From Mycobacterium syngnathidarum (GTDB lineage Bacteria; Actinomycetota; Actinomycetes; Mycobacteriales; Mycobacteriaceae): DNA of 64,000 nt. Position 1 is the first letter of the stretch. The number at the start of each line of letters is the position of its first letter. The stretch covers positions 1 through 64,000 of the forward strand of contig NZ_MLCL01000024.1 in assembly GCF_001942625.1 (NCBI RefSeq), in the 5' to 3' direction. The notes under the pieces were generated by a model that was not told where the DNA came from, ran no database searches, and saw only the letters and a program-made list of their open reading frames with translations. This document shows positions 1 to 64,000 of the stretch, piece by piece. Both the position numbers and the translations under genes were made by a program.

Positions 1-73
1 ATGCGACGCTCAACACGGCGGAATGACCCTCGAATTGTGTCGACCTGCGGGCCTGACTAACACCAACGCGCCA

Positions 74-85
74 CAGAGCGCTCTG
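74..85. other. 12-bp perfect palindrome in the left-edge gap
   Basis: CAGAGCGCTCTG is self-complementary and lies in the otherwise empty 140-base left edge, about 55 bases past the stop of the minus-strand DUF3618 gene. It could be part of a weak terminator or a protein-binding site. No U-run and no other structure is visible in bases 1-140, and I see no gene there. Confidence 0.25.
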
Positions 86-140
86 AGGCACCCCGCCCCC
101 AACACCACTAATTCAGCAGACTCCTAGCTCAGGTCTGCCG

Positions 141-434
141 TCAGCGGCGGCGCCACCACACCAGCAGGCCGATCGCCGCGAGCCCCGCGATCACAGCTGC
201 CGCCGGCACCACCGGTTTTGACCTCGCGGCCTCGGTTGCTGCGTGTGCCCGGTCGACCACGGCGTCCTTCGTCTCGGCTGCCTTGTCCTGGGCACGGCCC
301 TTGACGTCGAGTTTGTCCGACAGTGCGGCCACCGTCGCGCCCAACTCGTTGCGCGTCGCGTCGATGTCGGATTGCAGTTCGTCGATACCGGCTTCTGGCC
401 CCGGTTCGGGCGGAAGTCGATCAGCGTTGGCCAT
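141..434 (-). CDS. DUF3618 family small membrane protein
   Basis: A 97-residue protein that starts MANADRLPPEP. It has an acidic, helical N-terminal half with the DUF3618-like pattern (IDATRNELGATVAALSDKLD, roughly residues 24-43). An Ala-rich stretch follows, then one C-terminal membrane helix (about residues 73-92) ending in WWRRR. The start at 434 is preferred over an in-frame upstream codon because AAGGAGG lies six bases before it. It overlaps the end of the holin-like gene by 14 bases, so the two are translationally coupled, an arrangement common in actinobacteria. The molecular role of the family is unknown; a membrane-anchored envelope or stress protein is the usual guess. Confidence 0.75.
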   Translation of the reverse strand: MANADRLPPEPGPEAGIDELQSDIDATRNELGATVAALSDKLDVKGRAQDKAAETKDAVVDRAHAATEAARSKPVVPAAAVIAGLAAIGLLVWWRRR

Positions 435-831
435 GTCGTGCCTCCTTGAGCTCATTGAGGTCCTGCTTCACGCTGTCCACAGACTCGGTGGCCGGTGGTG
501 GAACCTGTTTGGCCTGGCTGCGGCTCACCATCGCGGCCACTGCGGCGCCGAGGAACAGCACGGCGGCGACGATCACCGCGGAGGCCCATACCGGCAGGGC
601 CAGCGAGATCGCTGCGACCACCGCGGCGATGGCCGTCATCAGGCCCAGCACCGCAAGCAGGCCCGCGGCACTGATCAGCCCGGCACCGATTCCGGCGTGG
701 CGTGCGGAGTCCTGGAACTCCCGCTGCGCCAGCCGTAACTCGTCGCGTACCAGCCGTGTTGTCTGCTCCTGCAATTGGCCGAGGAGCTGCGTTGTGGATG
801 CTTCGCTGATTGTTCTTGATTCGGTAGCCAT
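421..831 (-). CDS. Actinobacterial holin-like (DUF1469/Phage_holin_3_6) membrane protein
   Basis: A 136-residue protein starting MATESRTISEAS. A charged amphipathic N-terminus (about residues 1-45, QLLGQLQEQTTRLVRDELRL) is followed by two adjacent hydrophobic helices (about 47-72 and 78-100) and a charged tail. This is the layout of the holin-superfamily III/DUF1469 proteins that sit beside DUF3618 genes in mycobacteria. The start at 831 has GAGAAAGG upstream; the longer in-frame reading to 1005 lacks such a site. No phage genes lie nearby, so a housekeeping membrane role is more likely than lysis. Confidence 0.75.
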   Translation of the reverse strand: MATESRTISEASTTQLLGQLQEQTTRLVRDELRLAQREFQDSARHAGIGAGLISAAGLLAVLGLMTAIAAVVAAISLALPVWASAVIVAAVLFLGAAVAAMVSRSQAKQVPPPATESVDSVKQDLNELKEARHGQR

Positions 832-904
832 GGGTTGGCCTTTCTCAGGCGTACTACTTCTCTCACAAGCAGTGCCCGACAGCAGGCCGGGCAAAACCTG
901 GTAG

Positions 905-940
905 CGGCAGCCGGAAGCCGTTTCTTCCGGGCGGTTGCCG
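905..940. terminator. Hairpin downstream of the 163-residue unknown gene
   Basis: CCGGAAG (911-917) and CTTCCGG (924-930) form a perfect seven-pair stem around a six-base loop. An outer CGGCA/TGCCG pair (905-909/936-940) extends it. It lies past the stop of the minus-strand gene at 1030 and before the holin-like gene, so it probably ends the upstream transcript. There is no U-run, as is usual in mycobacteria. The rest of the 832-1029 gap holds no recognisable gene. Confidence 0.45.
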
Positions 941-1029
941 ATGTGAGGAGAAACCGTGAGTCCGAGCCGCTGTCGACCGGGCAGGCGCCAAGGGCTACCG
1001 GGCACTGGCCCACGAGTCGCCGGTGTAGC

Positions 1030-1521
1030 TCAATCAGCCCAGGCCCGACGGCCGGTTGCGCGAACACGGCTGAGGGTGACGTGGTGTGACCCGTCGCAGC
1101 GCGCGTAGGCGGCGAGCGCGTCGTTTCGGCGCCCTTCGACCCGGTTGATGTGCCGGTTGAGTGCGCGCTTTTGTTGGGTGGTCAGCGAGCGGCCGCGGTG
1201 GGCGAGGAGGTCCAGTTGCTGCCAGCTCAGTCCGTCGAGCTCACCGTCGGTGTCGTGGGTGGCGACGACGACGCAGCCGCGCAGCAATGGCACCGACTTG
1301 GGAGTGAAAGATGTTGTGGCCAGCAGAAGTTCGGTTGCCTGACGGTTCACGTGTCGTTGGCACGAATGGGTGGAGGGGCTGAACCAGAAGTCGAATTGCC
1401 GATCGGCGGAGGTCAGGCAGTGCAGCCCGTGGTCGTGGACGAGTTGATCGATTTCGGCGGTGGTGTAGGCCCGGGTTTCATAGATGGCGCCATGGACGCT
1501 GAAATATAGGACGGTGTTCAT
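1030..1521 (-). CDS. Hypothetical protein, 163 residues
   Basis: I do not recognise a family. The protein starts MNTVLYFSVHGAIYETRAYT and is soluble, with no signal peptide or membrane helix. The middle carries SPSTHSCQRHVNRQATELL. The C-terminal half is basic and His/Arg-rich (RALNRHINRVEGRRND, then RATGRRAWAD). Gly-Leu-Ser-Trp-Gln-Gln-Leu-Asp-Leu-Leu (about residue 97) looks like a short helix. The codon usage and third-position GC look like the neighbours, so it is probably real. A good Shine-Dalgarno sequence is not obvious before the ATG. It is a single-gene unit between two hairpins. No function can be assigned. Confidence 0.6.
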   Translation of the reverse strand: MNTVLYFSVHGAIYETRAYTTAEIDQLVHDHGLHCLTSADRQFDFWFSPSTHSCQRHVNRQATELLLATTSFTPKSVPLLRGCVVVATHDTDGELDGLSWQQLDLLAHRGRSLTTQQKRALNRHINRVEGRRNDALAAYARCDGSHHVTLSRVRATGRRAWAD

Positions 1522-1585
1522 GGTGATGTTCCATTCGCCTCTTTCTTTTCAGTGCGGCCGCAGGTGTGCGGCGCTGTTACTGGAG

Positions 1586-1609
1586 TTACCCGTGTGACGA
1601 ACGGGGTAA
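1586..1609. terminator. Possible imperfect hairpin after the DUF1361 gene
   Basis: TTACCCGT (1586-1593) and ACGGGGTAA (1601-1609) pair with one bulged G around a seven-base loop. It lies about 30 bases past the DUF1361 stop on the minus strand. A weak terminator is the simplest reading. Confidence 0.3.
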
Positions 1610-1639
1610 ACCTTGATAACGATCAGAACACCATTCGAC

Positions 1640-2272
1640 TCAACGCAGGCCGTTGAGCGCCCAGACCGTCAGATACGCCAGCCCGAAGAAGGCTGCCACC
1701 GCTATCGCCACCCCCGTCGATTGCACATACGACAGCGGTGAGCGCACCCATTCGAACGTCGCCGCCACCACTGCATCGGGACGCGTCACCAAGTCCCAGG
1801 AGTTCCACCGCTGGAACCGTCCGATCACCACGCCGACCGCGCAGAGCGCCACCGACATCACGGCCACCAGCCAGCCCCAGACCGGACCGAACTCGTCGTC
1901 CAGGCGGCGATGCACGAGTAGGAGTGACACCACTCCCAGCAGGATCCCGGTCCACGCGGCGAACCCGTACTGCAACACATGGCGCCACAGTTCGTAGCCT
2001 TCACCGAGGTGCACCAGATCGGTGACCAAATACGGCGCGTTGGGCAGGAATGCCAGCCAGACCGCACCCAGCGGCAGCAGCCACAGCCGGCGCTCGACCA
2101 GATCGAAGGCGATCGCGAACACCATCGGGATCCAGGCCAGTACGAGGTTCCACACCAGGAACTTGGTGGGGTACGACATCGGTGCGGCCGGATCGGTGAT
2201 CCCCAGGGCGAGGGTCAGCGCTGTCGTCGCCATCAGGGAGACGACCAGCAGGATGCCACGGGCTTCGGTCAT
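1640..2272 (-). CDS. DUF1361 family integral membrane protein
   Basis: A 210-residue protein starting MTEARGILLVVSLMATTAL. It is very hydrophobic, with about six predicted membrane segments (roughly residues 7-27, 38-58, 65-85, 103-123, 135-157, 185-205). A conserved-looking loop FLPNAPYLVTDLVHL (about residues 77-91) is characteristic of DUF1361. An upstream in-frame ATG at 2347 would add a polar extension untypical of the family, so I use 2272. The gene stands alone, convergent to nothing; the fadE5 terminator hairpin lies upstream of it. No biochemical role is known for the family. Confidence 0.75.
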   Translation of the reverse strand: MTEARGILLVVSLMATTALTLALGITDPAAPMSYPTKFLVWNLVLAWIPMVFAIAFDLVERRLWLLPLGAVWLAFLPNAPYLVTDLVHLGEGYELWRHVLQYGFAAWTGILLGVVSLLLVHRRLDDEFGPVWGWLVAVMSVALCAVGVVIGRFQRWNSWDLVTRPDAVVAATFEWVRSPLSYVQSTGVAIAVAAFFGLAYLTVWALNGLR

Positions 2273-2370
2273 GCGACCAGTGTGCCTGGTCGGGTTTGTC
2301 AGCTGAATGTTGGCTTGTGTTCCATGATTTGGCTGAAACGGGCACACAAGCCGACAGTGGGTGCGTAACG

Positions 2371-2404
2371 CAATGAGGCCCTGGGCGAACCCAGGGCCTC
2401 ATTG
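2371..2404. terminator. Strong hairpin terminator after fadE5
   Basis: CAATGAGGCCCTGGG (2371-2385) and CCCAGGGCCTCATTG (2390-2404) form a perfect 15-pair stem around the tetraloop CGAA, starting 13 bases past the fadE5 stop. No U-run follows on the minus strand, typical of mycobacterial intrinsic terminators. Confidence 0.85.
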
Positions 2405-2416
2405 GTGTACGGCTTT

Positions 2417-4252
2417 TTAGAACGCAGCCTCGTCGAGCTCCATCACCTCGTTGTCGAGGGTCTCGATGACCTGACGGGTGCTGGTGAGCAGCGGCAGCAT
2501 GTTCTTGGCGAAGAACGATGCAGCGGCGATCTTGCCCTCGAGGTAGGTGCGGTCATCCCCGGTGGCGCCGGCGTCGAGCTTCTCGATGGCCACCGAGGCC
2601 TGGCGGGCCAGCAGCCAGCCGAGCAGCAGGTCGCCGACCGACAGCAGGAACCGGACCGAACCGAGACCCACCTTGTAGATGCTGGCGGAATCTTCCTGCG
2701 CAGCCATCAGGTAGCCCGTCAGGCTGGCGGCCATGCCCTGGACATCGGCCAGCGCCGTGCCGAGCAACTCGCGCTCGGTCTTGAGGCGGCCGTTGCCGGT
2801 CTCGTTCTTGATGAACTGCTCGATCTCACCGGCAACGAACGCCAGCGCCTGACCCTTGTCGCGGACGATCTTGCGGAAGAAGAAGTCCTGCGCCTGGATG
2901 GCGGTGGTGCCCTCGTACAGCGAGTCGATCTTGGCGTCGCGGATGTACTGCTCGATCGGGTAGTCCTGCAGGAAGCCGGAACCGCCCAGGGTCTGCAGGC
3001 TCTCGGTCAGCTTGGCGTAGGCCTGCTCCGAGCCGAAGCCCTTGACCACCGGCAGCAGCAGGTCGTTGACCTTGTGCGCGAGCTCGGGCTCGACACCGTG
3101 CAGCGTCTTGGCGACGTCCTTGTCCTGGAAGGTCGCGGTGTACAGGTACAGCGCGCGCATACCCTCGGCGTAGGACTTCTGCGTCATCAGGCTGCGACGC
3201 ACGTCGGGGTGATGCGTGATGGTGACGCGCGGGGCGGTCTTGTCCATCATCTGGGTCAGGTCGGCACCCTGCACGCGCTCCTTGGCGTACTCCAGGGCGT
3301 TCAGGTAACCGGTCGACAGGGTGGCGATGGCCTTGGTGCCCACCATCATTCGGGCCTGCTCGATCACGTCGAACATCTGGGCGATGCCGTTGTGGACCTC
3401 GCCGACCAGCCAGCCCTTGGCAGGCTTGTCGTGCTGGCCGAAGGTCAGCTCACAGGTGGCCGAAACCTTCAGGCCCATCTTGTGCTCGACGTTGGTGACG
3501 TACACGCCGTTGCGCTCGCCCAGCTCGCCGGTCTCGAAGTCGAAGAGGAACTTCGGTACGAAGAACAGCGACAGACCCTTGGTGCCCGGGCCTGCGCCCT
3601 CGGGGCGGGCCAGCACCAGGTGGAAGATGTTCTCGAACAGGTCATCGGAATCGGCGGAGGTGATGAACCGCTTCACGCCGTCGATGTGCCAGGAGCCGTC
3701 CTCCTGCTGGACGGCCTTGGTGCGGCCGGCGCCCACGTCGGAACCGGCGTCGGGCTCGGTGAGCACCATGGTGGCGCCCCAGCCGCGCTCGGAGGCCAGG
3801 ACGGCCCACTTCTTCTGCTCTTCAGTCGCGTTTTCGTAGAAGATCTGCGCGAATGCGGCACCGCCGGCGTACATCCACACGGCGGGGTTGGCGCCGAGGA
3901 TGTGCTCGTTGAGGGCCCACAGCAGAGCCTTGGGGGCGGGCACGCCGCCGAGTTCTTCGTAGAGGCCGACCTTGTCCCAGCCGCCGTCGATCGCCGCGCG
4001 CACCGACTTCTTGAAGGGCTCGGGCAGGGTGACGGTGTGGGTCTTGGGATCGAACACCGGCGGGTTGCGGTCACCATCGGTGAACGAGTCGCCGATCGGG
4101 CCCTCGGCCAGGCGAGCCATCTCGTTGAGCATCTCGCGGGCCGTATCGGCGTCCAGGTCGGTGTAGTCACCGGACCCAAGGGCCTTGTCCAGGCCGAAGA
4201 CGTCGAACAGGTTAAAGACCTGGTCACGGACATTGCTCTTGTAGTGGCTCAC
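2417..4252 (-). CDS. fadE5: Acyl-CoA dehydrogenase FadE5
   Basis: A 611-residue FAD enzyme that introduces the alpha,beta double bond in acyl-CoA, the first step of beta-oxidation, in the cytoplasm. The sequence matches M. tuberculosis FadE5 (Rv0244c) in length and, from memory, closely along its whole length, starting [15 protein letters not shown] and ending [11 protein letters not shown]. The FAD/substrate motif [12 protein letters not shown] lies near residues 165-176, and the C-terminal four-helix domain carries [19 protein letters not shown] (about 413-431), which precedes [11 protein letters not shown]. The GTG at 4252 is preferred over ATG 4276 because AAGGAGG sits four bases before it and the N-terminus then matches the homologue. 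It is divergent from a reductase-like gene; a palindrome in the shared region (4299-4316) may be its operator. FadE5 of M. tuberculosis acts on a broad range of chain lengths. Confidence 0.95.
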
Positions 4253-4298
4253 TTTTCCTCCTTGTGAGAATGCCACCTGAGGTTGGGTACTTCGGATA

Positions 4299-4316
4299 AG
4301 TTACCCACCAGTAACT
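4299..4316. promoter_or_regulatory. Candidate operator upstream of fadE5
   Basis: AGTTAC (4299-4304) and GTAACT (4311-4316) are an inverted repeat with a six-base spacer, about 47 bases before the fadE5 start. A further related half-site (GTTCAGTAAC) lies near 4333-4342. The shape fits a TetR-type fatty-acid regulator. The protein that binds is not shown by the sequence. Confidence 0.45.
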
Positions 4317-4440
4317 GCGGCCAACTATACCGTTCAGTAACTTCAACGCAAAGAAACTCTGAGCAATTTCTGGGAGCTAACCAACCCAGCGGTTGATCGA
4401 CCTATGTACCGCACCATCGAAATCGCCCTGAACTGCGGTT

Positions 4441-4482
4441 TCGTCACATTGTGACGATCCTCACGAATATCGCCATTAGGGT
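4441..4482 (+). promoter_or_regulatory. CRP-like site and -10 box of the reductase-like gene
   Basis: TGTGA (4450-4454), six bases, then TCACG (4461-4465) differs by one base from the CRP consensus TGTGA-N6-TCACA. It overlaps a second palindrome, TCGTCACA-T-TGTGACGA (4441-4457). A TAGGGT -10 (4477-4482) stands six bases before the ATG at 4489, so the mRNA should be leaderless. The CRP-like centre is about 31 bases upstream of that start. Confidence 0.5.
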
Positions 4483-4488
4483 GGGCGG

Positions 4489-5568
4489 ATGCGTCGAATC
4501 GCGGTGTGGGGTACGGGAAACATGGGGGCGACGGCCATCAGATCGGCCAGGGCGTTTCCCGGGCTGGAATTGGCGGCAGTCATCACGTCGTCAGAGGACA
4601 AGGCCGGTCGGGATGCCGCGACGTTCGCCAAGCTGGACGAGCTGACCGGGGTCAATGCCACGACGGATGTCGACGCGGCCCTGGCCGAGTGCGACGCCGT
4701 CGCCTACATGTCCTCCGGCGACATTCGGCCGGAGGAAGCCATCGCCGAGATCGAGCGGTGCCTGCGGGCCGGCAAGCAAGTGGTGACGCCCTCGCTGTAT
4801 TCCCTCTACGACCCGGCCTCGGCTCCGGCGGAGTGGGTCGAGCGGCTCACCGACGCGGCGGTGGCGGGCAACTCCGCGCTCTTGGTCAGCGGTGTCGACC
4901 CGGGTTGGGGCAATGACGCGCTGGCCGTGATCGCGGCCGGGCTGTGTACCCGGATCAAGACCATCCGGTGCCAGGAGATCTTCGACTACTCCACCTATGA
5001 CCAGCCGCACGCGGTGCGCGTGCTCTGTGGTTTCGGTGGGTCGATGGAGGAGACACCGATGATGCTGCTGCCCTCGATCCCGACCATGGTGTGGGGCGGC
5101 AACGTACGGCTGATCGGCCGCGGGCTGGGTCTGGAGATCGACGACATCACCGAGACGGTCGAACGGCTCCCGCTGACCGAATCCGTCGACAACGTGCTTG
5201 GACATTTCGACGCCGGCACGCAGGGTGCTTTCCGGCTTCAGGTCATCGGATGGGCCGACGGCGTCGAGCGCGTCATCATCGAACACATCACCCGCATCGA
5301 TCCCGGCTGTGCCCCGGACTGGCCACAGCCCGACCAAGGCGTCGGCGACCACCGGGTGATCGTCGACGGCGATCCGCAGCTGAGCATCGTGGTCCGTGCC
5401 GACGTGCCGGGCGGCACCCGCGCTGACGGCGGCAACACCACGGCGGCCAACCGACTCTTGGGCGCGATCGATTGGCTGGCCACCCAGAAGCCCGGCATCT
5501 ACGACGGCCTCGACGTGCCGCTGCACCCGCCGCTGCCGCCCGAGGTCGAGGCCACCCGCTGGATCTGA
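4489..5568 (+). CDS. Dihydrodipicolinate reductase-like NAD(P)-dependent oxidoreductase
   Basis: A 359-residue protein with an N-terminal Rossmann motif (VWGTGNMGATAIRSA, about residues 6-20) of the DapB N-terminal type. The body (SGVDPGWGNDALAVIAAGL, EIFDYSTYDQPHAV) matches the long DapB-like family that includes 2,4-diaminopentanoate dehydrogenase, rather than true DapB (about 245-270 residues). The substrate is therefore unlikely to be dihydrodipicolinate, and I cannot name it. No signal or membrane segments. It lies alone between fadE5 and the PKS gene; the same neighbour order is known in M. smegmatis. The ATG appears to be leaderless, with a CRP-like site upstream. Confidence 0.8.
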   Translation: MRRIAVWGTGNMGATAIRSARAFPGLELAAVITSSEDKAGRDAATFAKLDELTGVNATTDVDAALAECDAVAYMSSGDIRPEEAIAEIERCLRAGKQVVTPSLYSLYDPASAPAEWVERLTDAAVAGNSALLVSGVDPGWGNDALAVIAAGLCTRIKTIRCQEIFDYSTYDQPHAVRVLCGFGGSMEETPMMLLPSIPTMVWGGNVRLIGRGLGLEIDDITETVERLPLTESVDNVLGHFDAGTQGAFRLQVIGWADGVERVIIEHITRIDPGCAPDWPQPDQGVGDHRVIVDGDPQLSIVVRADVPGGTRADGGNTTAANRLLGAIDWLATQKPGIYDGLDVPLHPPLPPEVEATRWI

Positions 5569-5610
5569 CCTTCTTCCGCTGACCAGTCCCCCGCAAGCGG
5601 GCGGGTCCCA

Positions 5611-5652
5611 GCAAATGTCCCCGACACGCTGAGCGTGTCGGGGACAATTTGC
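5611..5652. terminator. Bidirectional terminator between reductase-like gene and PKS
   Basis: GTCCCCGACACGC (5617-5629) and GCGTGTCGGGGAC (5633-5645) form a perfect 13-pair stem with loop TGA. GCAAAT/ATTTGC (5611-5616/5647-5652) continue it past a single bulged A. It sits between the convergent ends of the two genes and should stop both. Confidence 0.9.
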
Positions 5653-5670
5653 GTCTGCTGCTCGCGGGGG

Positions 5671-8600
5671 TTAGTCCGCAGCCGCCTCAGCGGGCTCGGC
5701 CGGTGCTTCCACCGGCTCGGCCGGTGCCTCAGCGGGCTCGGCCGGTGCTTCCGCCGATGCCTCTGTAGATGCCTCGGCAGGTTCCGCGTCGGGCAGCTGG
5801 GCGACGAGGTACTCGGCCAGCCCACCGATGGTGGGGTAATCGAACACCGCGGTCGCATTGAGCGTGAACTTGCCACCGAACTGACTGTGCAGCCGGTTGC
5901 GAAGTTCGATCGCCATCAGCGAGTCCGTGCCGAGATCAAGGAAGCGGCTGGTCGCGGCGGGCGGTGAAGCGAGCCGCAGGAAGTTCTGCACTTCCTTCTG
6001 CAAGAACTCGGTGACGAACCCGGCACGCTGCGGCACGGGGATCTCGAGCAGTTGCTTGAGCACCTCGCTGTCGCCGACGACCTCGCCGACCGCACTCGGC
6101 AACACCAGATCGAGGATCGGCGGCCGCTGGCTGCCCAGCACCTTCGCGGCCCGCTGCCAGTTCGCCTTGAGGACGGTGGCCTGGCCGGTGCCGTTGGCGA
6201 CGACCTCGCCCAGCGCGGCCAGCGCCGCCGAAGGCTCCAGCGGAATCAGGCCCTGGGCACTGATGTTCGCAGTCGCCGCCTCCGAGGACGCCATACCGCC
6301 CTGACCCCACGGGCCGAAGTTGATGCCCGTGGCGGGCAGGCCGTGCGCCCTACGCTGCGCGATCAGACCGTCGAGCAACGCGTTGGCCGTCGCATAGTTG
6401 GACTGACCCGGTGAACCGAACAAGCTCGACACCGACGAGGACACGATGAAGAAGTCCAGATCGTCATCCTTGGTCAGCCGGTCCAGATATGCGGCGCCGA
6501 AGGCCTTGGCCGCCAACGTCGTCCGGAACCGTTCCACACTCTGCTGGCCGAGCAGCGCATCATCGAGCACGCCGGCCAGGTGCGCGATACCGGCAAGTGG
6601 TGGCAATTCCGCGCGGATCCGTTCCAGGAGCTTCGCCACCTCGGCCTCTTCACCCACATCGGCGGTGAAGACGTGGATGCGGGTCTTGTTGCGCTCGGTG
6701 ATCTCGTCGATCAACCGTTGTGCATCCGGATCGGGGGCACAACGGCTGGTCAACACGATGTCTCCGGCACCTCGCTGGGCCAGACACGACGCGGTGTGTA
6801 GACCGATCGCCCCGAGCCCGCCTGTGATGAGGTAGGTCCGGTCCGGCTGCGGTGCAAGCGGATTCGGTAGCTGGCAGACGATCTTGCCGATGTGCCGGGC
6901 CTGCTGCATCCGCCGGAAGGCCGTCCGGGCCTCGGTCAGCGGGTAGATCTCCGCGGGCAGCGGTTTCCACACCCCCTTGGCCAATCCGTCCGAGACCTCG
7001 GTGAGCAGGTCGCGGATGCGATCCGGCTCGGTGAACATCACGGTGTCCAGCGCGACGATCTCGTAGGAGACGTCGGGCCGGGCCTCGGCCATCTGCTCGG
7101 CTGACCAGATGTCACGCTTGGCGATCTCGGCGAAGCGGCCGTTGCGGGCAGTGGCCTTCAGCGTCGCTTCGATGAACCCTTCGCTGGTCAGGGAGTTCAG
7201 CACCACATCCACGCCGGCACCGTCGGTGTCGGCCAAGATCTGGTCGGCGAAGTCCGTTGTCCGCGAGTCGTAAACGTACTTCACACCCAGGTTGCGCAAC
7301 GTCGCGCGCTTGAAGGTGCTGGCCGTCGCGTAGACCTCAGCGCCGCACTGCTGTGCCATCTGGACGGCCGCCAGGCCGACACCGCCACTGGCGGCGTGGA
7401 TGAGCACCTTGTCGCCAGGCTTGAGCTGCGCCCAGTCGAAGGACAGGCGGACCGTCAGGGCCGCAGCGGGAATCGTGGCGGCCTCGACCGCGCTGACGCC
7501 GTCCGGGATCGGCGCCAGGAACTGGGCCGGCACGTTGAACCTGCTGGAGAACGCGCCCTGCATGGAGCCGTAGACGCGCTGGCCCACTTCGACTCCGGTG
7601 ACGCCCTCACCCAATTGCGTGACGACACCGGCGAAGTCACCGCCGATCGGCCCGGGGTCGCCCGGGTAGAGGCCCAGGACGTTGAGCACGTCGCGGAAGT
7701 TGAGCCCCGCGGCCTCCACCCGAACCTGCACGTAGCCCTCGTCCGGTGCGGGCACCTCTTTCTCGGTGATTCGCAGATTGTCGATCGCGCCGCGCTCGGT
7801 GGGGGCCAGGACGTAATCGTTTCCGCGAGGCACCGTGAGATGGCCGCTACGGGCCCAGGGCAGTAGCCGGGAAGCCAACAGCTTGCCTTGCCGCACTGCG
7901 ATTTCCGGCTCTTCGACCGGCGTCACCAACAGATTCGCGAGTGCCTGCACGGCTTCACCAGACCCGTCGGTGTCGACGAGCTTGGCGCGCAGCGCCGGTT
8001 CCTCGTTGATCGTGGTGCGGCCGAATCCCCACAGGGCCGCTTGCACCGGGTCGACCGGTTCCCCGGATTCGGTGGCCACTGCCCGCTCGGTGACGATCCA
8101 CAGACCGCCGGGCAATTTCACCTCTCCGCCCTGCACGGTGTGCACCGCGCTGAGCAGATTGGCGATCTCGGTCTCGAGCCGGGCCTGGCGGTCCGCGCTC
8201 GATTCCTCTGCACCCGCTGCGGTGGCCCGCCAGATAACACCGGAGAACGGCAGACCGCGTTCCTTGGCCTGGGTCAGCACCTGCCCGAGGAGTTCTGGAT
8301 CGGTGCTGTGGTCGAACGGGATGCAGCCCGGAACCTTGGCGGCCAGTTCGTCGAATCCGGCGATCAACCAGGTGCCGCTGGCGTTTTCGGCTGCGTCCTC
8401 GGCAGCCGGCGGTACCGGAACCTCGTGCCAGCCCAGGGTGTACAGCAGGCGGGTGGCGTCGCCGCCGAGTCCGCGCAGCAGTGCTTCGCGAGGCGCGCGC
8501 TTGACGGTGAAGTCACGCACGCCGCCGAGATACCGGCCATCGCGGTCGAGGTAGTCGAGATCGAAGACCTGGGTCTCGCTGTCCAGGGCGCTCTCATGCC

Positions 8601-11600
8601 ACCGGGCACGGCAGTAGAAGCGCCGCGGCATCTTCTCCTTCAACGTCACCTGCCCGTACCGCAGCGGCAGGAACAGGTCATTCACGCCCTGCTCAGCCGC
8701 CAGAAGCGCGGGGAACGCGGGGAAGGCGACACCGGTGCACAAGTCCATCAGGACCGGGTGCATCGGCTCGGTGCCGAGTTGGTCGGCGAGTTCCTCGCCG
8801 ACCAGGATGTCGCCGATCGCCTCGCCTTCGCCGAGCCACAACGACTTCAGCGAACCGGACCACGTCGGACCCCAGGCCAGTTCCAGATCGGCGAAGGTCT
8901 CGAACAACTCCTGCGGACGCATGCGTTCGAGGCGCTCGATCGCTTCGTCGACCGGATCCGACTCATCGGGGGCCTGCTCTTCGGAGAGCCCGGCGAGCAC
9001 CGTGCCTTCGGCATTCAATGACCAATCGGCGCCACGCTCCCCGTACGGGCGGCTGTGTACCTGGAACTTCCAGCCGTCACCCTCGTCCAGCGGGTGCAAC
9101 GTCAATTGCACCTCGCGAGAACTCTTCTCGGGCAGGATGATCGGCTCGTAGAAGAAGACATCCTTGGCATGCGCGGGGGTACCGACCGCGGCCAGCGCCA
9201 TCGCGGCGTATGTCGCTCCGGGGACCACCACGGTGCCGTAGATGACGTGGTCGGACAGCCAGGGCTGCGATTTGACCGACAACCGGCTGGTGTAGACCGA
9301 ATCGCCGGAGGCGAGGTCCTTTCCACTGCCGAGGATCCCCGATCCCACGGCACCGTTGACATCAGCGGTGATTCCGGTGCCCTTGGGCCAGAAGCGACGT
9401 CGCTGGAACGGGTAGGTCGGCAACTCGAGTCGCCGCCTGGGCCCGCGATGCAGGGCGCCGAAATCGGGCCGGTGACCGCCGACGTAGGCCGAGGCCAGTG
9501 CGTCGGCGATCTGCCGCCGATCAGAGACGCCCTTCCGCATGGAGACGATCGCACGCGGCGCCGCCAAGTGTTCCGGCCAGACCTGCACCGCGGCTCCGGT
9601 CAGCACCGGTTGCGGACCGATCTCCATCAGAATCGAGCAGCCCAGCGCGGCCACTGTGCGCACGCTCTCGGCGAACTGCACCGGCTGGCGGGAATGCCTG
9701 CGCCAGTACTGGGCGTCGAGTGGGGTCTGGGCGGTGAGCACGGTGCCGGTGCGGTTGCAGACCAGCGGCATCGTGGGCTTCGCGAACTGCAACTGCCCTG
9801 CGTAGGCCTCGAATTCGTCGAGCACCGGATCGAGCAGTTCGGAGTGGAACGCGTGGCTGGTCTCCAGCCAGGTGCACCGGACCCCGTCCTCCTCGAACTT
9901 CTCGACGATCTGTTCGAGGTCGTCACCCGGCCCCGACAGCACGGTGTTGGGCCCGTTGTAGGCGCCCACCGAGACCCGCGGAAATCCACCGGCGATCTGT
10001 TCGACGTGCTTGGGGTCGGCGAATACCGCCACCATGCGCCCACCTTCGGGCAGGCTGCCGAACAGTCGTCCGCGCTCGGCCATCAGACGGGCGCCGTCTT
10101 CGAGGCTGAACACCCCGGCAACGCATGCCGCGGCGTATTGGCCGACACTGTGCCCGAGCACGACGTCGGGTTCGATCCCCCAGGACTGCCACAGCCGGGC
10201 CAGGCCCATTTCCACGGCGAAGATCGCCGGCTGCGCAAATGAGGTGTGCCGCAGTGTTTCTGCGGCCTTGCCTCCGGTTTCACGGTTGTCGGCCAGCAGC
10301 ACGTCGAGCAGTGGTTGCGGCAAGATGTCGTTGACCGCGTCCGCGCAGCGGCGGACCGTTTCGGCGAAAACGGGTTCGGTGTCGAACAACTCACGCGCCA
10401 TGCCGGCGTACTGGCTGCCCTGCCCGGTGAACAGCCACGCCGTCATCGGGTGATGCGGGCGCTCGCCCCGTACCACACCGTGCCGCAGTCGGTTCTCGGC
10501 CAGTTCGGCCAGCCCTGCACGGGCCTCGGCGACCGAATCCACGACCAGAGCGGCGCGATGTTCGAAGTGCGAACGGCCCGTCCCGGCAGTGAGGCACAGG
10601 TCGGCGAGATCCGCGTCGGGGTGGTTGCCCAGCCAGGTTTCGTACCGCTGGGCCAATGCCGCCAGCGCTTCGGGCGACCGGGCGGACAGGGCCAGCACCT
10701 CTACCTGCTTGGGCTGCTTTTCCATTGCTGCACCGTTGTTTTCCGGTGCCACCCCCTCGGCGAGATCCCCGCCGGTCTGGTGCTCATCAGCGGGCGCGGC
10801 CTCGGGCGCCGGTGACGGGGCTTCTTCGACCAGCACGTGGGCGTTGGTCCCGGTGAATCCGAAGGAGCTCACGCCGGCACGTCGCGGCCTGCCGTTGGCC
10901 TGCCACGGCATCGCTTTGTCCACCACCTGTACGGGCAGCGAATCCCACGGGATGTGCGGTGACGGATTCTCGAAATGCAGGCTCTGCGGCAGAGTTTCGT
11001 GCTGCAGCGACAGCACCACCTTGATCAGGCCGGCTGCCCCGGAGGCCGACTCGGTGTGGCCGATGTTGGTCTTCACCGACCCCATCAGCAAGGGTCGGTC
11101 GGCATCACGCGAGCCGCCGTAGGCAGCCGCGGCCGCCTGCACTTCGATGGGATCACCCAGCGGGGTCCCGGTTCCGTGTGCCTCGAGGTAGTCGACATCG
11201 CCTCCGTTCAGGCCGGCCCGGGCCAGCACGGTACCGATGAGGCGTTGCTGGGCACCGCCATTGGGCACGGTCAGGCCGCTCGAAGCGCCGTCCTGGTTGA
11301 CCCCGCTGCCCGGGATGACCGCGCAGATCCGATCGCCGTCGCGCTGCGCGTCGCTCAGCCGCTTGAGGACCAGGATTCCGCAGCCTTCACTGCGGACGTA
11401 GCCGTCGGCGGACGCGTCGAACGTCTTGCACCGCCCGACCGGCGAGAGCATCCGGGCGCGGGACGCGGCGACCACGGTCACCGGAGACAGCAGGACGTTC
11501 ACGCCGCCTGCCACTGCCATGTCGCAATCGCCGGATTGCAGTGCCTGGCAGGCCTGGTGGACGGCGACCAACGCCGAGCTGCACGCGGTGTCGACTGCCA

Positions 11601-14600
11601 CCGCGGGCCCCTCGAGCCCGAGCGCGAAGGCGACGCGGCCCGAAATGGCGTTGAGCGCGTTGCCGGTGATGAAGTGCGGCTCGATCTTGTCGATCGGCTC
11701 TGCTGACAGCAGGTGCGCGTACTCGTTGGCGGCCACACCCACGAACACACCGGTTCGGCTGCCGCGTAGGCGCTCAGGTGAATGCCCGGCTCTTTCCAGG
11801 CCTTCCCACACCGTTTCGAGGACCAGTCGCTGCTGCGGTTCGATCCAAACTGCCTCGCGCGGAGAGATGCCGAAGAACTCAGGATCGAATCCGTCGATGC
11901 CGTCGAGGAACCCGCCGTGGCGCGTGTAGGTCTTCCCGGGCGCGTCCGGGTCCGGGTCGAAGAACTCGTCGATGTCGAAGCGTTCCTCCGGCACTTCCCG
12001 GATCGCGTCGACGCCACCGGACAGCACGTCCCAGAACGCTTCGGGGTTCGGTGCGCCGGGGAACCGGCACGACACCGCGACCACGGCGATCGGGTCGTCG
12101 GTGCGCGTCGCGGCCACCGATGCGGTTGTCGGGTCGGACTTCTGCTCGGCCAGTCCGAGTACCTCGCCGAGCAGGTAGTCGGCCACGTCGGATATCCGGG
12201 GATGGTCCATCACCACGGTGACCGGGATTTCCTTGCCCACGCCCTGTTCCATGCGGCGGCGCAATTCGACGGCCATCAGTGAGTCCATGCCCAGGTCGAA
12301 GAACCCGGCGTCCTCACGGATTTCGCCGGCATCGACGCGGGTCACTTCGGCGACGGAGTCGCGCAGGTAATCCGTCAGGAGCTTCTTACGTTGCTGCACC
12401 GGGGCATTCGTGAGCTGCTCGACCAGCTTGGTCTTGCCGGATGCGGTGACCGGCGACGCCGTGCCCGACTGGGCGGGCAGTTCACCTTCCAGCTCTGCCA
12501 GGAATCCCCGCCGGCCCGCCTGCTGGAACAGCGGCAGGAATCGGGACCAGTCGATACGCGCGATCACTCCCTGCGCGGGGCCGTGCGCCGAAGAGGCCGC
12601 CACCACATCGGCCAGGCCGGCCAGTGCGTCGGACGGCGACAGCGGCTTGATTCCGCGTTGCTCGAGCCGGGCACGGGATTCCGCGTCGGCCATACCTGCC
12701 GACCAGGGACCGAAGTTGACGCTGGTGCCGGCGATGCCCTGATTGCGCAGGCGCCAGGCCAGCCCGTCCAGGAACGCGTTCGCCGCGCTGTACGCGGTCT
12801 GACCGAACCCGCCCCACACCGATGCGATCGAGGACGTGCTGATGAAGAAATCGAGGTTGTCGTCGGCCGTGGCTTCACTCAGATGCCAGGCGCCCCAGAC
12901 CTTCCCGGCGAAGACCCGGTCCACCTCGGCGTCGTCGAGCTCGCTCAGCGGAGTGGTGCCGTTCTCACCCGCGGCGTGCACGATGCCCGCGAGCGGCGGC
13001 AGCTCAGCCCGCACACTGGTCAGAAGGCGTGCGACGTCGTGGGCGTCGGCGACATCGGCCGTGGCGACCCGGATTTCGCAGCCGTGCTGGGAGCACAGTG
13101 CGTCGATGTGTTTCTGAGCGGCCTCACTTGGCTGGCGGCGACTGGTCAGCACCAACTGCTTGGCACCGTGCGCGGCCAGGTAGCCGGCGACCTCGAGTCC
13201 GATGGAGCCGAGCCCCCCGGTCACCAGATAGGTTGCGGTATCGCGCAATTCCAGCGGCTTGCCGCTCGGCAGATCCTGTGGTCGCACCAGCCGGGGCACG
13301 TAGACGTCTTGACCGCGCAGCGCGATCTGGTCTTCCTTGACCGCCGATTCGGATCCCGTCGTGATGCGGTTGAGCAGCGTGGACCATTCGCCGGACGTGA
13401 CGTCGGACAGATCGGCCAGACCACCCCACAGTTGAGGAAGCTCAAGGGCCGCGGCGCGGCCGAATCCCCACAGGGCGCTCTGCTCGGGTGTCACGGTGTC
13501 CGCGTCGGTGACGCACTGTGCTCCGCGGGTGACGAGCCAGATGGGTGCCCTGAGATCAGCGGCGACCGCCGCGCGGAAGAGTCGCCGCGTTCCGGCCAGG
13601 ATCTGGTGTTGCATGCGCAGCAACGACCGCATCGAGGGGACACCGTCGGAGTCCACCGCGGCGACGTGGATGATCCGCGTCGTCGAATCGCCTGCCGCCG
13701 CGACGCGCAACGTGTCTGCGAGCTGCTCCTCGTCGGTGTCCGATGCCGGCAGTCCGAGGATCCGGTATTGCTGTCCGCGTGCGGTGAGTGCCTCGACCAG
13801 GGGTTTGACGGCTTCGGATTCCTCGCCGATGAGGATCCAGGAGCTATCGGCGGCGTCGGATCCGGACAGCGGTGTGAGGGCTTTGTCCCAGCGGAACTCG
13901 TAGCGGTCGTCCGTGATGGACTGCGTCGAGCGTTGCTGATTGTGCTGCGCGGCAAGCTTGGTCAGTACCGCCCGGGTTTGATCGTCGTCGCCTGCGCCAC
14001 CGAGCAGGGCCGCGAGCTCTTCGATGCGGCCGTCCTCGAGAAGGCGGACTGCCTGGGTGCGGGCGGCCACGTGCTGTTGCTGGTTCGGCTCTTCCCGGTT
14101 GTCGCGGTACCAGTACTGGCGGTGCTCGAACGGGTAGGTCGGCAGGTCGAGCTTTCGCGCGTGCGGCTGCCGGAAGGCGCCGAACTCGGGCAGGTGGCCC
14201 AACACGTATGCATCGGCCACGGCTTCGGTGATCTGCCGATGGTCGGCGGTGTTCGGCCGCAACGAGGCGATCACCCGCGGTGCGGTGGCCGGGTCGGGCC
14301 ACGCGCCGAGGGCCGTTGCGGTGAGCACGGGGCGGGGACCGATCTCCAGCAGCACCTTGCAGTTCAGATCGGCCAGGGTGCGCACGCTCTTGGCGAACTC
14401 CACCGGTTGGCGCGCGTGACGGCGCCAGTACGCGCCATCCATCTTGACGCTGCGTCCCAGCGCGGCGCCGGTGCGGTTGTCGATCAGAATCCGTTGTGGT
14501 GCTTGAAAAGTGAACTGGTTTGCGTATGCCTCGAACTCGTCGAGGATCGGCTCGAGCAACGCCGAGTGGAATGCGTGGCTGGTCTCCAGCCAGTCGCACC

Positions 14601-16788
14601 GGATTCCGTCGGCGGCCAATCCGGCCACCGCTTTCTCCAGGTCCGCGACCGGTCCGGACAGCACGGTGTTGGCACCGTTGTACGCCGCCACCGACAGCGT
14701 GGGGTACTCGTCGGTGAGGCTTTCGACCCGTTCGGCCGCGGTGAACACCGCCACCATCCGGCCACCTGCGGGAAGGCTGCCGAAGAGGCGGCCGCGTTCG
14801 GCCATCAGCTTGGCGCCGTCTTCGAGGCCGACCACTCCCGCGACGCAGGCCGCCGAGTACTGACCGACGCTGTGACCGAGCACCACGTCCGGTTCGATTC
14901 CCCAGGACTGCCAGAGCCGCGCCAAGCCCATTCCCAGGGCGAACAGCGCCGGCTGGGCGTAGGACGTCTGCCGTAACGTCTCTTCGGCACCGGGGCTGTC
15001 CAGGTCGAAAATGACGTCCAGCAAAGGCTTTTCGAGCATGTCGGCGACCGCGGCCGCACACCGGTCCAGGGTTTCGGCGAACACGGGTTCGGTGTCGTAC
15101 AACTCGCGGGCCATGCCGGGGTACTGGCTGCCCTGACCGGTGAACAGCCAGGCCGTCTTGGGGGTGTCATGAGATTCCCCGCGGACCAGGCCGGGGGCCG
15201 GGCGGTCGTCTGCCAGCGCCCCGAGGAGTTCGACCGCGGCGTCTCGGGAATTGACCACCAGCGCGGCGCGGTGTTCCAGGTGTGCTCGTCCGACTCCGGC
15301 GGTCAGGCACACGTCGGCCAAGGTGGCTTCCGGGTGCGCGGTCAACCAGCTGCGGTACTGGTCAGCGAGCTGCACGAGGGCCCCGGGCGTGCGCGCCGAC
15401 AGCGGAAGGATGCTGAATCGCCTGTCCTCGGACACTCCGGCCGCCTCAGGCACGACCACCGGAGTCGGTTCGGGCGCTTCTTCGAGGATGACGTGCGCAT
15501 TGGTGCCGGCGAACCCGAACGAGCTGACGCCTGCGATGCGAGGTTGACCGTTGCGTTCCCACGGCCGCGAATCCTTGACGACCTCGACTGCCAGCCGGTC
15601 CCACGGAATGTGCGGCGATGGGTTTTCGAAGTGCAGGTGCTTGGGTAACGTCTCGTTTTCGAGCGACAGGATCACCTTGATGACGCCGGCGATCCCGGCG
15701 GCTGCTTCCAGGTGCCCGATGTTCGTCTTCGCTGAGCCGATCAGCAGGGGTCGCTCGGCGTCGCGCCCGGATCCGAGCACTGCACCGGCGGCCTGGGCCT
15801 CGATCGGATCACCCAGTGACGTTCCGGTGCCGTGTGCTTCCAGGTAACCGACTTCGCTGGGTTCGACGCCCGCACGTTTCAGGGCGGCGGCGATAACCCG
15901 TTGTTGTGCTACACCATTCGGCACGGTCAGCCCGCCGGATGCGCCGTCCTGGTTGATTGCGCTGCCGCGAATCACGGCTCGAATCTGGTCACCGTCGCGG
16001 ACCGCGTCGTCGAGTCGTTTGATGACGATGACGCCGCAGCCCTCGCCGCGCACATAGCCGTCGGCGGCGGCGTCGAATGTCTTGCAGCGGCCGTCGGGTG
16101 CCAGCATGTGCGCGCTCGAGAAGGTGATCATGGTGGCCGGAGTGAGCAGGACATTCGCCCCACCGGCCAGCGCGAGATCGCACTCGCCAAGGCTCAGCGC
16201 CTGGCACGCCTGGTGGATTGCCACCAGCGATGAGCTGCACGCCGTGTCGACCGCGACCGACGGACCCTGCAAGCCCAACCGATAGCTGATCCGCCCCGCT
16301 GCCGCGGCATTGGAGGTCCCGATGGCCATGTAGGCCTCGATCTCGGGGTACGTCAGCTCGTCAGACGCCATTCCCAGGTAGTCGTGGGTGGCCAGGCCGA
16401 CGAAGACACCGGTGTTGGTGTCGGCCAAAGCTGTTGGTGCCGTGCCGGAATGCTCGACGGCGCGCCACGAAGTCTCAAGCAGAAGTCGATGTTGAGGGTC
16501 CATCAAGCGGACCTCGCGGGTCGACATCCCGAAGAACGGTGCGTCGAACCCGGTTACGTCGTCGACGAACCCGGCGCGCCGCGTGACGACCTTGCCGGGC
16601 GAGCCCGGTTCCGGGTCGAAGAACTCGTCGGCGTCCCAGCGGTCCTGGGGTATCTCCGAGACCGCGTCGCGGCCTTCGCGCAACACGTCCCAGAACGCTT
16701 CGGCGTCCGGAGCGCCGGGAAAACGCGCCGCATAGCCGATTACGGCAAAGCGAGGGGTGGTTTCGGTCGGATGGTCGGCGATTCCCAT
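5671..16788 (-). CDS. pks: Bimodular type I polyketide synthase of the TPP locus
   Basis: A 3705-residue cytoplasmic PKS. Order of domains (approximate residues): KS 10-435 (Cys184), AT 546-820 (Ser640), KR 1188-1380, ACP (Ser about 1502); KS 1568-1985 (Cys about 1737), AT 2117-2400 (Ser about 2213), DH about 2500-2770 (HVIYGTVVVP), ER about 3010-3300, KR 3320-3490, ACP (Ser about 3623). Both AT domains carry HAFH, the malonyl-CoA signature. Module 1 has no DH or ER: the AT-KR linker looks like the KR structural subdomain only. There is no thioesterase; an Ala/Pro/Glu tail ends the protein. Start 16788 has AAGGAG nine bases upstream. The architecture and neighbours match the PKS that makes phleic acids for trehalose polyphleates (MSMEG_0408 type). 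It is divergent from papA3. Confidence 0.93.
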   Translation of the reverse strand: MGIADHPTETTPRFAVIGYAARFPGAPDAEAFWDVLREGRDAVSEIPQDRWDADEFFDPEPGSPGKVVTRRAGFVDDVTGFDAPFFGMSTREVRLMDPQHRLLLETSWRAVEHSGTAPTALADTNTGVFVGLATHDYLGMASDELTYPEIEAYMAIGTSNAAAAGRISYRLGLQGPSVAVDTACSSSLVAIHQACQALSLGECDLALAGGANVLLTPATMITFSSAHMLAPDGRCKTFDAAADGYVRGEGCGVIVIKRLDDAVRDGDQIRAVIRGSAINQDGASGGLTVPNGVAQQRVIAAALKRAGVEPSEVGYLEAHGTGTSLGDPIEAQAAGAVLGSGRDAERPLLIGSAKTNIGHLEAAAGIAGVIKVILSLENETLPKHLHFENPSPHIPWDRLAVEVVKDSRPWERNGQPRIAGVSSFGFAGTNAHVILEEAPEPTPVVVPEAAGVSEDRRFSILPLSARTPGALVQLADQYRSWLTAHPEATLADVCLTAGVGRAHLEHRAALVVNSRDAAVELLGALADDRPAPGLVRGESHDTPKTAWLFTGQGSQYPGMARELYDTEPVFAETLDRCAAAVADMLEKPLLDVIFDLDSPGAEETLRQTSYAQPALFALGMGLARLWQSWGIEPDVVLGHSVGQYSAACVAGVVGLEDGAKLMAERGRLFGSLPAGGRMVAVFTAAERVESLTDEYPTLSVAAYNGANTVLSGPVADLEKAVAGLAADGIRCDWLETSHAFHSALLEPILDEFEAYANQFTFQAPQRILIDNRTGAALGRSVKMDGAYWRRHARQPVEFAKSVRTLADLNCKVLLEIGPRPVLTATALGAWPDPATAPRVIASLRPNTADHRQITEAVADAYVLGHLPEFGAFRQPHARKLDLPTYPFEHRQYWYRDNREEPNQQQHVAARTQAVRLLEDGRIEELAALLGGAGDDDQTRAVLTKLAAQHNQQRSTQSITDDRYEFRWDKALTPLSGSDAADSSWILIGEESEAVKPLVEALTARGQQYRILGLPASDTDEEQLADTLRVAAAGDSTTRIIHVAAVDSDGVPSMRSLLRMQHQILAGTRRLFRAAVAADLRAPIWLVTRGAQCVTDADTVTPEQSALWGFGRAAALELPQLWGGLADLSDVTSGEWSTLLNRITTGSESAVKEDQIALRGQDVYVPRLVRPQDLPSGKPLELRDTATYLVTGGLGSIGLEVAGYLAAHGAKQLVLTSRRQPSEAAQKHIDALCSQHGCEIRVATADVADAHDVARLLTSVRAELPPLAGIVHAAGENGTTPLSELDDAEVDRVFAGKVWGAWHLSEATADDNLDFFISTSSIASVWGGFGQTAYSAANAFLDGLAWRLRNQGIAGTSVNFGPWSAGMADAESRARLEQRGIKPLSPSDALAGLADVVAASSAHGPAQGVIARIDWSRFLPLFQQAGRRGFLAELEGELPAQSGTASPVTASGKTKLVEQLTNAPVQQRKKLLTDYLRDSVAEVTRVDAGEIREDAGFFDLGMDSLMAVELRRRMEQGVGKEIPVTVVMDHPRISDVADYLLGEVLGLAEQKSDPTTASVAATRTDDPIAVVAVSCRFPGAPNPEAFWDVLSGGVDAIREVPEERFDIDEFFDPDPDAPGKTYTRHGGFLDGIDGFDPEFFGISPREAVWIEPQQRLVLETVWEGLERAGHSPERLRGSRTGVFVGVAANEYAHLLSAEPIDKIEPHFITGNALNAISGRVAFALGLEGPAVAVDTACSSALVAVHQACQALQSGDCDMAVAGGVNVLLSPVTVVAASRARMLSPVGRCKTFDASADGYVRSEGCGILVLKRLSDAQRDGDRICAVIPGSGVNQDGASSGLTVPNGGAQQRLIGTVLARAGLNGGDVDYLEAHGTGTPLGDPIEVQAAAAAYGGSRDADRPLLMGSVKTNIGHTESASGAAGLIKVVLSLQHETLPQSLHFENPSPHIPWDSLPVQVVDKAMPWQANGRPRRAGVSSFGFTGTNAHVLVEEAPSPAPEAAPADEHQTGGDLAEGVAPENNGAAMEKQPKQVEVLALSARSPEALAALAQRYETWLGNHPDADLADLCLTAGTGRSHFEHRAALVVDSVAEARAGLAELAENRLRHGVVRGERPHHPMTAWLFTGQGSQYAGMARELFDTEPVFAETVRRCADAVNDILPQPLLDVLLADNRETGGKAAETLRHTSFAQPAIFAVEMGLARLWQSWGIEPDVVLGHSVGQYAAACVAGVFSLEDGARLMAERGRLFGSLPEGGRMVAVFADPKHVEQIAGGFPRVSVGAYNGPNTVLSGPGDDLEQIVEKFEEDGVRCTWLETSHAFHSELLDPVLDEFEAYAGQLQFAKPTMPLVCNRTGTVLTAQTPLDAQYWRRHSRQPVQFAESVRTVAALGCSILMEIGPQPVLTGAAVQVWPEHLAAPRAIVSMRKGVSDRRQIADALASAYVGGHRPDFGALHRGPRRRLELPTYPFQRRRFWPKGTGITADVNGAVGSGILGSGKDLASGDSVYTSRLSVKSQPWLSDHVIYGTVVVPGATYAAMALAAVGTPAHAKDVFFYEPIILPEKSSREVQLTLHPLDEGDGWKFQVHSRPYGERGADWSLNAEGTVLAGLSEEQAPDESDPVDEAIERLERMRPQELFETFADLELAWGPTWSGSLKSLWLGEGEAIGDILVGEELADQLGTEPMHPVLMDLCTGVAFPAFPALLAAEQGVNDLFLPLRYGQVTLKEKMPRRFYCRARWHESALDSETQVFDLDYLDRDGRYLGGVRDFTVKRAPREALLRGLGGDATRLLYTLGWHEVPVPPAAEDAAENASGTWLIAGFDELAAKVPGCIPFDHSTDPELLGQVLTQAKERGLPFSGVIWRATAAGAEESSADRQARLETEIANLLSAVHTVQGGEVKLPGGLWIVTERAVATESGEPVDPVQAALWGFGRTTINEEPALRAKLVDTDGSGEAVQALANLLVTPVEEPEIAVRQGKLLASRLLPWARSGHLTVPRGNDYVLAPTERGAIDNLRITEKEVPAPDEGYVQVRVEAAGLNFRDVLNVLGLYPGDPGPIGGDFAGVVTQLGEGVTGVEVGQRVYGSMQGAFSSRFNVPAQFLAPIPDGVSAVEAATIPAAALTVRLSFDWAQLKPGDKVLIHAASGGVGLAAVQMAQQCGAEVYATASTFKRATLRNLGVKYVYDSRTTDFADQILADTDGAGVDVVLNSLTSEGFIEATLKATARNGRFAEIAKRDIWSAEQMAEARPDVSYEIVALDTVMFTEPDRIRDLLTEVSDGLAKGVWKPLPAEIYPLTEARTAFRRMQQARHIGKIVCQLPNPLAPQPDRTYLITGGLGAIGLHTASCLAQRGAGDIVLTSRCAPDPDAQRLIDEITERNKTRIHVFTADVGEEAEVAKLLERIRAELPPLAGIAHLAGVLDDALLGQQSVERFRTTLAAKAFGAAYLDRLTKDDDLDFFIVSSSVSSLFGSPGQSNYATANALLDGLIAQRRAHGLPATGINFGPWGQGGMASSEAATANISAQGLIPLEPSAALAALGEVVANGTGQATVLKANWQRAAKVLGSQRPPILDLVLPSAVGEVVGDSEVLKQLLEIPVPQRAGFVTEFLQKEVQNFLRLASPPAATSRFLDLGTDSLMAIELRNRLHSQFGGKFTLNATAVFDYPTIGGLAEYLVAQLPDAEPAEASTEASAEAPAEPAEAPAEPVEAPAEPAEAAAD
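5687..5749. repeat. 21-bp tandem repeat in the PKS C-terminal tail
   Basis: Three adjacent 21-base units (5687-5707, 5708-5728, 5729-5749) encode a seven-residue Glu-Ala-Pro-Ala-Glu-Pro-like repeat. Units one and three are identical; the middle one differs at four positions. The tail begins after the last ACP and is probably a flexible linker. Confidence 0.8.
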
Positions 16789-17009
16789 GCCGTTGTACTC
16801 CTTGCATCGGCGGTCACACGGTGACTGCGCGGGACATTTATCGCACGCGAAAATTGTCCGCCCCCCGACGGCACTACGCACTATGTCAGACGAACCTGTG
16901 ACGTGTGGTGCCTAGGGTGTGGCCTCAGGTGGGGTGGGCAGTTGCCGGGGGGCCGGGGGTATGTTGGGCAAGATCACGGCCATTGCGGCCAAACTGGGAG
17001 GGCAACGCT
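16789..17009. promoter_or_regulatory. Divergent pks/papA3 control region
   Basis: This 221-base gap should hold both promoters of the TPP locus. For papA3, TATGTT (16960-16965) is a reasonable -10; TAGGGT (16913-16918) is another. Toward pks, GTCAC-ACG-GTGAC (16813-16825) is a small palindrome close to the pks Shine-Dalgarno site and could be an operator. No clear -10 toward pks could be chosen. Confidence 0.45.
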
Positions 17010-18431
17010 TTGCGCATTGGCAAGATAACTGTTGGGGCACTTGAGGAATGGACGTTGAGTCCGGGCTCGGTAACTTCCTGGCATCCGACGGCAGCGGCTC
17101 AGGAAACTGCGAACCGCGCTCCACTGAGCGAGGTTCCGGTTAGCTACATGCAGAGCCAACATCTTAAGAATTACTGTGACAGAACCTCTGCGGGGCTTAA
17201 CTTCTCGCGCCAGATCATCGCCAGTTGTGAAGTGCCTGGACGGTGTGATATCGCAGCGATGGACCATGCGGTCAACTCCTACCTGCGCAGGCACGACACG
17301 TTCCGCAGTTGGTTCAAACAGACCGACGACGGCAAATTTGTTAGACATGCAATCGAAGATCCGGCGGAAATCGAGTTCATGCCGGTCGATCAGGGCCACA
17401 TGACCGTCGACGAAATACGCGATCACGTCGTGGGGATACCGAACCCACTGGAGTGGGGCTGCTTCACTTTCGGCATTATTCAGAACGAGAATCATTTCAC
17501 GTTCTTTGCCGCCATGGATCACGTGCACGGTGACGCCACCTTGATCGGCACGACGATGATGGAAGCCAATGGCATGTATTCGGCGATGAGCGGCAGTGGC
17601 CAGGCACTCGAGCTGCCGGAAGCGGGAAGCTTCGACGATTTCTGTGTCCGCGAACGCGAGTACACGTCGGCCCTGACGCTGGATTCGGCAGGTGTGCGCG
17701 CATGGATCGAGTTCGCCGAGAACAATCGTGATGGTTTCCCGGAATTCCCACTGCCGCTTGGTAATCCGGACAAGTCATTGAGCAGTGCCTGGAGTTCTCA
17801 GGTTTTGATGGACACACCGCAGACGGAGCGCTTCGATGCGGCATGTGCGGCCGCGGGCGCCCGTTTCGTCGGCGGATTGTTTGCCTGCCTTGGTCTGGTC
17901 GAGCATGAGTTCACCGGTGCACTCACCTATTACGGTCTCACGCCGAGAGATTCGCGTACGGCGGGCGACAATTTCATGACGCAAGGGTGGTTTACCGGCC
18001 TGATCCCGATTGTCGTACCCGTCGCGGCGACCTCTTTCAGCGACGCCGCCGGCGCGGCTCAGGCGTCATTCGATTCGGGTCTGGACATGGCGAGGGTGCC
18101 GTACTACCGCGTGTTGGAGTTGGCGCCGTGGTTGAACTGGCCGCAGCCGAACTTCCCGGTTTCCAATTTCCTGCACGGCGGTGCAGCACCGCTCAACGCT
18201 ATCCTCGCTGCAGGCGATCTGGGCCTCGCGAACAACATCGGGATGTACCCGGACAATCGGTTCTCGTACCAATTGACGATCTACATCTTCAGGTACGGCG
18301 AGGGCACGGTGATGGCGATCATGCATCCGGACAATGCGGTCGCCAAGAAATCGGTCACGCGGTACATGGACGCAATGAGGTCGGTGGCTTCGCGGGTTGC
18401 TGACAGCGGGCACTGGGGGCGCGTCGCGTAG
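17010..18431 (+). CDS. papA3: Trehalose acyltransferase PapA3
   Basis: A 473-residue polyketide-associated acyltransferase of the condensation-domain superfamily. It carries the catalytic HxxxD as HVHGD (about residues 171-175) and the second-half motif YYGLTPRDSRTAGD (about 310). It aligns from its first residues (RIGKITVGALEEW) with M. tuberculosis PapA3, and ends similarly. I use a TTG start at 17010 with GGGAGG eight bases upstream; the longer reading from 16905 adds a Trp/Gly/Pro-rich stretch foreign to the family. In the TPP pathway PapA3 transfers acyl chains, including the PKS product, to trehalose, giving a diacyltrehalose-type intermediate. It works on the cytoplasmic side, before MmpL10 export. 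The gene is followed after 51 bases by mmpL10, in the same operon. Confidence 0.92.
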   Translation: MRIGKITVGALEEWTLSPGSVTSWHPTAAAQETANRAPLSEVPVSYMQSQHLKNYCDRTSAGLNFSRQIIASCEVPGRCDIAAMDHAVNSYLRRHDTFRSWFKQTDDGKFVRHAIEDPAEIEFMPVDQGHMTVDEIRDHVVGIPNPLEWGCFTFGIIQNENHFTFFAAMDHVHGDATLIGTTMMEANGMYSAMSGSGQALELPEAGSFDDFCVREREYTSALTLDSAGVRAWIEFAENNRDGFPEFPLPLGNPDKSLSSAWSSQVLMDTPQTERFDAACAAAGARFVGGLFACLGLVEHEFTGALTYYGLTPRDSRTAGDNFMTQGWFTGLIPIVVPVAATSFSDAAGAAQASFDSGLDMARVPYYRVLELAPWLNWPQPNFPVSNFLHGGAAPLNAILAAGDLGLANNIGMYPDNRFSYQLTIYIFRYGEGTVMAIMHPDNAVAKKSVTRYMDAMRSVASRVADSGHWGRVA

Positions 18432-18482
18432 CGGCGAGCAAATCGATGCGATGCGCAACTTGGGCGCGAGGGTGAGGACGAG

Positions 18483-21461
18483 ATGCGACGGCTAGCCGAT
18501 TTCGTGGTGCGGTGGCCCTGGGCGGTGATCGGGGTCTGGGCGGCACTGCTGGTGGCTCTGCCGCTGGCATGTCCGTCGCTGAGCGACATGGCCCAGAAGC
18601 ATCCGCTCGCCATCCTGCCCAGCGATGCACCGTCGAGTGTCACCGCGGAAAAGATGACCGAGGCGTTCCACGAATCGGGGAACAACGACCTGCTGTTGGT
18701 GGCCCTGATCAACGAGAACGGGCTCGACCGCTCTGACGAGGCGACCTACCGCAAGCTGGTGGACGCGCTGCGCGACGACGTCGCTGACGTCGAGAGCGTG
18801 CAGGACTTCGTCGCCACCCCACAACTGCGGCAGTTTCTGACCAGCAAGGACAAGACCACCTGGGTCCTCCCGGTGGGGCTGGCCGGTGAGTTGGGCACAC
18901 CGCGGGCCATCGACTCCTTCAACCGGGTTTCCGAGATCGTCAAGCTCAGTACGGCCGGTAGCCCACTGCAGGTGCACCTCACCGGGCCCGCGGCCACCGC
19001 CGCCGACCTCACCGTCGCGGGGGAGAACGATCGGCTGCCGATCGAGATCGCCATCGCGGTCCTGGTGCTGGCCGTGTTGTTGGTGGTCTACCGAAGTCCG
19101 GTCACCATGCTGTTGCCGCTGGTGACCATCGGCTCGTCCCTGCTCATCGCGCAGGCACTGGTGGCGGGGTTCTCCGCGTTGACCGGTGCCGGCGTCTCGA
19201 ATCAGTCCGTCGTGTTCCTGAGCGCGATCATGGCCGGTGCGGGCACGGACTATGCGGTGTTCCTGATCAGCCGCTATCACGACTATCTGCGGTCGGGGGA
19301 TGGCTTCGACCAGGCGGTTCGCGCGGCGATGCTGTCGATCGGGAAAGTGATCACGGCGTCGGCCGCGACGGTGGGGGTCACCTTCCTGCTGTTGAGCTTC
19401 ACCAAGATGGGCGTGTTCAGAACGGTCGGAGTGGCCGCAGCGATCGGTATCGCCGTCGCCTACCTGGCCGGGCTGACGTTGCTGCCGGCCATCCTGACGC
19501 TGGTCGGACCACGCGGATGGGTCAAGCCGCGGCGCGAACTGACCTCCCGGTTCTGGCGGCGGTCGGGAATCCGCATCGTGCGCAGACCGGTGCCGCACCT
19601 CGTCGCCAGTCTTGTGGTGCTGGCCTTGCTGGCCGGTGCCGCGATCTTCGCCCAGTACAACTATGACGATCGCAAGGTCGTGGACGCGTCGGCCCCGAGT
19701 TCGGTCGGCTACGCCGCGGTCGAACGTCACTTTCCGATCAGTCAGTCGATTCCCGAGTACATCCTGATCCAGTCTCCGCACGACCTGCGCACCCCCAAAG
19801 GCATGGCGGACCTGGAGCAGATGGCTTCGCGCGTAGCCCAGCTGCCCGACGTGGGCCTGGTCAGCGGCATCTCCCGGCCCCTGGGCGAGGTGCCTGCCGA
19901 GTTCCGGGCCACGTTCCAGGCCGGCATCGTCGGTACCCGGCTGGCCGACGGTTCCCAGCAGATCGACCAGCGCTCAAGTGACCTCAATCGACTGGCCGCC
20001 GGGGCCAATACGCTGGCCAGCAGCCTCGCGCAGGTGCGAGCTCAGATCAACCAGATCGCGCCCAGTCTGCAGAGTGTGGTCGACACCTTCTCGTCGGTGC
20101 GCACCGAATACGGTGGCGACAAACTGGTGAAGGACGTCGAAACCGCGGCCAAGCTCGTGCAGAGCATCAATGCGCTGTCCAACGCGATGGGATACAACCT
20201 GTCGGCGGTCAAGAACATCTTCGGCTGGATCGAGCCTGTCCTGGCGGCGCTACAGAACAACGCGGTCTGCGACAACAACCCGTCCTGCGCGGAAACCCGG
20301 GTCCAGTTTCAGCGACTCGTCGACGCGAACAACGGCGGCAGCCTCAACGAGATCAACGATCTCGCCCACCAGTTGAACGGCGCGGGAGACGACAAGCAGA
20401 CCGTCAACTCCACGGTGACCAAGCTGAACGCGGCACTGGCCAGCGTCAACAAGGCCGTCAAAGCCATGGGGCTCAACAAGCCCGGTGGCCCGCAGTCGGG
20501 CCTGAAGGATCTGCAGCAAGGTGCCAACCGCCTGGCCGGCGGAAGCCGGGAGGTCGCCGGCGGCGTGGACGAACTCGTCAAGCAGATCAAGGTGATCTCC
20601 TCCGGATTGGACCAGGCCTCGTCATTTCTGTTGACGATGCGCAATGAAGCGACCGATCCGGCACAGGCGGGGTTCAACATCCCGCCCGAGGTGCTGAACA
20701 TGCCCGAGTTCAAGAAGGCCTCGGCGGCATACGTTTCGCCGGACGGCCGCTCGGTGCGGTATCTGGTCCAGACCGAGCTCAACCCGTTCAGCTCCGAGGC
20801 GATGGATCAGGTCAACCAGATCCAGGACGTCGCCCGGGGTGCCCAGCCGAACACCACGCTTGCTGACGCCGAGATCTCGATGGGTGGCTTCCCGGCCGCA
20901 CTTCGCGATACGCGTGACTACTACCAGCAGGACATCAAGTTCATCATGATCGCGACCCTCGTCGTGGTCCTGGCGATCCTGATGTTGCTGTTGCGTTCGA
21001 TTCTGGCACCTCTCTACCTCGTCGGGTCGGTGTTGGTCTCATACTTCGCGGCGTTGGGTATCAGTGTCCTGGTGTTCCAGAACCTGCTCGGCGAGCAATT
21101 GCATTGGAGCGTGCCCCCACTCGCGTTCGTGGTGCTCATCGCGGTGGGTGCCGACTACAACATGCTGTTGGTGTCGCGTCTGCGCGACGAGTCTCCGCAC
21201 AGCACGCGCTTCGGTGTCATCCGCACCCTGAGTTCGACGGGAGGCGTGATCACCGCCGCGGGTCTGATCTTCGCCGCCTCGGTGGCCGGCCTGATGTTCT
21301 CTTCCATCGGCATAGTGGTGCAAGGCGGTTTCATGATCGGGGTCGGCATCCTGCTGGACACGTTTGTGGTGCGCACCATCACGGTGCCGGCCATCGCGGC
21401 CCTGATCGGTAAGGCGAACTGGTGGCCCTCGCGCGCCGCGGGCGGGAGGTTGCGCACGTGA
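18483..21461 (+). CDS. mmpL10: RND lipid transporter MmpL10
   Basis: A 992-residue inner-membrane transporter of the MmpL family, about 12 membrane helices in two MMPL halves. Paired Asp-Tyr motifs for proton relay are visible: GTDYAVFLISRYHDY (about residues 256-270) and GADYNMLLVSRLRDE (about 892-906). The second periplasmic loop is long (about residues 390-820) and rich in heptad-like helices, with a Cys pair (AVCDNNPSCAE, about 597-607) that could form a disulfide; this fits the coiled-coil class of MmpL proteins. Family knowledge and context say it moves the diacyltrehalose intermediate of TPP across the inner membrane. Its place between papA3 and the secreted acyltransferase fits that step. 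Confidence 0.93.
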   Translation: MRRLADFVVRWPWAVIGVWAALLVALPLACPSLSDMAQKHPLAILPSDAPSSVTAEKMTEAFHESGNNDLLLVALINENGLDRSDEATYRKLVDALRDDVADVESVQDFVATPQLRQFLTSKDKTTWVLPVGLAGELGTPRAIDSFNRVSEIVKLSTAGSPLQVHLTGPAATAADLTVAGENDRLPIEIAIAVLVLAVLLVVYRSPVTMLLPLVTIGSSLLIAQALVAGFSALTGAGVSNQSVVFLSAIMAGAGTDYAVFLISRYHDYLRSGDGFDQAVRAAMLSIGKVITASAATVGVTFLLLSFTKMGVFRTVGVAAAIGIAVAYLAGLTLLPAILTLVGPRGWVKPRRELTSRFWRRSGIRIVRRPVPHLVASLVVLALLAGAAIFAQYNYDDRKVVDASAPSSVGYAAVERHFPISQSIPEYILIQSPHDLRTPKGMADLEQMASRVAQLPDVGLVSGISRPLGEVPAEFRATFQAGIVGTRLADGSQQIDQRSSDLNRLAAGANTLASSLAQVRAQINQIAPSLQSVVDTFSSVRTEYGGDKLVKDVETAAKLVQSINALSNAMGYNLSAVKNIFGWIEPVLAALQNNAVCDNNPSCAETRVQFQRLVDANNGGSLNEINDLAHQLNGAGDDKQTVNSTVTKLNAALASVNKAVKAMGLNKPGGPQSGLKDLQQGANRLAGGSREVAGGVDELVKQIKVISSGLDQASSFLLTMRNEATDPAQAGFNIPPEVLNMPEFKKASAAYVSPDGRSVRYLVQTELNPFSSEAMDQVNQIQDVARGAQPNTTLADAEISMGGFPAALRDTRDYYQQDIKFIMIATLVVVLAILMLLLRSILAPLYLVGSVLVSYFAALGISVLVFQNLLGEQLHWSVPPLAFVVLIAVGADYNMLLVSRLRDESPHSTRFGVIRTLSSTGGVITAAGLIFAASVAGLMFSSIGIVVQGGFMIGVGILLDTFVVRTITVPAIAALIGKANWWPSRAAGGRLRT

Positions 21462-21529
21462 GCACGGGTGAGCGCGCACGCGTGATGTGTGTGAAACTAC
21501 GAAACGAACCGGGGTGATCGGGAGTGGAG

Positions 21530-22669
21530 ATGAAGAAACTCCTTGCAGGACTTGCTTTGCTGATGACCACCAGCGTCACCGGATCCTTCGGCGTCGTCGG
21601 GAACGCGTGGGCCGATGACGCCCCGCCGCCCGTGCCTCCGCCCGGCGGCCCGGCCGCACCGACGCCGTCGAACCCCGGGACCGCTTTCGCCTTGGGCGGC
21701 GCGCACGTTCTCGGGATCCCCTACGACGAGTACATCCGGATGACCGGTGAGCACTGGTTCCCCGGGATGAAGCGAACGAAGGTCGACTACCCGGCGGGCC
21801 AGGTTCAGGGCCATACCCTGGAACGTTTGTTCCCCGGCATCGGTGCGGTCGGAGAGCGGTTCTATCCGGGAATCGGCCTTGACGGGCCCAGCATCGGCGA
21901 GTCGGTCGATGAGGGCGAGGGAAACCTCGACGCGGCAATCCGCAACGGCGGCAAAGGAACAGCGATGGGGCTGTCCGAGGGCGCGCTCGTGCTCAACGCT
22001 GTGAAGGCGCGCCTGGCCAACGACCCGAGTGCCCCGCCGCCAGACCAGCTGAGCTTCGCGACATTCGGCGATCCGATCGCCAAGCATCCCTTCGGCGAGA
22101 GTTTCCTGACCCAGAACTTCCCCGTCGGCAGCGTCGTGCCGTTCATGGACTACCGCATCCCGGCGCCGGTGGAGAGCCAGTACCACACCGACCAGTTCAT
22201 CTCCGCCTACGACAGCATCGCGGACTGGCCGGACCGGCCGGACAATTGGATGAGCGTCATCAACGCGATCGCCGGGTTGGCCACCGGTCACACCGCGATC
22301 GCGTTCACCAATCCGAGTAACGTTCCGCCGCAGAACATCAGGACGACGGTCAACTCCAAGGGTGCGACAACGACGACGTACCTGGTGCCCGAGGAACACC
22401 TGCCGCTGGTGTTGCCGTTCAAGTACCTCGGATATGACCAGCACACACTCAACGAGCTGGACCGGGTACTGCTGCCCATGGTGGATGCCGGTTATTCGCG
22501 AAACGACGATCCAGCAACCGCGCCGGTCACGGTGGACCCGGTACACGGGTTCGACCCGGCCGAGGTCACCGCTCCTGCCAACGAGGCGACCTTCGGTGGC
22601 GGCACCGACCCGATGTCGGAGCTGGCCAATGCGGCGTTGTCGGTGCTGAACCCGAACGGCGCGGGCTGA
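21530..22669 (+). CDS. Secreted PE-PPE-domain acyltransferase/esterase of the TPP locus
   Basis: A 379-residue protein with a Sec signal peptide ([15 protein letters not shown], cleavage likely after NAWA near residue 28) and a short Pro-rich linker. The PE-PPE alpha/beta-hydrolase domain (about residues 55-290) has the nucleophile elbow GLSEG (Ser about residue 149). An in-frame GTG six bases upstream is an alternative start; GGGAG five bases before 21530 favours this ATG. It belongs with Chp1/Chp2, the membrane-bound acyltransferases that finish sulfolipid-1 and polyacyltrehalose by transesterification. The gene called PE in the TPP locus is required to convert the diacyl intermediate to TPP. 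Here it should act on the outer face of the membrane after MmpL10. Confidence 0.87.
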
Positions 22670-22715
22670 CGCCCTCTCCAACCCGATTGATTCGACCAGT
22701 TACGGACGTGATGTG

Positions 22716-24470
22716 ATGCCTAGCCCCCAGTCATCAATTCTGTCGATGCTGCACGGACGCGCCAGTTTGCGCCCTGACGACGTTGCCTTCACCTTCACCG
22801 ATTACACCGCCGACCCGGCGGGCGTCGTCGAGACGCTGACGTGGTCGCAGCTTTCGCACCGGACGATGAATGCGGCACGCGAAATCAGCCTGCACGGGTC
22901 GGTCGGGGACCGGGCGGTGATCCTGGCCCCGCAGGGCCTCGAGTACATCCTGGCGTTCTTGGGCGCGATGCAGGCGGGGTTGGTGGCGGTTCCGCTTCCC
23001 TTGCCTCATCGCGGTTCGAGCCATGACCGGGTCAGTTCGGTCTTCGTGGATACGAAGCCTTCGGTCGTGCTGACGACCTCCGCGGTCGCCGAGGACGTCG
23101 GTGACTACGTGGATCAATCGCGGATGAACACCGCGCCGAAGATCGTTGCGATCGATTCGCTGAACTTGGACGCCGAGGACGGGCCGGCCGGGTTCGACAG
23201 CGGCGCAGTCGAATTCCCCACCACGGCGTATTTGCAGTACAGCTCGGGTTCGACCAGGTTGCCCACCGGGGTGATGATTTCGCACCGCAACGTCCAGGCG
23301 AACTTCGAACAGCTCATGCGGGGCTTTTTCGCCGACACCCAACTCGGGTCCATCCAAGACGCCACGATTGTCTCGTGGTTGCCCTTCTATCACGATATGG
23401 GCCTGGTGCTGGGCGTCTGTGCCCCGATCCTGAGCGGCTATCGCGCGGTGCTGACGAGCCCGCTGGCGTTTCTGGAACGCCCGGCGAGGTGGGTACAGGC
23501 GCTCGCTGAGCATCCCCGGGCTTTTTCTGCGGCACCGAACTTCGCCTTCGACCTGGCTGCCCGCAAGACCAAGGACGCCGATCTTGCCGGGATGGACCTC
23601 AGCGGCGTGGTGGGCATCATCAACGGCGCCGAGCGCGTCGAGCCCGCCACGTTGGAACGATTTGCAGATCGGTTCGCCCACTTCGGATTCCGGGATCACA
23701 TGCTGCGTCCGTCCTACGGGTTGGCCGAGGCGACCGTGTTCGTGGCGACCGGCACGTGGAGTGAGTCGTCGGAGCCCGTCGCGTTCGACGTCGACGAACT
23801 GTCGGCGGGCCGGGTTCGGCGGTGCCCAGCCGGAAAGGGCTCTTCGCTGGTCAGATACGACCTGCCGCGGTCGCCTGCGGTTCGCATCGTCGACGCCGAG
23901 ACCAAGCGCGAATGCGCCCAGGATGTGGTCGGTGAGATCTGGGTGCACGGCGAGAACGTCGCCGCCGGTTATTGGAGCAGATCGCCGGAGGAACAGCAGT
24001 GCTTCGGCGCCACCCTGGTGGAGCCCACCCCGGGCACCCCGGACGGACCGTGGCTGAAAACCGGTGACCTGGGCTTCGTCTCCGGGGGCGACCTGTTCAT
24101 CGTCGGGCGCATCAAGGATCTGTTGATCATCCGCGGCCGCAATCACTACCCCGAGGACATCGAGGCGACGGTCCAACAGATCACGGGCGGCCGGGTAGCC
24201 GCGATCTCCGTTCCGCTGAACAGCACCGAGAAGTTGGTGACCGTGATCGAGGTCAAGAAGCGGGGCGAGTCCCCGCTGGAGGCGGTGCACTGGCTCAAGG
24301 AGATCAAGAGCGACGTCACCTCCGCGATATCCAACGCGCACGGCTTGAATGTCGGGGATCTCGTCCTGGTCCCCCCGGGCTCGATTCCCACGACGACGAG
24401 CGGCAAGGTCCGCCGCGCGGCGTGTGTCGAGCAGTACCGGCAGGACGAGTTCACGCGCTTGGACGCCTGA
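22716..24470 (+). CDS. fadD23: Fatty acyl-AMP ligase FadD23
   Basis: A 584-residue adenylating enzyme of the FAAL class. Motifs: P-loop-like [18 protein letters not shown] (about residues 177-194), YGLAEATVF (about 331), [21 protein letters not shown] (about 449-468) and catalytic Lys in [10 protein letters not shown] near the C-terminus. FAALs make acyl-AMP and pass the acyl group to a PKS rather than to CoA; this one should load the starter fatty acid on the neighbouring PKS. GTG at 22713 and ATG at 22716 are adjacent in-frame starts; neither has a strong ribosome site. The gene ends 27 bases before the convergent Gap-like gene. Confidence 0.92.
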
Positions 24471-24475
24471 GCGAC

Positions 24476-24490
24476 GCCGGCATCACCGGC
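24476..24490. terminator. Short hairpin between fadD23 and the Gap-like gene
   Basis: GCCGG (24476-24480) and CCGGC (24486-24490) pair around a five-base loop in the 27-base gap between two convergent genes. The stem is short, so this is a weak call. Confidence 0.35.
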
Positions 24491-24497
24491 TTGGTGT

Positions 24498-25721
<1,224 letters not shown>

Positions 25722-25736
25722 CTCCGGCGGCCGGGG

Positions 25737-25898
25737 TCAGGGGCGTGCGGCGAGTTCGTCGCGGTATTTGGCGATGCGCTGCTCGATCTCGCCGGCATCG
25801 TCTGGGCGACCCTCTTTACGGGCCAGTTCGGCCCGGGCCGACAGTTCCCGGATCGCCGTCCGGATCTCGTTGATGCTGTGAGTCTGTCCCATGCTCAT
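25737..25898 (-). CDS. Small helical protein, 53 residues
   Basis: A short acidic/basic protein starting MSMGQTHSINEIRTAIREL and ending YRDELAARP. It is nearly all predicted helix and may form a coiled-coil hairpin (two heptad-like stretches around EGRPDD). AAAGG lies seven bases before the ATG. It is downstream of sdhB but separated by a very strong hairpin (25974-26018), so it has its own promoter or is expressed by read-through. I do not recognise a function. Codon usage matches neighbours. Confidence 0.6.
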   Translation of the reverse strand: MSMGQTHSINEIRTAIRELSARAELARKEGRPDDAGEIEQRIAKYRDELAARP

Positions 25899-25973
25899 AG
25901 AGCTGCCTTTCGACGCTGATTGGCTGCTTTTCTCGAGCGTACGCCGCTGACTCGGCATCCTCCGCCGCCAAAA

Positions 25974-26018
25974 CAACGAAATGGTCGTTCCGTTCGCGGC
26001 GGAACGACCATGTCGTTG
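25974..26018. terminator. Strong terminator after the sdh1 operon
   Basis: ATGGTCGTTCCG (25981-25992) and CGGAACGACCAT (26000-26011) form a perfect 12-pair stem with a seven-base loop. Beyond one A/G mismatch CAACGA/TCGTTG (25974-25979/26013-26018) adds six pairs. It lies 25 bases past the sdhB stop. Confidence 0.88.
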
Positions 26019-26042
26019 ATCTCGATGGCAGACGCGGTGCTG

Positions 26043-26804
26043 CTAGCGCCTGAACAGCTTGTTGCCCAGCCACACGATCGGGTCGTACTTGCGATCGGCG
26101 ACCCGTTCCTTCATCGGGATCAGCGCATTGTCGGTGATCTTGATGTTCTCCGGGCACACCTCAGTGCAGCACTTGGTGATGTTGCAGTAGCCCAGGCCGA
26201 AGTCGTCCTGAGCCATGTCCTTGCGGTCCAGTACGTCGAGCGGGTGCATGTCCAGCTCGGCGATGCGCATGTGGAACCGTGGCCCGGCGAATGCCTCCTT
26301 GTTCTCCTCGTGGTCACGCACCACGTGGCAGACGTTCTGGCACAGGAAGCACTCGATGCACTTGCGGAATTCCTGGCTGCGCTCGACGTCCTCTTGCTGC
26401 ATCCGGTACTCGCCGGGCTGCAGGTCCTTGGGTGGGGTGAACGACGGGATCTGGCGGGCCTTTTCGTAGTTGAACGACACATCGGTCACCAGATCGCGCA
26501 TCACCGGGAATGTCCGCAGGGGCGTGATGGTCACCGTCTCGTCCGGGTCGAACGTCGACATCCTGGTCATGCACATCAGCCGCGGGCGGCCGTTGATCTC
26601 CGCCGAGCAAGATCCGCACTTGCCGGCCTTGCAGTTCCATCGGACTGCGAGATCGCCGGCCTGGGTGGCCTGCAGCCGGTGGATGATGTCGAGCACCACC
26701 TCGCCGTCGTTCACCTCGACGGTGTAGTCCTGCAGTTCGCCGCCGGTATCGTCTCCGCGCCAGACGCGCAGGTTCGCTGTGTATTTTCCGGTGGAGCCAA
26801 CCAT
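26043..26804 (-). CDS. sdhB: Succinate dehydrogenase 1 iron-sulfur subunit
   Basis: A 253-residue electron-transfer subunit of succinate:quinone oxidoreductase. It shows the [2Fe-2S] motif CKAGKCGSC (about residues 58-66, with a later Cys near 78), the [4Fe-4S] motif CIECFLCQNVC (about 150-160) and the [3Fe-4S] region CNITKCCTEVCP (about 208-219). It carries electrons from the SdhA flavin to the membrane subunit. It starts one base after the sdhA stop on the minus strand, so the two are coupled. Homologue of Rv0247c. Confidence 0.95.
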   Translation of the reverse strand: MVGSTGKYTANLRVWRGDDTGGELQDYTVEVNDGEVVLDIIHRLQATQAGDLAVRWNCKAGKCGSCSAEINGRPRLMCMTRMSTFDPDETVTITPLRTFPVMRDLVTDVSFNYEKARQIPSFTPPKDLQPGEYRMQQEDVERSQEFRKCIECFLCQNVCHVVRDHEENKEAFAGPRFHMRIAELDMHPLDVLDRKDMAQDDFGLGYCNITKCCTEVCPENIKITDNALIPMKERVADRKYDPIVWLGNKLFRR

Positions 26805-26805
26805 C

Positions 26806-28713
26806 TTAGCCCTTCCGATCGGGGTGTTCGGCCAGTTCTTGTGCGGTGTAATACTTTTCGAGTTCAGACAGCTCGAACGTCGCCAGCAGGTCCTCCCTCA
26901 TCGGCAGCTGGGATTCGGGTGTCACGGTCACGTCCGGCACCACCTGATCGTCGCCGGCCGCACGGCACACCAAAAGAGTGTTGCGCCAGTTGGCATCCAT
27001 GTCCGGGTGGTCGTCGCGGGTGTGTCCGCCGCGGCTTTCGGTTCGGGCCAGCGCGGCCTTGGCCACGCATTCGCTGACCAGCAGCATGTTGCGCATGTCG
27101 ATGGCCAGGTGCCAGCCCGGGTTGAAGACACGCCCGCCCTCGACACTGACGTTGTGTACGCGCGTGCGCAGCTCGGCGAGCTTGGCCAGGGCCTCCTCGA
27201 TCTCGTCGGCCTTGCGGATGATGCCGACCAGGTCGTTCATGCACTGCTGGAGCTCGGCGTGCAGGGTGTACGGGTTCTCCGGATGCGTGTGAGATTCGAA
27301 CGGTGCCAACGCCAGCTCGGTGGCCTCGACGAGCGCGGCCTCCGTCACCTTGGGCCGTTCGGACAGCGCGGCCACATAGTCGGCCGCACCGAGACCGGCG
27401 CGACGACCGAAGACCAGCAGATCCGAAAGCGAGTTGCCGCCAAGACGATTCGAGCCGTGCATACCGCCCGAGCACTCGCCCGCAGCGAACAGCCCCGGCG
27501 TGGCCGCACCACCGGTGTCGGGATCCACCTCGATGCCGCCCATCACGTAGTGGCAGGTGGGGCCGACTTCCATCTCGTCCTTGGTGATGTCGACCTCGGC
27601 CAGCTCCATGAACTGGTGGTACATCGAGGGCAGCCGGCGCTTGATCTCCTCGGTCGGCATCCGGGACGCGATGTCGAGGTAGACGCCGCCGTGTGGCGAG
27701 CCGCGGCCGGCCTTCACCTCGGAGTTGATGGCGCGGGCCACCTCGTCGCGGGGCAGCAGGTCAGGCGTGCGCCGTGCCGAGTCGTTGTCCTTGAGCCACT
27801 GGTCGGCTTCTTCCTCGGTCTCGGCGTACTGGCCCTTGAACACCGCGGGGATGTAGTCGAACATGAACCGCTTGCCCTCGGAGTTCTTGAGCACCCCGCC
27901 GTCGCCGCGGACACCCTCGGTGACCAGGATGCCCTTGACCGACAGTGGCCAGACCATGCCGGTCGGGTGGAACTGGATGAACTCCATGTTGATCAGGCCG
28001 GACCCGGCGCGCAGCGCCAGCGCGTGGCCGTCGCCGGTGTACTCCCACGAGTTCGACGACACCTTGAAGGACTTGCCGATACCGCCGGTGGCCAGCACGA
28101 TCGCCGGGGCTTCGAACAACACGAAGTTGCCGCTCTCGCGGTAGTAGCCGAAGGCGCCCGCGATCCGGTCACCGTCCTTGATGAGCTCGGTGATGGAGCA
28201 TTCGTGGAAGACCTTGATCCGGGCCTCGTAGTCGCCGAGTTCCCTCTTGTCCTCCTGCTGCAGCGAGACGATCTTCTGCTGCAGCGTGCGGATGATCTCC
28301 AGGCCGGTACGGTCACCGACGTGCGCCAGCCGCGGGTAGGTGTGCCCGCCGAAGTTGCGTTGGCTGATCCGGCCGTCCTTGGTTCGGTCGAACAGCGCCC
28401 CATAGGTTTCCAGTTCCCAGACCCGGTCTGGGGCTTCCTGTGCGTGCAGTTCGGCCATACGCCAGTTGTTGAGGAACTTGCCGCCGCGCATGGTGTCACC
28501 GAAGTGCACCTGCCAGGAGTCCTTGGTGTTGACATTGCGCATGGCCGCCGCGCAGCCACCCTCGGCCATCACGGTGTGGGCCTTGCCGAACAACGACTTG
28601 GTCACCACCGCTACCCGCAGACCGCGTTCGCGGGCCTCGATCACCGCGCGCAGACCTGCTCCGCCGGCACCGATCACGACCACGTCGTAGGAGTGCCGTT
28701 CCAGCTCACTCAT
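26806..28713 (-). CDS. sdhA: Succinate dehydrogenase 1 flavoprotein subunit
   Basis: A 635-residue flavoprotein that oxidises succinate to fumarate. N-terminal FAD-binding motif VVVIGAGGAGLRAVIEARERG (split about residues 11-31). The covalent-FAD histidine lies in GKAHTVMAEGG (about residue 45). Catalytic-domain motifs include HPTGMVWP and GSNRLGGNSL. The start at 28713 (MSELERHSYDV) matches the M. tuberculosis Rv0248c N-terminus; an upstream in-frame start at 28755 would add 14 residues. It forms the Sdh1 complex with SdhB and the adjacent membrane subunit. Confidence 0.95.
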   Translation of the reverse strand: MSELERHSYDVVVIGAGGAGLRAVIEARERGLRVAVVTKSLFGKAHTVMAEGGCAAAMRNVNTKDSWQVHFGDTMRGGKFLNNWRMAELHAQEAPDRVWELETYGALFDRTKDGRISQRNFGGHTYPRLAHVGDRTGLEIIRTLQQKIVSLQQEDKRELGDYEARIKVFHECSITELIKDGDRIAGAFGYYRESGNFVLFEAPAIVLATGGIGKSFKVSSNSWEYTGDGHALALRAGSGLINMEFIQFHPTGMVWPLSVKGILVTEGVRGDGGVLKNSEGKRFMFDYIPAVFKGQYAETEEEADQWLKDNDSARRTPDLLPRDEVARAINSEVKAGRGSPHGGVYLDIASRMPTEEIKRRLPSMYHQFMELAEVDITKDEMEVGPTCHYVMGGIEVDPDTGGAATPGLFAAGECSGGMHGSNRLGGNSLSDLLVFGRRAGLGAADYVAALSERPKVTEAALVEATELALAPFESHTHPENPYTLHAELQQCMNDLVGIIRKADEIEEALAKLAELRTRVHNVSVEGGRVFNPGWHLAIDMRNMLLVSECVAKAALARTESRGGHTRDDHPDMDANWRNTLLVCRAAGDDQVVPDVTVTPESQLPMREDLLATFELSELEKYYTAQELAEHPDRKG

Positions 28714-28775
28714 TGATTCCACTCGCCTTCTCGCGTGTACGTACTTGTCGGCCAAAGAAACTCGGTCAACCGAGG

Positions 28776-29597
28776 TCAGCCAATGAACCTGAGATCAGAA
28801 ATGGTGCCGCTGGCCACCAACATGACGTAGAAGTCGGTGAGGACCAAGGTGCCCAGCGTGATCCAGGCGAAGAGCATGTGGCGGGTGTTGAGTTTGCTCA
28901 CCTGTGTCCATATCCAGTAGCGCACAGGGTGTTTCGAGAAGTGCTTCAGCCGGCCGCCGGTGACATGACGGCATGAGTGGCAGGACACCGTGTAGACCCA
29001 CAGCAGAATGACGTTGCCGACCAGAATGACGTTGCCGAGGCCGAATCCGAAGCCCGATGGCGAGTGGAACGCCACGATCGCGTCGTAGGTGTTGAGCAGT
29101 GAGATGAGCACCGCGGCGTAGAAGAAGTACCGGTGCACGTTCTGCATGATCAGCGGAAGACGGGTCTCCCCGGTGTATTTCGCGTGTGGCTCGGCCACTG
29201 CGCAGGCGGTCGGTGACTGCCAGACCGACCGGTAGTAGGCCTTGCGGTAGTAGTAACAGGTCAGCCGGAAGGCCAGCAGGAACGGCAGCGAGATGAACGC
29301 CATCGGGATGAACCAGGGCAGCTCGCCGACCCATTGACCGAGGTGGCTCGATCCGGGCGCACACGCCGTGCTGACGCACGGCGAATAGAAGGGCGTCAGG
29401 TAGTGGTAGTCCTCTACCCAGTACGCGCTTCCCCAGAACGCCCGGACCGTCGCATAGATGACGAATGCCGCGAGCCCCAGATTGGTCAATAGTGGTGCCT
29501 GCCACCACCGGTCGGTCCGTAGGGTGCGTTGGGGGATCTGCGCTCGTGTCGGCGAGAAGACCCCGGTCGCGCGACGGTCAGCGGTGGGTGCGCTCAC
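28776..29597 (-). CDS. sdhC: Succinate dehydrogenase 1 membrane anchor subunit
   Basis: A 273-residue membrane protein with about five helices (roughly residues 38-58, 93-115, 150-172, 190-210, 240-262). His residues in the helices (NVHRYFFYAA, SCHSCRH) are candidates for haem ligation. The size and single-gene anchor match Rv0249c; in the Sdh1 type one long subunit replaces SdhC plus SdhD. It anchors SdhAB and reduces menaquinone. A hairpin (29628-29644) lies just upstream. Confidence 0.9.
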   Translation of the reverse strand: MSAPTADRRATGVFSPTRAQIPQRTLRTDRWWQAPLLTNLGLAAFVIYATVRAFWGSAYWVEDYHYLTPFYSPCVSTACAPGSSHLGQWVGELPWFIPMAFISLPFLLAFRLTCYYYRKAYYRSVWQSPTACAVAEPHAKYTGETRLPLIMQNVHRYFFYAAVLISLLNTYDAIVAFHSPSGFGFGLGNVILVGNVILLWVYTVSCHSCRHVTGGRLKHFSKHPVRYWIWTQVSKLNTRHMLFAWITLGTLVLTDFYVMLVASGTISDLRFIG

Positions 29598-29627
29598 GGT
29601 TCCCTTTCTGAGGTTCAGTTGTTTTCT

Positions 29628-29644
29628 CGGGCGTCAGACGCCCG
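29628..29644. terminator. Small hairpin inside the sdh1 operon
   Basis: CGGGCGT (29628-29634) and ACGCCCG (29638-29644) pair with a three-base loop between the first operon gene and sdhC. It may cause partial termination or an RNA processing/stability step rather than a full stop. Confidence 0.4.
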
Positions 29645-29649
29645 TGAGC

Positions 29650-29946
29650 TCAGCGGTATCCGCCGAGACCCTCGTCGGCGACGTCCTGCCAGAACTCGCT
29701 TCCGTATTGGGTGTCGGGGATGCCGATCTTCTCGCGGGCCGGTTGTTGGCGTGTCACGCCGTGACGCATCTCCAACTCTTCGGCGTCGATGTCCAACCGC
29801 TCGATATCGTTGAGGATCCGCTCGGCGTCGTTCACCACGCGGCGCGTCGCGGGGGAATCCCCGTACTTCGACGCCAACGTGGTGACACAGCGACGCATGT
29901 CGCGGATCAGGTTGTGGAGTTCGGAGAACTCGGTGGTGGTGGACAA
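29650..29946 (-). CDS. Rv0250c-like conserved protein at the head of the sdh1 operon
   Basis: A 98-residue acidic helical protein (STTTEFSELHNLIRDMRRCV at the N-terminus, ending EGLGGYR). It resembles Rv0250c in size and position, directly upstream of the sdh1 genes. No membrane helix or metal motif is evident apart from one Cys near residue 20. The reading opens with TTG preceded by GGAGG four to five bases upstream. Conserved linkage suggests a role with Sdh1, possibly assembly or regulation, but this is inference. Confidence 0.8.
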   Translation of the reverse strand: MSTTTEFSELHNLIRDMRRCVTTLASKYGDSPATRRVVNDAERILNDIERLDIDAEELEMRHGVTRQQPAREKIGIPDTQYGSEFWQDVADEGLGGYR

Positions 29947-29978
29947 GTGACCTCCTCGGGCTGAAGGTGTCAGGGCTC

Positions 29979-30035
29979 ACAGTACGACAACCAATGCTAG
30001 CCACATCACGATCGCGACGTGATGCGCATCACGTC
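29979..30035 (-). promoter_or_regulatory. sdh1 promoter with a 20-bp perfect palindrome
   Basis: GACGTGATGCGCATCACGTC (30016-30035) is a perfect palindrome whose core GTGA-N6-TCAC is the CRP-type arrangement. A third half-site, ATCACG, lies at 30005-30010. Toward sdh1 two -10 boxes fit: TAGCAT (29999-29994) and TACTGT (29984-29979). From the first, the palindrome centre is about 39-41 bases upstream of the expected start, a class II activator position. The divergent gene at 30158 could also use it. Confidence 0.65.
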
Positions 30036-30157
30036 CGCGGCGGCCTCGCCGAGCGCTCGCAATCACCGACCGGAACCCGGGTCGTAGGCTGGCCTTCGCC
30101 GGCTTCTCATCTGGCCGAATGACACCTGAGCAGGACATCTGAGCACCCGGAGGATCT

Positions 30158-30916
30158 ATGAGTGAGACCACGTTGCAGCAGCGGGCGGCGGCGTTGCTGG
30201 CGCTGCACCAGCCCGGCAACCCCGTTGTGTTGCCCACGGTGTGGGATGCCTGGTCGGCCCGGCTGGTGGTCGGTGAGGGCTTCTCGGCCCTGTCCGTGGG
30301 CAGCCATCCGCTGGCCGATTCCATCGGCAAGGCAGACGGCGAGGTGATGTCGTTCGACGATCTGCTGACCCGGGTGCGGCAAATCACCGACGCGGTCGAC
30401 GTGCCGGTCTCGGTGGATATCGAGTCTGGCTACGGCGAGCGGCCGGAGCGGCTCATCGAGGGACTGCTCGGCGTCGGCGCGGTCGGGCTCAACATCGAGG
30501 ACACCGTGCACCGGGAGGGCAAGCGCCTGCGTAGCTCGGCCGAGCACGCCGAGCTGGTGCGGCAGTTGCGTGCGGCAGCCGACGCCGCCGGTGTGCACGT
30601 GGTGATCAACGCGCGCACCGACTTGTTCCTGCGCAACGAGGGAGACGAAACCGACCGTGTGGATCGTGCGATCGCCCGGTTGTCCGAGGCGGCCGCCGCG
30701 GGTGCCGACTCGCTGTTCCCGCCCGGTCTGCGGGACCCGGAGGCGTTGGCACGCTTGGTGTCTGAGGTGCCCCTTCCGGTCAGTGTGACCGTTCCCCCCG
30801 ATACCGCCGACCTCGCCGAGCTCACGGCCGCCGGCGTCGGGCGCATCACTTTCGGCCCGTTCCTGCAGGCCGTGCTGAGCGCGCGGGCAAAAGAGGTGCT
30901 CGGCCGCTGGCGGTAG
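30158..30916 (+). CDS. Isocitrate lyase/PEP mutase superfamily enzyme
   Basis: A 252-residue TIM-barrel protein of the isocitrate lyase/phosphoenolpyruvate mutase superfamily. It shows the metal-binding pattern VSVDIESGYGERP (about residues 85-97) and GAVGLNIEDTVH (about 109-120). It lacks the KKCGH loop of true isocitrate lyase and is much shorter, so a C-C lyase or oxaloacetate-decarboxylase-like activity on a small 2-oxo or 2-methyl acid is likely; the substrate is not evident. GGAGG lies four bases before the ATG. It is divergent from sdh1. Confidence 0.85.
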   Translation: MSETTLQQRAAALLALHQPGNPVVLPTVWDAWSARLVVGEGFSALSVGSHPLADSIGKADGEVMSFDDLLTRVRQITDAVDVPVSVDIESGYGERPERLIEGLLGVGAVGLNIEDTVHREGKRLRSSAEHAELVRQLRAAADAAGVHVVINARTDLFLRNEGDETDRVDRAIARLSEAAAAGADSLFPPGLRDPEALARLVSEVPLPVSVTVPPDTADLAELTAAGVGRITFGPFLQAVLSARAKEVLGRWR

Positions 30917-31007
30917 CCGTCGGCGATTTGTGCGAACTGCCACTTCTGGACGTGCGATTTGTGCCAATAATGACGCACTGATACGTCGAGCAGGCAGGGT
31001 GCATGCG

Positions 31008-31496
31008 ATGGACTGGCGCACGAGACGCGCGGTGACGTTGGCGGCAGCGGGTGGGGTGGTACTCGGTGGGGTGGGCAGCCCGCCGGCGTCGGCGACGACG
31101 ATGGTGCCGTTGTCGAATTCCATCCGCGGGTGTGATTTCACGAAAGCGTTGTTCCTCGGCGGAATGGGCTCGGGTACCGGCTCCGGCCACGCCAGCATCG
31201 GCGCCGACGGCTCGCACGTGGGTGCCGAGGTGATGCTGCAGTCGGCGACCCCCTACACCGACTACCGGGTCAGGCTCATTCAGCTGCCACGACCGTCGGT
31301 GGCGACGTGCAACGCCGGTGATCCCGGGGTGGCGGGCGCGGTGCTGCATACCGATGCCAGTGGGACGGCGACCGTCACGGTTGCCGGGCCCCTGAGCTCG
31401 GACGCTACGCAGGCGTGGGTGGTTGTCGAGGGGCCACCGGCACCGGGCCGCATTCGCGGTGACGTCTACACCTCGGACTACCCGGTGAACCTCTGA
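31008..31496 (+). CDS. Small secreted protein
   Basis: A 162-residue protein with a twin-arginine-like or Sec signal (MDWRTRRAVTLAAAGGVVLGG, cleavage likely after ASA near residue 32). The mature part is Gly/Ala/Thr-rich beta-type sequence with two cysteines (IRGCDFTKALF, VATCNAGDPG) that may pair. I do not recognise a family. An in-frame reading from 30930 exists, but the signal only makes sense from 31008. A bidirectional terminator follows. Confidence 0.7.
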   Translation: MDWRTRRAVTLAAAGGVVLGGVGSPPASATTMVPLSNSIRGCDFTKALFLGGMGSGTGSGHASIGADGSHVGAEVMLQSATPYTDYRVRLIQLPRPSVATCNAGDPGVAGAVLHTDASGTATVTVAGPLSSDATQAWVVVEGPPAPGRIRGDVYTSDYPVNL

Positions 31497-31501
31497 CTCG
31501 G

Positions 31502-31542
31502 GCGAAAGTCGGTGGAGGCCATTGGATTCTACCGACTTTCGC
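31502..31542. terminator. Bidirectional hairpin between secreted protein and EamA genes
   Basis: GCGAAAGTCGGT (31502-31513) and ACCGACTTTCGC (31531-31542) are a perfect 12-base inverted repeat with a 17-base loop, between two convergent genes that stop at 31496 and 31550. Confidence 0.85.
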
Positions 31543-31549
31543 ATAGGTG

Positions 31550-32473
31550 TCACCGCAGGCGGGGTGGTTTCAAGCGGATGCGGACGGCCAGTGCGGCGCA
31601 GCCGATGACCACGGCGCCCCCGGCCACCGTCGTCCAGGTGAGCCGTTCGTGCAGTAACAATGCCGCCCAGGCGATGGTCATCACCGGCTGGGCCAACTGG
31701 ACTTGGCTCACCTGCGTCATCGGCCCGATGGCCAAGCCGCGATACCAGGCGAAAAACCCCAGATACATGCTGACCACGGCCAGGTAACCGAACGCGGCCC
31801 ACTGCGCAGGCGTCGCGTGTGGCGGATGCTGCGCCATGTCCAGCACCGTCAACGCCAGCATCACCGGCGCCGCGATCACCAACGCCCAGGACACCGTCTG
31901 CCAGGCACCCAGTTCCCGCGCCAGCAGCCCACCCTCGGCGTATCCGACCGCCGCCGCCAGCACGGCGCCGAACAGCAGTAGGTCCGGCCAGCTCAGGTGG
32001 CCGAACCCGGAGCCGTGCACCATCGCGAACACCACCGCGGCCAACGCCCCGGCTGCCGCCATGGTCCAGAAGGCGACCGGGGGACGCTCATGGCCGCGCA
32101 GTACCGCGCACACCGCGGTGGCGGCAGGCAGCAGTGCGACCACGATGGCCCCGTGGCTGGCGGGAACGACGGTAAGGGCGTAGGAGGTCAGTAGCGGAAA
32201 GCCTGCGACGACACCGGCCGCCACGACGGCCAGCCGGGCCCATTGCCGGGGCGAGGGCCGGGTCTGCCGGGTCAGCGCGAGGGCGGCCCCCGCGATGGCG
32301 GCGGCGACGACGGCGCGGCCGGCCCCGATGAACAGCGGGGAAAGCCCGTCGATGGCCACCTTGGTGAACACGATGGTGAAGGAGAACGCGGTGACGCCGA
32401 GCAGTCCCCACCACAACCCGGTGTGGGATAGCGCCGACGGGTTATTCGGAGTAGCGCTACTCTGTATCAACAT
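31550..32473 (-). CDS. EamA/DMT family exporter
   Basis: A 307-residue drug/metabolite transporter with ten predicted membrane helices in two EamA repeats (FTKVAIDGLSPLFIGAGRAVVA in the first, LAQPVMTIAWAALLLHERL in the second). Such proteins export amino acids, metabolites or toxic compounds. It is divergent from a MocR-type regulator with which it shares the CATG at 32471-32474 as start codon, so the regulator very likely controls it. The longer reading to 32611 runs into the regulator gene and is rejected. Confidence 0.87.
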   Translation of the reverse strand: MLIQSSATPNNPSALSHTGLWWGLLGVTAFSFTIVFTKVAIDGLSPLFIGAGRAVVAAAIAGAALALTRQTRPSPRQWARLAVVAAGVVAGFPLLTSYALTVVPASHGAIVVALLPAATAVCAVLRGHERPPVAFWTMAAAGALAAVVFAMVHGSGFGHLSWPDLLLFGAVLAAAVGYAEGGLLARELGAWQTVSWALVIAAPVMLALTVLDMAQHPPHATPAQWAAFGYLAVVSMYLGFFAWYRGLAIGPMTQVSQVQLAQPVMTIAWAALLLHERLTWTTVAGGAVVIGCAALAVRIRLKPPRLR

Positions 32474-32484
32474 GGACAACGATA
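32449..32484. promoter_or_regulatory. Overlapping divergent leaderless promoters with palindromic operator
   Basis: For the regulator, TACTCT (32458-32463) lies eight bases before its ATG at 32472. For the exporter, TATCGT on the minus strand (32484-32479) lies five bases before its ATG at 32473. A perfect palindrome GAGTAGCGCTACTC (32449-32462) covers most of the regulator -10. Each promoter lies inside the first codons of the other gene. Confidence 0.6.
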
Positions 32485-33884
32485 GCACTGAGCGCATCGT
32501 GTCTGGCCTGCGGAAGTGGATCACCACCGCGCCACCGGGCGCGCAGCTGCCCTCCAACCGGTCCCTGGTGGCCGAATACGGGGCCAGCCCGGTGACGGTC
32601 GCCAAGGCCATGCGCGCGTTGCGCGGCCTGGGGCTGGTGGAGAGCAGGCCCGGGGTCGGGTCGTTCGTGCGGGCGGTGCGTGCCGCGCGCCTGCCCGATT
32701 ACGGCTGGCAGACCGCTGCACTCGGATCGCCGCAGGCCCGCATCCCCGCACTGTCGACGCCGCTGCGCGGCGTCGCGCCGGACATGATCGCGCTGCACTC
32801 GGGTTATCCCGAGCGCGAACTTCTTCCCCAGCGGCTGGTCCGTCCGGCCTTTGCGCGGGCGGCCCGCGGTGACACCGCGCTGAGTCCTGCCGGCGTGGCC
32901 GGCCGGCCGGACCTGCAGGCCTGGTTCGCTCAGGAGCTGGCGGAGGCCTTCGGGGCGGGCGTCACACCGCCGACGGCCCGCGAGGTGATCGTGCTCCCCG
33001 GCAGTCAGAGCGGTCTGAGTTCGATCTGTCGCGCCCTGGTCGGGTTCGGGCAGCCCATGTTGATCGAGTCGCCCAGCTACTGGGGCGCCATCCTGGCTGC
33101 GGCCCAGTGCGGTGTGCGGCTGGTCCCGGTGCCGAGTGGACCGCGCGGACCTGAGCCGGAGGAACTGTCGCGGGCTTTCGCCCAAACGGGTGCCAGGGTG
33201 TTCTACGCCCAACCCAACTACGCCAATCCGACTGGCGCCCAATGGGATCCTGAGCTGGCAAGCCAGGTGCTCGAGGTGGTGCGCAGCCACGGTGCCTTCC
33301 TGGTCGAGGACGATTGGGCGCGCGACTTCGGCATCGACAGCACCTCCAGGCCGGTCGCGGCTGCCGATGACGCCGGGCACGTCATCTATCTGAGGTCGCT
33401 GACCAAGAGTGTGTCGCCGTCGATCCGGGTCGCGGCGATGGTGGCCAGGGGTCCCGCCCGCGACCGGCTCCTGGCCGACCGGGGCGCGGAGTCGATGTAT
33501 GTCAGCGGTGTGTTGCAGGTCGCCGCACTCGATGTGGTCACCCAACCGGCCTGGCGTACCCACCTGCGCGACTTGCGTCAGCAGTTGCAGGCGCGGCGCG
33601 ACCTGCTGATCGCTGCGTTGGCCGAGTACGCTCCCGGCGCTCAGCTCGAGCACGTGCCCCGCGGCGGGCTGCATCTGTGGCTGCGCCTGCCCGATGCGGT
33701 CGACCTGGGGCGCCTGGTGCGCGAGTGTGAGACCGATTCGGTGCTGGTCGCGGCGGGCAACGAATGGTTTCCGGCCGAACCGTCCGGGCCGTATCTGCGA
33801 CTGAACTATTCGGGCCCGGATCCGCAACGTTTCGCCGAGGCGGCGCGGGTCATCGGACACGCGATCGCTCGGCAGCTGGGTTAG
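32472..33884 (+). CDS. MocR-type PLP-dependent GntR regulator
   Basis: A 470-residue fusion of an N-terminal GntR winged helix (about residues 1-75; LPSNRSLVAEYGASPVTVAKAMRALRGLGL) and an aminotransferase class I-like domain (about 110-465). The PLP lysine is in SLTKSVSPSIRVA (about residue 314), and NYANPTGAQWD is the usual substrate-side motif. MocR regulators sense PLP adducts or amino compounds rather than catalyse. The ATG at 32472 follows a TACTCT -10, so it should be leaderless; in-frame upstream codons would precede the winged helix with unrelated residues. The divergent EamA exporter is its likely target. Confidence 0.87.
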   Translation: MDNDSTERIVSGLRKWITTAPPGAQLPSNRSLVAEYGASPVTVAKAMRALRGLGLVESRPGVGSFVRAVRAARLPDYGWQTAALGSPQARIPALSTPLRGVAPDMIALHSGYPERELLPQRLVRPAFARAARGDTALSPAGVAGRPDLQAWFAQELAEAFGAGVTPPTAREVIVLPGSQSGLSSICRALVGFGQPMLIESPSYWGAILAAAQCGVRLVPVPSGPRGPEPEELSRAFAQTGARVFYAQPNYANPTGAQWDPELASQVLEVVRSHGAFLVEDDWARDFGIDSTSRPVAAADDAGHVIYLRSLTKSVSPSIRVAAMVARGPARDRLLADRGAESMYVSGVLQVAALDVVTQPAWRTHLRDLRQQLQARRDLLIAALAEYAPGAQLEHVPRGGLHLWLRLPDAVDLGRLVRECETDSVLVAAGNEWFPAEPSGPYLRLNYSGPDPQRFAEAARVIGHAIARQLG

Positions 33885-33943
33885 CTGGACCTCACTGCCG
33901 GGCTTCCTCACATGTGCGTCGCGGGGACCGTGAGCACACCGTG

Positions 33944-33993
33944 ACGGGCGGTTCACACAGGGCGACAATTCGGCAACTTCGAGTTCCTAACCT
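33944..33993 (+). promoter_or_regulatory. nirB promoter with possible GlnR box
   Basis: TAACCT (33988-33993) stands six bases before the nirB ATG at 34000, giving a leaderless transcript. Upstream, AC-N9-AC (33944-33945 and 33955-33956) fits the mycobacterial GlnR half-site spacing. That motif is short and occurs by chance, so the GlnR part is tentative. Confidence 0.45.
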
Positions 33994-33999
33994 CGCCGT

Positions 34000-36561
34000 A
34001 TGTCGTCAACACAGAACGTCGTGGTCGTCGGACACGGCATGGTGGGGCACCGCTTCGTCGAGGCGTTGCGGTCGCGTGACGCCGCAGGCGCCTGGCGGGT
34101 CACCGTCCTGTCGGAGGAAGCTGACGCAGCCTATGACCGGGTCGGACTGACCGCGTACACCGAGCACTGGGACCGGGCCCAACTCGCGCTGCCGGGTAAT
34201 GACTACGCCGGCGATGACCGGGTGGATCTGCGCCTGGGATGTGCGGTCGCCGAGATCGACCGGGAAGCCCGTACGGTGCGAACCGTCGCCGGCGAGAGCT
34301 TCGACTACGACGCACTGGTGCTGGCTACCGGGTCGTACGCCTTCGTGCCGCCGGTGCCGGGGCGCGACCTGCCGGGGGTGCACGTCTACCGCACGCTCGA
34401 TGACCTCGACGCGATCCGCGCCAGTGCCAAGAGCGCCATGGACTCGAAGTCGCCGGTGGGCGTGGTGATCGGTGGCGGTCTGCTGGGCCTTGAGGCGGCC
34501 AACGCGTTGCGGCAGTTCGGCCTGCGCACGCACGTGCTGGAGATGTCACCGCACCTGATGTCGGCGCAGCTCGACGAGGCCGGCGGCACCTTGCTGAACC
34601 GGATGATGCGGAGCCTGGGCATCGAGGTACACACCGCTGTCGGCACTGACAGCATTCAGCCGGCGCAGCGGCACAAGCCGCTGCGCAAGTCCGACATCGA
34701 TGATTCGATGCGGATCTCGCTCAACGACGGGACCTCCATCGACGCGGGGCTGGTGGTCTTCGCCGCCGGTGTGCGCCCGCGCGATGAGCTGGCCCGCGCG
34801 GCAGGTCTGGACATGGCGCAGCGCGGTGGCGTGCTGACCGATCTGTCCTGTGTCACAAGCGATCCCAGTATCTACGCGATCGGCGAGGTGGCGGCCATCG
34901 AAGGCCGCTGCTACGGCCTGGTGGCGCCGGGCTACACCACCGCCGAGGTGGTGGCCGACCGGCTGCTGGGCGGTGAGGCCGAGTTCCCGGGCGCCGACAT
35001 GTCGACCAAGCTCAAGCTGCTGGGCGTCGACGTCGCCAGTTTCGGTGATGCCAAAGGGGTTACGCCGAACTGCCTGGAGGTCGTGGTCAACGACCCCGTC
35101 AAACAGACCTACGCCAAACTGGTGCTCTCCGATGACGCCAAGACGCTGCTGGGCGGCATCCTGGTCGGTGACGCATCGGCCTACGGCGTGCTGCGGCCGA
35201 TGGTGGCCAGCGAACTCCCCGGAGACCCGCTGGCTTTGATCGCCCCGGTCGGGGACGGTGACGCGTCCGCGCTGGGCGTGGCCGCGCTGCCGGACATCGC
35301 GCAGATCTGCTCGTGCAACAACGTCACCAAGGGTGATCTGAAGGAAGCCATCTGCGGCGGCTGCGACGATGTGCCCAGCCTGAAGAAGTGCACGCTGGCC
35401 GGCACCTCGTGCGGCTCCTGTGTGCCGCTGCTCAAGCAGCTCCTGGAGGCCGAAGGTGTCGAGCAGTCCAAGGCCCTGTGCGAGCACTTCAGTCAGTCGC
35501 GCGCCGAACTGTTCGAGATCATCAGCGCCACCGAGATCCGCACCTTCTCCGGCCTGATCGAGAAGTTCGGCACCGGAAAGGGTTGCGACATCTGCAAACC
35601 CACCGTCGCGTCGATCCTGGCCTCGACCAGCTCCGACCACGTACTCGATGGCGAGCAGGCCTCGTTGCAGGACTCCAACGACCACTTCCTGGCCAACATC
35701 CAGAAGAACGGCAGCTACTCGGTGGTGCCGCGGTCGCCCGGCGGTGAGATCACTCCGGAACAGTTGATCCTGATCGGCGAGATCGCAAGGGATTTCGACC
35801 TTTACACCAAGATCACCGGCGGGCAGCGCATCGACATGTTCGGCGCGCGGGTCGAGCAGTTGCCGCAGATCTGGGCGCGTCTGGTCGAGGGCGGAATGGA
35901 GTCCGGGCACGCCTACGGCAAGTCGTTGCGCACCGTCAAGAGTTGCGTCGGTAGCACGTGGTGCCGTTACGGCCAACAGGATTCGGTCAACATGGCCGTC
36001 GAGATCGAGAAGCGGTACCGGGGCCTGCGGTCACCGCACAAGATCAAGATGGCGGTCTCGGGATGCGCCCGGGAATGCGCCGAAGCGCAGAGCAAGGACG
36101 TCGGCGTCATCGCCACCGAACAGGGCTGGAACCTGTATGTGTGCGGCAACGGCGGCATGTCGCCACGGCACGCCCAGCTGCTGGCCGGCGACCTGGATGA
36201 CGAGACGCTGATCCGGTACATCGACCGGTTCCTGATGTTCTACATCCGCACCGCGGACCGTCTGCAGCGCACGGCGCCGTGGCTGGAGGCGATGGATGGT
36301 GGGCTCGACCACCTGCGCGAGGTCGTCTGCAACGACTCCCTCGGTCTGGCCGCTGAGTTCGAGGCGGCCATGGAACGCCACGTCGCCGGCTACGCCTGCG
36401 AGTGGAAGGGCGTGCTGGACGACCCGGAGAAGCTGTCACGCTTCGTGTCGTTCGTCAACGCACCCGACGTCGACGACCCGACCGTCACGTTTACCGAGCG
36501 CGGTGGCCGGAAGGTGCCGACAAGTTTGGGTATGCCGTCGATCATCCAGGAGGCGAAATGA
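34000..36561 (+). CDS. nirB: Assimilatory nitrite reductase [NAD(P)H] large subunit
   Basis: An 853-residue enzyme that reduces nitrite to ammonium in the cytoplasm. Order: FAD domain (VVVVGHGMVGHRF, residues 7-19), NAD(P)H domain (VVIGGGLLGLEAANALR, about 156-172), BFD-type [2Fe-2S] domain (CSCNNVTKGDL, then CGGC and CGSC, about 435-480), then the ferredoxin-like and siroheme/[4Fe-4S] domains. The siroheme cysteines are in CVGSTWCRYGQQD (about 648) and SGCARECAEAQ (about 687). The ATG appears leaderless. The stop overlaps the nirD start (ATGA). Siroheme-supply genes lie 1.3 kb downstream. Confidence 0.96.
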   Translation: MSSTQNVVVVGHGMVGHRFVEALRSRDAAGAWRVTVLSEEADAAYDRVGLTAYTEHWDRAQLALPGNDYAGDDRVDLRLGCAVAEIDREARTVRTVAGESFDYDALVLATGSYAFVPPVPGRDLPGVHVYRTLDDLDAIRASAKSAMDSKSPVGVVIGGGLLGLEAANALRQFGLRTHVLEMSPHLMSAQLDEAGGTLLNRMMRSLGIEVHTAVGTDSIQPAQRHKPLRKSDIDDSMRISLNDGTSIDAGLVVFAAGVRPRDELARAAGLDMAQRGGVLTDLSCVTSDPSIYAIGEVAAIEGRCYGLVAPGYTTAEVVADRLLGGEAEFPGADMSTKLKLLGVDVASFGDAKGVTPNCLEVVVNDPVKQTYAKLVLSDDAKTLLGGILVGDASAYGVLRPMVASELPGDPLALIAPVGDGDASALGVAALPDIAQICSCNNVTKGDLKEAICGGCDDVPSLKKCTLAGTSCGSCVPLLKQLLEAEGVEQSKALCEHFSQSRAELFEIISATEIRTFSGLIEKFGTGKGCDICKPTVASILASTSSDHVLDGEQASLQDSNDHFLANIQKNGSYSVVPRSPGGEITPEQLILIGEIARDFDLYTKITGGQRIDMFGARVEQLPQIWARLVEGGMESGHAYGKSLRTVKSCVGSTWCRYGQQDSVNMAVEIEKRYRGLRSPHKIKMAVSGCARECAEAQSKDVGVIATEQGWNLYVCGNGGMSPRHAQLLAGDLDDETLIRYIDRFLMFYIRTADRLQRTAPWLEAMDGGLDHLREVVCNDSLGLAAEFEAAMERHVAGYACEWKGVLDDPEKLSRFVSFVNAPDVDDPTVTFTERGGRKVPTSLGMPSIIQEAK

Positions 36562-36929
36562 CACTGCTCGACGACCACAAGGACATTCACGCCTCGACTC
36601 CGTGGGAGTGGACGACGGCGTGCCGGTATGACTTCCTGATGCCGTGCCGGGGTGTGGCGGTGCTGCTGCCCGATGGTTCACAGGCGGCCCTGTTCCGCCT
36701 CGACGACGGCTCGCTGTATGCGGTGGGCAACATCGACCCGTTCTCCGGTGCGGCGGTGATCTCCCGCGGGATCGTGGGTGACCGGGCCGGCCGGGCGACC
36801 GTGCAGTCGCCGATCAAGAAGCAGGCCTTCGCGCTCGACGACGGCAGTTGTCTCGACGACGACGCCGTGTCGATCCCCGTCTACCGGACCCGCGTCACGC
36901 CGGGCGGGTTTGTTCAGATCTCCGCCTGA
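36558..36929 (+). CDS. nirD: Nitrite reductase small subunit
   Basis: A 123-residue Rieske-like subunit of NirBD. The fold is recognisable (CRGVAVLLPDGSQAALFRLDDGSLYAVGNIDPFSGAAV), but the Rieske Cys/His ligands are absent, as is normal for NirD. It starts at 36558, overlapping the nirB stop by four bases with the ribosome site CAGGAGG inside the end of nirB. Its 3' end overlaps the convergent winged-helix gene by 16 bases. Confidence 0.95.
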   Translation: MTLLDDHKDIHASTPWEWTTACRYDFLMPCRGVAVLLPDGSQAALFRLDDGSLYAVGNIDPFSGAAVISRGIVGDRAGRATVQSPIKKQAFALDDGSCLDDDAVSIPVYRTRVTPGGFVQISA

Positions 36930-37165
36930 TCGGCTGTCCGGCTCCAGTGGGCGTCGCGCCCCTGGAGCTTGCGGCGCTGCACCACGCCGCGCCGTTCGAG
37001 CACCGTGAGATTGCGGTACACGGACTCGATCACGACCGGTGCGCGGAAGTGCTCGTGCATGTCGTCGCGTAGCTGTGCGGTGGTCATCGGCCGAGACGTG
37101 CGATCCAGTGCGTTGAGCAGGTGCTGACGCAGACGTTCGGCCGGGACCCGGTCACCGGGTCGCAC
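36914..37165 (-). CDS. Small winged-helix protein
   Basis: An 83-residue protein with a winged-helix fold similar to the DNA-binding half of Fur-type regulators (TTAQLRDDMHEH, then VIESVYRNLTVLERRGVVQR, about residues 28-63). The Fur metal-binding and dimerisation half is missing. GTG at 37165 is the only start. It could be a stand-alone regulator of nirBD or a remnant. The 3' end overlaps nirD by 16 bases on the opposite strand. Confidence 0.6.
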   Translation of the reverse strand: MRPGDRVPAERLRQHLLNALDRTSRPMTTAQLRDDMHEHFRAPVVIESVYRNLTVLERRGVVQRRKLQGRDAHWSRTADQAEI

Positions 37166-37495
37166 TGCCGAGCGCGTCGTCTCGACGGGCTGCGCCCGCC
37201 GGTGTGGTCACCTGCACGTTTGTCTGTACTCCCGCCGAATAGCCCGATGATCGCGATAACGATAGCTGAGTTTTCGGCCCAGATCTGACGCCCAGAGTCG
37301 CCGGCAAACCGTCGGGTCCTGGTTACTTGGGCAAATACCTGTACAGAGCTGGTTTTGCCGCGAAATTTGCCAGAATTGCACGGTCGGGATAGTTCTCGAA
37401 GCTGTGGTGCGCATCTCGCTGGCTAACTAGAATAGTTCGCTGGAGTGTGTTTAGACTCCCTCTCAAGGAAGCGTCGTCAGAGGGGCTGACAAGGG
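37166..37495. other. 330-base gap between two divergent genes
   Basis: I see no convincing gene here. The region is less GC-rich than its surroundings. A TAGACT -10 (37452-37457) can serve the plus-strand gene at 37496. GAGGGG about ten bases before that ATG and AAGGG next to it are the possible ribosome sites. The short minus-strand reading near 37208-37414 has atypical composition and no ribosome site. Confidence 0.5.
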
Positions 37496-38107
37496 ATGTT
37501 TGCGCGTTCGGTAGTGAATTTGGTGGGGGCGGCAGCGATGCTGGGCGCACTCGGGGCGTTGTTGATGCCCCTGGCCTTGAACGCCGTGGATCGCACCGGT
37601 CAACCCATCGCATGCGGTAACGGAGCGCGGCCGGACTACCGCGTCGCCGCCCAGCAGGACCAGCTCAACCTCGATCAGCACACCTTGGCCGGGCCGGGAT
37701 TCATGGCCAGCGATTACGTCGAGCAATGTTCGGCGATGGTCGGCACGCGGCGTTCGGCGGTCTTTTCGGTGGCGGGCGCCGGCAGCGCGCTCCTGCTCGC
37801 GGGATGTGCCGGGCCGCTCATCGCCCGGTCGATCCGCTTACGCCACGGCCGGCAGACTGAGCACCCCGGCGCGGCGGAACCGGTTCGCAATCAGCCGCAC
37901 CATGCCGGGGTGGGTGCCGAGTGGCTCACTGACGATGTCGGCGCCGGATTCACGCAGCCGGTCCTGGAAAAGCCCGTCGGCGAGCAGGTAGGACGCCACA
38001 GCTATGCGGCGATGGCCGCGGCTGCGTTGCGCGGCGACGGCTTCGGCAACGCTCGGCGCTCCGGTCGCGGCGAAGGCCATTTCTACGCGATCGCCGGTCA
38101 CCGCTGA
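37496..38107 (+). CDS. Membrane protein whose reading frame runs into the antisense of cbiX
   Basis: A 203-residue reading. The first 120 residues look genuine: a signal-anchor (SVVNLVGAAAMLGALGALLM), a polar middle with two Cys, and a second hydrophobic helix (VFSVAGAGSALLLAGCAGPL, about residues 88-107) followed by IARSIRLRHGR. The last 90 residues are entirely antisense to the CbiX-like gene and have no recognisable character. The real protein probably consists of the first part, with the stop lost or displaced. Function unknown. Confidence 0.55.
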   Translation: MFARSVVNLVGAAAMLGALGALLMPLALNAVDRTGQPIACGNGARPDYRVAAQQDQLNLDQHTLAGPGFMASDYVEQCSAMVGTRRSAVFSVAGAGSALLLAGCAGPLIARSIRLRHGRQTEHPGAAEPVRNQPHHAGVGAEWLTDDVGAGFTQPVLEKPVGEQVGRHSYAAMAAAALRGDGFGNARRSGRGEGHFYAIAGHR

Positions 38108-38533
38108 CAGCAGCGCCGCGGTGCGACGAAGGTCGGACTGCGCGCCGCGGTCCGAGGTGCCGGCTGCCGCCAATATCACCGAATCGCCCGGACGCCAGCC
38201 TGATTCGATGAGGCGATCGGCCAGCACCCGGATCGTCCCTTGACATGGGCCCAGCGGCGCGGTGACGGTGACGGCCGGGTGCCCGCTGGCCGCCACATGG
38301 GTGGGCACGTCGACGCGGACGTGGTACCCGGCAGCCAGGAATGCCGGCACCACCACCGCCGGGCAGTCCGTCGGCAACGATGCGAGGACCTCGCTCGGGG
38401 GCGGGCCCACCACGTCGACGAACGAGACGTGCACGGGCCGGCCCAGTACGTCGGACACCCGTGCGGCGAGATCGCCGATCATCGCCACCCCGCCGGGCTT
38501 GCGGGTTCCGTGGGCGACCAGAACGAGGCTCAT
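37838..38533 (-). CDS. CbiX/SirB-type sirohydrochlorin chelatase
   Basis: A 231-residue protein of the CbiX/SirB chelatase family, which inserts Fe or Co into sirohydrochlorin. The N-terminal motif SLVLVAHGTRKPGG (residues 2-15) holds the metal-binding His; a second half repeats the fold (VILAAAGTSDRGAQSD). It corresponds to Rv0259c. NirB needs siroheme, so its job is probably Fe insertion for siroheme. Its start overlaps the end of the HemD-like gene by four bases. The 3' end is overlapped on the other strand by about 270 bases. Confidence 0.87.
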   Translation of the reverse strand: MSLVLVAHGTRKPGGVAMIGDLAARVSDVLGRPVHVSFVDVVGPPPSEVLASLPTDCPAVVVPAFLAAGYHVRVDVPTHVAASGHPAVTVTAPLGPCQGTIRVLADRLIESGWRPGDSVILAAAGTSDRGAQSDLRRTAALLSAVTGDRVEMAFAATGAPSVAEAVAAQRSRGHRRIAVASYLLADGLFQDRLRESGADIVSEPLGTHPGMVRLIANRFRRAGVLSLPAVA

Positions 38534-39681
38534 TGTGCCCGCACCATCTCGCCGTCGTCGACAGCGAGCCGATAGCCCCGTTTGACGACCGTCGACACGA
38601 TGCTCTTGTCTCCCAACGCAGTACGAAGCCTCAACACCGCGGTCTCCACGGCGTGGGTGTCGGTGCCGGTGCCGGGCAATGCGCTCAGCAGATCGAACCG
38701 GGACACCACCGCGCCCGGACGGTGTGCCAGGGCCCGGATGGTCGCCATACCGGCAGGGGACAACGACTTGACCGCGCCGTCCACCAGAACGCAGGTGCCC
38801 CGGATCTCGAGCGTGTGCCCGGCGACCCGCACGGTCCGCGCCTGCAGCAGCGGCAGCTCATCGGTGATGTGACGGGCCAAGGCGCCCAACCGCATTCGTT
38901 CCGGTGCCGAGGTCGGGACACCGAGCCGGACCAGTGGTCGTGCGGTAACCGGGCCGACACACATGGCGTGGACGTCGGTGCGCAGTGCAGCGAGCACCCG
39001 GTCGGCGATATCCATCTCGGTGGCGCGCATCAGCACCGAGGCCACTGCCATCGCCGAGGTGAAACTGACTGCGTCAAAACGTCGTTCGGCGATTCCGGCG
39101 ACCATCTGGTCGAACTCGCCGTCCCGCGGCGCGGGATGCCAGCGGTACACCCGGATCGGCACCACCTCGGCGCCCGCGGCGCGCAGCTCGTCGAGAAACT
39201 CGGGGAACGGATCCCATTCGTCGGTGGCCCCGTGGAGTTGCACGGCGATGCGCTGTCCGGCGACGCCCTGCTCGATGAGGTAGCGCAACACTTCCCGGGA
39301 GGATTCCGATTCCGGTGACCATTCCTCGGGCAGGCCCGCGGCCCGCAACGCCCCCGTGGCCTTCGGGCCACGGGAGACGATGCGGGCGTTGCTCAGGGCG
39401 TCGGTGAGCTCGGCGGCCAGCCCCCAGCCGTCCGCCGCGGCGAACCAGCCGCGAAAGCCGATACCGGTGGTCGCCACCACGATGTCCGGTGGGACGCCGA
39501 TCAGCGACGCGGTGTGGGCGCGCAACTGTTCGTCGTCGGGCAGCGGAACCATCGTGATGGCGGCCGCACTGGTCACCGTGGCGCCACGCCTGGTCAGCAG
39601 TGCGCTCAGCTCATCGGCACGTCGGGCGGAGGTCACCGCCACACGAAAACCGGTGAGCGGTGCCCAGTCGGGCTCGTTCAT
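38530..39681 (-). CDS. Uroporphyrinogen-III synthase/winged-helix fusion (Rv0260c type)
   Basis: A 383-residue two-domain protein. Residues about 1-255 are HemD-like (FRVAVTSARRADELSALL, VVATTGIGFRGWF, VSFTSAMAVASVL). Residues about 270-375 are an OmpR-type trans_reg_C winged helix (VLVDGAVKSLSPAGMATIRAL, then VETAVLRLRTALGDKS and VVKRGYRLAVDD). It may be a tetrapyrrole enzyme, or a regulator that senses a tetrapyrrole. An in-frame TTG at 39711 close after the narK stop is an alternative start. Context with cbiX and nirB suggests siroheme or nitrite control. Confidence 0.85.
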   Translation of the reverse strand: MNEPDWAPLTGFRVAVTSARRADELSALLTRRGATVTSAAAITMVPLPDDEQLRAHTASLIGVPPDIVVATTGIGFRGWFAAADGWGLAAELTDALSNARIVSRGPKATGALRAAGLPEEWSPESESSREVLRYLIEQGVAGQRIAVQLHGATDEWDPFPEFLDELRAAGAEVVPIRVYRWHPAPRDGEFDQMVAGIAERRFDAVSFTSAMAVASVLMRATEMDIADRVLAALRTDVHAMCVGPVTARPLVRLGVPTSAPERMRLGALARHITDELPLLQARTVRVAGHTLEIRGTCVLVDGAVKSLSPAGMATIRALAHRPGAVVSRFDLLSALPGTGTDTHAVETAVLRLRTALGDKSIVSTVVKRGYRLAVDDGEMVRAQ

Positions 39682-39715
39682 ATGTCCAGTAGAGGCATCG
39701 CTTGTTTCCAAGTGA

Positions 39716-41131
39716 TTAACCGGCCATTGCCGAGGCGTGTCGGTCTACCGGGGCTGATGTGACTGCCGTCGCAGCCGGGCGCCGGACGTAACGGAACCAG
39801 GTGCATGCCGAGGCCAGCACGTAGAAGGCCAGGAAGATGCAGAACGCGGCGGTGGCCGATCCGCTGGACAGGTAGGACTGCCGCAGCGCCATGTTGATGC
39901 CGAATCCGCCCAGGGCGCCGATGGCGCCGGCGAAGCCGATCAGGGCACCGGACATCGACCGCGACCAGTGCTGGCGGTCGTCTTCGCTCATGTCCAGAGA
40001 GTGGCTGCGGGCCTCGAAGATGGATGGGATCATCTTGTAGACCGAGCCGTTGCCGAGGCCGCTGAGCAGGAACAGGGCGACGAATCCGATGACGTAGCCG
40101 GCCATCATGAGGCTGTTCGCGGCAGCGGCGGTGTGATCGTCGATCATGCTGATGGCGACCAGCAGGCCGGCGGCCAGGATCATGCCGCCGAACACCGCGA
40201 GGGTCACCCGCCCGCCGCCGATGCGGTCGGCGAGCTTGCCGCCGTACACACGGGACACCGAGCCCAGCAGCGGGCCGATGAAGGCGATCTGTGCGGCGTG
40301 CAACGAGGCCTGCGCCGCGGTCTGGCCGCCGGCGGCGAAGTTGATCTGCAGCACTTGGCCGAAGGCGAACGAGAACCCGATGAACGAGCCGAAGGTGCCG
40401 ATGTAGAGCAACGAGATCACCCAGGTATCGCGTTCTGACAGAATGGCTTTCATCGCGCCCAGGTCGATCTTGTGTTGTTCGAGGTTGTCCATGTACAACG
40501 CCGCGCCGATGCCGGCGACGGCCAGTGCCACCAGGTAGACCGCGCACACCCAGTACGGGGCGCGGTTACCCGCGGTGGCGATGACCAGCAGACCGACCAG
40601 CTGGATCATCGGGACGCCGATGTTGCCGCCGCCGGCGTTGAGGCCCAGCGCCCAGCCCTTGAGACGTTGCGGGTAGAAGGCGTTGATGTTGGTCATCGAC
40701 GAGGCGAAGTTGCCACCGCCGAAGCCGGCCAGGGCCGCGCAGATCAGATATGGCCACAGTGGCAGGCCCGGATTGGCCAGCAGCGCGATGGTTCCCACCG
40801 TGGGGATCAACAGCACGAAGGCCGAGAACACTGTCCAGTTGCGACCGCCGAACGTGGCGGTGGCCAGCGTGTAGGGAATTCGCAGGCAGGCACCTACCAG
40901 GGTGGCGGTGGCACCCAGCAGGAACTTGTCCCCGGCGGAGAAGCCGTATACGGCTTCGGGCATGAACAGGACCATGACCGACCAGATCGACCAGACGGAG
41001 AAGCCGACGTGCTCGGCGAACACCGACCAGATCAGATTCCGTCGCGCGATGTATTTGTTTCCGGCCTCCCAGGCCACGGTGTCCTCGGGATCCCAATTGG
41101 CTATGCGATTCGACTTCAGCAGAGTGGGCAT
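39716..41131 (-). CDS. narK3: Nitrate/nitrite transporter NarK type
   Basis: A 471-residue MFS transporter with 12 membrane helices. The two nitrate signatures are clear: GFGGGNFASSMTNI (about residues 137-150) and GLGNGSVYKMIPSIF (about 351-365). The homologue at this position in M. tuberculosis is narK3 (Rv0261c). It imports nitrate or exchanges nitrate and nitrite for the NirBD pathway. A TACTTT -10 (41143-41138) stands six bases before the ATG, so the transcript should be leaderless. The HemD-like gene follows in the same direction. Confidence 0.92.
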   Translation of the reverse strand: MPTLLKSNRIANWDPEDTVAWEAGNKYIARRNLIWSVFAEHVGFSVWSIWSVMVLFMPEAVYGFSAGDKFLLGATATLVGACLRIPYTLATATFGGRNWTVFSAFVLLIPTVGTIALLANPGLPLWPYLICAALAGFGGGNFASSMTNINAFYPQRLKGWALGLNAGGGNIGVPMIQLVGLLVIATAGNRAPYWVCAVYLVALAVAGIGAALYMDNLEQHKIDLGAMKAILSERDTWVISLLYIGTFGSFIGFSFAFGQVLQINFAAGGQTAAQASLHAAQIAFIGPLLGSVSRVYGGKLADRIGGGRVTLAVFGGMILAAGLLVAISMIDDHTAAAANSLMMAGYVIGFVALFLLSGLGNGSVYKMIPSIFEARSHSLDMSEDDRQHWSRSMSGALIGFAGAIGALGGFGINMALRQSYLSSGSATAAFCIFLAFYVLASACTWFRYVRRPAATAVTSAPVDRHASAMAG

Positions 41132-41137
41132 GGCGCA

Positions 41138-41143
41138 AAAGTA
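41138..41143 (-). promoter_or_regulatory. narK -10 box, leaderless
   Basis: TACTTT on the minus strand followed by TGCGCC and the ATG at 41131. The spacing is the same as at nirB. Confidence 0.55.
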
Positions 41144-41203
41144 GGAAGCGTTTATTGCAGAGGTGCTCCCGGCGATGACCCGGCCGTGAAATTCCGCTCA
41201 CCC

Positions 41204-41225
41204 GCTCACATGCAGGGATGTGAGC
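41204..41225. terminator. Hairpin between aac and narK
   Basis: GCTCACAT (41204-41211) and ATGTGAGC (41218-41225) are a perfect inverted repeat with a six-base loop, 16 bases past the aac stop. It is best read as a terminator; an operator for narK, about 70 bases upstream of its start, is the alternative. Confidence 0.5.
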
Positions 41226-41240
41226 CTGTGCTTTCGGTGG

Positions 41241-41864
<624 letters not shown>

Positions 41865-41977
41865 CTACCAGCGCTGTGCGCCGGTGTCTGCACGTTGTGG
41901 GCCGCCCAGCGCATCGGCAGAGCGCCCCGGGATCGCAACCCTGACGTAGAAAACGACGACGGGAATGGCGCCTGCGA

Positions 41978-42859
41978 CTAACCCTCGAACGGCTTACGGG
42001 GGTGCGCCCAGCGCAGTCGGACGGTCTGACCGGGCCGGACCTGGCCCAGCTTGTCGATGTCCTCGTCGGTCACCACACCGATCACCGGATAGCCGCCCGT
42101 GACCGGGTGGTCGGGACCGAGGATCACCGGAAAACCGTTGGGCGGTATCTGGATTGCCCCTCGGGTCGCGCCTTCGCTGGGCAGCTGGCGGTCGGGCCAG
42201 CGGTAGTCCAGCGGCATGCCGACCAGACGCATCCCGACCCGGTCGCTGTGGGTGGTCACCAGCCAGTTGGTGCGGATCAGCACGTCGGGGTCGACGAACC
42301 AGTCGTCGCGCGGGCCCGGTACTACGTTGAGTTCCAGCACGTCGTCGCTGATCGAGGCGACCGGGGCCTGGTCGGTCTCGGGCAGGTCGGCGGTGTGCTC
42401 GCCGACCGGCAGGATGTCGCCGGGCCGCAGCGGGGCCGGGCCGATCGCCGACATCACGTCGTAGCTCCGTGAACCCAGTATGGGTTCGATGGCGATGCCA
42501 CCGCGGACCGCTAGGTAGCTGCGCAGCCCTGAGTGCGGCGCCCCCAGCGAGATCACCTCACCCTCGTGGACATGGTGAATGCTGTTGGTGCCGAATGGAA
42601 TTCCATTGACGGACGGGTCGGTGTCGGCGCCGGTGACCGCGACGGTGACGTCACCGCCGACCACCCGCGCCGAGAACCCGCCGAACATCACCTCGACCGT
42701 GGCATGCTCGCCGGGGTTGGCGACCAGTCGGTTGGCCAGCGTGTGGGATCGACGGTCGGCGGCGCCCGATCGGGTGACGCCGAGGTGGGCCATGCCCGGG
42801 CGGCCGAGATCCTCGACCAGCGCCAGCGGTCCGGTGCGCAGCACTTCCAATGTGGTCAT
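41978..42859 (-). CDS. pxpC: 5-oxoprolinase subunit C
   Basis: A 293-residue protein of the CT_A_B (biotin-dependent carboxyltransferase-like) family, starting [21 protein letters not shown]. Conserved parts are [28 protein letters not shown] and [22 protein letters not shown] (two parts). PxpABC hydrolyses 5-oxoproline to glutamate with ATP. It follows pxpB after 17 bases in the same operon. Rv0263c is the homologue. No pxpA gene is present in this window. Confidence 0.9.
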
Positions 42860-42876
42860 GATGTCCTCCTCGCCGA

Positions 42877-43545
42877 CTAGCCGATGGCCCGGAACTGCAC
42901 CCAGGTACCCGGGGTGAGCAGCGCGGGTTCGTCCCGATGAACGTCGAACAGCACCGCGTCGGTGCGCCCGATCAACTGCCAGCCCCCGGGCGACTGCCGC
43001 GGATAGATGCCGCTGAACTCGCCGGCCAGCGCCACCGCCCCGGCCGGGACACTGGTGCGGGGCTCGGCCCGGCGTGGCACGTGGAGTCGCCCGTCACCGC
43101 CCACGAGGTAGGCGAATCCCGGGGCGAAGCCCATGAATCCGACCTGCCACGGGGTGCCGGTGTGCGCCGCGATCACCTGCGCCGGGGTCAGCCCGGTCAG
43201 GGCCGCGACGTCGTCCAGGTCGGCGCCGTCGTAGACCACGTCGATGGTGACGTCCGGTTGGCCGGTGGGGCGGACGGGCGCCGATCCGGGTTGCAGCCGC
43301 AGCTTGCTGAGCCGCTGCCGGGTGGGCGCCTGGTAGCGCGGGTCGGCCAGCTTGATCAAGATCGTGCGCGAGGCGGGCACGATATCGAGCACACCTAGCA
43401 ATTTGGCCGCCGTGAGGGTGGCGGTCCACGCCAAAACATCGGCAGTGCTGTCGAACTCGAGCAGCAGAGCCTGATCCCCGTAGTCGCGGGCGGTGCCTGG
43501 GGTCAGGCTCGGTCCCGCGTCCATCACCTCTGATGTCACACTCAT
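42877..43545 (-). CDS. pxpB: 5-oxoprolinase subunit B
   Basis: A 222-residue protein of the CT_C_D family with the signatures [20 protein letters not shown] (about residues 21-40), [17 protein letters not shown] (about 102) and [13 protein letters not shown] (about 135-147). It is the kinase-like partner of PxpC. Homologue of Rv0264c. Its ATG is preceded by a TAGCTT -10 six bases away, overlapped by a palindrome, so repression by a local regulator is likely. Confidence 0.9.
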
Positions 43546-43551
43546 GACCTG

Positions 43552-43571
43552 AAGCTACCCGTCGGTAGCTA
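43552..43571 (-). promoter_or_regulatory. pxpB leaderless promoter with overlapping palindrome
   Basis: AGCTACC (43553-43559) and GGTAGCT (43564-43570) are a perfect inverted repeat with a four-base spacer. On the minus strand the downstream arm contains TAGCTT (43557-43552), a -10 box six bases before the pxpB ATG. Binding here would block transcription. It could also act as a terminator for the transporter gene that ends 50 bases away. Confidence 0.6.
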
Positions 43572-43619
43572 AGAATGCTCCAGCTCTATGAACCTTGCCA
43601 GAGGTGCCTTATCGAAGCC

Positions 43620-44306
43620 TCACACGGCGACCTGATATGTGGGCTCACGACGCTTGATCGCGGCGATCACCCGGTAGGTGATCGGCAGCATGATCACCTC
43701 GACCGCGGTCTTGTAGACCCAGCCCAGCGCGGTGTAGGTGACGAAGTCGCCGAAGGTGCTGATGCCGATTGCCCCGGCCGCGATGGCGCAGAAGACCAAG
43801 GTGTCGCCGAGTTGGCCGGCGAACGTGGATCCGATCAGCCGGGCCCACAGGTGCTTTTCCTTGGTCCGTTCTTTGATTGCGACCACGACCCAGGCATTGA
43901 TGGTCTGTCCGACGATGAAGCCGGCCAGGCCGGCCACGATCAGCTGGGTGTAGGCGCCGACGACGTTCTCGAAGTGTTCCTGATTGGTGTAGAAGTCCGC
44001 AGCGGGAAGGTAGATGGTCACCCAGAATGCCAGGGCGGCAAGGGCATTCATCGAGAATCCGAGGAAGATGGCGCGACGGGCAGCCTTGAATCCGTACACC
44101 TCGGAGAGCACGTCGCCGATCACATAGGTGAGTGGGAAGACGATGAAGCCGCCGTCGGTGATGATCGGCCCGAACGCGACCCCTTTGGTGGCGGTGACGT
44201 TGGAGATGATCACCAGTGCGGTGAAGACCGCGACCAGCACCGGATAGTAGGCCGAGCCGACGATGGCGGTGCCGCGGTGCTCGGGGGTCTCCTGGGTGCT
44301 TGTCAC
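43620..44306 (-). CDS. Queuosine precursor transporter-like (YhhQ/Vut_1 family)
   Basis: A 228-residue membrane protein with about six helices. Family markers include VIGDVLSEVYGFKAARRAIFLGF (about residues 63-85), VVAIKERTKEKHLWARLIGSTFAGQLGDTLVF (two parts) and ALGWVYKTAVEVIMLPI. YhhQ-type proteins take up queuosine precursors. In actinobacteria the cargo could be another deazaguanine, so the substrate is inferred only. It ends shortly upstream of pxpB, on the same strand but with a hairpin between. Confidence 0.87.
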   Translation of the reverse strand: MTSTQETPEHRGTAIVGSAYYPVLVAVFTALVIISNVTATKGVAFGPIITDGGFIVFPLTYVIGDVLSEVYGFKAARRAIFLGFSMNALAALAFWVTIYLPAADFYTNQEHFENVVGAYTQLIVAGLAGFIVGQTINAWVVVAIKERTKEKHLWARLIGSTFAGQLGDTLVFCAIAAGAIGISTFGDFVTYTALGWVYKTAVEVIMLPITYRVIAAIKRREPTYQVAV

Positions 44307-44318
44307 CCGGTCATCTTG

Positions 44319-45269
44319 TCAGGTCAGTGCCTGGTGGAGCAGGGGCGGCAGTTGGTCGGCCACCACGGGGTAGGACAGTGGTGACGCGAACGCGATGGCG
44401 CCGGCCAGGTCTTTGGGGGTGAAAACGTGCCGCTTGCGGGTTGTGGCCCGCAGCTCGGCGATCGCCGGATCGGCCAGCAGGGCGTCGCGCTCCTGATCGC
44501 TCTCGGTGGTCCAGATCAGGACGTCGGCGGCGTCGAGTGTCGCGGCGATGTCGGCACGCGGGATCAGGGTGGGGGTCTGGGGCACGGCGAAGCCCATCTG
44601 GGTGAGAAATTCGGTGCGCCATCCGGTGTGTGCCTGCACACTGTCGCGGAACAATGTGCCGCCGAGCAGCAGGGCCTTGTTGCCGGCAAATCCCGGGTTG
44701 TTGGTGGCCACCGTCTTGAACTTGTCGTCCACCCCGGCGATCAGCCCGGTCATCGCGTCGTTCTGGAACAGTGCCTGGCCGATCAGGGTGGCTTGGTCGC
44801 GCCACGGTTCGAAGAACGCGTCGGACCCGGACTGTGCGAGGGTCGGGGCGATCTCGGAGAGCTTGGCGTAGGTGTCGGCGTCGAGACCGGCGTTGGTGGC
44901 CACGATCAGGTCTGGCTTGAGGGCTTCGATCTCGTCGACCTGGATGCCTTCGGCCAGGTTGAGCACGGTGGGCCGGGCGCCGCCGAGTCTCGGTTGGGCC
45001 CAGGGCCAGACCGCGTACGGCTGGTCGCCGAACCACTCCGTCGTGGCGACCGGCACGGAGCCGAGGGCCAGCAGGTCATCCTGTCCGGTGAACCCAGCGC
45101 TGATCACGCGCTGCGGCGGACCCGGGATGTTGGTGTCGCCGAAGAGGTGGCGGACGGTCACCGAACCGTCCTTCCTGACCTCGCCAGGCTTTTGCGTGCT
45201 ACATGCGGCGACCAGGGCCATCGTTGCGGTGACCGTGAAAAACCCTCGCCGTGACCAGGTTGTCGGCAC
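44319..45269 (-). CDS. fecB2: FecB2-like iron-siderophore binding lipoprotein
   Basis: A 316-residue periplasmic binding protein of the FecB/TroA (PF01497) class. The signal is a lipoprotein one with a twin-arginine-like start (WSRRGFFTVTATMALVAAC, lipobox Cys about residue 23). Conserved parts: VISAGFTGQDDLLALGSVPV, and EALKPDLIVATNAG. It corresponds to Rv0265c. It should bind a ferric siderophore or haem and hand it on; no permease or ATPase is adjacent. GTG start at 45269, preceded by TACCCT (45281-45276) and six bases, hence probably leaderless. No clear IdeR box is visible. Confidence 0.87.
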   Translation of the reverse strand: MPTTWSRRGFFTVTATMALVAACSTQKPGEVRKDGSVTVRHLFGDTNIPGPPQRVISAGFTGQDDLLALGSVPVATTEWFGDQPYAVWPWAQPRLGGARPTVLNLAEGIQVDEIEALKPDLIVATNAGLDADTYAKLSEIAPTLAQSGSDAFFEPWRDQATLIGQALFQNDAMTGLIAGVDDKFKTVATNNPGFAGNKALLLGGTLFRDSVQAHTGWRTEFLTQMGFAVPQTPTLIPRADIAATLDAADVLIWTTESDQERDALLADPAIAELRATTRKRHVFTPKDLAGAIAFASPLSYPVVADQLPPLLHQALT

Positions 45270-45394
45270 TTAGCCAGGGTAACGGTTGGCCCGCGTCGAG
45301 GTGCGCACTGCAACGGGACCGATTACTGTCGATTCCGCATATTTGGCGTCCTCGGGATTATTCTCGGCACGTGGGGACCTACTGAGGAGTGGTC

Positions 45395-45691
45395 ATGCGG
45401 AGCATGCGGCGTCCGGCGTTACTGGGTCTGGTTGCTCTGACCGTACCGATCGCGATCGCCACCGCGCCGGCCGCCGCCGCTGATTGTGTCGACGCCGGCG
45501 GTTCCACGGTGTGCGCGCAGGGCGACATCCGCGGTGGGGGGCCCACTCCGCCGAAGGCCGGGCCCTATTACCCGTACCCCTGCGCCAACGACTGGTACTG
45601 CGGCGACTGGGGTTTGGAGATCAACCTCGATCCGGACCGGCCTGACAACGGTGGTGGTGGCGGTGGCGGTTGGCGACCGGGCCGTCGTTGA
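45395..45691 (+). CDS. Small secreted Gly/Pro-rich protein
   Basis: A 98-residue protein with a Sec signal (MRSMRRPALLGLVALTVPIAIA, cleavage after AAA near residue 28). The mature part has four Cys (DCVDAGGSTVCAQGD, YPCANDWYCGDWG), likely two disulfides, and a Gly-rich tail (GGGGGGGWRPGRR). GAGGAG lies five bases before the ATG at 45395. No known function; such proteins are common in mycobacterial cell envelopes. It is 37 bases upstream of the haem-binding protein gene and probably cotranscribed. Confidence 0.72.
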   Translation: MRSMRRPALLGLVALTVPIAIATAPAAAADCVDAGGSTVCAQGDIRGGGPTPPKAGPYYPYPCANDWYCGDWGLEINLDPDRPDNGGGGGGGWRPGRR

Positions 45692-45728
45692 GCCGTAGCC
45701 CAGTTATTCGAGTCATCTAGGAGCCACT

Positions 45729-46046
45729 ATGTTCACCCGTGCGATCGCCGCCGGCGCAATCAGCCTGTCGCTCTTGGCTATTGGTGCGCCCGTTGCCGCG
45801 GCAGAAGAACCGAACTGCACCGCTGCCGACCTGGCCGGGGTGATGGCCGGCGTCCGCGCGGGCACCTCGGCATACCTGTTCACTCACCCCGACGTGAACG
45901 CGTTCTTCACCAGCCTCAAGGGGCAGTCGAACGAGCAGATGGCCGATTCGGTGCGGGTTTATCTCGAGGACAAGCCGCAGATCCGGGCTGAACTGACGGG
46001 GATCCGCCAGCCGGCGATCGATTTCCGCAACCGCTGCGGCGGTTAG
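45729..46046 (+). CDS. Haem-binding haemophore-like secreted protein
   Basis: A 105-residue protein with a Sec signal (MFTRAIAAGAISLSLLAIGA, cleavage after AAA near residue 25). The helical mature domain has Cys residues at both ends (NCTAADLAGVMAGVRAGTSAYL and IDFRNRCGG) and an internal HPDVNAFFTSLKGQ. This is the mycobacterial haem-binding (MHB) family layout, as in Rv0203. Such proteins bind haem outside the cell; His or Tyr ligands (TSAYLFTHPD) are visible. TAGGAG lies six bases before the ATG. Its convergent neighbour is the TetR gene, ten bases away. Confidence 0.82.
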   Translation: MFTRAIAAGAISLSLLAIGAPVAAAEEPNCTAADLAGVMAGVRAGTSAYLFTHPDVNAFFTSLKGQSNEQMADSVRVYLEDKPQIRAELTGIRQPAIDFRNRCGG

Positions 46047-46055
46047 CCTCGACGA

Positions 46056-46658
46056 TCAGGTCCGTTCCAGTCCACGCAGCAGCACTGCCATCCCGTACTC
46101 GAACGCATCGTCGGCACGCGCGGGTCGGGGTGCGCCGGTGGCGAGCGCGGCGGTCAACTCCGGGCCGACGGGGGCCCCGGCCTCCCACGGTCTGTCGGGT
46201 GCGGTCAGGTCGAGGGCGGATCCCAGCACATAGTTGTCTACGAGGGTGATGATCCGCAGGGTGTCGGTGGGGTTGAACCCGGCCCGGGTCAGGGTCACGG
46301 CCAGTGCGTTGTACATCCTGAGCGCCTGGCTGCTGTTGACGGCATGGGCGGTGAGCAGGGGAATCAGCCGCGGATAGCGGGCGAAGCTGTCGCGGTACGA
46401 ACGCATGATGTCGGCCAGGATCTCGGCCCACTGCCGGTCGGTGTCGATGTCGGGCAGCTCGACTTCTGACATCGCCCTTTCGCGGAGCAGTTCGACGATG
46501 TGCTCGCGCCCCGATACGTGGTTGTAGAGCGACGACGGGCTGACCTTGAGTTTGCGGGCCAGTTCGGGGACGGTGAATCCGCCGGTTGTGTTGACGAGAT
46601 CCATTGCTGCACTGGCGATTCGGTCCGGTGACAGGATCGGTATCGACGGACGCCCCAT
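46056..46658 (-). CDS. TetR family regulator
   Basis: A 200-residue repressor with an N-terminal TetR helix-turn-helix (IASAAMDLVNTTGGF, then ELARKLKVSPSSLYNHVSGREHI, about residues 14-55). The C-terminal half is a ligand-binding domain of TetR_C type. It is divergent from the amidohydrolase-permease pair; the small palindrome at 46723-46735 in the shared region is the likely operator. It should control both itself and the pair. Confidence 0.87.
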   Translation of the reverse strand: MGRPSIPILSPDRIASAAMDLVNTTGGFTVPELARKLKVSPSSLYNHVSGREHIVELLRERAMSEVELPDIDTDRQWAEILADIMRSYRDSFARYPRLIPLLTAHAVNSSQALRMYNALAVTLTRAGFNPTDTLRIITLVDNYVLGSALDLTAPDRPWEAGAPVGPELTAALATGAPRPARADDAFEYGMAVLLRGLERT

Positions 46659-46714
46659 GGGTTGGTCCCCCCTTGATTTCGTCTCTCCGCTTTACATCTG
46701 GTGGTCTGCGTCAC

Positions 46715-46735
46715 ACAATAAACGAATTCCATTCG
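46715..46735. promoter_or_regulatory. Candidate TetR operator in the divergent region
   Basis: CGAAT (46723-46727) and ATTCG (46731-46735) form an inverted repeat with spacer TCC in a relatively AT-rich stretch. On the minus strand TATTGT (46720-46715), a -10 box for the tetR gene, lies next to it. Confidence 0.5.
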
Positions 46736-46761
46736 CTTTAGAAGTAGATGAGGAACGGTTC

Positions 46762-48390
46762 GTGACTTCCTTCCCCGTGGCAGACAAGGCCCGGACGCTC
46801 TTCCACGGCGGTGTCATCTGGACGCCCACGGTGACCACGGATGCGCTGCTCATCGCCGACGGGGTCGTGCAGGCCGTGGGCGCCGACGCGTTGGCATCGG
46901 CGCCCGATCGCAAGGTCGACCTCGAAGGCGGCTTCTTGATGCCGTCGTTCGGGGATGGTCATGCGCATCCGTTGTTCGGTGGCTTGGAGTCGGCAGGCCC
47001 GGCGGTTCGCCCGTGCCAATCGGTCGACGAGATCGTCTCGGTCGTCGGTGAATTCGCCGATTCTCACCCCGACCAGGAGTGGATCATCGGCGCGTCATAT
47101 GACGGCAGCCTCGCACCCGGCGGGTTGTTCGACGCCCGATGGCTCGACGCCGCTGTCCCGGACCGGCCGGTGGTGTTGCGCGCCTGGGACTACCACACGT
47201 TGTGGGTCAACTCGGCTGCGCTGCAACGCGCCGGGATCACCACTGACACCCCGGAACCGGCGCTCGGCGAGATTCCGCGCCGCGAGGACGGCTCACCGCT
47301 GGGCACCCTGCGCGAGTGGGGTGCGACCGATCTGATGGGCGCGGTCATGCCGGCGCGGGACGAGGCCGTGCGCGTCGCGGCACTGGCCACGGCCGCCGAC
47401 TACTATCTGGCCCGTGGCGTGACCTGGGTTCAGGACGCCTGGGTCGAGTCGGCCGAGTTGGACACCTACCTTGCGGCCGCTCGGCAGGGCGCCTTGCGCA
47501 TGCGGTTCAACCTGGCGTTCTATGCCGATCCGCGCCACTTCGACGCTCAGGTGACGCAATACGCCGCTGCCCGGGACCGGGTCCAGGCCGCCGGCTCGCC
47601 GATGCTGACCGCGCAGACGGTGAAGTTCTTCGCCGACGGCGTGGTCGAAAACGAGACCGGCGCGCTGCTGGAACCCTACTGCTCAGGCCTGCATTCACAC
47701 GGTATGCAGCTGTGGGAGGGCAACGCACTGGCCGAAGCGGCCAGACGAGTCGATGATCTGGGCTTGCAGATCCACATCCACGCCATCGGTGATGCCGCGG
47801 TCCGTCAGGCGCTCGACGCCATCGAATACGTTGCCCGGCACAATGGTCCGCGGGATCGGCGGCCTGTGATCGCGCACGCGCAGTTGGTGGACGACGCCGA
47901 TCTGGGCCGGTTCGCCGAACTCGGGGTCATCCCGAACATGCAGCCGCTGTGGGCGCAACTGGATGCCTTGATGACGGTGCTCACGATTCCCCGGCTGGGG
48001 GCGCAGCGGTCGGATCGGCAGTACCGGATGCGAACGCTGGAGAACTCCGGTGCGGCGCTCGCATTCGGGTCGGACTGGCCGGTGTCCTCAGGCGCGCCGC
48101 TGGACGGTATCGCGGTCGCTGTCTCGCGGTGCACCGCGGAGGGAGAGCCGGCGGGCGGCTGGACACCGCACGAGATCCTTCCGATCGAGCACGCACTGTC
48201 CTCCTACACCACTGCCGTGGCGTATCAGGCGTTCGCGGAAGAGAATTGGGGCAGCATCGCGCCGGGCGCGAGTGCTGATCTGGTCTGGTTGGACCGTGAT
48301 CCACGGTATGTCGCGCCGCCGGAGCTTCCGGCGGTGACGGTGCGCGCCACCTATCTGCAGGGCACGCAGGTCTATTCGGCCGCGGAATGA
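46762..48390 (+). CDS. Amidohydrolase family 3 (N-substituted formamide deformylase-like)
   Basis: A 542-residue metal-dependent hydrolase of the amidohydrolase_3 family. The N-terminal beta part carries LFHGGVIWTPTVTTDALLIADG; metal-site motif is FGDGHAHPLFGG (about residues 65-76), and HIHAIGDAAVRQALDAIE (about 343-360) and FGSDWPVSSG (about 436-445) follow. It has no signal peptide. GTG at 46762 with GAGGAA upstream fits best; the longer reading overlaps the TetR gene. Substrate unknown; the linked APC permease and TetR suggest an amide or amine nutrient. Confidence 0.85.
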   Translation: MTSFPVADKARTLFHGGVIWTPTVTTDALLIADGVVQAVGADALASAPDRKVDLEGGFLMPSFGDGHAHPLFGGLESAGPAVRPCQSVDEIVSVVGEFADSHPDQEWIIGASYDGSLAPGGLFDARWLDAAVPDRPVVLRAWDYHTLWVNSAALQRAGITTDTPEPALGEIPRREDGSPLGTLREWGATDLMGAVMPARDEAVRVAALATAADYYLARGVTWVQDAWVESAELDTYLAAARQGALRMRFNLAFYADPRHFDAQVTQYAAARDRVQAAGSPMLTAQTVKFFADGVVENETGALLEPYCSGLHSHGMQLWEGNALAEAARRVDDLGLQIHIHAIGDAAVRQALDAIEYVARHNGPRDRRPVIAHAQLVDDADLGRFAELGVIPNMQPLWAQLDALMTVLTIPRLGAQRSDRQYRMRTLENSGAALAFGSDWPVSSGAPLDGIAVAVSRCTAEGEPAGGWTPHEILPIEHALSSYTTAVAYQAFAEENWGSIAPGASADLVWLDRDPRYVAPPELPAVTVRATYLQGTQVYSAAE

Positions 48391-48401
48391 GAGGAACTGG
48401 C

Positions 48402-49745
48402 ATGTCCGATGTGGCTGAAATGACCGAGGGGCGGCTGCGCCGTGCCCTGGGGCTGCCATCGTTGGTGCTCTTCGGTCTGGTCTACATGGTGCCGCTCACG
48501 GTGTTCACCACCTACGGCATCGTCACCGAGACCACCGGCGGCCGGCTGTCGGTCGCGTACTTGGTGACGCTGGCCGCCATGGTCTTCACCGCGCGGTCAT
48601 ATGCCGCGATGGCCGTTGCCTTTCCGGTCGCTGGTTCGGCGTACACGTACACGCAGAAGTCTTTCGGTGCTCCGGTCGGGTTTCTCGCCGGATGGTCCCT
48701 GCTGCTGGACTATCTGTTCTTGCCGATGATCAATTACCTGGTGATCGGGATCTATCTGAATGCCGCGCTGCCGGCGATCCCGGCCTGGGTCTTCATCGTC
48801 TTGTCCATCGCCGTGGTGACGGTGCTCAATGTCGTCGGCATCGTGTCGGTGGCCAGGGCGAACTTCGTCATCATCGCGGTGCAGGCGATCTTCATCGTGA
48901 CGTTCCTGGTGTTGGCCTGCTCCAAGGTGTTGAGCCTGGGCAACCTCGACCTGATGGCGCCGATTCATGGTGACGGCAGCGAGACGGGGTTCAGCCCGGT
49001 GCTGGCCGGTGCGGCGATCCTGTGCCTGTCGTTCCTGGGTTTCGATGCGGTGTCGACGCTGTCCGAGGAGGCCAAAGAGCCCAAACGGTCTGTGCCGCAG
49101 GCCATCATGATCGCCACGCTGGTGTCAGGCGTGATCTTTGTCGTGCTGTCCTATCTCGGGCAGCTGGTGTTCCCGTCCAATCAGTTCTCCGATGTCGAGT
49201 CCGGGTCCCTGGATCTGATGCTGACCGCGGGCGGGCAGTTCCTGCAGACCTTCTTCACCGCGGCCTATGTCGCCGGTGCGCTCGGGTCGGCGATCACCTC
49301 GCAGGCCTCGGTGGCCCGCATCCTGTACGCGATGGGGCGCGACGGCATCTTGCCGCGGCAGTTCTTCGGTTACGTCGCGGCGCGCTTCGCCACCCCGGTG
49401 TACGCGATCCTGGCCGTGTCGGTGGTGTCATTGCTGGCCATCGTGATCTCGTTGACCACGCTGGCCTCACTGATCAGTTTTGGTGCGCTGGTGGCGTTCT
49501 CGGCGGTAAACCTCTCGGTGATCAAGCACTACTTCGTGGACAACGGGGAAAGGCAAGGCGTTCAGGTGATCACCAACCTGGTGCTGCCACTGATCGGATT
49601 CCTGCTGACCGTGTGGCTGTGGACGAGTCTGTCCGGGTTCACCTTGATCGTGGGATTGTGTTGGCTGGCGGTGGGATTCGTGTGGCTGGCCGGGGTTACC
49701 CGCGGTTTCCAGCGGCCGACGCCGGTGCTGGATCTGAAGGAGTAA
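48402..49745 (+). CDS. APC family amino acid/amine permease
   Basis: A 447-residue permease with 12 membrane helices. The first helix region (LVLFGLVYMVPLTVFTTYGI) and SFLGFDAVSTLSEEAKEPKRSVPQAIM (two parts, about residues 215-240) match the APC amino acid/polyamine family. It probably imports the substrate, or product, of the adjacent hydrolase. GAGGAA lies five bases before the ATG, and the gene starts 11 bases after the hydrolase stop, so it is one operon. Confidence 0.88.
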   Translation: MSDVAEMTEGRLRRALGLPSLVLFGLVYMVPLTVFTTYGIVTETTGGRLSVAYLVTLAAMVFTARSYAAMAVAFPVAGSAYTYTQKSFGAPVGFLAGWSLLLDYLFLPMINYLVIGIYLNAALPAIPAWVFIVLSIAVVTVLNVVGIVSVARANFVIIAVQAIFIVTFLVLACSKVLSLGNLDLMAPIHGDGSETGFSPVLAGAAILCLSFLGFDAVSTLSEEAKEPKRSVPQAIMIATLVSGVIFVVLSYLGQLVFPSNQFSDVESGSLDLMLTAGGQFLQTFFTAAYVAGALGSAITSQASVARILYAMGRDGILPRQFFGYVAARFATPVYAILAVSVVSLLAIVISLTTLASLISFGALVAFSAVNLSVIKHYFVDNGERQGVQVITNLVLPLIGFLLTVWLWTSLSGFTLIVGLCWLAVGFVWLAGVTRGFQRPTPVLDLKE

Positions 49746-49765
49746 CCCCGGGCGAATGCCCGCCG

Positions 49766-49818
49766 AGTGGCCACCTGTGACACGCGGTTGCGTGAAAGGC
49801 GTGCGACAAGTGGCCATT
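49766..49818. terminator. Imperfect 20-base inverted repeat between APC permease and ohr
   Basis: AGTGGCCACCTGTGACACGC (49766-49785) pairs with GCGTGCGACAAGTGGCCATT (49799-49818) at 16 of 20 positions, with a 13-base loop, between two convergent genes. A bidirectional terminator is the simplest reading. Confidence 0.65.
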
Positions 49819-49833
49819 CGAGCCGTTGCCGGG

Positions 49834-50256
49834 TCAGGCGACGCTGATGGTGACGTCGATGTTGCCGCGGGTCGCGTTCGAGTACGGGCAGACCTGGTGT
49901 GCGTCATCGGCGATCGCTTGGGCGGTCTCCCGGTCGACTCCCGGGATGGTCACCTTCAGCCGGGTCCGCAGCGAGAACGCGCCGTCTATGTTGACCAGGT
50001 CCACCTCGGCATCCACCGCGGTCTCGGCGGGCAGCTTCACGTTGTGCTTACCCGCGGTCAGGCCCATGGCGCTCAGGAAGCATGCCGACCAGCCGGCCGC
50101 GAACAACTGCTCCGGGTTGGTGCCGGAGCCGTCGCCGCCGGGCGGGGTGAGCTGGATGTCGAGGTTGCCGTCGGAGCTGTAGGCCTCGCCCTGGCGCCCG
50201 CCGGTGGTGTGGGTCTTGGCGGTGTAGAGGACGTTGCCGGTCTGGCTGGTGGTCAC
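49834..50256 (-). CDS. ohr: Organic hydroperoxide resistance protein Ohr
   Basis: A 140-residue thiol peroxidase of the OsmC/Ohr family. The two redox cysteines are visible: one in AGWSACFLSAM (about residue 59) and one in HQVCPYSNATRGNI (about residue 125). The N-terminus YTAKTHTTGGRQGEA is typical. It detoxifies organic hydroperoxides in the cytoplasm. The GTG at 50256 has AAGGAG six bases upstream; the longer reading to 50289 lacks a ribosome site. It is divergent from ohrR, which should repress it. Confidence 0.93.
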   Translation of the reverse strand: MTTSQTGNVLYTAKTHTTGGRQGEAYSSDGNLDIQLTPPGGDGSGTNPEQLFAAGWSACFLSAMGLTAGKHNVKLPAETAVDAEVDLVNIDGAFSLRTRLKVTIPGVDRETAQAIADDAHQVCPYSNATRGNIDVTISVA

Positions 50257-50335
50257 GGGGTTCTCCTTCGAGTGGATGGTCGGCTCCAAGTGGATGCGTT
50301 AGAGATGAACATGGGGGATCGCGTATTTCATCCCG

Positions 50336-50361
50336 TCCGATTAAATCGGATCCGATATAAT
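50336..50361 (+). promoter_or_regulatory. ohrR promoter and OhrR operator
   Basis: TCCGAT (50336-50341), TAA, ATCGGA (50345-50350) is a perfect inverted repeat; TCCGAT recurs at 50351-50356, so ATCGGATCCGAT (50345-50356) is also a palindrome. They abut a consensus TATAAT -10 (50356-50361) that lies seven bases before the ohrR ATG. This is probably an autoregulatory OhrR site. Confidence 0.7.
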
Positions 50362-50368
50362 TTTGACC

Positions 50369-50812
50369 ATGGCACCCGAGGCTCCGCAACTGTCCGATTT
50401 TCTGTGCTTCGCGATCTATTCGGCCAACCTCGCGTACGGCAAGGCCTATAAGCCGATCCTGGACAAAGAGGGGATCACCTACACGCAGTACATCGCGATC
50501 GTCGCGCTGTCCGAACAGGACCACCAGACGGTCGGCAGCCTGGGCGAGAAGCTGTTCCTGGAGTCCAACACGCTGACTCCGATCCTGAAGAGGCTCGAAG
50601 CGCTGGGATACGTGATCCGGCAGCGTGATCCCGGCGACGAGCGTCAGGTGGTCGTCAGCCTCACCGACGCCGGGCGGGCGCTGCGCGCGCAGACCCTGGA
50701 GATGGACCTGCTGGCCGCGACGGGTCTGTCACTGGACGAACTCAGGACCATGCAACGCGGTGTGTCCACCCTGCGGGACAACCTGCGCAAGCACGTTCAG
50801 GACACCGTCTGA
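50369..50812 (+). CDS. ohrR: MarR family organic peroxide sensor OhrR
   Basis: A 147-residue MarR regulator. The peroxide-sensing Cys13 is in LSDFLCFAIYSANLAY, and Tyr residues nearby (AYGKAYKPILDKEGITYTQY) match OhrR. It is the only cysteine, so this is the one-Cys type, which reacts via mixed thiols. Winged helix: LGEKLFLESNTLTPILKRLEALGYV (two parts). Leaderless ATG after TATAAT. Divergent to ohr; its 3' end overlaps the convergent MFS-USP gene by 16 bases. Confidence 0.92.
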   Translation: MAPEAPQLSDFLCFAIYSANLAYGKAYKPILDKEGITYTQYIAIVALSEQDHQTVGSLGEKLFLESNTLTPILKRLEALGYVIRQRDPGDERQVVVSLTDAGRALRAQTLEMDLLAATGLSLDELRTMQRGVSTLRDNLRKHVQDTV

Positions 50813-52776
50813 CAGTTGTGCTGCTCGGGCACGACCAGGACCGGTGTCGTGGAATGCGCGACGACGGCCGCGGCCACACTGCCTTCCAGGTGACCCAGCA
50901 GGCCGTCGCGGCGGTGCGGGCCGACCACAATGAGGCTCGCGTTGTGCTCGTGGGCGGTCTCGACGATGCCCTTCCAGATCGGTGCCCCCTCGACCGCTAT
51001 CGCCTGTGCCGAGAAGCCGGCCCGGGTGGCCAGCGACGCACCGTGAGCCGCTGTCTGCTGAGCGGCCCGACGTACCTCGGTGGCCTGATCGGCGTCGAAA
51101 TGCGCGGTGCCGACCGGCGTGAATCCGACATCGACGGGTTGCCAGACACACACCACCAGGGCGTCACGCTCGACTGAGAGTTCAGCCGCGGCATGTTCGA
51201 TGGCAGACGCCCCGCGCGACGTTCCGTCGTACGCGAACAGCACGGGCCCCGGGGTGCCGGGACTCGGTCCCGGCGCGGTCGGCACGACCGGACGGGCAGC
51301 GTCAGGCGGGACGTTCGGGGCGGGCAGTCCGGGGCGCAGCCGCGCCAGCAGCGGCGGCGAGTACCAGGCCGGGGATTCACCGTCGAGGAACAGGTCCAGG
51401 TCGGGCCGCTGCGGCCGAGCGCCACTGAGCGCGTAGACGGCCACCCCGAAGGCCGCGCCGCCGACCGACAGGCCGAACCCGACCCACAGCGCGTCACCGG
51501 CGCCCGCGGTGAGACCGCCCGCCGCGGTGGCCGCGAAGTGGGCGAAGATCGGCGCCACCATGAAGGCGGCCACCGCGCGCAACAACTCGATGATCGCGAA
51601 CACGCGCTGAAGGCTGTTGGACTGCAGCGAGAAACCGGCGACGAACAGGGCGGGCGCGACTGTGGCGCCCAACACCAGCCCGGTCAGCGCCGAGGCGAGC
51701 AGCGCCAGCGGCTGATTGGCCGGAAGGGCGAACCGGAACACCACGATCCCGGCGGCCAGCAGTCCCATACCGACCAGCGGCAGGTAGTGCATCGACCGTC
51801 TGGTGATGACGGCACCGAACACGAAGGCCATCACGATGGCGCCGGCCAGTTCCGGCAGATACAGCAGGCCGACCCGCACGGGACTGTAGGTCTGCATGAA
51901 GACTTCGGCCGTCAGCGCCGTCGCCGCCACCGAGGCCGCCGCCGCGAACAGTGCGACGCCCACTCCGGCGACGGGGATCGCACTGGTGAGCATGGTGCGG
52001 ACAGTCAGCAGGGGGCGAGGAGCCTTGAACTGGTAGACGATGAGCACCACGATCAGCGCCAGGCCACCGAGCATCGGCACGATCACTGCGGGGTCGGTGA
52101 AGGCGTGGCTGGTCAGTTGGGACGCCCCGATGAAGGCGGCGGCGCAGCCGACGGACGCCAGACCGATCGCCCGTAGGTCGCGCGGGGCGTCGAGATCAGC
52201 GGGCGGAGCGTCCTCGAATGTCAGGGCGGCCATCACCAGGGCCAGCAGCGCGATCATCGCGACGATCCAGAACAACGGCCGCCAGGCGTGGGCCTCGGCC
52301 TGCACGCCACCGATGAACGGGCCGAGCGCTACCGCGCCGAACACGCACATGTTCATGATCACGGCGGTGTTGCGAAGCTTGTCCCTGGGGAAGCCGATGG
52401 TCAGCGGTGGTGCCGCGGCGATCAGCAGCATGCTGGTGGCCAGCCCTTGCAAGATGTGCCCGCAGATGAACATCGCCCCGTTGAGCGCGGACGCCGTCAG
52501 CACCGAGCCCACCACCAGCACCACTGCGTAGGCCAGCAGCATCCGGCGTTGCGGCAGGTGCTGGGCGAACTGGACTGCCAGCACCGTGCCTACCGCGTAC
52601 GCCGCATTGCCCAGCCCCGAGCCCAGGCTCATGGCCTGTGCCGACAGGTGCAGTTGCTCGGAGATGATCGGCACCAGCGGGTCGACGGCCGCTGACAATG
52701 CCAGGTAGGGGATCAGGGCCAAGGTGACCATGGTGGCCACCGCGGGGTACCGGCCGGCGAGTGGACCTTGTCGCAT
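50797..52776 (-). CDS. MFS transporter fused to a universal stress protein domain
   Basis: A 659-residue fusion. Residues about 1-450 are an MFS transporter of the drug:H+ antiporter type with about 12-14 helices (LVPIISEQLHLSAQAMSLGSGLGNAAYAVG in two parts). A Pro-rich linker (about 470-510) leads to a USP domain (about 512-650; VLFAYDGTSRGASAIEHAAAEL). The USP nucleotide loop reads VVGPHRRDGLLGHLEGSVA; the second Gly of the usual G-x2-G-x9-G(S/T) is replaced by Arg, so ATP binding may be altered. The USP part must be cytoplasmic. Cargo unknown. Confidence 0.87.
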   Translation of the reverse strand: MRQGPLAGRYPAVATMVTLALIPYLALSAAVDPLVPIISEQLHLSAQAMSLGSGLGNAAYAVGTVLAVQFAQHLPQRRMLLAYAVVLVVGSVLTASALNGAMFICGHILQGLATSMLLIAAAPPLTIGFPRDKLRNTAVIMNMCVFGAVALGPFIGGVQAEAHAWRPLFWIVAMIALLALVMAALTFEDAPPADLDAPRDLRAIGLASVGCAAAFIGASQLTSHAFTDPAVIVPMLGGLALIVVLIVYQFKAPRPLLTVRTMLTSAIPVAGVGVALFAAAASVAATALTAEVFMQTYSPVRVGLLYLPELAGAIVMAFVFGAVITRRSMHYLPLVGMGLLAAGIVVFRFALPANQPLALLASALTGLVLGATVAPALFVAGFSLQSNSLQRVFAIIELLRAVAAFMVAPIFAHFAATAAGGLTAGAGDALWVGFGLSVGGAAFGVAVYALSGARPQRPDLDLFLDGESPAWYSPPLLARLRPGLPAPNVPPDAARPVVPTAPGPSPGTPGPVLFAYDGTSRGASAIEHAAAELSVERDALVVCVWQPVDVGFTPVGTAHFDADQATEVRRAAQQTAAHGASLATRAGFSAQAIAVEGAPIWKGIVETAHEHNASLIVVGPHRRDGLLGHLEGSVAAAVVAHSTTPVLVVPEQHNCQTVS

Positions 52777-52808
52777 CAGCGCCGCCCGGCGAGGTCGGTT
52801 GGCGTTGC

Positions 52809-52826
52809 GTGGCGTCGTTGCGCCAC
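52809..52826. promoter_or_regulatory. Small hairpin/palindrome upstream of the MFS-USP gene
   Basis: GTGGCG (52809-52814) and CGCCAC (52821-52826) pair around six bases, 33 bases before the start of the MFS-USP gene. It may be an operator or a terminator of the alcohol dehydrogenase transcript. The gap also has an AT-rich patch near 52895-52916. Confidence 0.3.
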
Positions 52827-52924
52827 CTTCGGACAGTCAGCTGACAAGTTCGGTTGGCGCACGTGTCCGTTGAACCGGCACCGGCCTTAGTTCTATTCCC
52901 TATGCAAATTTATTGTGACGGGCG

Positions 52925-53950
52925 TTACAGCGCCAACCGGATTTTGAGGTGATCTCCCGAGCGGGACATGGCAGCGGCGTACCCCTCGGCGGCCTGCTCG
53001 AGCGGCAGGGTGTCGGTGAAGATGCCGTCGACATCCATGCGTCCCTCCTGCAGCAGGGGGATCAACTCGGGCCAGGTCTGCTGCACCGGTGCGGTGGTGA
53101 GGCGGATGCTCAGACTGCGGATCAGGCAGGCCAGCGCCGGCAGCGGATAGGGCTGCAGGTCGTGCACGCCGACGATCGAGACGGTGCCGCCGGTGCGGAC
53201 CGCCTCGATGGAGTCGTTGATCGCGGCGTCGGTGCCCACAGCGTCGATCACTGCGTCGACACCGAGGCCGCCGGTGGCTTCGCGGATCGCCTGGACCGCC
53301 GGTGGCGCGATCCCGACGGCGCCCCACTTCGCCGCGCGAATCCGCCTGCTCTCGACCGGGTCCACCGCGAAAACCCTTGCCGCGCCCAGTGTCAACGCGC
53401 TGCGCAGGGCGCACATGCCGACTGAGCCCAGCCCGACGATCGCCACCGATCCACCGATCGGGATGTCGGCACGTTTGGCCGCCGCCCACCCCGTGGCCAG
53501 GTTGTCGGTCAGCAGCAAGGCCTGCTCGGTGCTGATGCCTTCCGGAACGGACAGCAATTGGAAGTCGGCGGCGGGCACGGCCAGCAGTTCGGCCTGGGCG
53601 CCGCCCAATACGCCGGAGCCGAAGATCTGCGGCCCCTGCACGCAGCGGATCGGGTCATGGGTTGCGCAGCCGGTGCACTGGCCGCAGCCGGCAACCGACG
53701 ACACCAAAACCCGGTCACCGGTCTTGAATCCGGTGACTGCCGAGCCGGTTTCGACGACGGTGCCCACCGCCTCGTGGCCCAGGGACACCGGGTCGACGAT
53801 CGGGTAGTGGCCTTCGAGAAAGTGCAGGTCCGACCCGCAGATGGCGGTCGATTCCACCTTGACGATGGCCCCGCCGGCGCCGGGCAGCACCGGGTCCGGC
53901 CGCAATTGGACACTGACCTGCCCAGAACTTTCCACGACGACCGCGCGCAT
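52925..53950 (-). CDS. Zinc-dependent alcohol dehydrogenase
   Basis: A 341-residue medium-chain dehydrogenase. The catalytic zinc site is in AICGSDLHFLEGHYP (Cys about 37) and SLGHEAVGTVVETG (about 59). The structural zinc motif is CGQCTGCATHDPIRC (about 92-106), and the NAD(P) fold is VAIVGLGSVGMCALRSALTLG (split about 170-190). It starts one base after the stop of the Baeyer-Villiger monooxygenase gene, so the two are coupled, with AGGAG seven bases before the ATG. It probably oxidises an alcohol whose ketone the monooxygenase uses. Confidence 0.9.
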   Translation of the reverse strand: MRAVVVESSGQVSVQLRPDPVLPGAGGAIVKVESTAICGSDLHFLEGHYPIVDPVSLGHEAVGTVVETGSAVTGFKTGDRVLVSSVAGCGQCTGCATHDPIRCVQGPQIFGSGVLGGAQAELLAVPAADFQLLSVPEGISTEQALLLTDNLATGWAAAKRADIPIGGSVAIVGLGSVGMCALRSALTLGAARVFAVDPVESRRIRAAKWGAVGIAPPAVQAIREATGGLGVDAVIDAVGTDAAINDSIEAVRTGGTVSIVGVHDLQPYPLPALACLIRSLSIRLTTAPVQQTWPELIPLLQEGRMDVDGIFTDTLPLEQAAEGYAAAMSRSGDHLKIRLAL

Positions 53951-53951
53951 C

Positions 53952-55868
53952 TCAGGTCTCCTGCACTGTGAAGTCAGACCAAACGGGTTCGTTGATCGCA
54001 GAACGGTATTCACTCAACCGCCATGGGCTGACGGTGTGGATCTCACCGTCGGCGTTCTTGAAATACGAGTGCTTGATCGACGGCTGCGCCCACACGGTTT
54101 GGCGGATCGCCTCCTGCGAGCGCCGATGCCATTCCTTGGTCGGTTCGGGCAGCGGCTCCATGGTCTGCAGACCTTGGGTGATCAGGTGCTCCAGACACTG
54201 GTTGATATAGCGCATCTGCAGTTCGGAGTTGAGGATCAGGCTGCCGCCGTGGGCCAGGTGGGTTCCCGGACCGTAGGTCATGAAGAAGTTGGGGAAGCCG
54301 GGCACCGTGATGCCGCGGTAGGCGTAGGGCCGCTGCCCCCAGGCGTCGCGCAGGTCGATGCCGTCGCGTCCGGTGATGGTCATCGGGAACAGCACGTCGG
54401 TGGCACGAAAACCGGTGGCGTACACGATGATATCCGCGTCGTACGTTTCGCCGTCGGCCGTGACGACGCCGGTCGGGGTGATGCGCTCGATCGGGGTGCG
54501 GATCAGGTCCACGTTGTCGCGTTTGAGGGTGCCCAGCCAGCTGCCGTTGTCCTGCAGTGTGCGCTTGCCGGTGGCCGGATAGTCCGGCAGGACCTTGGCC
54601 AGCAGTTCGGGATCGTCACCGACCTGGGTGGTGATCCAGTCGGTGAACATGATGCGGGCGATGGCGTTGATCTCGCTGACCGCGTTGCCCTGGTCGTCGT
54701 AATCCGGGTCCACCCGTGCGGCGTCCAGACCCTTGTCGGCTCCGGGCCACAGCAGCAGGAAGCGGTACCACCGGCCGTAGTACGGCAGATGTTCCATCGC
54801 CCAGCGCACACCGTCGGCGACCGGCTCGTGGTACATCGGGTTGGGGAACATCCACTGCGCGGTGCGCTGGAACACCGTGAGGTGTTCGACGTGAGAGGCG
54901 ATGGCCGGGGCGATCTGGAAGCCGCTGGCGCCGGCGCCGATCAGCGCGACGCGCTTACCGGTGACGTCGACGTCGTGGTCCCACGCCGCCGAGTGAAAAG
55001 CCGGTCCCGCAAAGGTTTCCGCGCCGGGGAAGTCGGGGATCTGGGGCCGGTTGAGCTGCCCGACGGCGGTGATGACGGCGTTGGCCCGCAGCGTCTCGGT
55101 CCCGGCCGCCGAGCGCACGGTGACGTTCCACATGGTGCCGTCCCACGCGGCCGAGACCACCTCGGTGTTCCACCGGATGTGCGGTTCGAGGTTGTGGCGA
55201 TCCACCACGTCTTGGAAGTACTGGCGCAGCTCGGGCTGCTCGGCGAAGAAGTGGTCCCAGTGGTTGCTGGGCTCGAAGCTGTAACAGTAGAAGTGATTGG
55301 CCACATCGACGCGGGCACCCGGATAGCTGTTCTCCCACCAGGTTCCGCCCGGGCCGGCGTTCTTCTCCACGATCGTGAAATCGATGTCGGCCTGCTTGAG
55401 GCGCACCCCGGCCAGCACGCCGGATTCCCCGCAACCGATCACCACGACGCGGAACCCGTCGGTGTCCTCCAGCGTGGCGGGCCGGCGCGGGTCGACGGCT
55501 TCGAGGTCGAGTTCCTCGAGCATCAGCGGCAGGTTGTCGTCGTCGACTGGCTCGCAGGCCGCCCAGTCCAGCATCTCCCGGACCAGGTCGGCGGGCAGCG
55601 GTTCGGGGACGGGGCAGCCACGGTCGCGGTAGTCGGTGATGACCGGCAGCGCGACCTCACGGACCCGCGCCTTGTCCTCCTCGCTCATGAAGCCCTGGAC
55701 CTCGTTGAGGAACAGCCCGGCCTGTTTGAACTCGCGGATGAACCGCGGGTCACCGGTGATGTGTACGAGCGAGAGCAGCAGGGTCGGGATGCTGACCTGC
55801 TCCAACGCCGCCGCGATGTCGGCGTCGGGCGTGGTGAACGGCTGGCCGACGTGGAAACTCCGGGTCAC
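53952..55868 (-). CDS. Baeyer-Villiger monooxygenase, HAPMO-like
   Basis: A 638-residue FAD/NADPH monooxygenase. A roughly 140-residue N-terminal extension precedes the FAD fold (VVVIGCGESGVLAGVRL, about residues 142-158). The Baeyer-Villiger fingerprint FxGxxxHxxxW(D/P) is FAGPAFHSAAWD (about 298-309), followed by the NADPH fold VALIGAGASGFQIAP. The size and the extension match 4-hydroxyacetophenone monooxygenase rather than the 500-residue EtaA class. It turns ketones into esters; the SGNH hydrolase upstream and the alcohol dehydrogenase downstream fit a ketone-to-ester-to-alcohol route. GTG start, probably leaderless. Confidence 0.9.
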   Translation of the reverse strand: MTRSFHVGQPFTTPDADIAAALEQVSIPTLLLSLVHITGDPRFIREFKQAGLFLNEVQGFMSEEDKARVREVALPVITDYRDRGCPVPEPLPADLVREMLDWAACEPVDDDNLPLMLEELDLEAVDPRRPATLEDTDGFRVVVIGCGESGVLAGVRLKQADIDFTIVEKNAGPGGTWWENSYPGARVDVANHFYCYSFEPSNHWDHFFAEQPELRQYFQDVVDRHNLEPHIRWNTEVVSAAWDGTMWNVTVRSAAGTETLRANAVITAVGQLNRPQIPDFPGAETFAGPAFHSAAWDHDVDVTGKRVALIGAGASGFQIAPAIASHVEHLTVFQRTAQWMFPNPMYHEPVADGVRWAMEHLPYYGRWYRFLLLWPGADKGLDAARVDPDYDDQGNAVSEINAIARIMFTDWITTQVGDDPELLAKVLPDYPATGKRTLQDNGSWLGTLKRDNVDLIRTPIERITPTGVVTADGETYDADIIVYATGFRATDVLFPMTITGRDGIDLRDAWGQRPYAYRGITVPGFPNFFMTYGPGTHLAHGGSLILNSELQMRYINQCLEHLITQGLQTMEPLPEPTKEWHRRSQEAIRQTVWAQPSIKHSYFKNADGEIHTVSPWRLSEYRSAINEPVWSDFTVQET

Positions 55869-55876
55869 GCGGCGTT

Positions 55877-55895
55877 ACGCTACTGCCCGTAGCGT
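55877..55895 (-). promoter_or_regulatory. BVMO promoter covered by a palindrome
   Basis: ACGCTAC (55877-55883) and GTAGCGT (55889-55895) form a perfect inverted repeat with spacer TGCCC. On the minus strand the arm near the gene contains TAGCGT (55882-55877), a -10 box eight bases before the GTG start. A repressor bound here would block the promoter directly. Confidence 0.6.
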
Positions 55896-55938
55896 TATGT
55901 GACAAGGGTCGGTTTCGGTCGCCTTGGGTGAACTGGCG

Positions 55939-57336
55939 TCAGCTGGGCCGGATCCCAGCGTCACGCAGCCGTTGTTGGAGGGTGAGTGCGATGGCAAGTC
56001 CGCCCGCGGTCGTCGGATGCAGGGGTGCCGCGTCGTCGACACCCTGGACGTAGGGCTGGCTGCTGCACAGTCCATGCCCGGCGAAGTTCGGGCGCACCGT
56101 CGAGAATCCGGTGGCGGCTGCTCCCTCGGCCAGTACCGTGTTCACCGCATCCAGGCGGGCGGCCAAGGTCCGTACCTTGTCCTCGGTAATCCCCACTGTC
56201 GCAAGGCAATCCTGAGCCCCGTCGAACGGGTTGTAGTAGAGGTTCACCAGCACGGCGGGCGAGTCGGGCGCGGCTCGTAGTTGGGTCAGCAGCACAAAAT
56301 AGTCGCGGGTGAAGTCATTGAGCTGCTGCTGGAAAAAGGCTTGCTCGGCGGTGTTGTTGCACCCTTCGCGCGCGGCACAGGCGCGCAGCAGTGCCGACCA
56401 ATTCATGTCGTTGGCGCCGATATTGATCACGATGGCAGCCGGGGCGCGGGCCAGCGCGGCCGAGAGCTGCGGGGCGATGGTCAGCGGGCCCGCGCGTTGC
56501 GGCCCCAGCAGCCCGTCGCGGATGCTCGCCCCGCTGCACCCCAGGTTGGTGACCTTCCAGTCGGTGGCAATGTCGAGCAGGTTCGGGAAGGAGTCGACAC
56601 TGCGCCGGCAGGCCCGGTCGTACTCGTCGGCCTCGGGCAGCGGTGGGTTGCCCAGGCCCGCGGCAATGGAGTCGCCGATGACCACAATCGGCCCGCTGTC
56701 GGGCCTTCGAGCATGAGGGGTCACGGGCAGGGTGGGGGGCGGGGCCGCACCGACCAGGGCTTGCAGAGAGTTGATCTCGCGCAGCCGCTGTGGGGCGCTG
56801 TATGCGGTCACCATGATCGCACCGAGGTTGACCGCTTCGGTGATCACGAGGCCGACGATCACCAGCGCAATCGAGGCGCGCATCGAGTAGCGACGCCAAC
56901 CGGCGATCGCGGCCAGCAGGACCACCGCAGCTGCCGCGCTCACGCCGACCTGCCAAGCGAAGTACCGCTTCCAGCCGGCCACCAGACCGTCCTGCAGTGC
57001 CTGGGCCGCCTGCGCCTGGCTGGGTTCGGTGCCCGCACCGACCAGTTCGGCGAGCTGCTCAGACAGTGTGATGCGGGTGAGTTCGATGCGGGGTCGCACC
57101 GGTCCGACGAACTCGACCGTGGTGGGCAGGTGCTGACCGAACAGGTCGAGTTCTCCTGGCCCCGACCAGCTGTGGGTTGGAGCGGCGGCCCCGACCCGCA
57201 GGGTTTGTCCCGCCGTTTCCACGGTCTGCATCGGCGTGATCAACAGTCCCACGGCGATGGCCAGCATTGCGACGACCGCAACGGTAATCGCATGCAGCAG
57301 AGCGCGACCCAGCCAGACCGGGTGCATAACCCCCAT
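55939..57336 (-). CDS. Membrane-anchored SGNH/GDSL hydrolase
   Basis: A 465-residue protein with an N-terminal membrane helix (about residues 9-33), an extracytoplasmic part, a second pair of helices (about 127-145 and 153-175) and an SGNH hydrolase domain (about 205-465). The four SGNH blocks are IGDSIAAG (Ser about 219), GCSGASI, NIGANDM and a C-terminal PLHPTTAGG with the catalytic His. It is an esterase or acyl hydrolase at the outer membrane face. The substrate is unknown; adjacency to the Baeyer-Villiger gene suggests ester cleavage but is weak evidence. ATG 57336 or 57327 are both possible. Confidence 0.82.
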   Translation of the reverse strand: MGVMHPVWLGRALLHAITVAVVAMLAIAVGLLITPMQTVETAGQTLRVGAAAPTHSWSGPGELDLFGQHLPTTVEFVGPVRPRIELTRITLSEQLAELVGAGTEPSQAQAAQALQDGLVAGWKRYFAWQVGVSAAAAVVLLAAIAGWRRYSMRASIALVIVGLVITEAVNLGAIMVTAYSAPQRLREINSLQALVGAAPPPTLPVTPHARRPDSGPIVVIGDSIAAGLGNPPLPEADEYDRACRRSVDSFPNLLDIATDWKVTNLGCSGASIRDGLLGPQRAGPLTIAPQLSAALARAPAAIVINIGANDMNWSALLRACAAREGCNNTAEQAFFQQQLNDFTRDYFVLLTQLRAAPDSPAVLVNLYYNPFDGAQDCLATVGITEDKVRTLAARLDAVNTVLAEGAAATGFSTVRPNFAGHGLCSSQPYVQGVDDAAPLHPTTAGGLAIALTLQQRLRDAGIRPS

Positions 57337-57383
57337 TATCCGCCCGCTCGTCCATCGAGCGTTGGCGGCCGGTCAGAACGGAA

Positions 57384-58562
57384 TCACAGCGAGAAGTGAT
57401 CGTCGATGACGCCGAGCCACACCTGCGCCGCGTCGATGGCCACCTTCTCGCTGATGAAGGCGTGTTGTGTTCCGGTGTAGATGTCGCGGAATCCGCGCTC
57501 CAAGCGGCTGCCCTCCCGGATCGACGTGGTCCCCGCCGCGAGATGTGCCCATTCCGCGGCAGCGCGGGCCACATCGGTGGCATACACCGCCGCCACCCGC
57601 ATGTCAGCGCGAAGCCTCGGCGTCAACTCCGCCCCGGCATCGACGGCGGCCTCGGCCGTGCCGAAGGCATCGAGAACCAGGAGCCGGGCTGCGCGCCATG
57701 CCGCGACGTGATGGGCGAGGTTCTTCTGGAAGGTGGGGCGACTGGCCAGTGAGGCCATGTCCGACATCCGGAACTTGGTGGCCGCCAGCTCCTCGACGTC
57801 GTCGAGCATGCTCTTGGCGACGCCGAGCGCCCACGCCGCGTGACCGGCCGCGGTGACCGGCATCATTCCCATCCGGCCGGCGGCCGATGCGCCTCGTCGC
57901 GGTTCTCTGGTGAACAACCGGAATGTTCTCGACGACGGCACGAAGAGGTCGGCGACGTTGTAGTCGAAGGAGCCCGTGCCCTTGAGGCCCTGCACATGCC
58001 ACCCGTCGGTGAAGGTCACTTCGTCTCGGGGAATGACGGCCACCATGAGTTCGGGTTCGCCTTCACGGATCCATCGCATCTCGCCGTCCTCCATCGGGAT
58101 GAAGCCGGCGGCGATGTAGGCGGAGTGGCCGGTCCCCGAACCGAAATTCCACGATCCGGTCAGCCGGTAGCCACCCTCGGTGACGATTCCCTGGCCGTTG
58201 GGCGCGAACTGGCCGCCCAACGTGACACGGTCGGCGTCGCCTCCGAAGACCTCGGCGAAGCCCTCGTCGGGGAGATATGTCGCCGCAGCGAACGACGACG
58301 GAAGATTGGCGATCCCGATCCAGCCGAACGAGCCGTCCTGCCAACCCATCTCGATCCACATCTCGATCATCTCGGCAAGAGACGGTTCGAGCCCGCCCGC
58401 GGCCGCCGGGTTCAGGGCCGTCATCAGACCGCTGTGCCACATCGCGTCGACGATCGGGGGCGCAAGCGTCCGCAACTGCTCGCTCTCGGAGGCTTCCTGC
58501 GCCACCACGTCACGAAGCGTCCTGGCCAAGTCGACCGGACTCACCCGCGCAGTCGTCGTCAT
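57384..58562 (-). CDS. Acyl-CoA dehydrogenase-like flavoprotein (HsaA/HpaB-type)
   Basis: A 392-residue flavoprotein of the acyl-CoA dehydrogenase superfamily, group D monooxygenase side. Typical parts are WQDGSFGWIGIANLPSSFAAA, GGYRLTGSWNFGSGTGHSAY (about residues 139-158), and a C-terminal helical domain. The usual catalytic Glu of true acyl-CoA dehydrogenases is not evident. Such proteins use reduced flavin from a partner reductase to hydroxylate aromatic or steroid substrates, or act as desaturases. The start at 58562 has GAAGGGG six bases upstream. Reaction unknown. Confidence 0.82.
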   Translation of the reverse strand: MTTTARVSPVDLARTLRDVVAQEASESEQLRTLAPPIVDAMWHSGLMTALNPAAAGGLEPSLAEMIEMWIEMGWQDGSFGWIGIANLPSSFAAATYLPDEGFAEVFGGDADRVTLGGQFAPNGQGIVTEGGYRLTGSWNFGSGTGHSAYIAAGFIPMEDGEMRWIREGEPELMVAVIPRDEVTFTDGWHVQGLKGTGSFDYNVADLFVPSSRTFRLFTREPRRGASAAGRMGMMPVTAAGHAAWALGVAKSMLDDVEELAATKFRMSDMASLASRPTFQKNLAHHVAAWRAARLLVLDAFGTAEAAVDAGAELTPRLRADMRVAAVYATDVARAAAEWAHLAAGTTSIREGSRLERGFRDIYTGTQHAFISEKVAIDAAQVWLGVIDDHFSL

Positions 58563-58662
58563 CGGATACCCCTTCGGATCGGTGGTGGTGCGTGCACGCT
58601 GCCGTGGGCAACGGTAGGGAAAGTGCCCGGACAAGCGCGCCCTTGCCGCTACGTTGGCCGTT

Positions 58663-59458
58663 GTGAACAGATTCGGGTCCAAGGGTGTGCTCGTGACCGG
58701 TGCAGCGTCGGGTATCGGGAAGGCCACCGTCGAGCGGTTGCTGGCCGAGGGCGCCACCGTGGTCGGTGTCGACGTCGCGGACGGGACCGACGTTGCCGGC
58801 GATCGATTCGACTACCGAAAAGCCGACGTGCGCGACGGTGGGGCCGTCGAATCGGCGGTCAGCGCGGTGGTCGACGCCGTCGGCAGGCTCGACGGGGTGG
58901 TACACGCGGCGGGAGTGGCCGGCGGCGGACCGGTCCACCTCGTTCCCGACGAGGAGTGGGACCGGGTGCTCGACGTCAACCTCAAAGGCACCTTTGTCGT
59001 CACCCGTGCCGCGCTGCGACAGGATGATGCAGCAGAACCGGGTTGACGGTGAACGCGGGGCACTCGTGCATCTGTCCAGCGTCGAGGGCCTGGAAGGCAC
59101 GGCGGGAGGCAGCTCGTACAACGCGGCCAAGGGCGGCGTCGTCCTGCTCACCAAGAACGTCGCGATCGACTACGGTCCCAGCGGAATCCGCGCCAACGCC
59201 ATCTGCCCCGGCTTCATCGAGACCCCGCTCTTCGATTCGGTGGTCGGCATGCCGGGAATGGATCAGGCGCGTGAAGCCCTGCGCCATGAACACAAGCTGC
59301 GGCGGTTCGGGCAGCCCGACGAAGTCGCCTCGGTGGCAACGTTTCTGCTCTCAGCCGAGGCGAGTTTCGTCAGCGGCCAGGCGATCGCCGTGGACGGCGG
59401 GTACACCGCGGGCCGCGACCACGGCGTCACCGATCTGCTGGGGTTGGGGGAGCACTAG
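58663..59458 (+). pseudogene. Short-chain dehydrogenase interrupted by a +1 frameshift
   Basis: The first part (GTG 58663 to about 59022) encodes a Rossmann start VLVTGAASGIGKATVERLL and VHAAGVAGGGPVHLV. At 59022-59023 an extra G in CAGGATGATG moves the frame; the reading then stops at 59046. From about 59024 the second frame continues the same protein: MMQQNRVDGERGALVHLSS, then the catalytic SSYNAAKGG (Tyr and Lys), and SGQAIAVDGGYTAGRDHG at the end. With the base removed, the protein would be 264 residues, a normal SDR. A sequencing error is possible. TACGTT (58650-58655) gives a leaderless start. Confidence 0.85.
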
Positions 59459-59471
59459 TGCACAGCGCGCC

Positions 59472-60344
59472 TCACGACGTCCACTCCTGATAGAACGGCG
59501 GCATCTCGGAAGCCCGCCCGGTGAACTCTGGGGCGCGCTTGTCGAGGAAGGCCCGCACACCGTCGTGGCCGTCGCCGATGCTCGTATAGAACATCGCCAG
59601 GGAGTCCACCCGGTGCGCGTCGACCGGATGCGGCTCGGCCGCGTTCCGGTAGAGCATCTGCCGCATCAGCGCGACCGACACCGGTGAGCGGTCGCGAGTC
59701 CACGCATCGGCCAGCGCCCGCGCCTCGGCGAGCAACGCGTCCGGTTCGTGCACGGCCTGCACCAGTCCGATCTCTCGGGCGGCGTCGGCGGTGAGGATGT
59801 CGGAGCGGTACACCAGGTCCAAAGCCGTTGGCATCCCGACGATCCGGGGCAGGAACCAGGTCGAACACGCTTCCGGGGTGATGCCGAGCTTGCCGAAGAC
59901 CAACCCGAAGCGGGCTTTGGTGGACATCAGCCGGGCGTCCATGGCCAGCGTCATCGTCGCGCCGATCCCGACCGCGGCCCCGTTGATGGCGGCGATCACC
60001 GGCTTGCGGCAGGCGTAGATCGCGAGCGTTACCCGGCTGCCGGTGTCCCTGACCCGGCGCAACTCGGGGTCGTCGAGGTCGGCCATGTCGGCCAGGCTCG
60101 GTGATTTCGACTCGTCGAGGCCGAATACATTGCCCTCGCTCGACAGGTCCATGCCGGCGCAGAAGGCACGGCCCTCGCCGGTGACGATGACGGCACGCAC
60201 CGCGTCGTCGTCGTTGACCGCCACGAAGGTGCGCTCCAGCTCATCGGCCATCTCGACGGTGAAAGCATTGAGGTTGTCCGGGCGATCGAGGACGACGGTG
60301 AGGATCCCGTCGTCGAGTTCGTGCCGGATCGTCGTGAAGTCCAC
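59472..60344 (-). CDS. Enoyl-CoA hydratase/isomerase family protein
   Basis: A 290-residue crotonase-fold protein. It shows TVVLDRPDNLNAFTVEMADEL (split about residues 16-36), the oxyanion-hole pattern GEGRAFCAGMDLSSEG (about 55-70), and INGAAVGIGATMTLAMDAR (about 114-132). The catalytic Glu of classic hydratases seems replaced; the glutamate in GITPEACSTWF (about 152) fits the active-site region. GTG 60344 has AGGAGGAG upstream. Divergent from the amidase; convergent with the broken SDR. Confidence 0.88.
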   Translation of the reverse strand: MDFTTIRHELDDGILTVVLDRPDNLNAFTVEMADELERTFVAVNDDDAVRAVIVTGEGRAFCAGMDLSSEGNVFGLDESKSPSLADMADLDDPELRRVRDTGSRVTLAIYACRKPVIAAINGAAVGIGATMTLAMDARLMSTKARFGLVFGKLGITPEACSTWFLPRIVGMPTALDLVYRSDILTADAAREIGLVQAVHEPDALLAEARALADAWTRDRSPVSVALMRQMLYRNAAEPHPVDAHRVDSLAMFYTSIGDGHDGVRAFLDKRAPEFTGRASEMPPFYQEWTS

Positions 60345-60415
60345 GGATGCTCCTCCTCGGGTTCGGTTGCTCCTCAGATACTGCCGGTAGGTCACCACGT
60401 GAGGTCAACGCGGAC

Positions 60416-60421
60416 TACCTT
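60416..60421 (+). promoter_or_regulatory. amidase -10 box, leaderless
   Basis: TACCTT followed by six bases and the ATG at 60428. It lies in the 83-base divergent gap shared with the enoyl-CoA hydratase gene. Confidence 0.5.
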
Positions 60422-60427
60422 CGTGGG

Positions 60428-61897
60428 ATGGACTTTGACGAGTACCGGGGCCACGATGCCACCTCGTTGGCGAAACTGGTTGCTGACAAGCAGGTTTCGG
60501 CGGCTGAGCTGCTCGCCACCGCCCAGCGGCGGGCCGCGGCGGTCAACCCGAAGATCAACGCCATCGTGCGTGATGTCCCGGCCTCGCCGTCCGACGATCT
60601 GACCGGTCCGTTCGCCGGGGTCCCGTTCTTGATCAAAGACCTGGCGCAGGACTACGCGGGCTTGCCCAGCTCGGCTGGTTCACGTGCACTGAAGTCGCTG
60701 ATCGCCCCCGAGCACGCCACGGTGGTGCAGCGCTGGATCGACGCCGGCCTGGTCATCTTCGGCAAAACCAACACTCCCGAGTTCGGCGCGAAGGGCATCA
60801 CCGAGCCCGAGGTGTGGGGTCCGGCCCGCAACCCCTGGGATCTGGCCCGGTCGCCGGGTGGCAGCTCCGGAGGCTCGGCGGCGGCCGTTGCCGCGGGCAT
60901 TGTGCCCTGCGCCGGCGCCAACGACGGCGGCGGATCGATCCGCATTCCGGCGGCGAGTTGCGGTCTCGTCGGGCTGAAACCGGGCCGTGGGTTGACGCCG
61001 TCGGGTCCGGCGGTCGGGGAATCCATGCACGGTGCGGCCGTACAAGGGGTCGTCTCGCGGACGGTGCGCGACACGGCGGCGATGCTCGATGTGCTCAGCG
61101 GCGGCGAGCCCTGGGGACCGTATGTGCCGGGCCTGCCGGCCGAGTCGTTCGCGTCGTGTGTGGGGGCTGACCCGGGAAAGCTGCGGATCGGGCTGCGGGT
61201 GCCGTCGGCGATCAACCCCACACCTCACCGCGAGGCGTTCGCCGCCGTCGAGGCAACGGCTGCCGCGTTGACCGAGCTCGGCCACCATGTCGAGGAACTG
61301 CCGCAGGCGCCGTTCGATGATGCCGCGCTGGCCCGTGACTTCCTACTGACCTGGTTCGTCTACAGCGCGTGGGAGCTTGCCGAGGCCAAGCGGCTGACGG
61401 GTGCGGGGGATGACGATTTCGAACGTGACACGCTCATCATGGCGGCGATCGGCCGCGCCACGAGCAGCGTCGACTATCTGGATGCGGTGCAGCGGCGCCA
61501 GGAGCACACGCGGCGGCTGAGTACCTTCTTCGAGTCCTACGACCTGCTGTTGACGCCTTCCTTGGCCACGTTGCCGCCGCGGATCGGCGAGTTCGATCTG
61601 CCGGTCGCATTGCAACGTGGCGCGGACGTGTTGATCAAGACCCGTACGGCAAGCATGTTGCGCTACACCAAGATCGTCGACGACATGGTGGACAAGAACC
61701 TCGGCTGGGTGCCTTACACGCAACTGGCGAATATCACTGGCCGCCCGGCGATCTCGTTGCCTGTGCACTGGACGGCGGAAGGGCTGCCGCTCGGCGTCCA
61801 GTTTGTCGCACCGCTGGCCGGTGAATCGCTGCTGCTCAAGCTGGCGGCTCAGCTTGAGCAGGCCATGCCCTGGGCCGGTCGTTTTGCCCCGGTCTGA
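60428..61897 (+). CDS. Amidase signature family enzyme
   Basis: A 489-residue amidase with the Ser-cisSer-Lys triad: Lys in FLIKDLAQDYAG (about residue 76), and SPGGSSGGSAAAVAAGIVP (about 143-161), with GGGSIRIPAASCGLVGLKP (about 165-183). It hydrolyses carboxamides to acids and ammonia; GatA-like function is unlikely as gatB/C are absent here. Start ATG 60428 is probably leaderless. The substrate is unknown. Confidence 0.9.
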   Translation: MDFDEYRGHDATSLAKLVADKQVSAAELLATAQRRAAAVNPKINAIVRDVPASPSDDLTGPFAGVPFLIKDLAQDYAGLPSSAGSRALKSLIAPEHATVVQRWIDAGLVIFGKTNTPEFGAKGITEPEVWGPARNPWDLARSPGGSSGGSAAAVAAGIVPCAGANDGGGSIRIPAASCGLVGLKPGRGLTPSGPAVGESMHGAAVQGVVSRTVRDTAAMLDVLSGGEPWGPYVPGLPAESFASCVGADPGKLRIGLRVPSAINPTPHREAFAAVEATAAALTELGHHVEELPQAPFDDAALARDFLLTWFVYSAWELAEAKRLTGAGDDDFERDTLIMAAIGRATSSVDYLDAVQRRQEHTRRLSTFFESYDLLLTPSLATLPPRIGEFDLPVALQRGADVLIKTRTASMLRYTKIVDDMVDKNLGWVPYTQLANITGRPAISLPVHWTAEGLPLGVQFVAPLAGESLLLKLAAQLEQAMPWAGRFAPV

Positions 61898-61916
61898 CGG
61901 GGTGCGCCATCCGAAG

Positions 61917-62243
61917 CTACTCGGTCAACTGGCTCGGCGCTGATTGCCGCCAGGAGTCGAGCACAATATCGCGGAGCTCTTGCCGATCCTCTAGTTCAGC
62001 CAACCGGACCCGCACCCAGGCCGAGGCGGCCTCGTGTTGTGGGACCCAGAATTTGTGCGGTTCGGCGGCGATCAATTCCTCACGGTCAAACCGAGGGCAG
62101 CGCACCGCAAATGAGGTCTCGTCGTCGGGCACGGTGACGAACATCTTGCCCGCCACGTCGAAGGTCGGATGGCCCCAGCGCTCCTTCTCGGTGGTCTCGG
62201 GGAAGGAGAGTGCGATGCTGCGCACATCGTCAGCGTCGAGCAC
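61917..62243 (-). CDS. MmcQ/YjbR family protein
   Basis: A 108-residue small protein of the MmcQ/YjbR type (DVRSIALSFPETTEKERWGHPTFDV, split about residues 6-30; then RLAELEDRQELRDIVLDSW). The fold resembles a CyaY-like DNA-binding domain, but the role is unknown. It is convergent with the amidase (19 bases between stops) and stands as a single gene. Confidence 0.85.
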   Translation of the reverse strand: MLDADDVRSIALSFPETTEKERWGHPTFDVAGKMFVTVPDDETSFAVRCPRFDREELIAAEPHKFWVPQHEAASAWVRVRLAELEDRQELRDIVLDSWRQSAPSQLTE

Positions 62244-62353
62244 GGGGTATCGGACCTCCGATCGCGCATGGGTTTTCGCTCCGGCAGCCTACCGGGGGCC
62301 ATGACGTGGCGGATACCTCGGCGGGGGCAGCCCGTTAGGTGATCGACCCGAAC

Positions 62354-63706
62354 TCAGCGCGAGGTCTTGTCTGCCGGGGCCGGCTCGGGGAAGAAGTAGT
62401 CGGTGACGTCGACCGACTTCTTCCGCACGAGCATGACGGAAGCGGCAGCGATCAGGCTGGCGGCGGCCAGCGCATACAGGCCCCAGGTGACGGTGCCGGT
62501 GGCTTGTTTGATCAGGCCGAACCCGAACGGCGCGACGAACCCGCCGAGATTGCCCAGCGAGTTGATGATCGCGATCGCGGGTGCCAATACCAGTGGGTGC
62601 ATGGAGGACTGGGGGATTGACCAGAACAGGGGGCTGGCGCTCTTGAAGCCCATCGCCGCGATGCACAGGAACAGGAGAGCCAGCAGTGGCGAGGTGATGG
62701 CCGCGAGGTAGGTTCCGGCGGCGGCCGTGAGGAGGGCGAAGATCAGCAGGGGACGGCGCAGGTCAGGCCTGCGATCGCCGAGGCGGGAGGAAAGGTACAC
62801 CGCGATGACGGCGCTGATCCACGGCAGGCTCGACAGCAGGCCGACGGTGATGTCGTTGAGGCCGTCGATGCGGCGCACGATGGACGGCAGCCAGAAGGTG
62901 TTCGCGTAGATGGACAGCTGGATGGCGAAGTAGATCCAGCAGAACAGCAGCAGCTTGGGGTCGGCCAGCATCTTCCAGCGGTTGCCCTTGCCTTCGACGC
63001 CCGATGCCCTGGTCTTTTCGGCTTCCTCGACTTCGATTGCGTCGATGAGGGCGTCCTGCTCGGCGCGGGTCAGCCACCTGGCATCACGGATCTTCGAGTT
63101 GAGCATGAAGTACGCGACGACGCCGACGAGGACAGACACCATGCCTTCGATGAGGAACAGCCACTGCCATCCGCGCAGGCCGCCTTGACCGTGCAGCGAG
63201 AGCAGCGGGCCCGACAGCGGACCGGAGATCGCGGCGGCGATGGAGGAGCCGGCGATGAACAGGGCGGTTGCCCGTCCGCGGTGGCTGTCGGGCAACCACT
63301 TGGCCATGTAGTAGATGACCGCCGGGAAGAAGCCGGCCTCGGCCATGCCGAGCAAGAATCGCAGCACGTAGAACATTTCGGCGCTTCGGACGAACATCAT
63401 GGCGGCCGACACCAGGCCCCAGCTGATCATGATGCGTGTCAACCAGATCCGGGCGCCGAACTTCTCCATCAGGATGTTGCTCGGAAGTTCGAACAGCGCA
63501 TAGGCCACGAAGAACACGCCTGCGCCGAAACCGTAAGCGGCAGCGCCGATTCCGACGTCTGCTTCGAGGTATTCCTGTGCGTAACCGATGTTGGCGCGGT
63601 TGAGCTGATTGCAGATCAACATGATGATCAGCAGCGGTACGACGCGGCGGAAGAATTTCGACACGGCCGACTGCAAGTCGGCGGACGCGGATTGCGTGAT
63701 CGACAC
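62354..63706 (-). CDS. MFS transporter, anion:cation symporter (aromatic acid/phthalate type)
   Basis: A 450-residue MFS protein with 12 membrane helices. The start of helix 1 (FRRVVPLLIIMLICNQLNRANIGYA, split about residues 18-42) and the FGARIWLTRIMISWG motif (about 80-94) are typical of the ACS family that imports phthalate, 4-hydroxyphenylacetate or sugar acids. GTG 63706 has AAGGAG five bases upstream. It may feed the catabolic genes to its left, but there is no direct link. Confidence 0.85.
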   Translation of the reverse strand: MSITQSASADLQSAVSKFFRRVVPLLIIMLICNQLNRANIGYAQEYLEADVGIGAAAYGFGAGVFFVAYALFELPSNILMEKFGARIWLTRIMISWGLVSAAMMFVRSAEMFYVLRFLLGMAEAGFFPAVIYYMAKWLPDSHRGRATALFIAGSSIAAAISGPLSGPLLSLHGQGGLRGWQWLFLIEGMVSVLVGVVAYFMLNSKIRDARWLTRAEQDALIDAIEVEEAEKTRASGVEGKGNRWKMLADPKLLLFCWIYFAIQLSIYANTFWLPSIVRRIDGLNDITVGLLSSLPWISAVIAVYLSSRLGDRRPDLRRPLLIFALLTAAAGTYLAAITSPLLALLFLCIAAMGFKSASPLFWSIPQSSMHPLVLAPAIAIINSLGNLGGFVAPFGFGLIKQATGTVTWGLYALAAASLIAAASVMLVRKKSVDVTDYFFPEPAPADKTSR

Positions 63707-63997
63707 TTCCGCTCCTTTGGAGATACCTCGGCGAGTGACCCGCCTCACAATGGAATGTCAAGCAGATTATTGATGCACGTCCAAGACCAATTGCGCATCA
63801 GCTAATCCAACCTTTGTATGAGTTGCCCGCGAATCCGCTGTCATCTCTACGGAAGATGGCTTACATCTAAAGCAATCGTTGGACTTGATGGTCTCCACCC
63901 GGTCAGATGGACCCATGGCATCAGCCGGGAGCCCGGCTATCGCCGCTGAATGAATGCCCTGATTTCCCAAAAGAATTCGTTGCCCTAGGAGTGCCAC
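63707..63997. other. Gap of about 290 bases at the right edge
   Basis: I see no convincing gene. The stretch is less GC-rich than the rest and probably holds promoters for the MFS gene on the left and for a plus-strand gene that begins at the edge. The minus-strand reading 63767-63997 lacks a ribosome site and has unusual composition. Confidence 0.5.
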
Positions 63998-64000
63998 ATG
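63998..64000 (+). CDS. Start codon of a gene cut off by the window end
   Basis: The window ends in ATG, preceded by TAGGAG with a six-base spacer (63986-63997). This looks like a normal start of a plus-strand gene. Nothing more can be said about it. Confidence 0.4.

What the first reader, a model, noticed from the sequence alone, without database searches (positions are those of the whole stretch)
5671..16788. Module 1 of the PKS has no DH, although the expected product needs dehydration after module 1
Phleic acids repeat a -CH=CH-CH2-CH2- unit. Each repeat needs one extension left as an alkene and one fully reduced. Module 2 has DH, ER and KR, but module 1 has only KR before its ACP. So either the module 2 DH also dehydrates the module 1 product, or the alkene is placed by another route, and the two modules must be used again and again in alternation. 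A two-module enzyme acting iteratively as a pair would be an unusual PKS programme. Both AT domains carry HAFH, consistent with malonyl units and an unbranched chain.
Basis: partly seen in the sequence, partly recalled or inferred. Interest (0 to 1): 0.72.

Follow-up and report, generated by a model that had tools for sequence, protein, structure and literature searches.

The report
Two-module enzyme sharing one dehydratase
This mycobacterial enzyme builds long fatty chains with a double bond every four carbons from two repeated modules, and although only one module carries the water-removing domain, sequence evidence suggests that this one domain removes water twice per cycle, so the missing domain is part of the programme and not a defect.

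Summary
Confirmed: the PKS at 16788-5671 (-) is KS-AT-KR-ACP / KS-AT-DH-ER-KR-ACP. The AT1-KR1 stretch is accounted for by a KR with a dimerisation-element-like linker. It belongs to the published trehalose polyphleate (TPP) locus, and the domain map of the M. abscessus orthologue is in print. The missing DH is conserved: in 224 of the 224 relatives (of 319 fetched) where the first module's AT and KR are both visible, no DH lies between, also in Methylosinus and a Vicinamibacterales MAG. New: the module 2 DH is not ordinary. Its closest solved relative by far is CurH DH (E 1.5e-44, next 2.3e-18), with which it forms a supported clade. A 2025 paper states that CurH and CurJ DHs eliminate two waters from 3,5-diols to give dienes. 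KR1 carries A-type and KR2 B-type motifs, implying a (3R,5S)-diol on ACP2. Most likely DH2 removes both waters after the second extension, ER2 saturates only the new alkene, and the 4-enoyl chain returns to KS1. No activity was tested. Iterating module pairs have a precedent (Pks12). New variant of a known kind.

The parts
5671..16788 (-). bimodular type I PKS, KS-AT-KR-ACP-KS-AT-DH-ER-KR-ACP, TPP-type (from ATG, residue 32 of the 3736-aa ORF)
15472..16749 (-). KS1 (about residues 45-470)
   Evidence: Pfam; active-site motif
14272..15156 (-). AT1, HAFH (malonyl-type motif)
13918..14055 (-). dimerisation-element-like linker after AT1 (residues about 943-988)
   Evidence: alignment to Lsd14, model matched to 4imp; no Pfam hit
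12472..13239 (-). KR1 catalytic half; no LDD, Trp1356 present: A-type motifs
12814..12816 (-). Trp1356, A-type KR marker
   Evidence: W in 65 of 65, 187 of 190
12166..12414 (-). ACP1
   Evidence: Ser in 190 of 190
10822..12096 (-). KS2
9472..10440 (-). AT2, HAFH
8452..9339 (-). DH2, CurH-clade dehydratase, proposed to act twice per cycle
9247..9249 (-). His2545, DH2 catalytic His (HVIYGTVVVP)
   Evidence: 65 of 65, 190 of 190
8872..8874 (-). Trp2670 where most DHs have Tyr of GxxYGPxF
   Evidence: 65 of 65, 189 of 190
8743..8745 (-). Asp2713, DH2 active-site Asp
   Evidence: 65 of 65, 190 of 190
8731..8733 (-). Gly2717 (Asp+4) where the 25 DHs outside the clade have Gln or His
   Evidence: 190 of 190; table
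6862..7791 (-). ER2
6112..6834 (-). KR2 catalytic half, LDD motif: B-type
5812..6054 (-). ACP2
16905..18431 (+). PapA3-like acyltransferase (Condensation family)
   Evidence: divergent neighbour in 63 of 63 loci longer than 21 kb
18483..21461 (+). MmpL10-like transporter
   Evidence: match in 63 of 63
21524..22669 (+). PE-PPE domain protein (pe of the TPP locus)
   Evidence: match in 61 of 63
22713..24470 (+). FadD23-like AMP-binding enzyme
   Evidence: match in 63 of 63

Best explanation
The PKS is a phleic acid synthase whose two modules are used in alternation, and its single DH removes two waters per cycle. KS1 takes the starter (or the returning chain). Module 1 adds a malonyl unit, and its A-type KR leaves an L-3-hydroxyacyl on ACP1 with no dehydration. 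KS2 extends this, and the B-type KR2 makes a (3R,5S)-3,5-dihydroxyacyl on ACP2. DH2, a CurH-type domain, eliminates the 3-OH in the ordinary way, and then the 5-OH by the vinylogous route (gamma-proton removal), giving a 2,4-dienoyl-ACP2. ER2 reduces only the 2,3 bond, leaving a 4-enoyl chain that goes back to KS1 (same or neighbouring chain) for about 5-6 rounds, until PapA3 moves it to trehalose. Shown: domain order, conserved lack of a module 1 DH, motif types, clade of DH2, gene neighbourhood. Inferred: stereochemistry, double elimination, ER selectivity, iteration, release.
For: DH2's best solved relative is CurH DH, 26 orders of magnitude ahead of the next. Trees put DH2 with CurH and a Nostoc DH (98/87, 98/96). 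PMC12828468 (passages) says CurH and CurJ DHs do sequential eliminations from 3,5-diols to dienes. KR1 lacks LDD and has Trp in 187 of 190; KR2 has Leu/Ile, then Asp (186), Glu (3) or Ala (1), then Asp in 190 of 190. PMC5331325 (passages) names these markers and reports a DH that took B-type but not A-type alcohols. No DH lies between AT and KR of the first module in 224 of 224 testable relatives, so the programme is stable, also in Methylosinus at 55% identity. No dehydratase-type domain was found in the 19 other ORFs scanned between 0.4 and 36.6 kb of the window. Precedent for the module pair: gladiolin modules 12/13 (PMC10921412 passage).
Against: No activity was measured. The CurH clade does not always follow a DH-less module: the Nostoc relative is in the first extension module of its protein, and the long-branch member L111/L118 is a one-module protein. 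CurJ, the other published diene former, lies outside the clade. The site that is His in the gladiolin enzyme is Trp here and Tyr in CurH, so no catalytic residue for the second step is identified. In the strobilurin PKS the residue at Asp+4 (H1082) is essential (PMC12828468), and here it is Gly. The tree tool warns of long branches meeting. The DH2 model is of low confidence (pLDDT 57.6), and VIA-align does not single out CurH. Three of 190 relatives lack the KR1 Trp (P0239, P0241, P0307), none with LDD.
Confidence: 0.6

Rival explanations
1. DH2 reaches across and dehydrates the 3-hydroxyacyl on ACP1 before KS2 takes it; KS2 then extends an enoyl chain and module 2 reduces fully.
For: Also needs only DH2. 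A long-range acting DH is reported for iso-migrastatin (title in a reference list; mentioned in PMC6916388, passage). Some DHs do take L-alcohols: FosDH2 gives a Z product from an L-triketide (PMC12828468 passage).
Against: PMC9899208 (introduction read) says loss of a domain tends to be met by downstream stuttering or a free enzyme rather than by domains of other modules.
Confidence: 0.22
2. A separate enzyme (free dehydratase, or a desaturase acting on the finished chain) places the alkene.
For: A FadE-like acyl-CoA dehydrogenase lies next to the PKS (window 4276-2417).
Against: No dehydratase domain in the 19 other ORFs scanned between 0.4 and 36.6 kb; the rest of the window was not scanned. 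The published locus has five genes, none a dehydratase (PMC10465359 passage). Alkenes at every fourth carbon fit module alternation better than a desaturase (inference). Not excluded genome-wide: no genome is held for the window.
Confidence: 0.08
3. The product is not phleic acid: module 1 hydroxyls stay, or the enzyme makes another lipid.
For: Only the locus identity links this PKS to TPP here. Relatives with divergent KR1 motifs and with a third module exist.
Against: PapA divergent and adjacent, MmpL and FadD matched in 63 of 63 and PE in 61 of 63 loci longer than 21 kb; pks mutants of M. abscessus and M. smegmatis lack TPP and complementation restores it at least partly (PMC10465359 passages).
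Confidence: 0.07
4. A cryptic or degenerate DH hides between AT1 and KR1.
For: None found.
Against: The stretch is covered by linker and KR, and the AT1-KR1 gap is 307-374 residues in 190 relatives, against 864-914 for AT2-KR2.
Confidence: 0.02

Closest known systems
TPP PKS (MSMEG_0408, MAB_0939)
   Same: Orthologue: same domain order (P0070 from M. abscessus), similar length (3,697 residues for MAB_0939) and neighbours; PMC10465359 describes its domain map (legend and text passages).
   Different: No difference in kind seen; the DH2 chemistry is not discussed in the passages I read.
CurH dehydratase (curacin PKS, 3kg7)
   Same: Nearest solved relative of DH2; shared clade; both lack Gln/His at Asp+4 and Gly three before the Tyr/Trp site.
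   Different: About 29-31% identity; CurH has Tyr where DH2 has Trp; curacin is made in one pass (recalled), whereas here an ER would remove one of the two alkenes every round.
Gladiolin module 12/13 diene-forming DH variant
   Same: A module that leaves a hydroxyl, then a module whose DH-like domain turns the diol into a diene (PMC10921412 passage). The (3R,5S) substrate is recalled from Hobson 2022, not read.
   Different: trans-AT PKS; has a His at the Tyr site (PMC12828468 passage), where DH2 has Trp.
Pks12 (mycoketide synthase)
   Same: One two-module mycobacterial PKS used over and over ('modularly iterative', PMC11574752 passages).
   Different: Both Pks12 modules are fully reducing and alternate methylmalonyl/malonyl with terminal docking domains (same passages); here both ATs have malonyl motifs, module 1 lacks DH and ER, and no docking domain was hit by Pfam.
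Epothilone modules 4/5
   Same: Recalled: a module without DH whose alkene depends on the next module's DH; only the paper's title was seen in a reference list.
   Different: Single pass; not read.

Membership tests
TPP-type phleic acid PKS | KS-AT-KR-ACP-KS-AT-DH-ER-KR-ACP in one protein of about 3700 aa | tested here: met
   same order in P0070, M. abscessus
TPP-type phleic acid PKS | papA3, mmpL10, pe, fadD23 alongside | tested here: met
   window genes; matches in 63/63, 63/63, 61/63, 63/63 loci longer than 21 kb
TPP-type phleic acid PKS | makes phleic acids | not testable with these tools
   needs lipid analysis
CurH-type diene-forming DH | sequence clade with CurH apart from ordinary DHs | tested here: met
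   controls; long-branch warning
CurH-type diene-forming DH | catalytic His and Asp kept | tested here: met
   190 of 190
CurH-type diene-forming DH | follows a module that leaves a hydroxyl | tested here: met
   but not a clade-wide rule (Nostoc, L118)
CurH-type diene-forming DH | converts a 3,5-diol to a diene | not testable with these tools
   needs enzyme assay
Gladiolin-type diene-forming DH | His at the Tyr site of GxxYGPxF | tested here: not met
   Trp2670; W in 189 and L in 1 of 190
Pks12-like modularly iterative PKS | two modules in one chain | tested here: met
[quoted passage not shown]
   no Pfam docking hit; the Methylosinus N-terminus looks like a coiled coil by eye
Pks12-like modularly iterative PKS | both modules fully reducing | tested here: not met
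   module 1 has KR only
Pks12-like modularly iterative PKS | the module pair is used repeatedly | not testable with these tools
   needs enzyme assay
A-type KR (KR1) | no LDD, Trp at position 141 | tested here: met
   W in 65/65, 187/190; aligned with the Trp of an AmphB KR, titled A-type
A-type KR (KR1) | makes an L-alcohol | not testable with these tools
   needs assay
KR-only module with dimerisation element | helical dimerisation element before the KR | tested here: inconclusive
   aligns with Lsd14 and, in the model, with 4imp, but helices at pLDDT 48-60 and no Pfam hit

The most novel reading that the evidence does not exclude
This is one member of a widespread enzyme family that prints 1,5-polyenes: a two-module repeater in which one CurH-type DH removes two waters per turn and the ER spares the inner alkene. 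The family reaches beyond mycobacteria (Methylosinus, a Vicinamibacterales MAG, and unnamed metagenomic proteins that group with them). Variants ending in a thioester-reductase-like domain may release the chain as aldehyde or alcohol, and variants with an extra fully reducing module in front may space the alkenes by six carbons or lengthen the starter.
Probability: 0.4. Interest if true: 0.75.

Novelty: new variant of a known kind. Interest (0 to 1): 0.58.

Why it matters
Phleic acids have been known since 1969 (citation in PMC5524727, passage), and TPPs are required for infection by the therapeutic phages BPs and Muddy (PMC10465359), but the passages I read do not say how the alkenes are set. 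If the reading is right, a DH point mutant, a diol substrate and an NMR of the double-bond geometry settle it. It would describe a compact, self-repeating enzyme for 1,5-polyenes and give a sequence signature (E/D-x-x-W-G and D-x-C-[TS]-G in the DH; one relative departs from it) for finding more.

Tried and rejected

Row drops and recount: of 80 loci, 64 gave complete PKS ORFs without X and away from the locus ends; with the window they are the 65-row set; 16 were left out (cut, masked or split, e.g. L045; not mended). Models used 45 of these 65 rows. Tree left out L083, L102, L110, L115, L116, L117 (duplicates, one cut, one weak). Of 319 fetched relatives, 190 show the full two-module order; since 'complete' was defined by that order, it is not a test of it, so I recounted: 224 show AT, KR, ACP, KS of the first-module junction and all 224 have AT directly before KR; 95 do not show it. 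Of ten that read KS-AT-DH-ER-KR-ACP, nine begin at or shortly before a KS2-type KS and one (P0225) may be a real one-module protein. Two (P0022, P0077) carry an extra module. The DH was sought by BLAST with DH2 at 1e-4, which did find the 28%-identical DH of the extra module. The relatives are the top rows of three searches, overlap with the loci, and are not independent.

Full report
What is there. The ORF 16881-5671 on the minus strand (from ATG at 16788) encodes a type I PKS with two modules, KS-AT-KR-ACP and KS-AT-DH-ER-KR-ACP. Upstream and divergent lie a PapA-like acyltransferase, an MmpL transporter, a PE-PPE protein and a FadD. This is the trehalose polyphleate (TPP) locus. In 63 of 63 loci longer than 21 kb (of 80 fetched) tblastn finds PapA, MmpL and FadD, with PapA the divergent neighbour; PE is found in 61 of 63. 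The nearest named relative by the AT1-KR1 stretch is Mycolicibacterium senegalense, 91%. The M. abscessus orthologue MAB_0939 (3,697 residues) has its domains drawn in PMC10465359, where pks mutants lose TPP (text passages and legends). So locus, product class and domain order are known.

Is module 1 really without a DH? Yes. Residues 913-1498 align without break to Lsd14, a KS-AT-KR-ACP module, and 968-1471 to 4imp, a dimerisation motif plus KR. An AlphaFold2 model of residues 925-1480 made from 45 sequences (mean pLDDT 74) has 4imp as first Foldseek match over 525 columns; VIA-align lists KR-containing chains over residues 60-546 of the model. The dimerisation-element reading rests on alignment; those helices have pLDDT 48-60, and Pfam gives no hit. 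In 190 complete relatives the AT1-KR1 gap is 307-374 residues, and the AT2-KR2 stretch, which holds DH and ER, is 864-914.

Is it chance or drift? No. Of 319 fetched relatives, 224 show the first-module junction (AT, KR, ACP, KS), and in 224 of 224 the AT is followed directly by the KR; the other 95 do not show it, mostly because they are cut. The PKS on the Methylosinus sp. C49 plasmid, 55% identical over nearly its whole length, has the same order. KR1 of the window is closer to KR1 of Methylosinus (55%) than to its own KR2 (45%), and ACP1 likewise (55% against 38%), so the two modules were already different in their common ancestor. The ATs are more alike within each protein (67% in the window, 85% in Methylosinus) than between (61-62%), as if homogenised; the KSs of the window are not (62% within, 69% between).

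What kind of DH is DH2? His2545 and Asp2713 are kept in 65 of 65 and 190 of 190. Two features are odd. Trp2670 stands where most DHs have the Tyr of GxxYGPxF (W in 189 of 190), and Gly2717 stands at Asp+4 (190 of 190), where the 25 DHs outside the clade in the table have Gln or His. Against the PDB, DH2 finds CurH at 1.5e-44 and the next at 2.3e-18. In a 40-row tree DH2, its orthologues, Methylosinus, CurH, a Nostoc DH and one long-branch actinobacterial DH (L111) group with support 98/87. In a second tree of 26 rows CurH and the Nostoc DH join the bimodular family with 98/96, though the tool warns of long branches there. CurH and the Nostoc DH share with DH2 the loss of Gln/His at Asp+4 (Arg in both). 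Among 396 genomes of the phylum searched, 24 had matches at 1e-12 or better: eleven places at 1e-158 or better with long PKS frames, then nothing until 1.5e-25.

Why this matters for the missing DH. PMC12828468 (passages) states that CurJ and CurH DHs carry out sequential eliminations from 3,5-diols to give E,E-dienes, and that a gladiolin DH with a His at the Tyr site gives an E,Z-diene. PMC10921412 (passage) says that gladiolin module 12 leaves a hydroxyl and the DH-like domain of module 13 makes the diene. The arrangement here is the same, module 1 with KR only and module 2 with KR and DH, plus an ER. KR1 lacks LDD and has the Trp marker of A-type KRs (187 of 190); KR2 keeps LDD or a close form (last Asp in 190 of 190); PMC5331325 (passages) names these markers. 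So the intermediate on ACP2 before dehydration should be a (3R,5S)-diol. From memory this is also the substrate reported by Hobson 2022, which is not held. Two eliminations and one enoyl reduction leave the alkene at carbon 4, which is the phleic acid repeat. The 4,8,12,16,20 pattern is recalled; the papers I read say C36-C40 and polyunsaturated.

Iteration. The product needs several rounds from two modules. Pks12 is a described precedent (PMC11574752 passages). Pfam found no docking domains in the window protein; its C-terminus is a low-complexity Ala/Pro/Glu tail. How the chain returns from ACP2 to KS1 is open.

The wider family. The search from Methylosinus brought a second Methylosinus, a Vicinamibacterales MAG protein (P0229, partial) and unnamed proteins. 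P0226 has the full bimodule plus a C-terminal NAD_binding_4 (thioester-reductase-type) domain, and the list shows the same Pfam for P0228 and P0230. Six rows outside the mycobacterial group (P0224 and P0229 named; P0226, P0227, P0228, P0230 unnamed and placed by the tree, support 89/77) all keep Trp1356, His2545, Trp2670, Asp2713 and Gly2717. P0022 and, truncated, P0077 carry an additional KS-AT-DH-ER-KR-ACP module in front of the bimodule, with a malonyl-type HAFH AT and an ordinary DH motif.

Novelty. In the open-licence library, searches for TPP/phleic acid, for phleic with polyketide synthase, double bonds, iterative and dehydratase and for the gene names led me to passages of five TPP papers (one search counted 51 papers), none of which discuss how the alkenes arise. 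Most subscription papers are not held, Burbaud 2016 among them, so I do not claim that nobody has proposed it. The chemistry (double dehydration), the iteration of a module pair, and the locus are each known; their combination with an ER that makes isolated alkenes, and the family outside mycobacteria, are what is added.

Corrections after checking: the earlier '190 of 190 lack a DH' was circular and is replaced by 224 of 224 testable; residue ranges of the alignments, the naming of control L094 and the KS/AT comparison were mended.

Noticed in passing
L081:7630-18675 (Methylosinus sp. C49 plasmid pMSC49a): A bimodular PKS 55% identical to the mycobacterial TPP PKS in an alphaproteobacterial methanotroph, with an AMP-binding gene just upstream and TolC, ABC transporter, PPTase and another PKS nearby; no MmpL or PapA among the 12 annotated features shown.
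   Followed up: partly
P0226, P0228, P0230: Relatives of the bimodule that carry a thioester-reductase-type domain (NAD_binding_4), confirmed by own scan for P0226, listed for the others: release as aldehyde or alcohol is likely.
   Followed up: partly
P0022 (5730 aa), P0077 (4986 aa): Relatives whose bimodule is 61-96% (P0022) or 64-90% (P0077) identical to the window's by domain, with an extra fully reducing malonyl-type module and an N-terminal coiled-coil-like stretch fused in front.
   Followed up: partly
G097 (L088, L109), G378 (L087, L108): Two genomes hold two copies each of the bimodular PKS, so at least two paralogous lines exist.
   Followed up: no
P0239, P0241, P0307, P0231: Family members with divergent KR1 active-site surroundings (no Trp in the first three), possibly with a different product.
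   Followed up: no
P0225 (2160 aa): A one-module protein with a KS1-like KS joined to AT-DH-ER-KR-ACP of module 2 type; may be a real deletion or an assembly collapse between similar AT regions.
   Followed up: no
window 4276-2417 (-): FadE-like acyl-CoA dehydrogenase next to the PKS.
   Followed up: no
L082:10249-19074 (Nostoc sp. ATCC 53789 plasmid): AMP-binding/ACP/KS-AT-DH-MT-KR-ACP protein whose DH is close to CurH (E 1e-113) although it is the first extension module of the protein; perhaps another reaction by gamma-proton removal.
   Followed up: partly
L045: The PKS of M. wolinskyi ATCC 700010 is read as two open frames of 1992 and 1685 codons parted by a stop.
   Followed up: no
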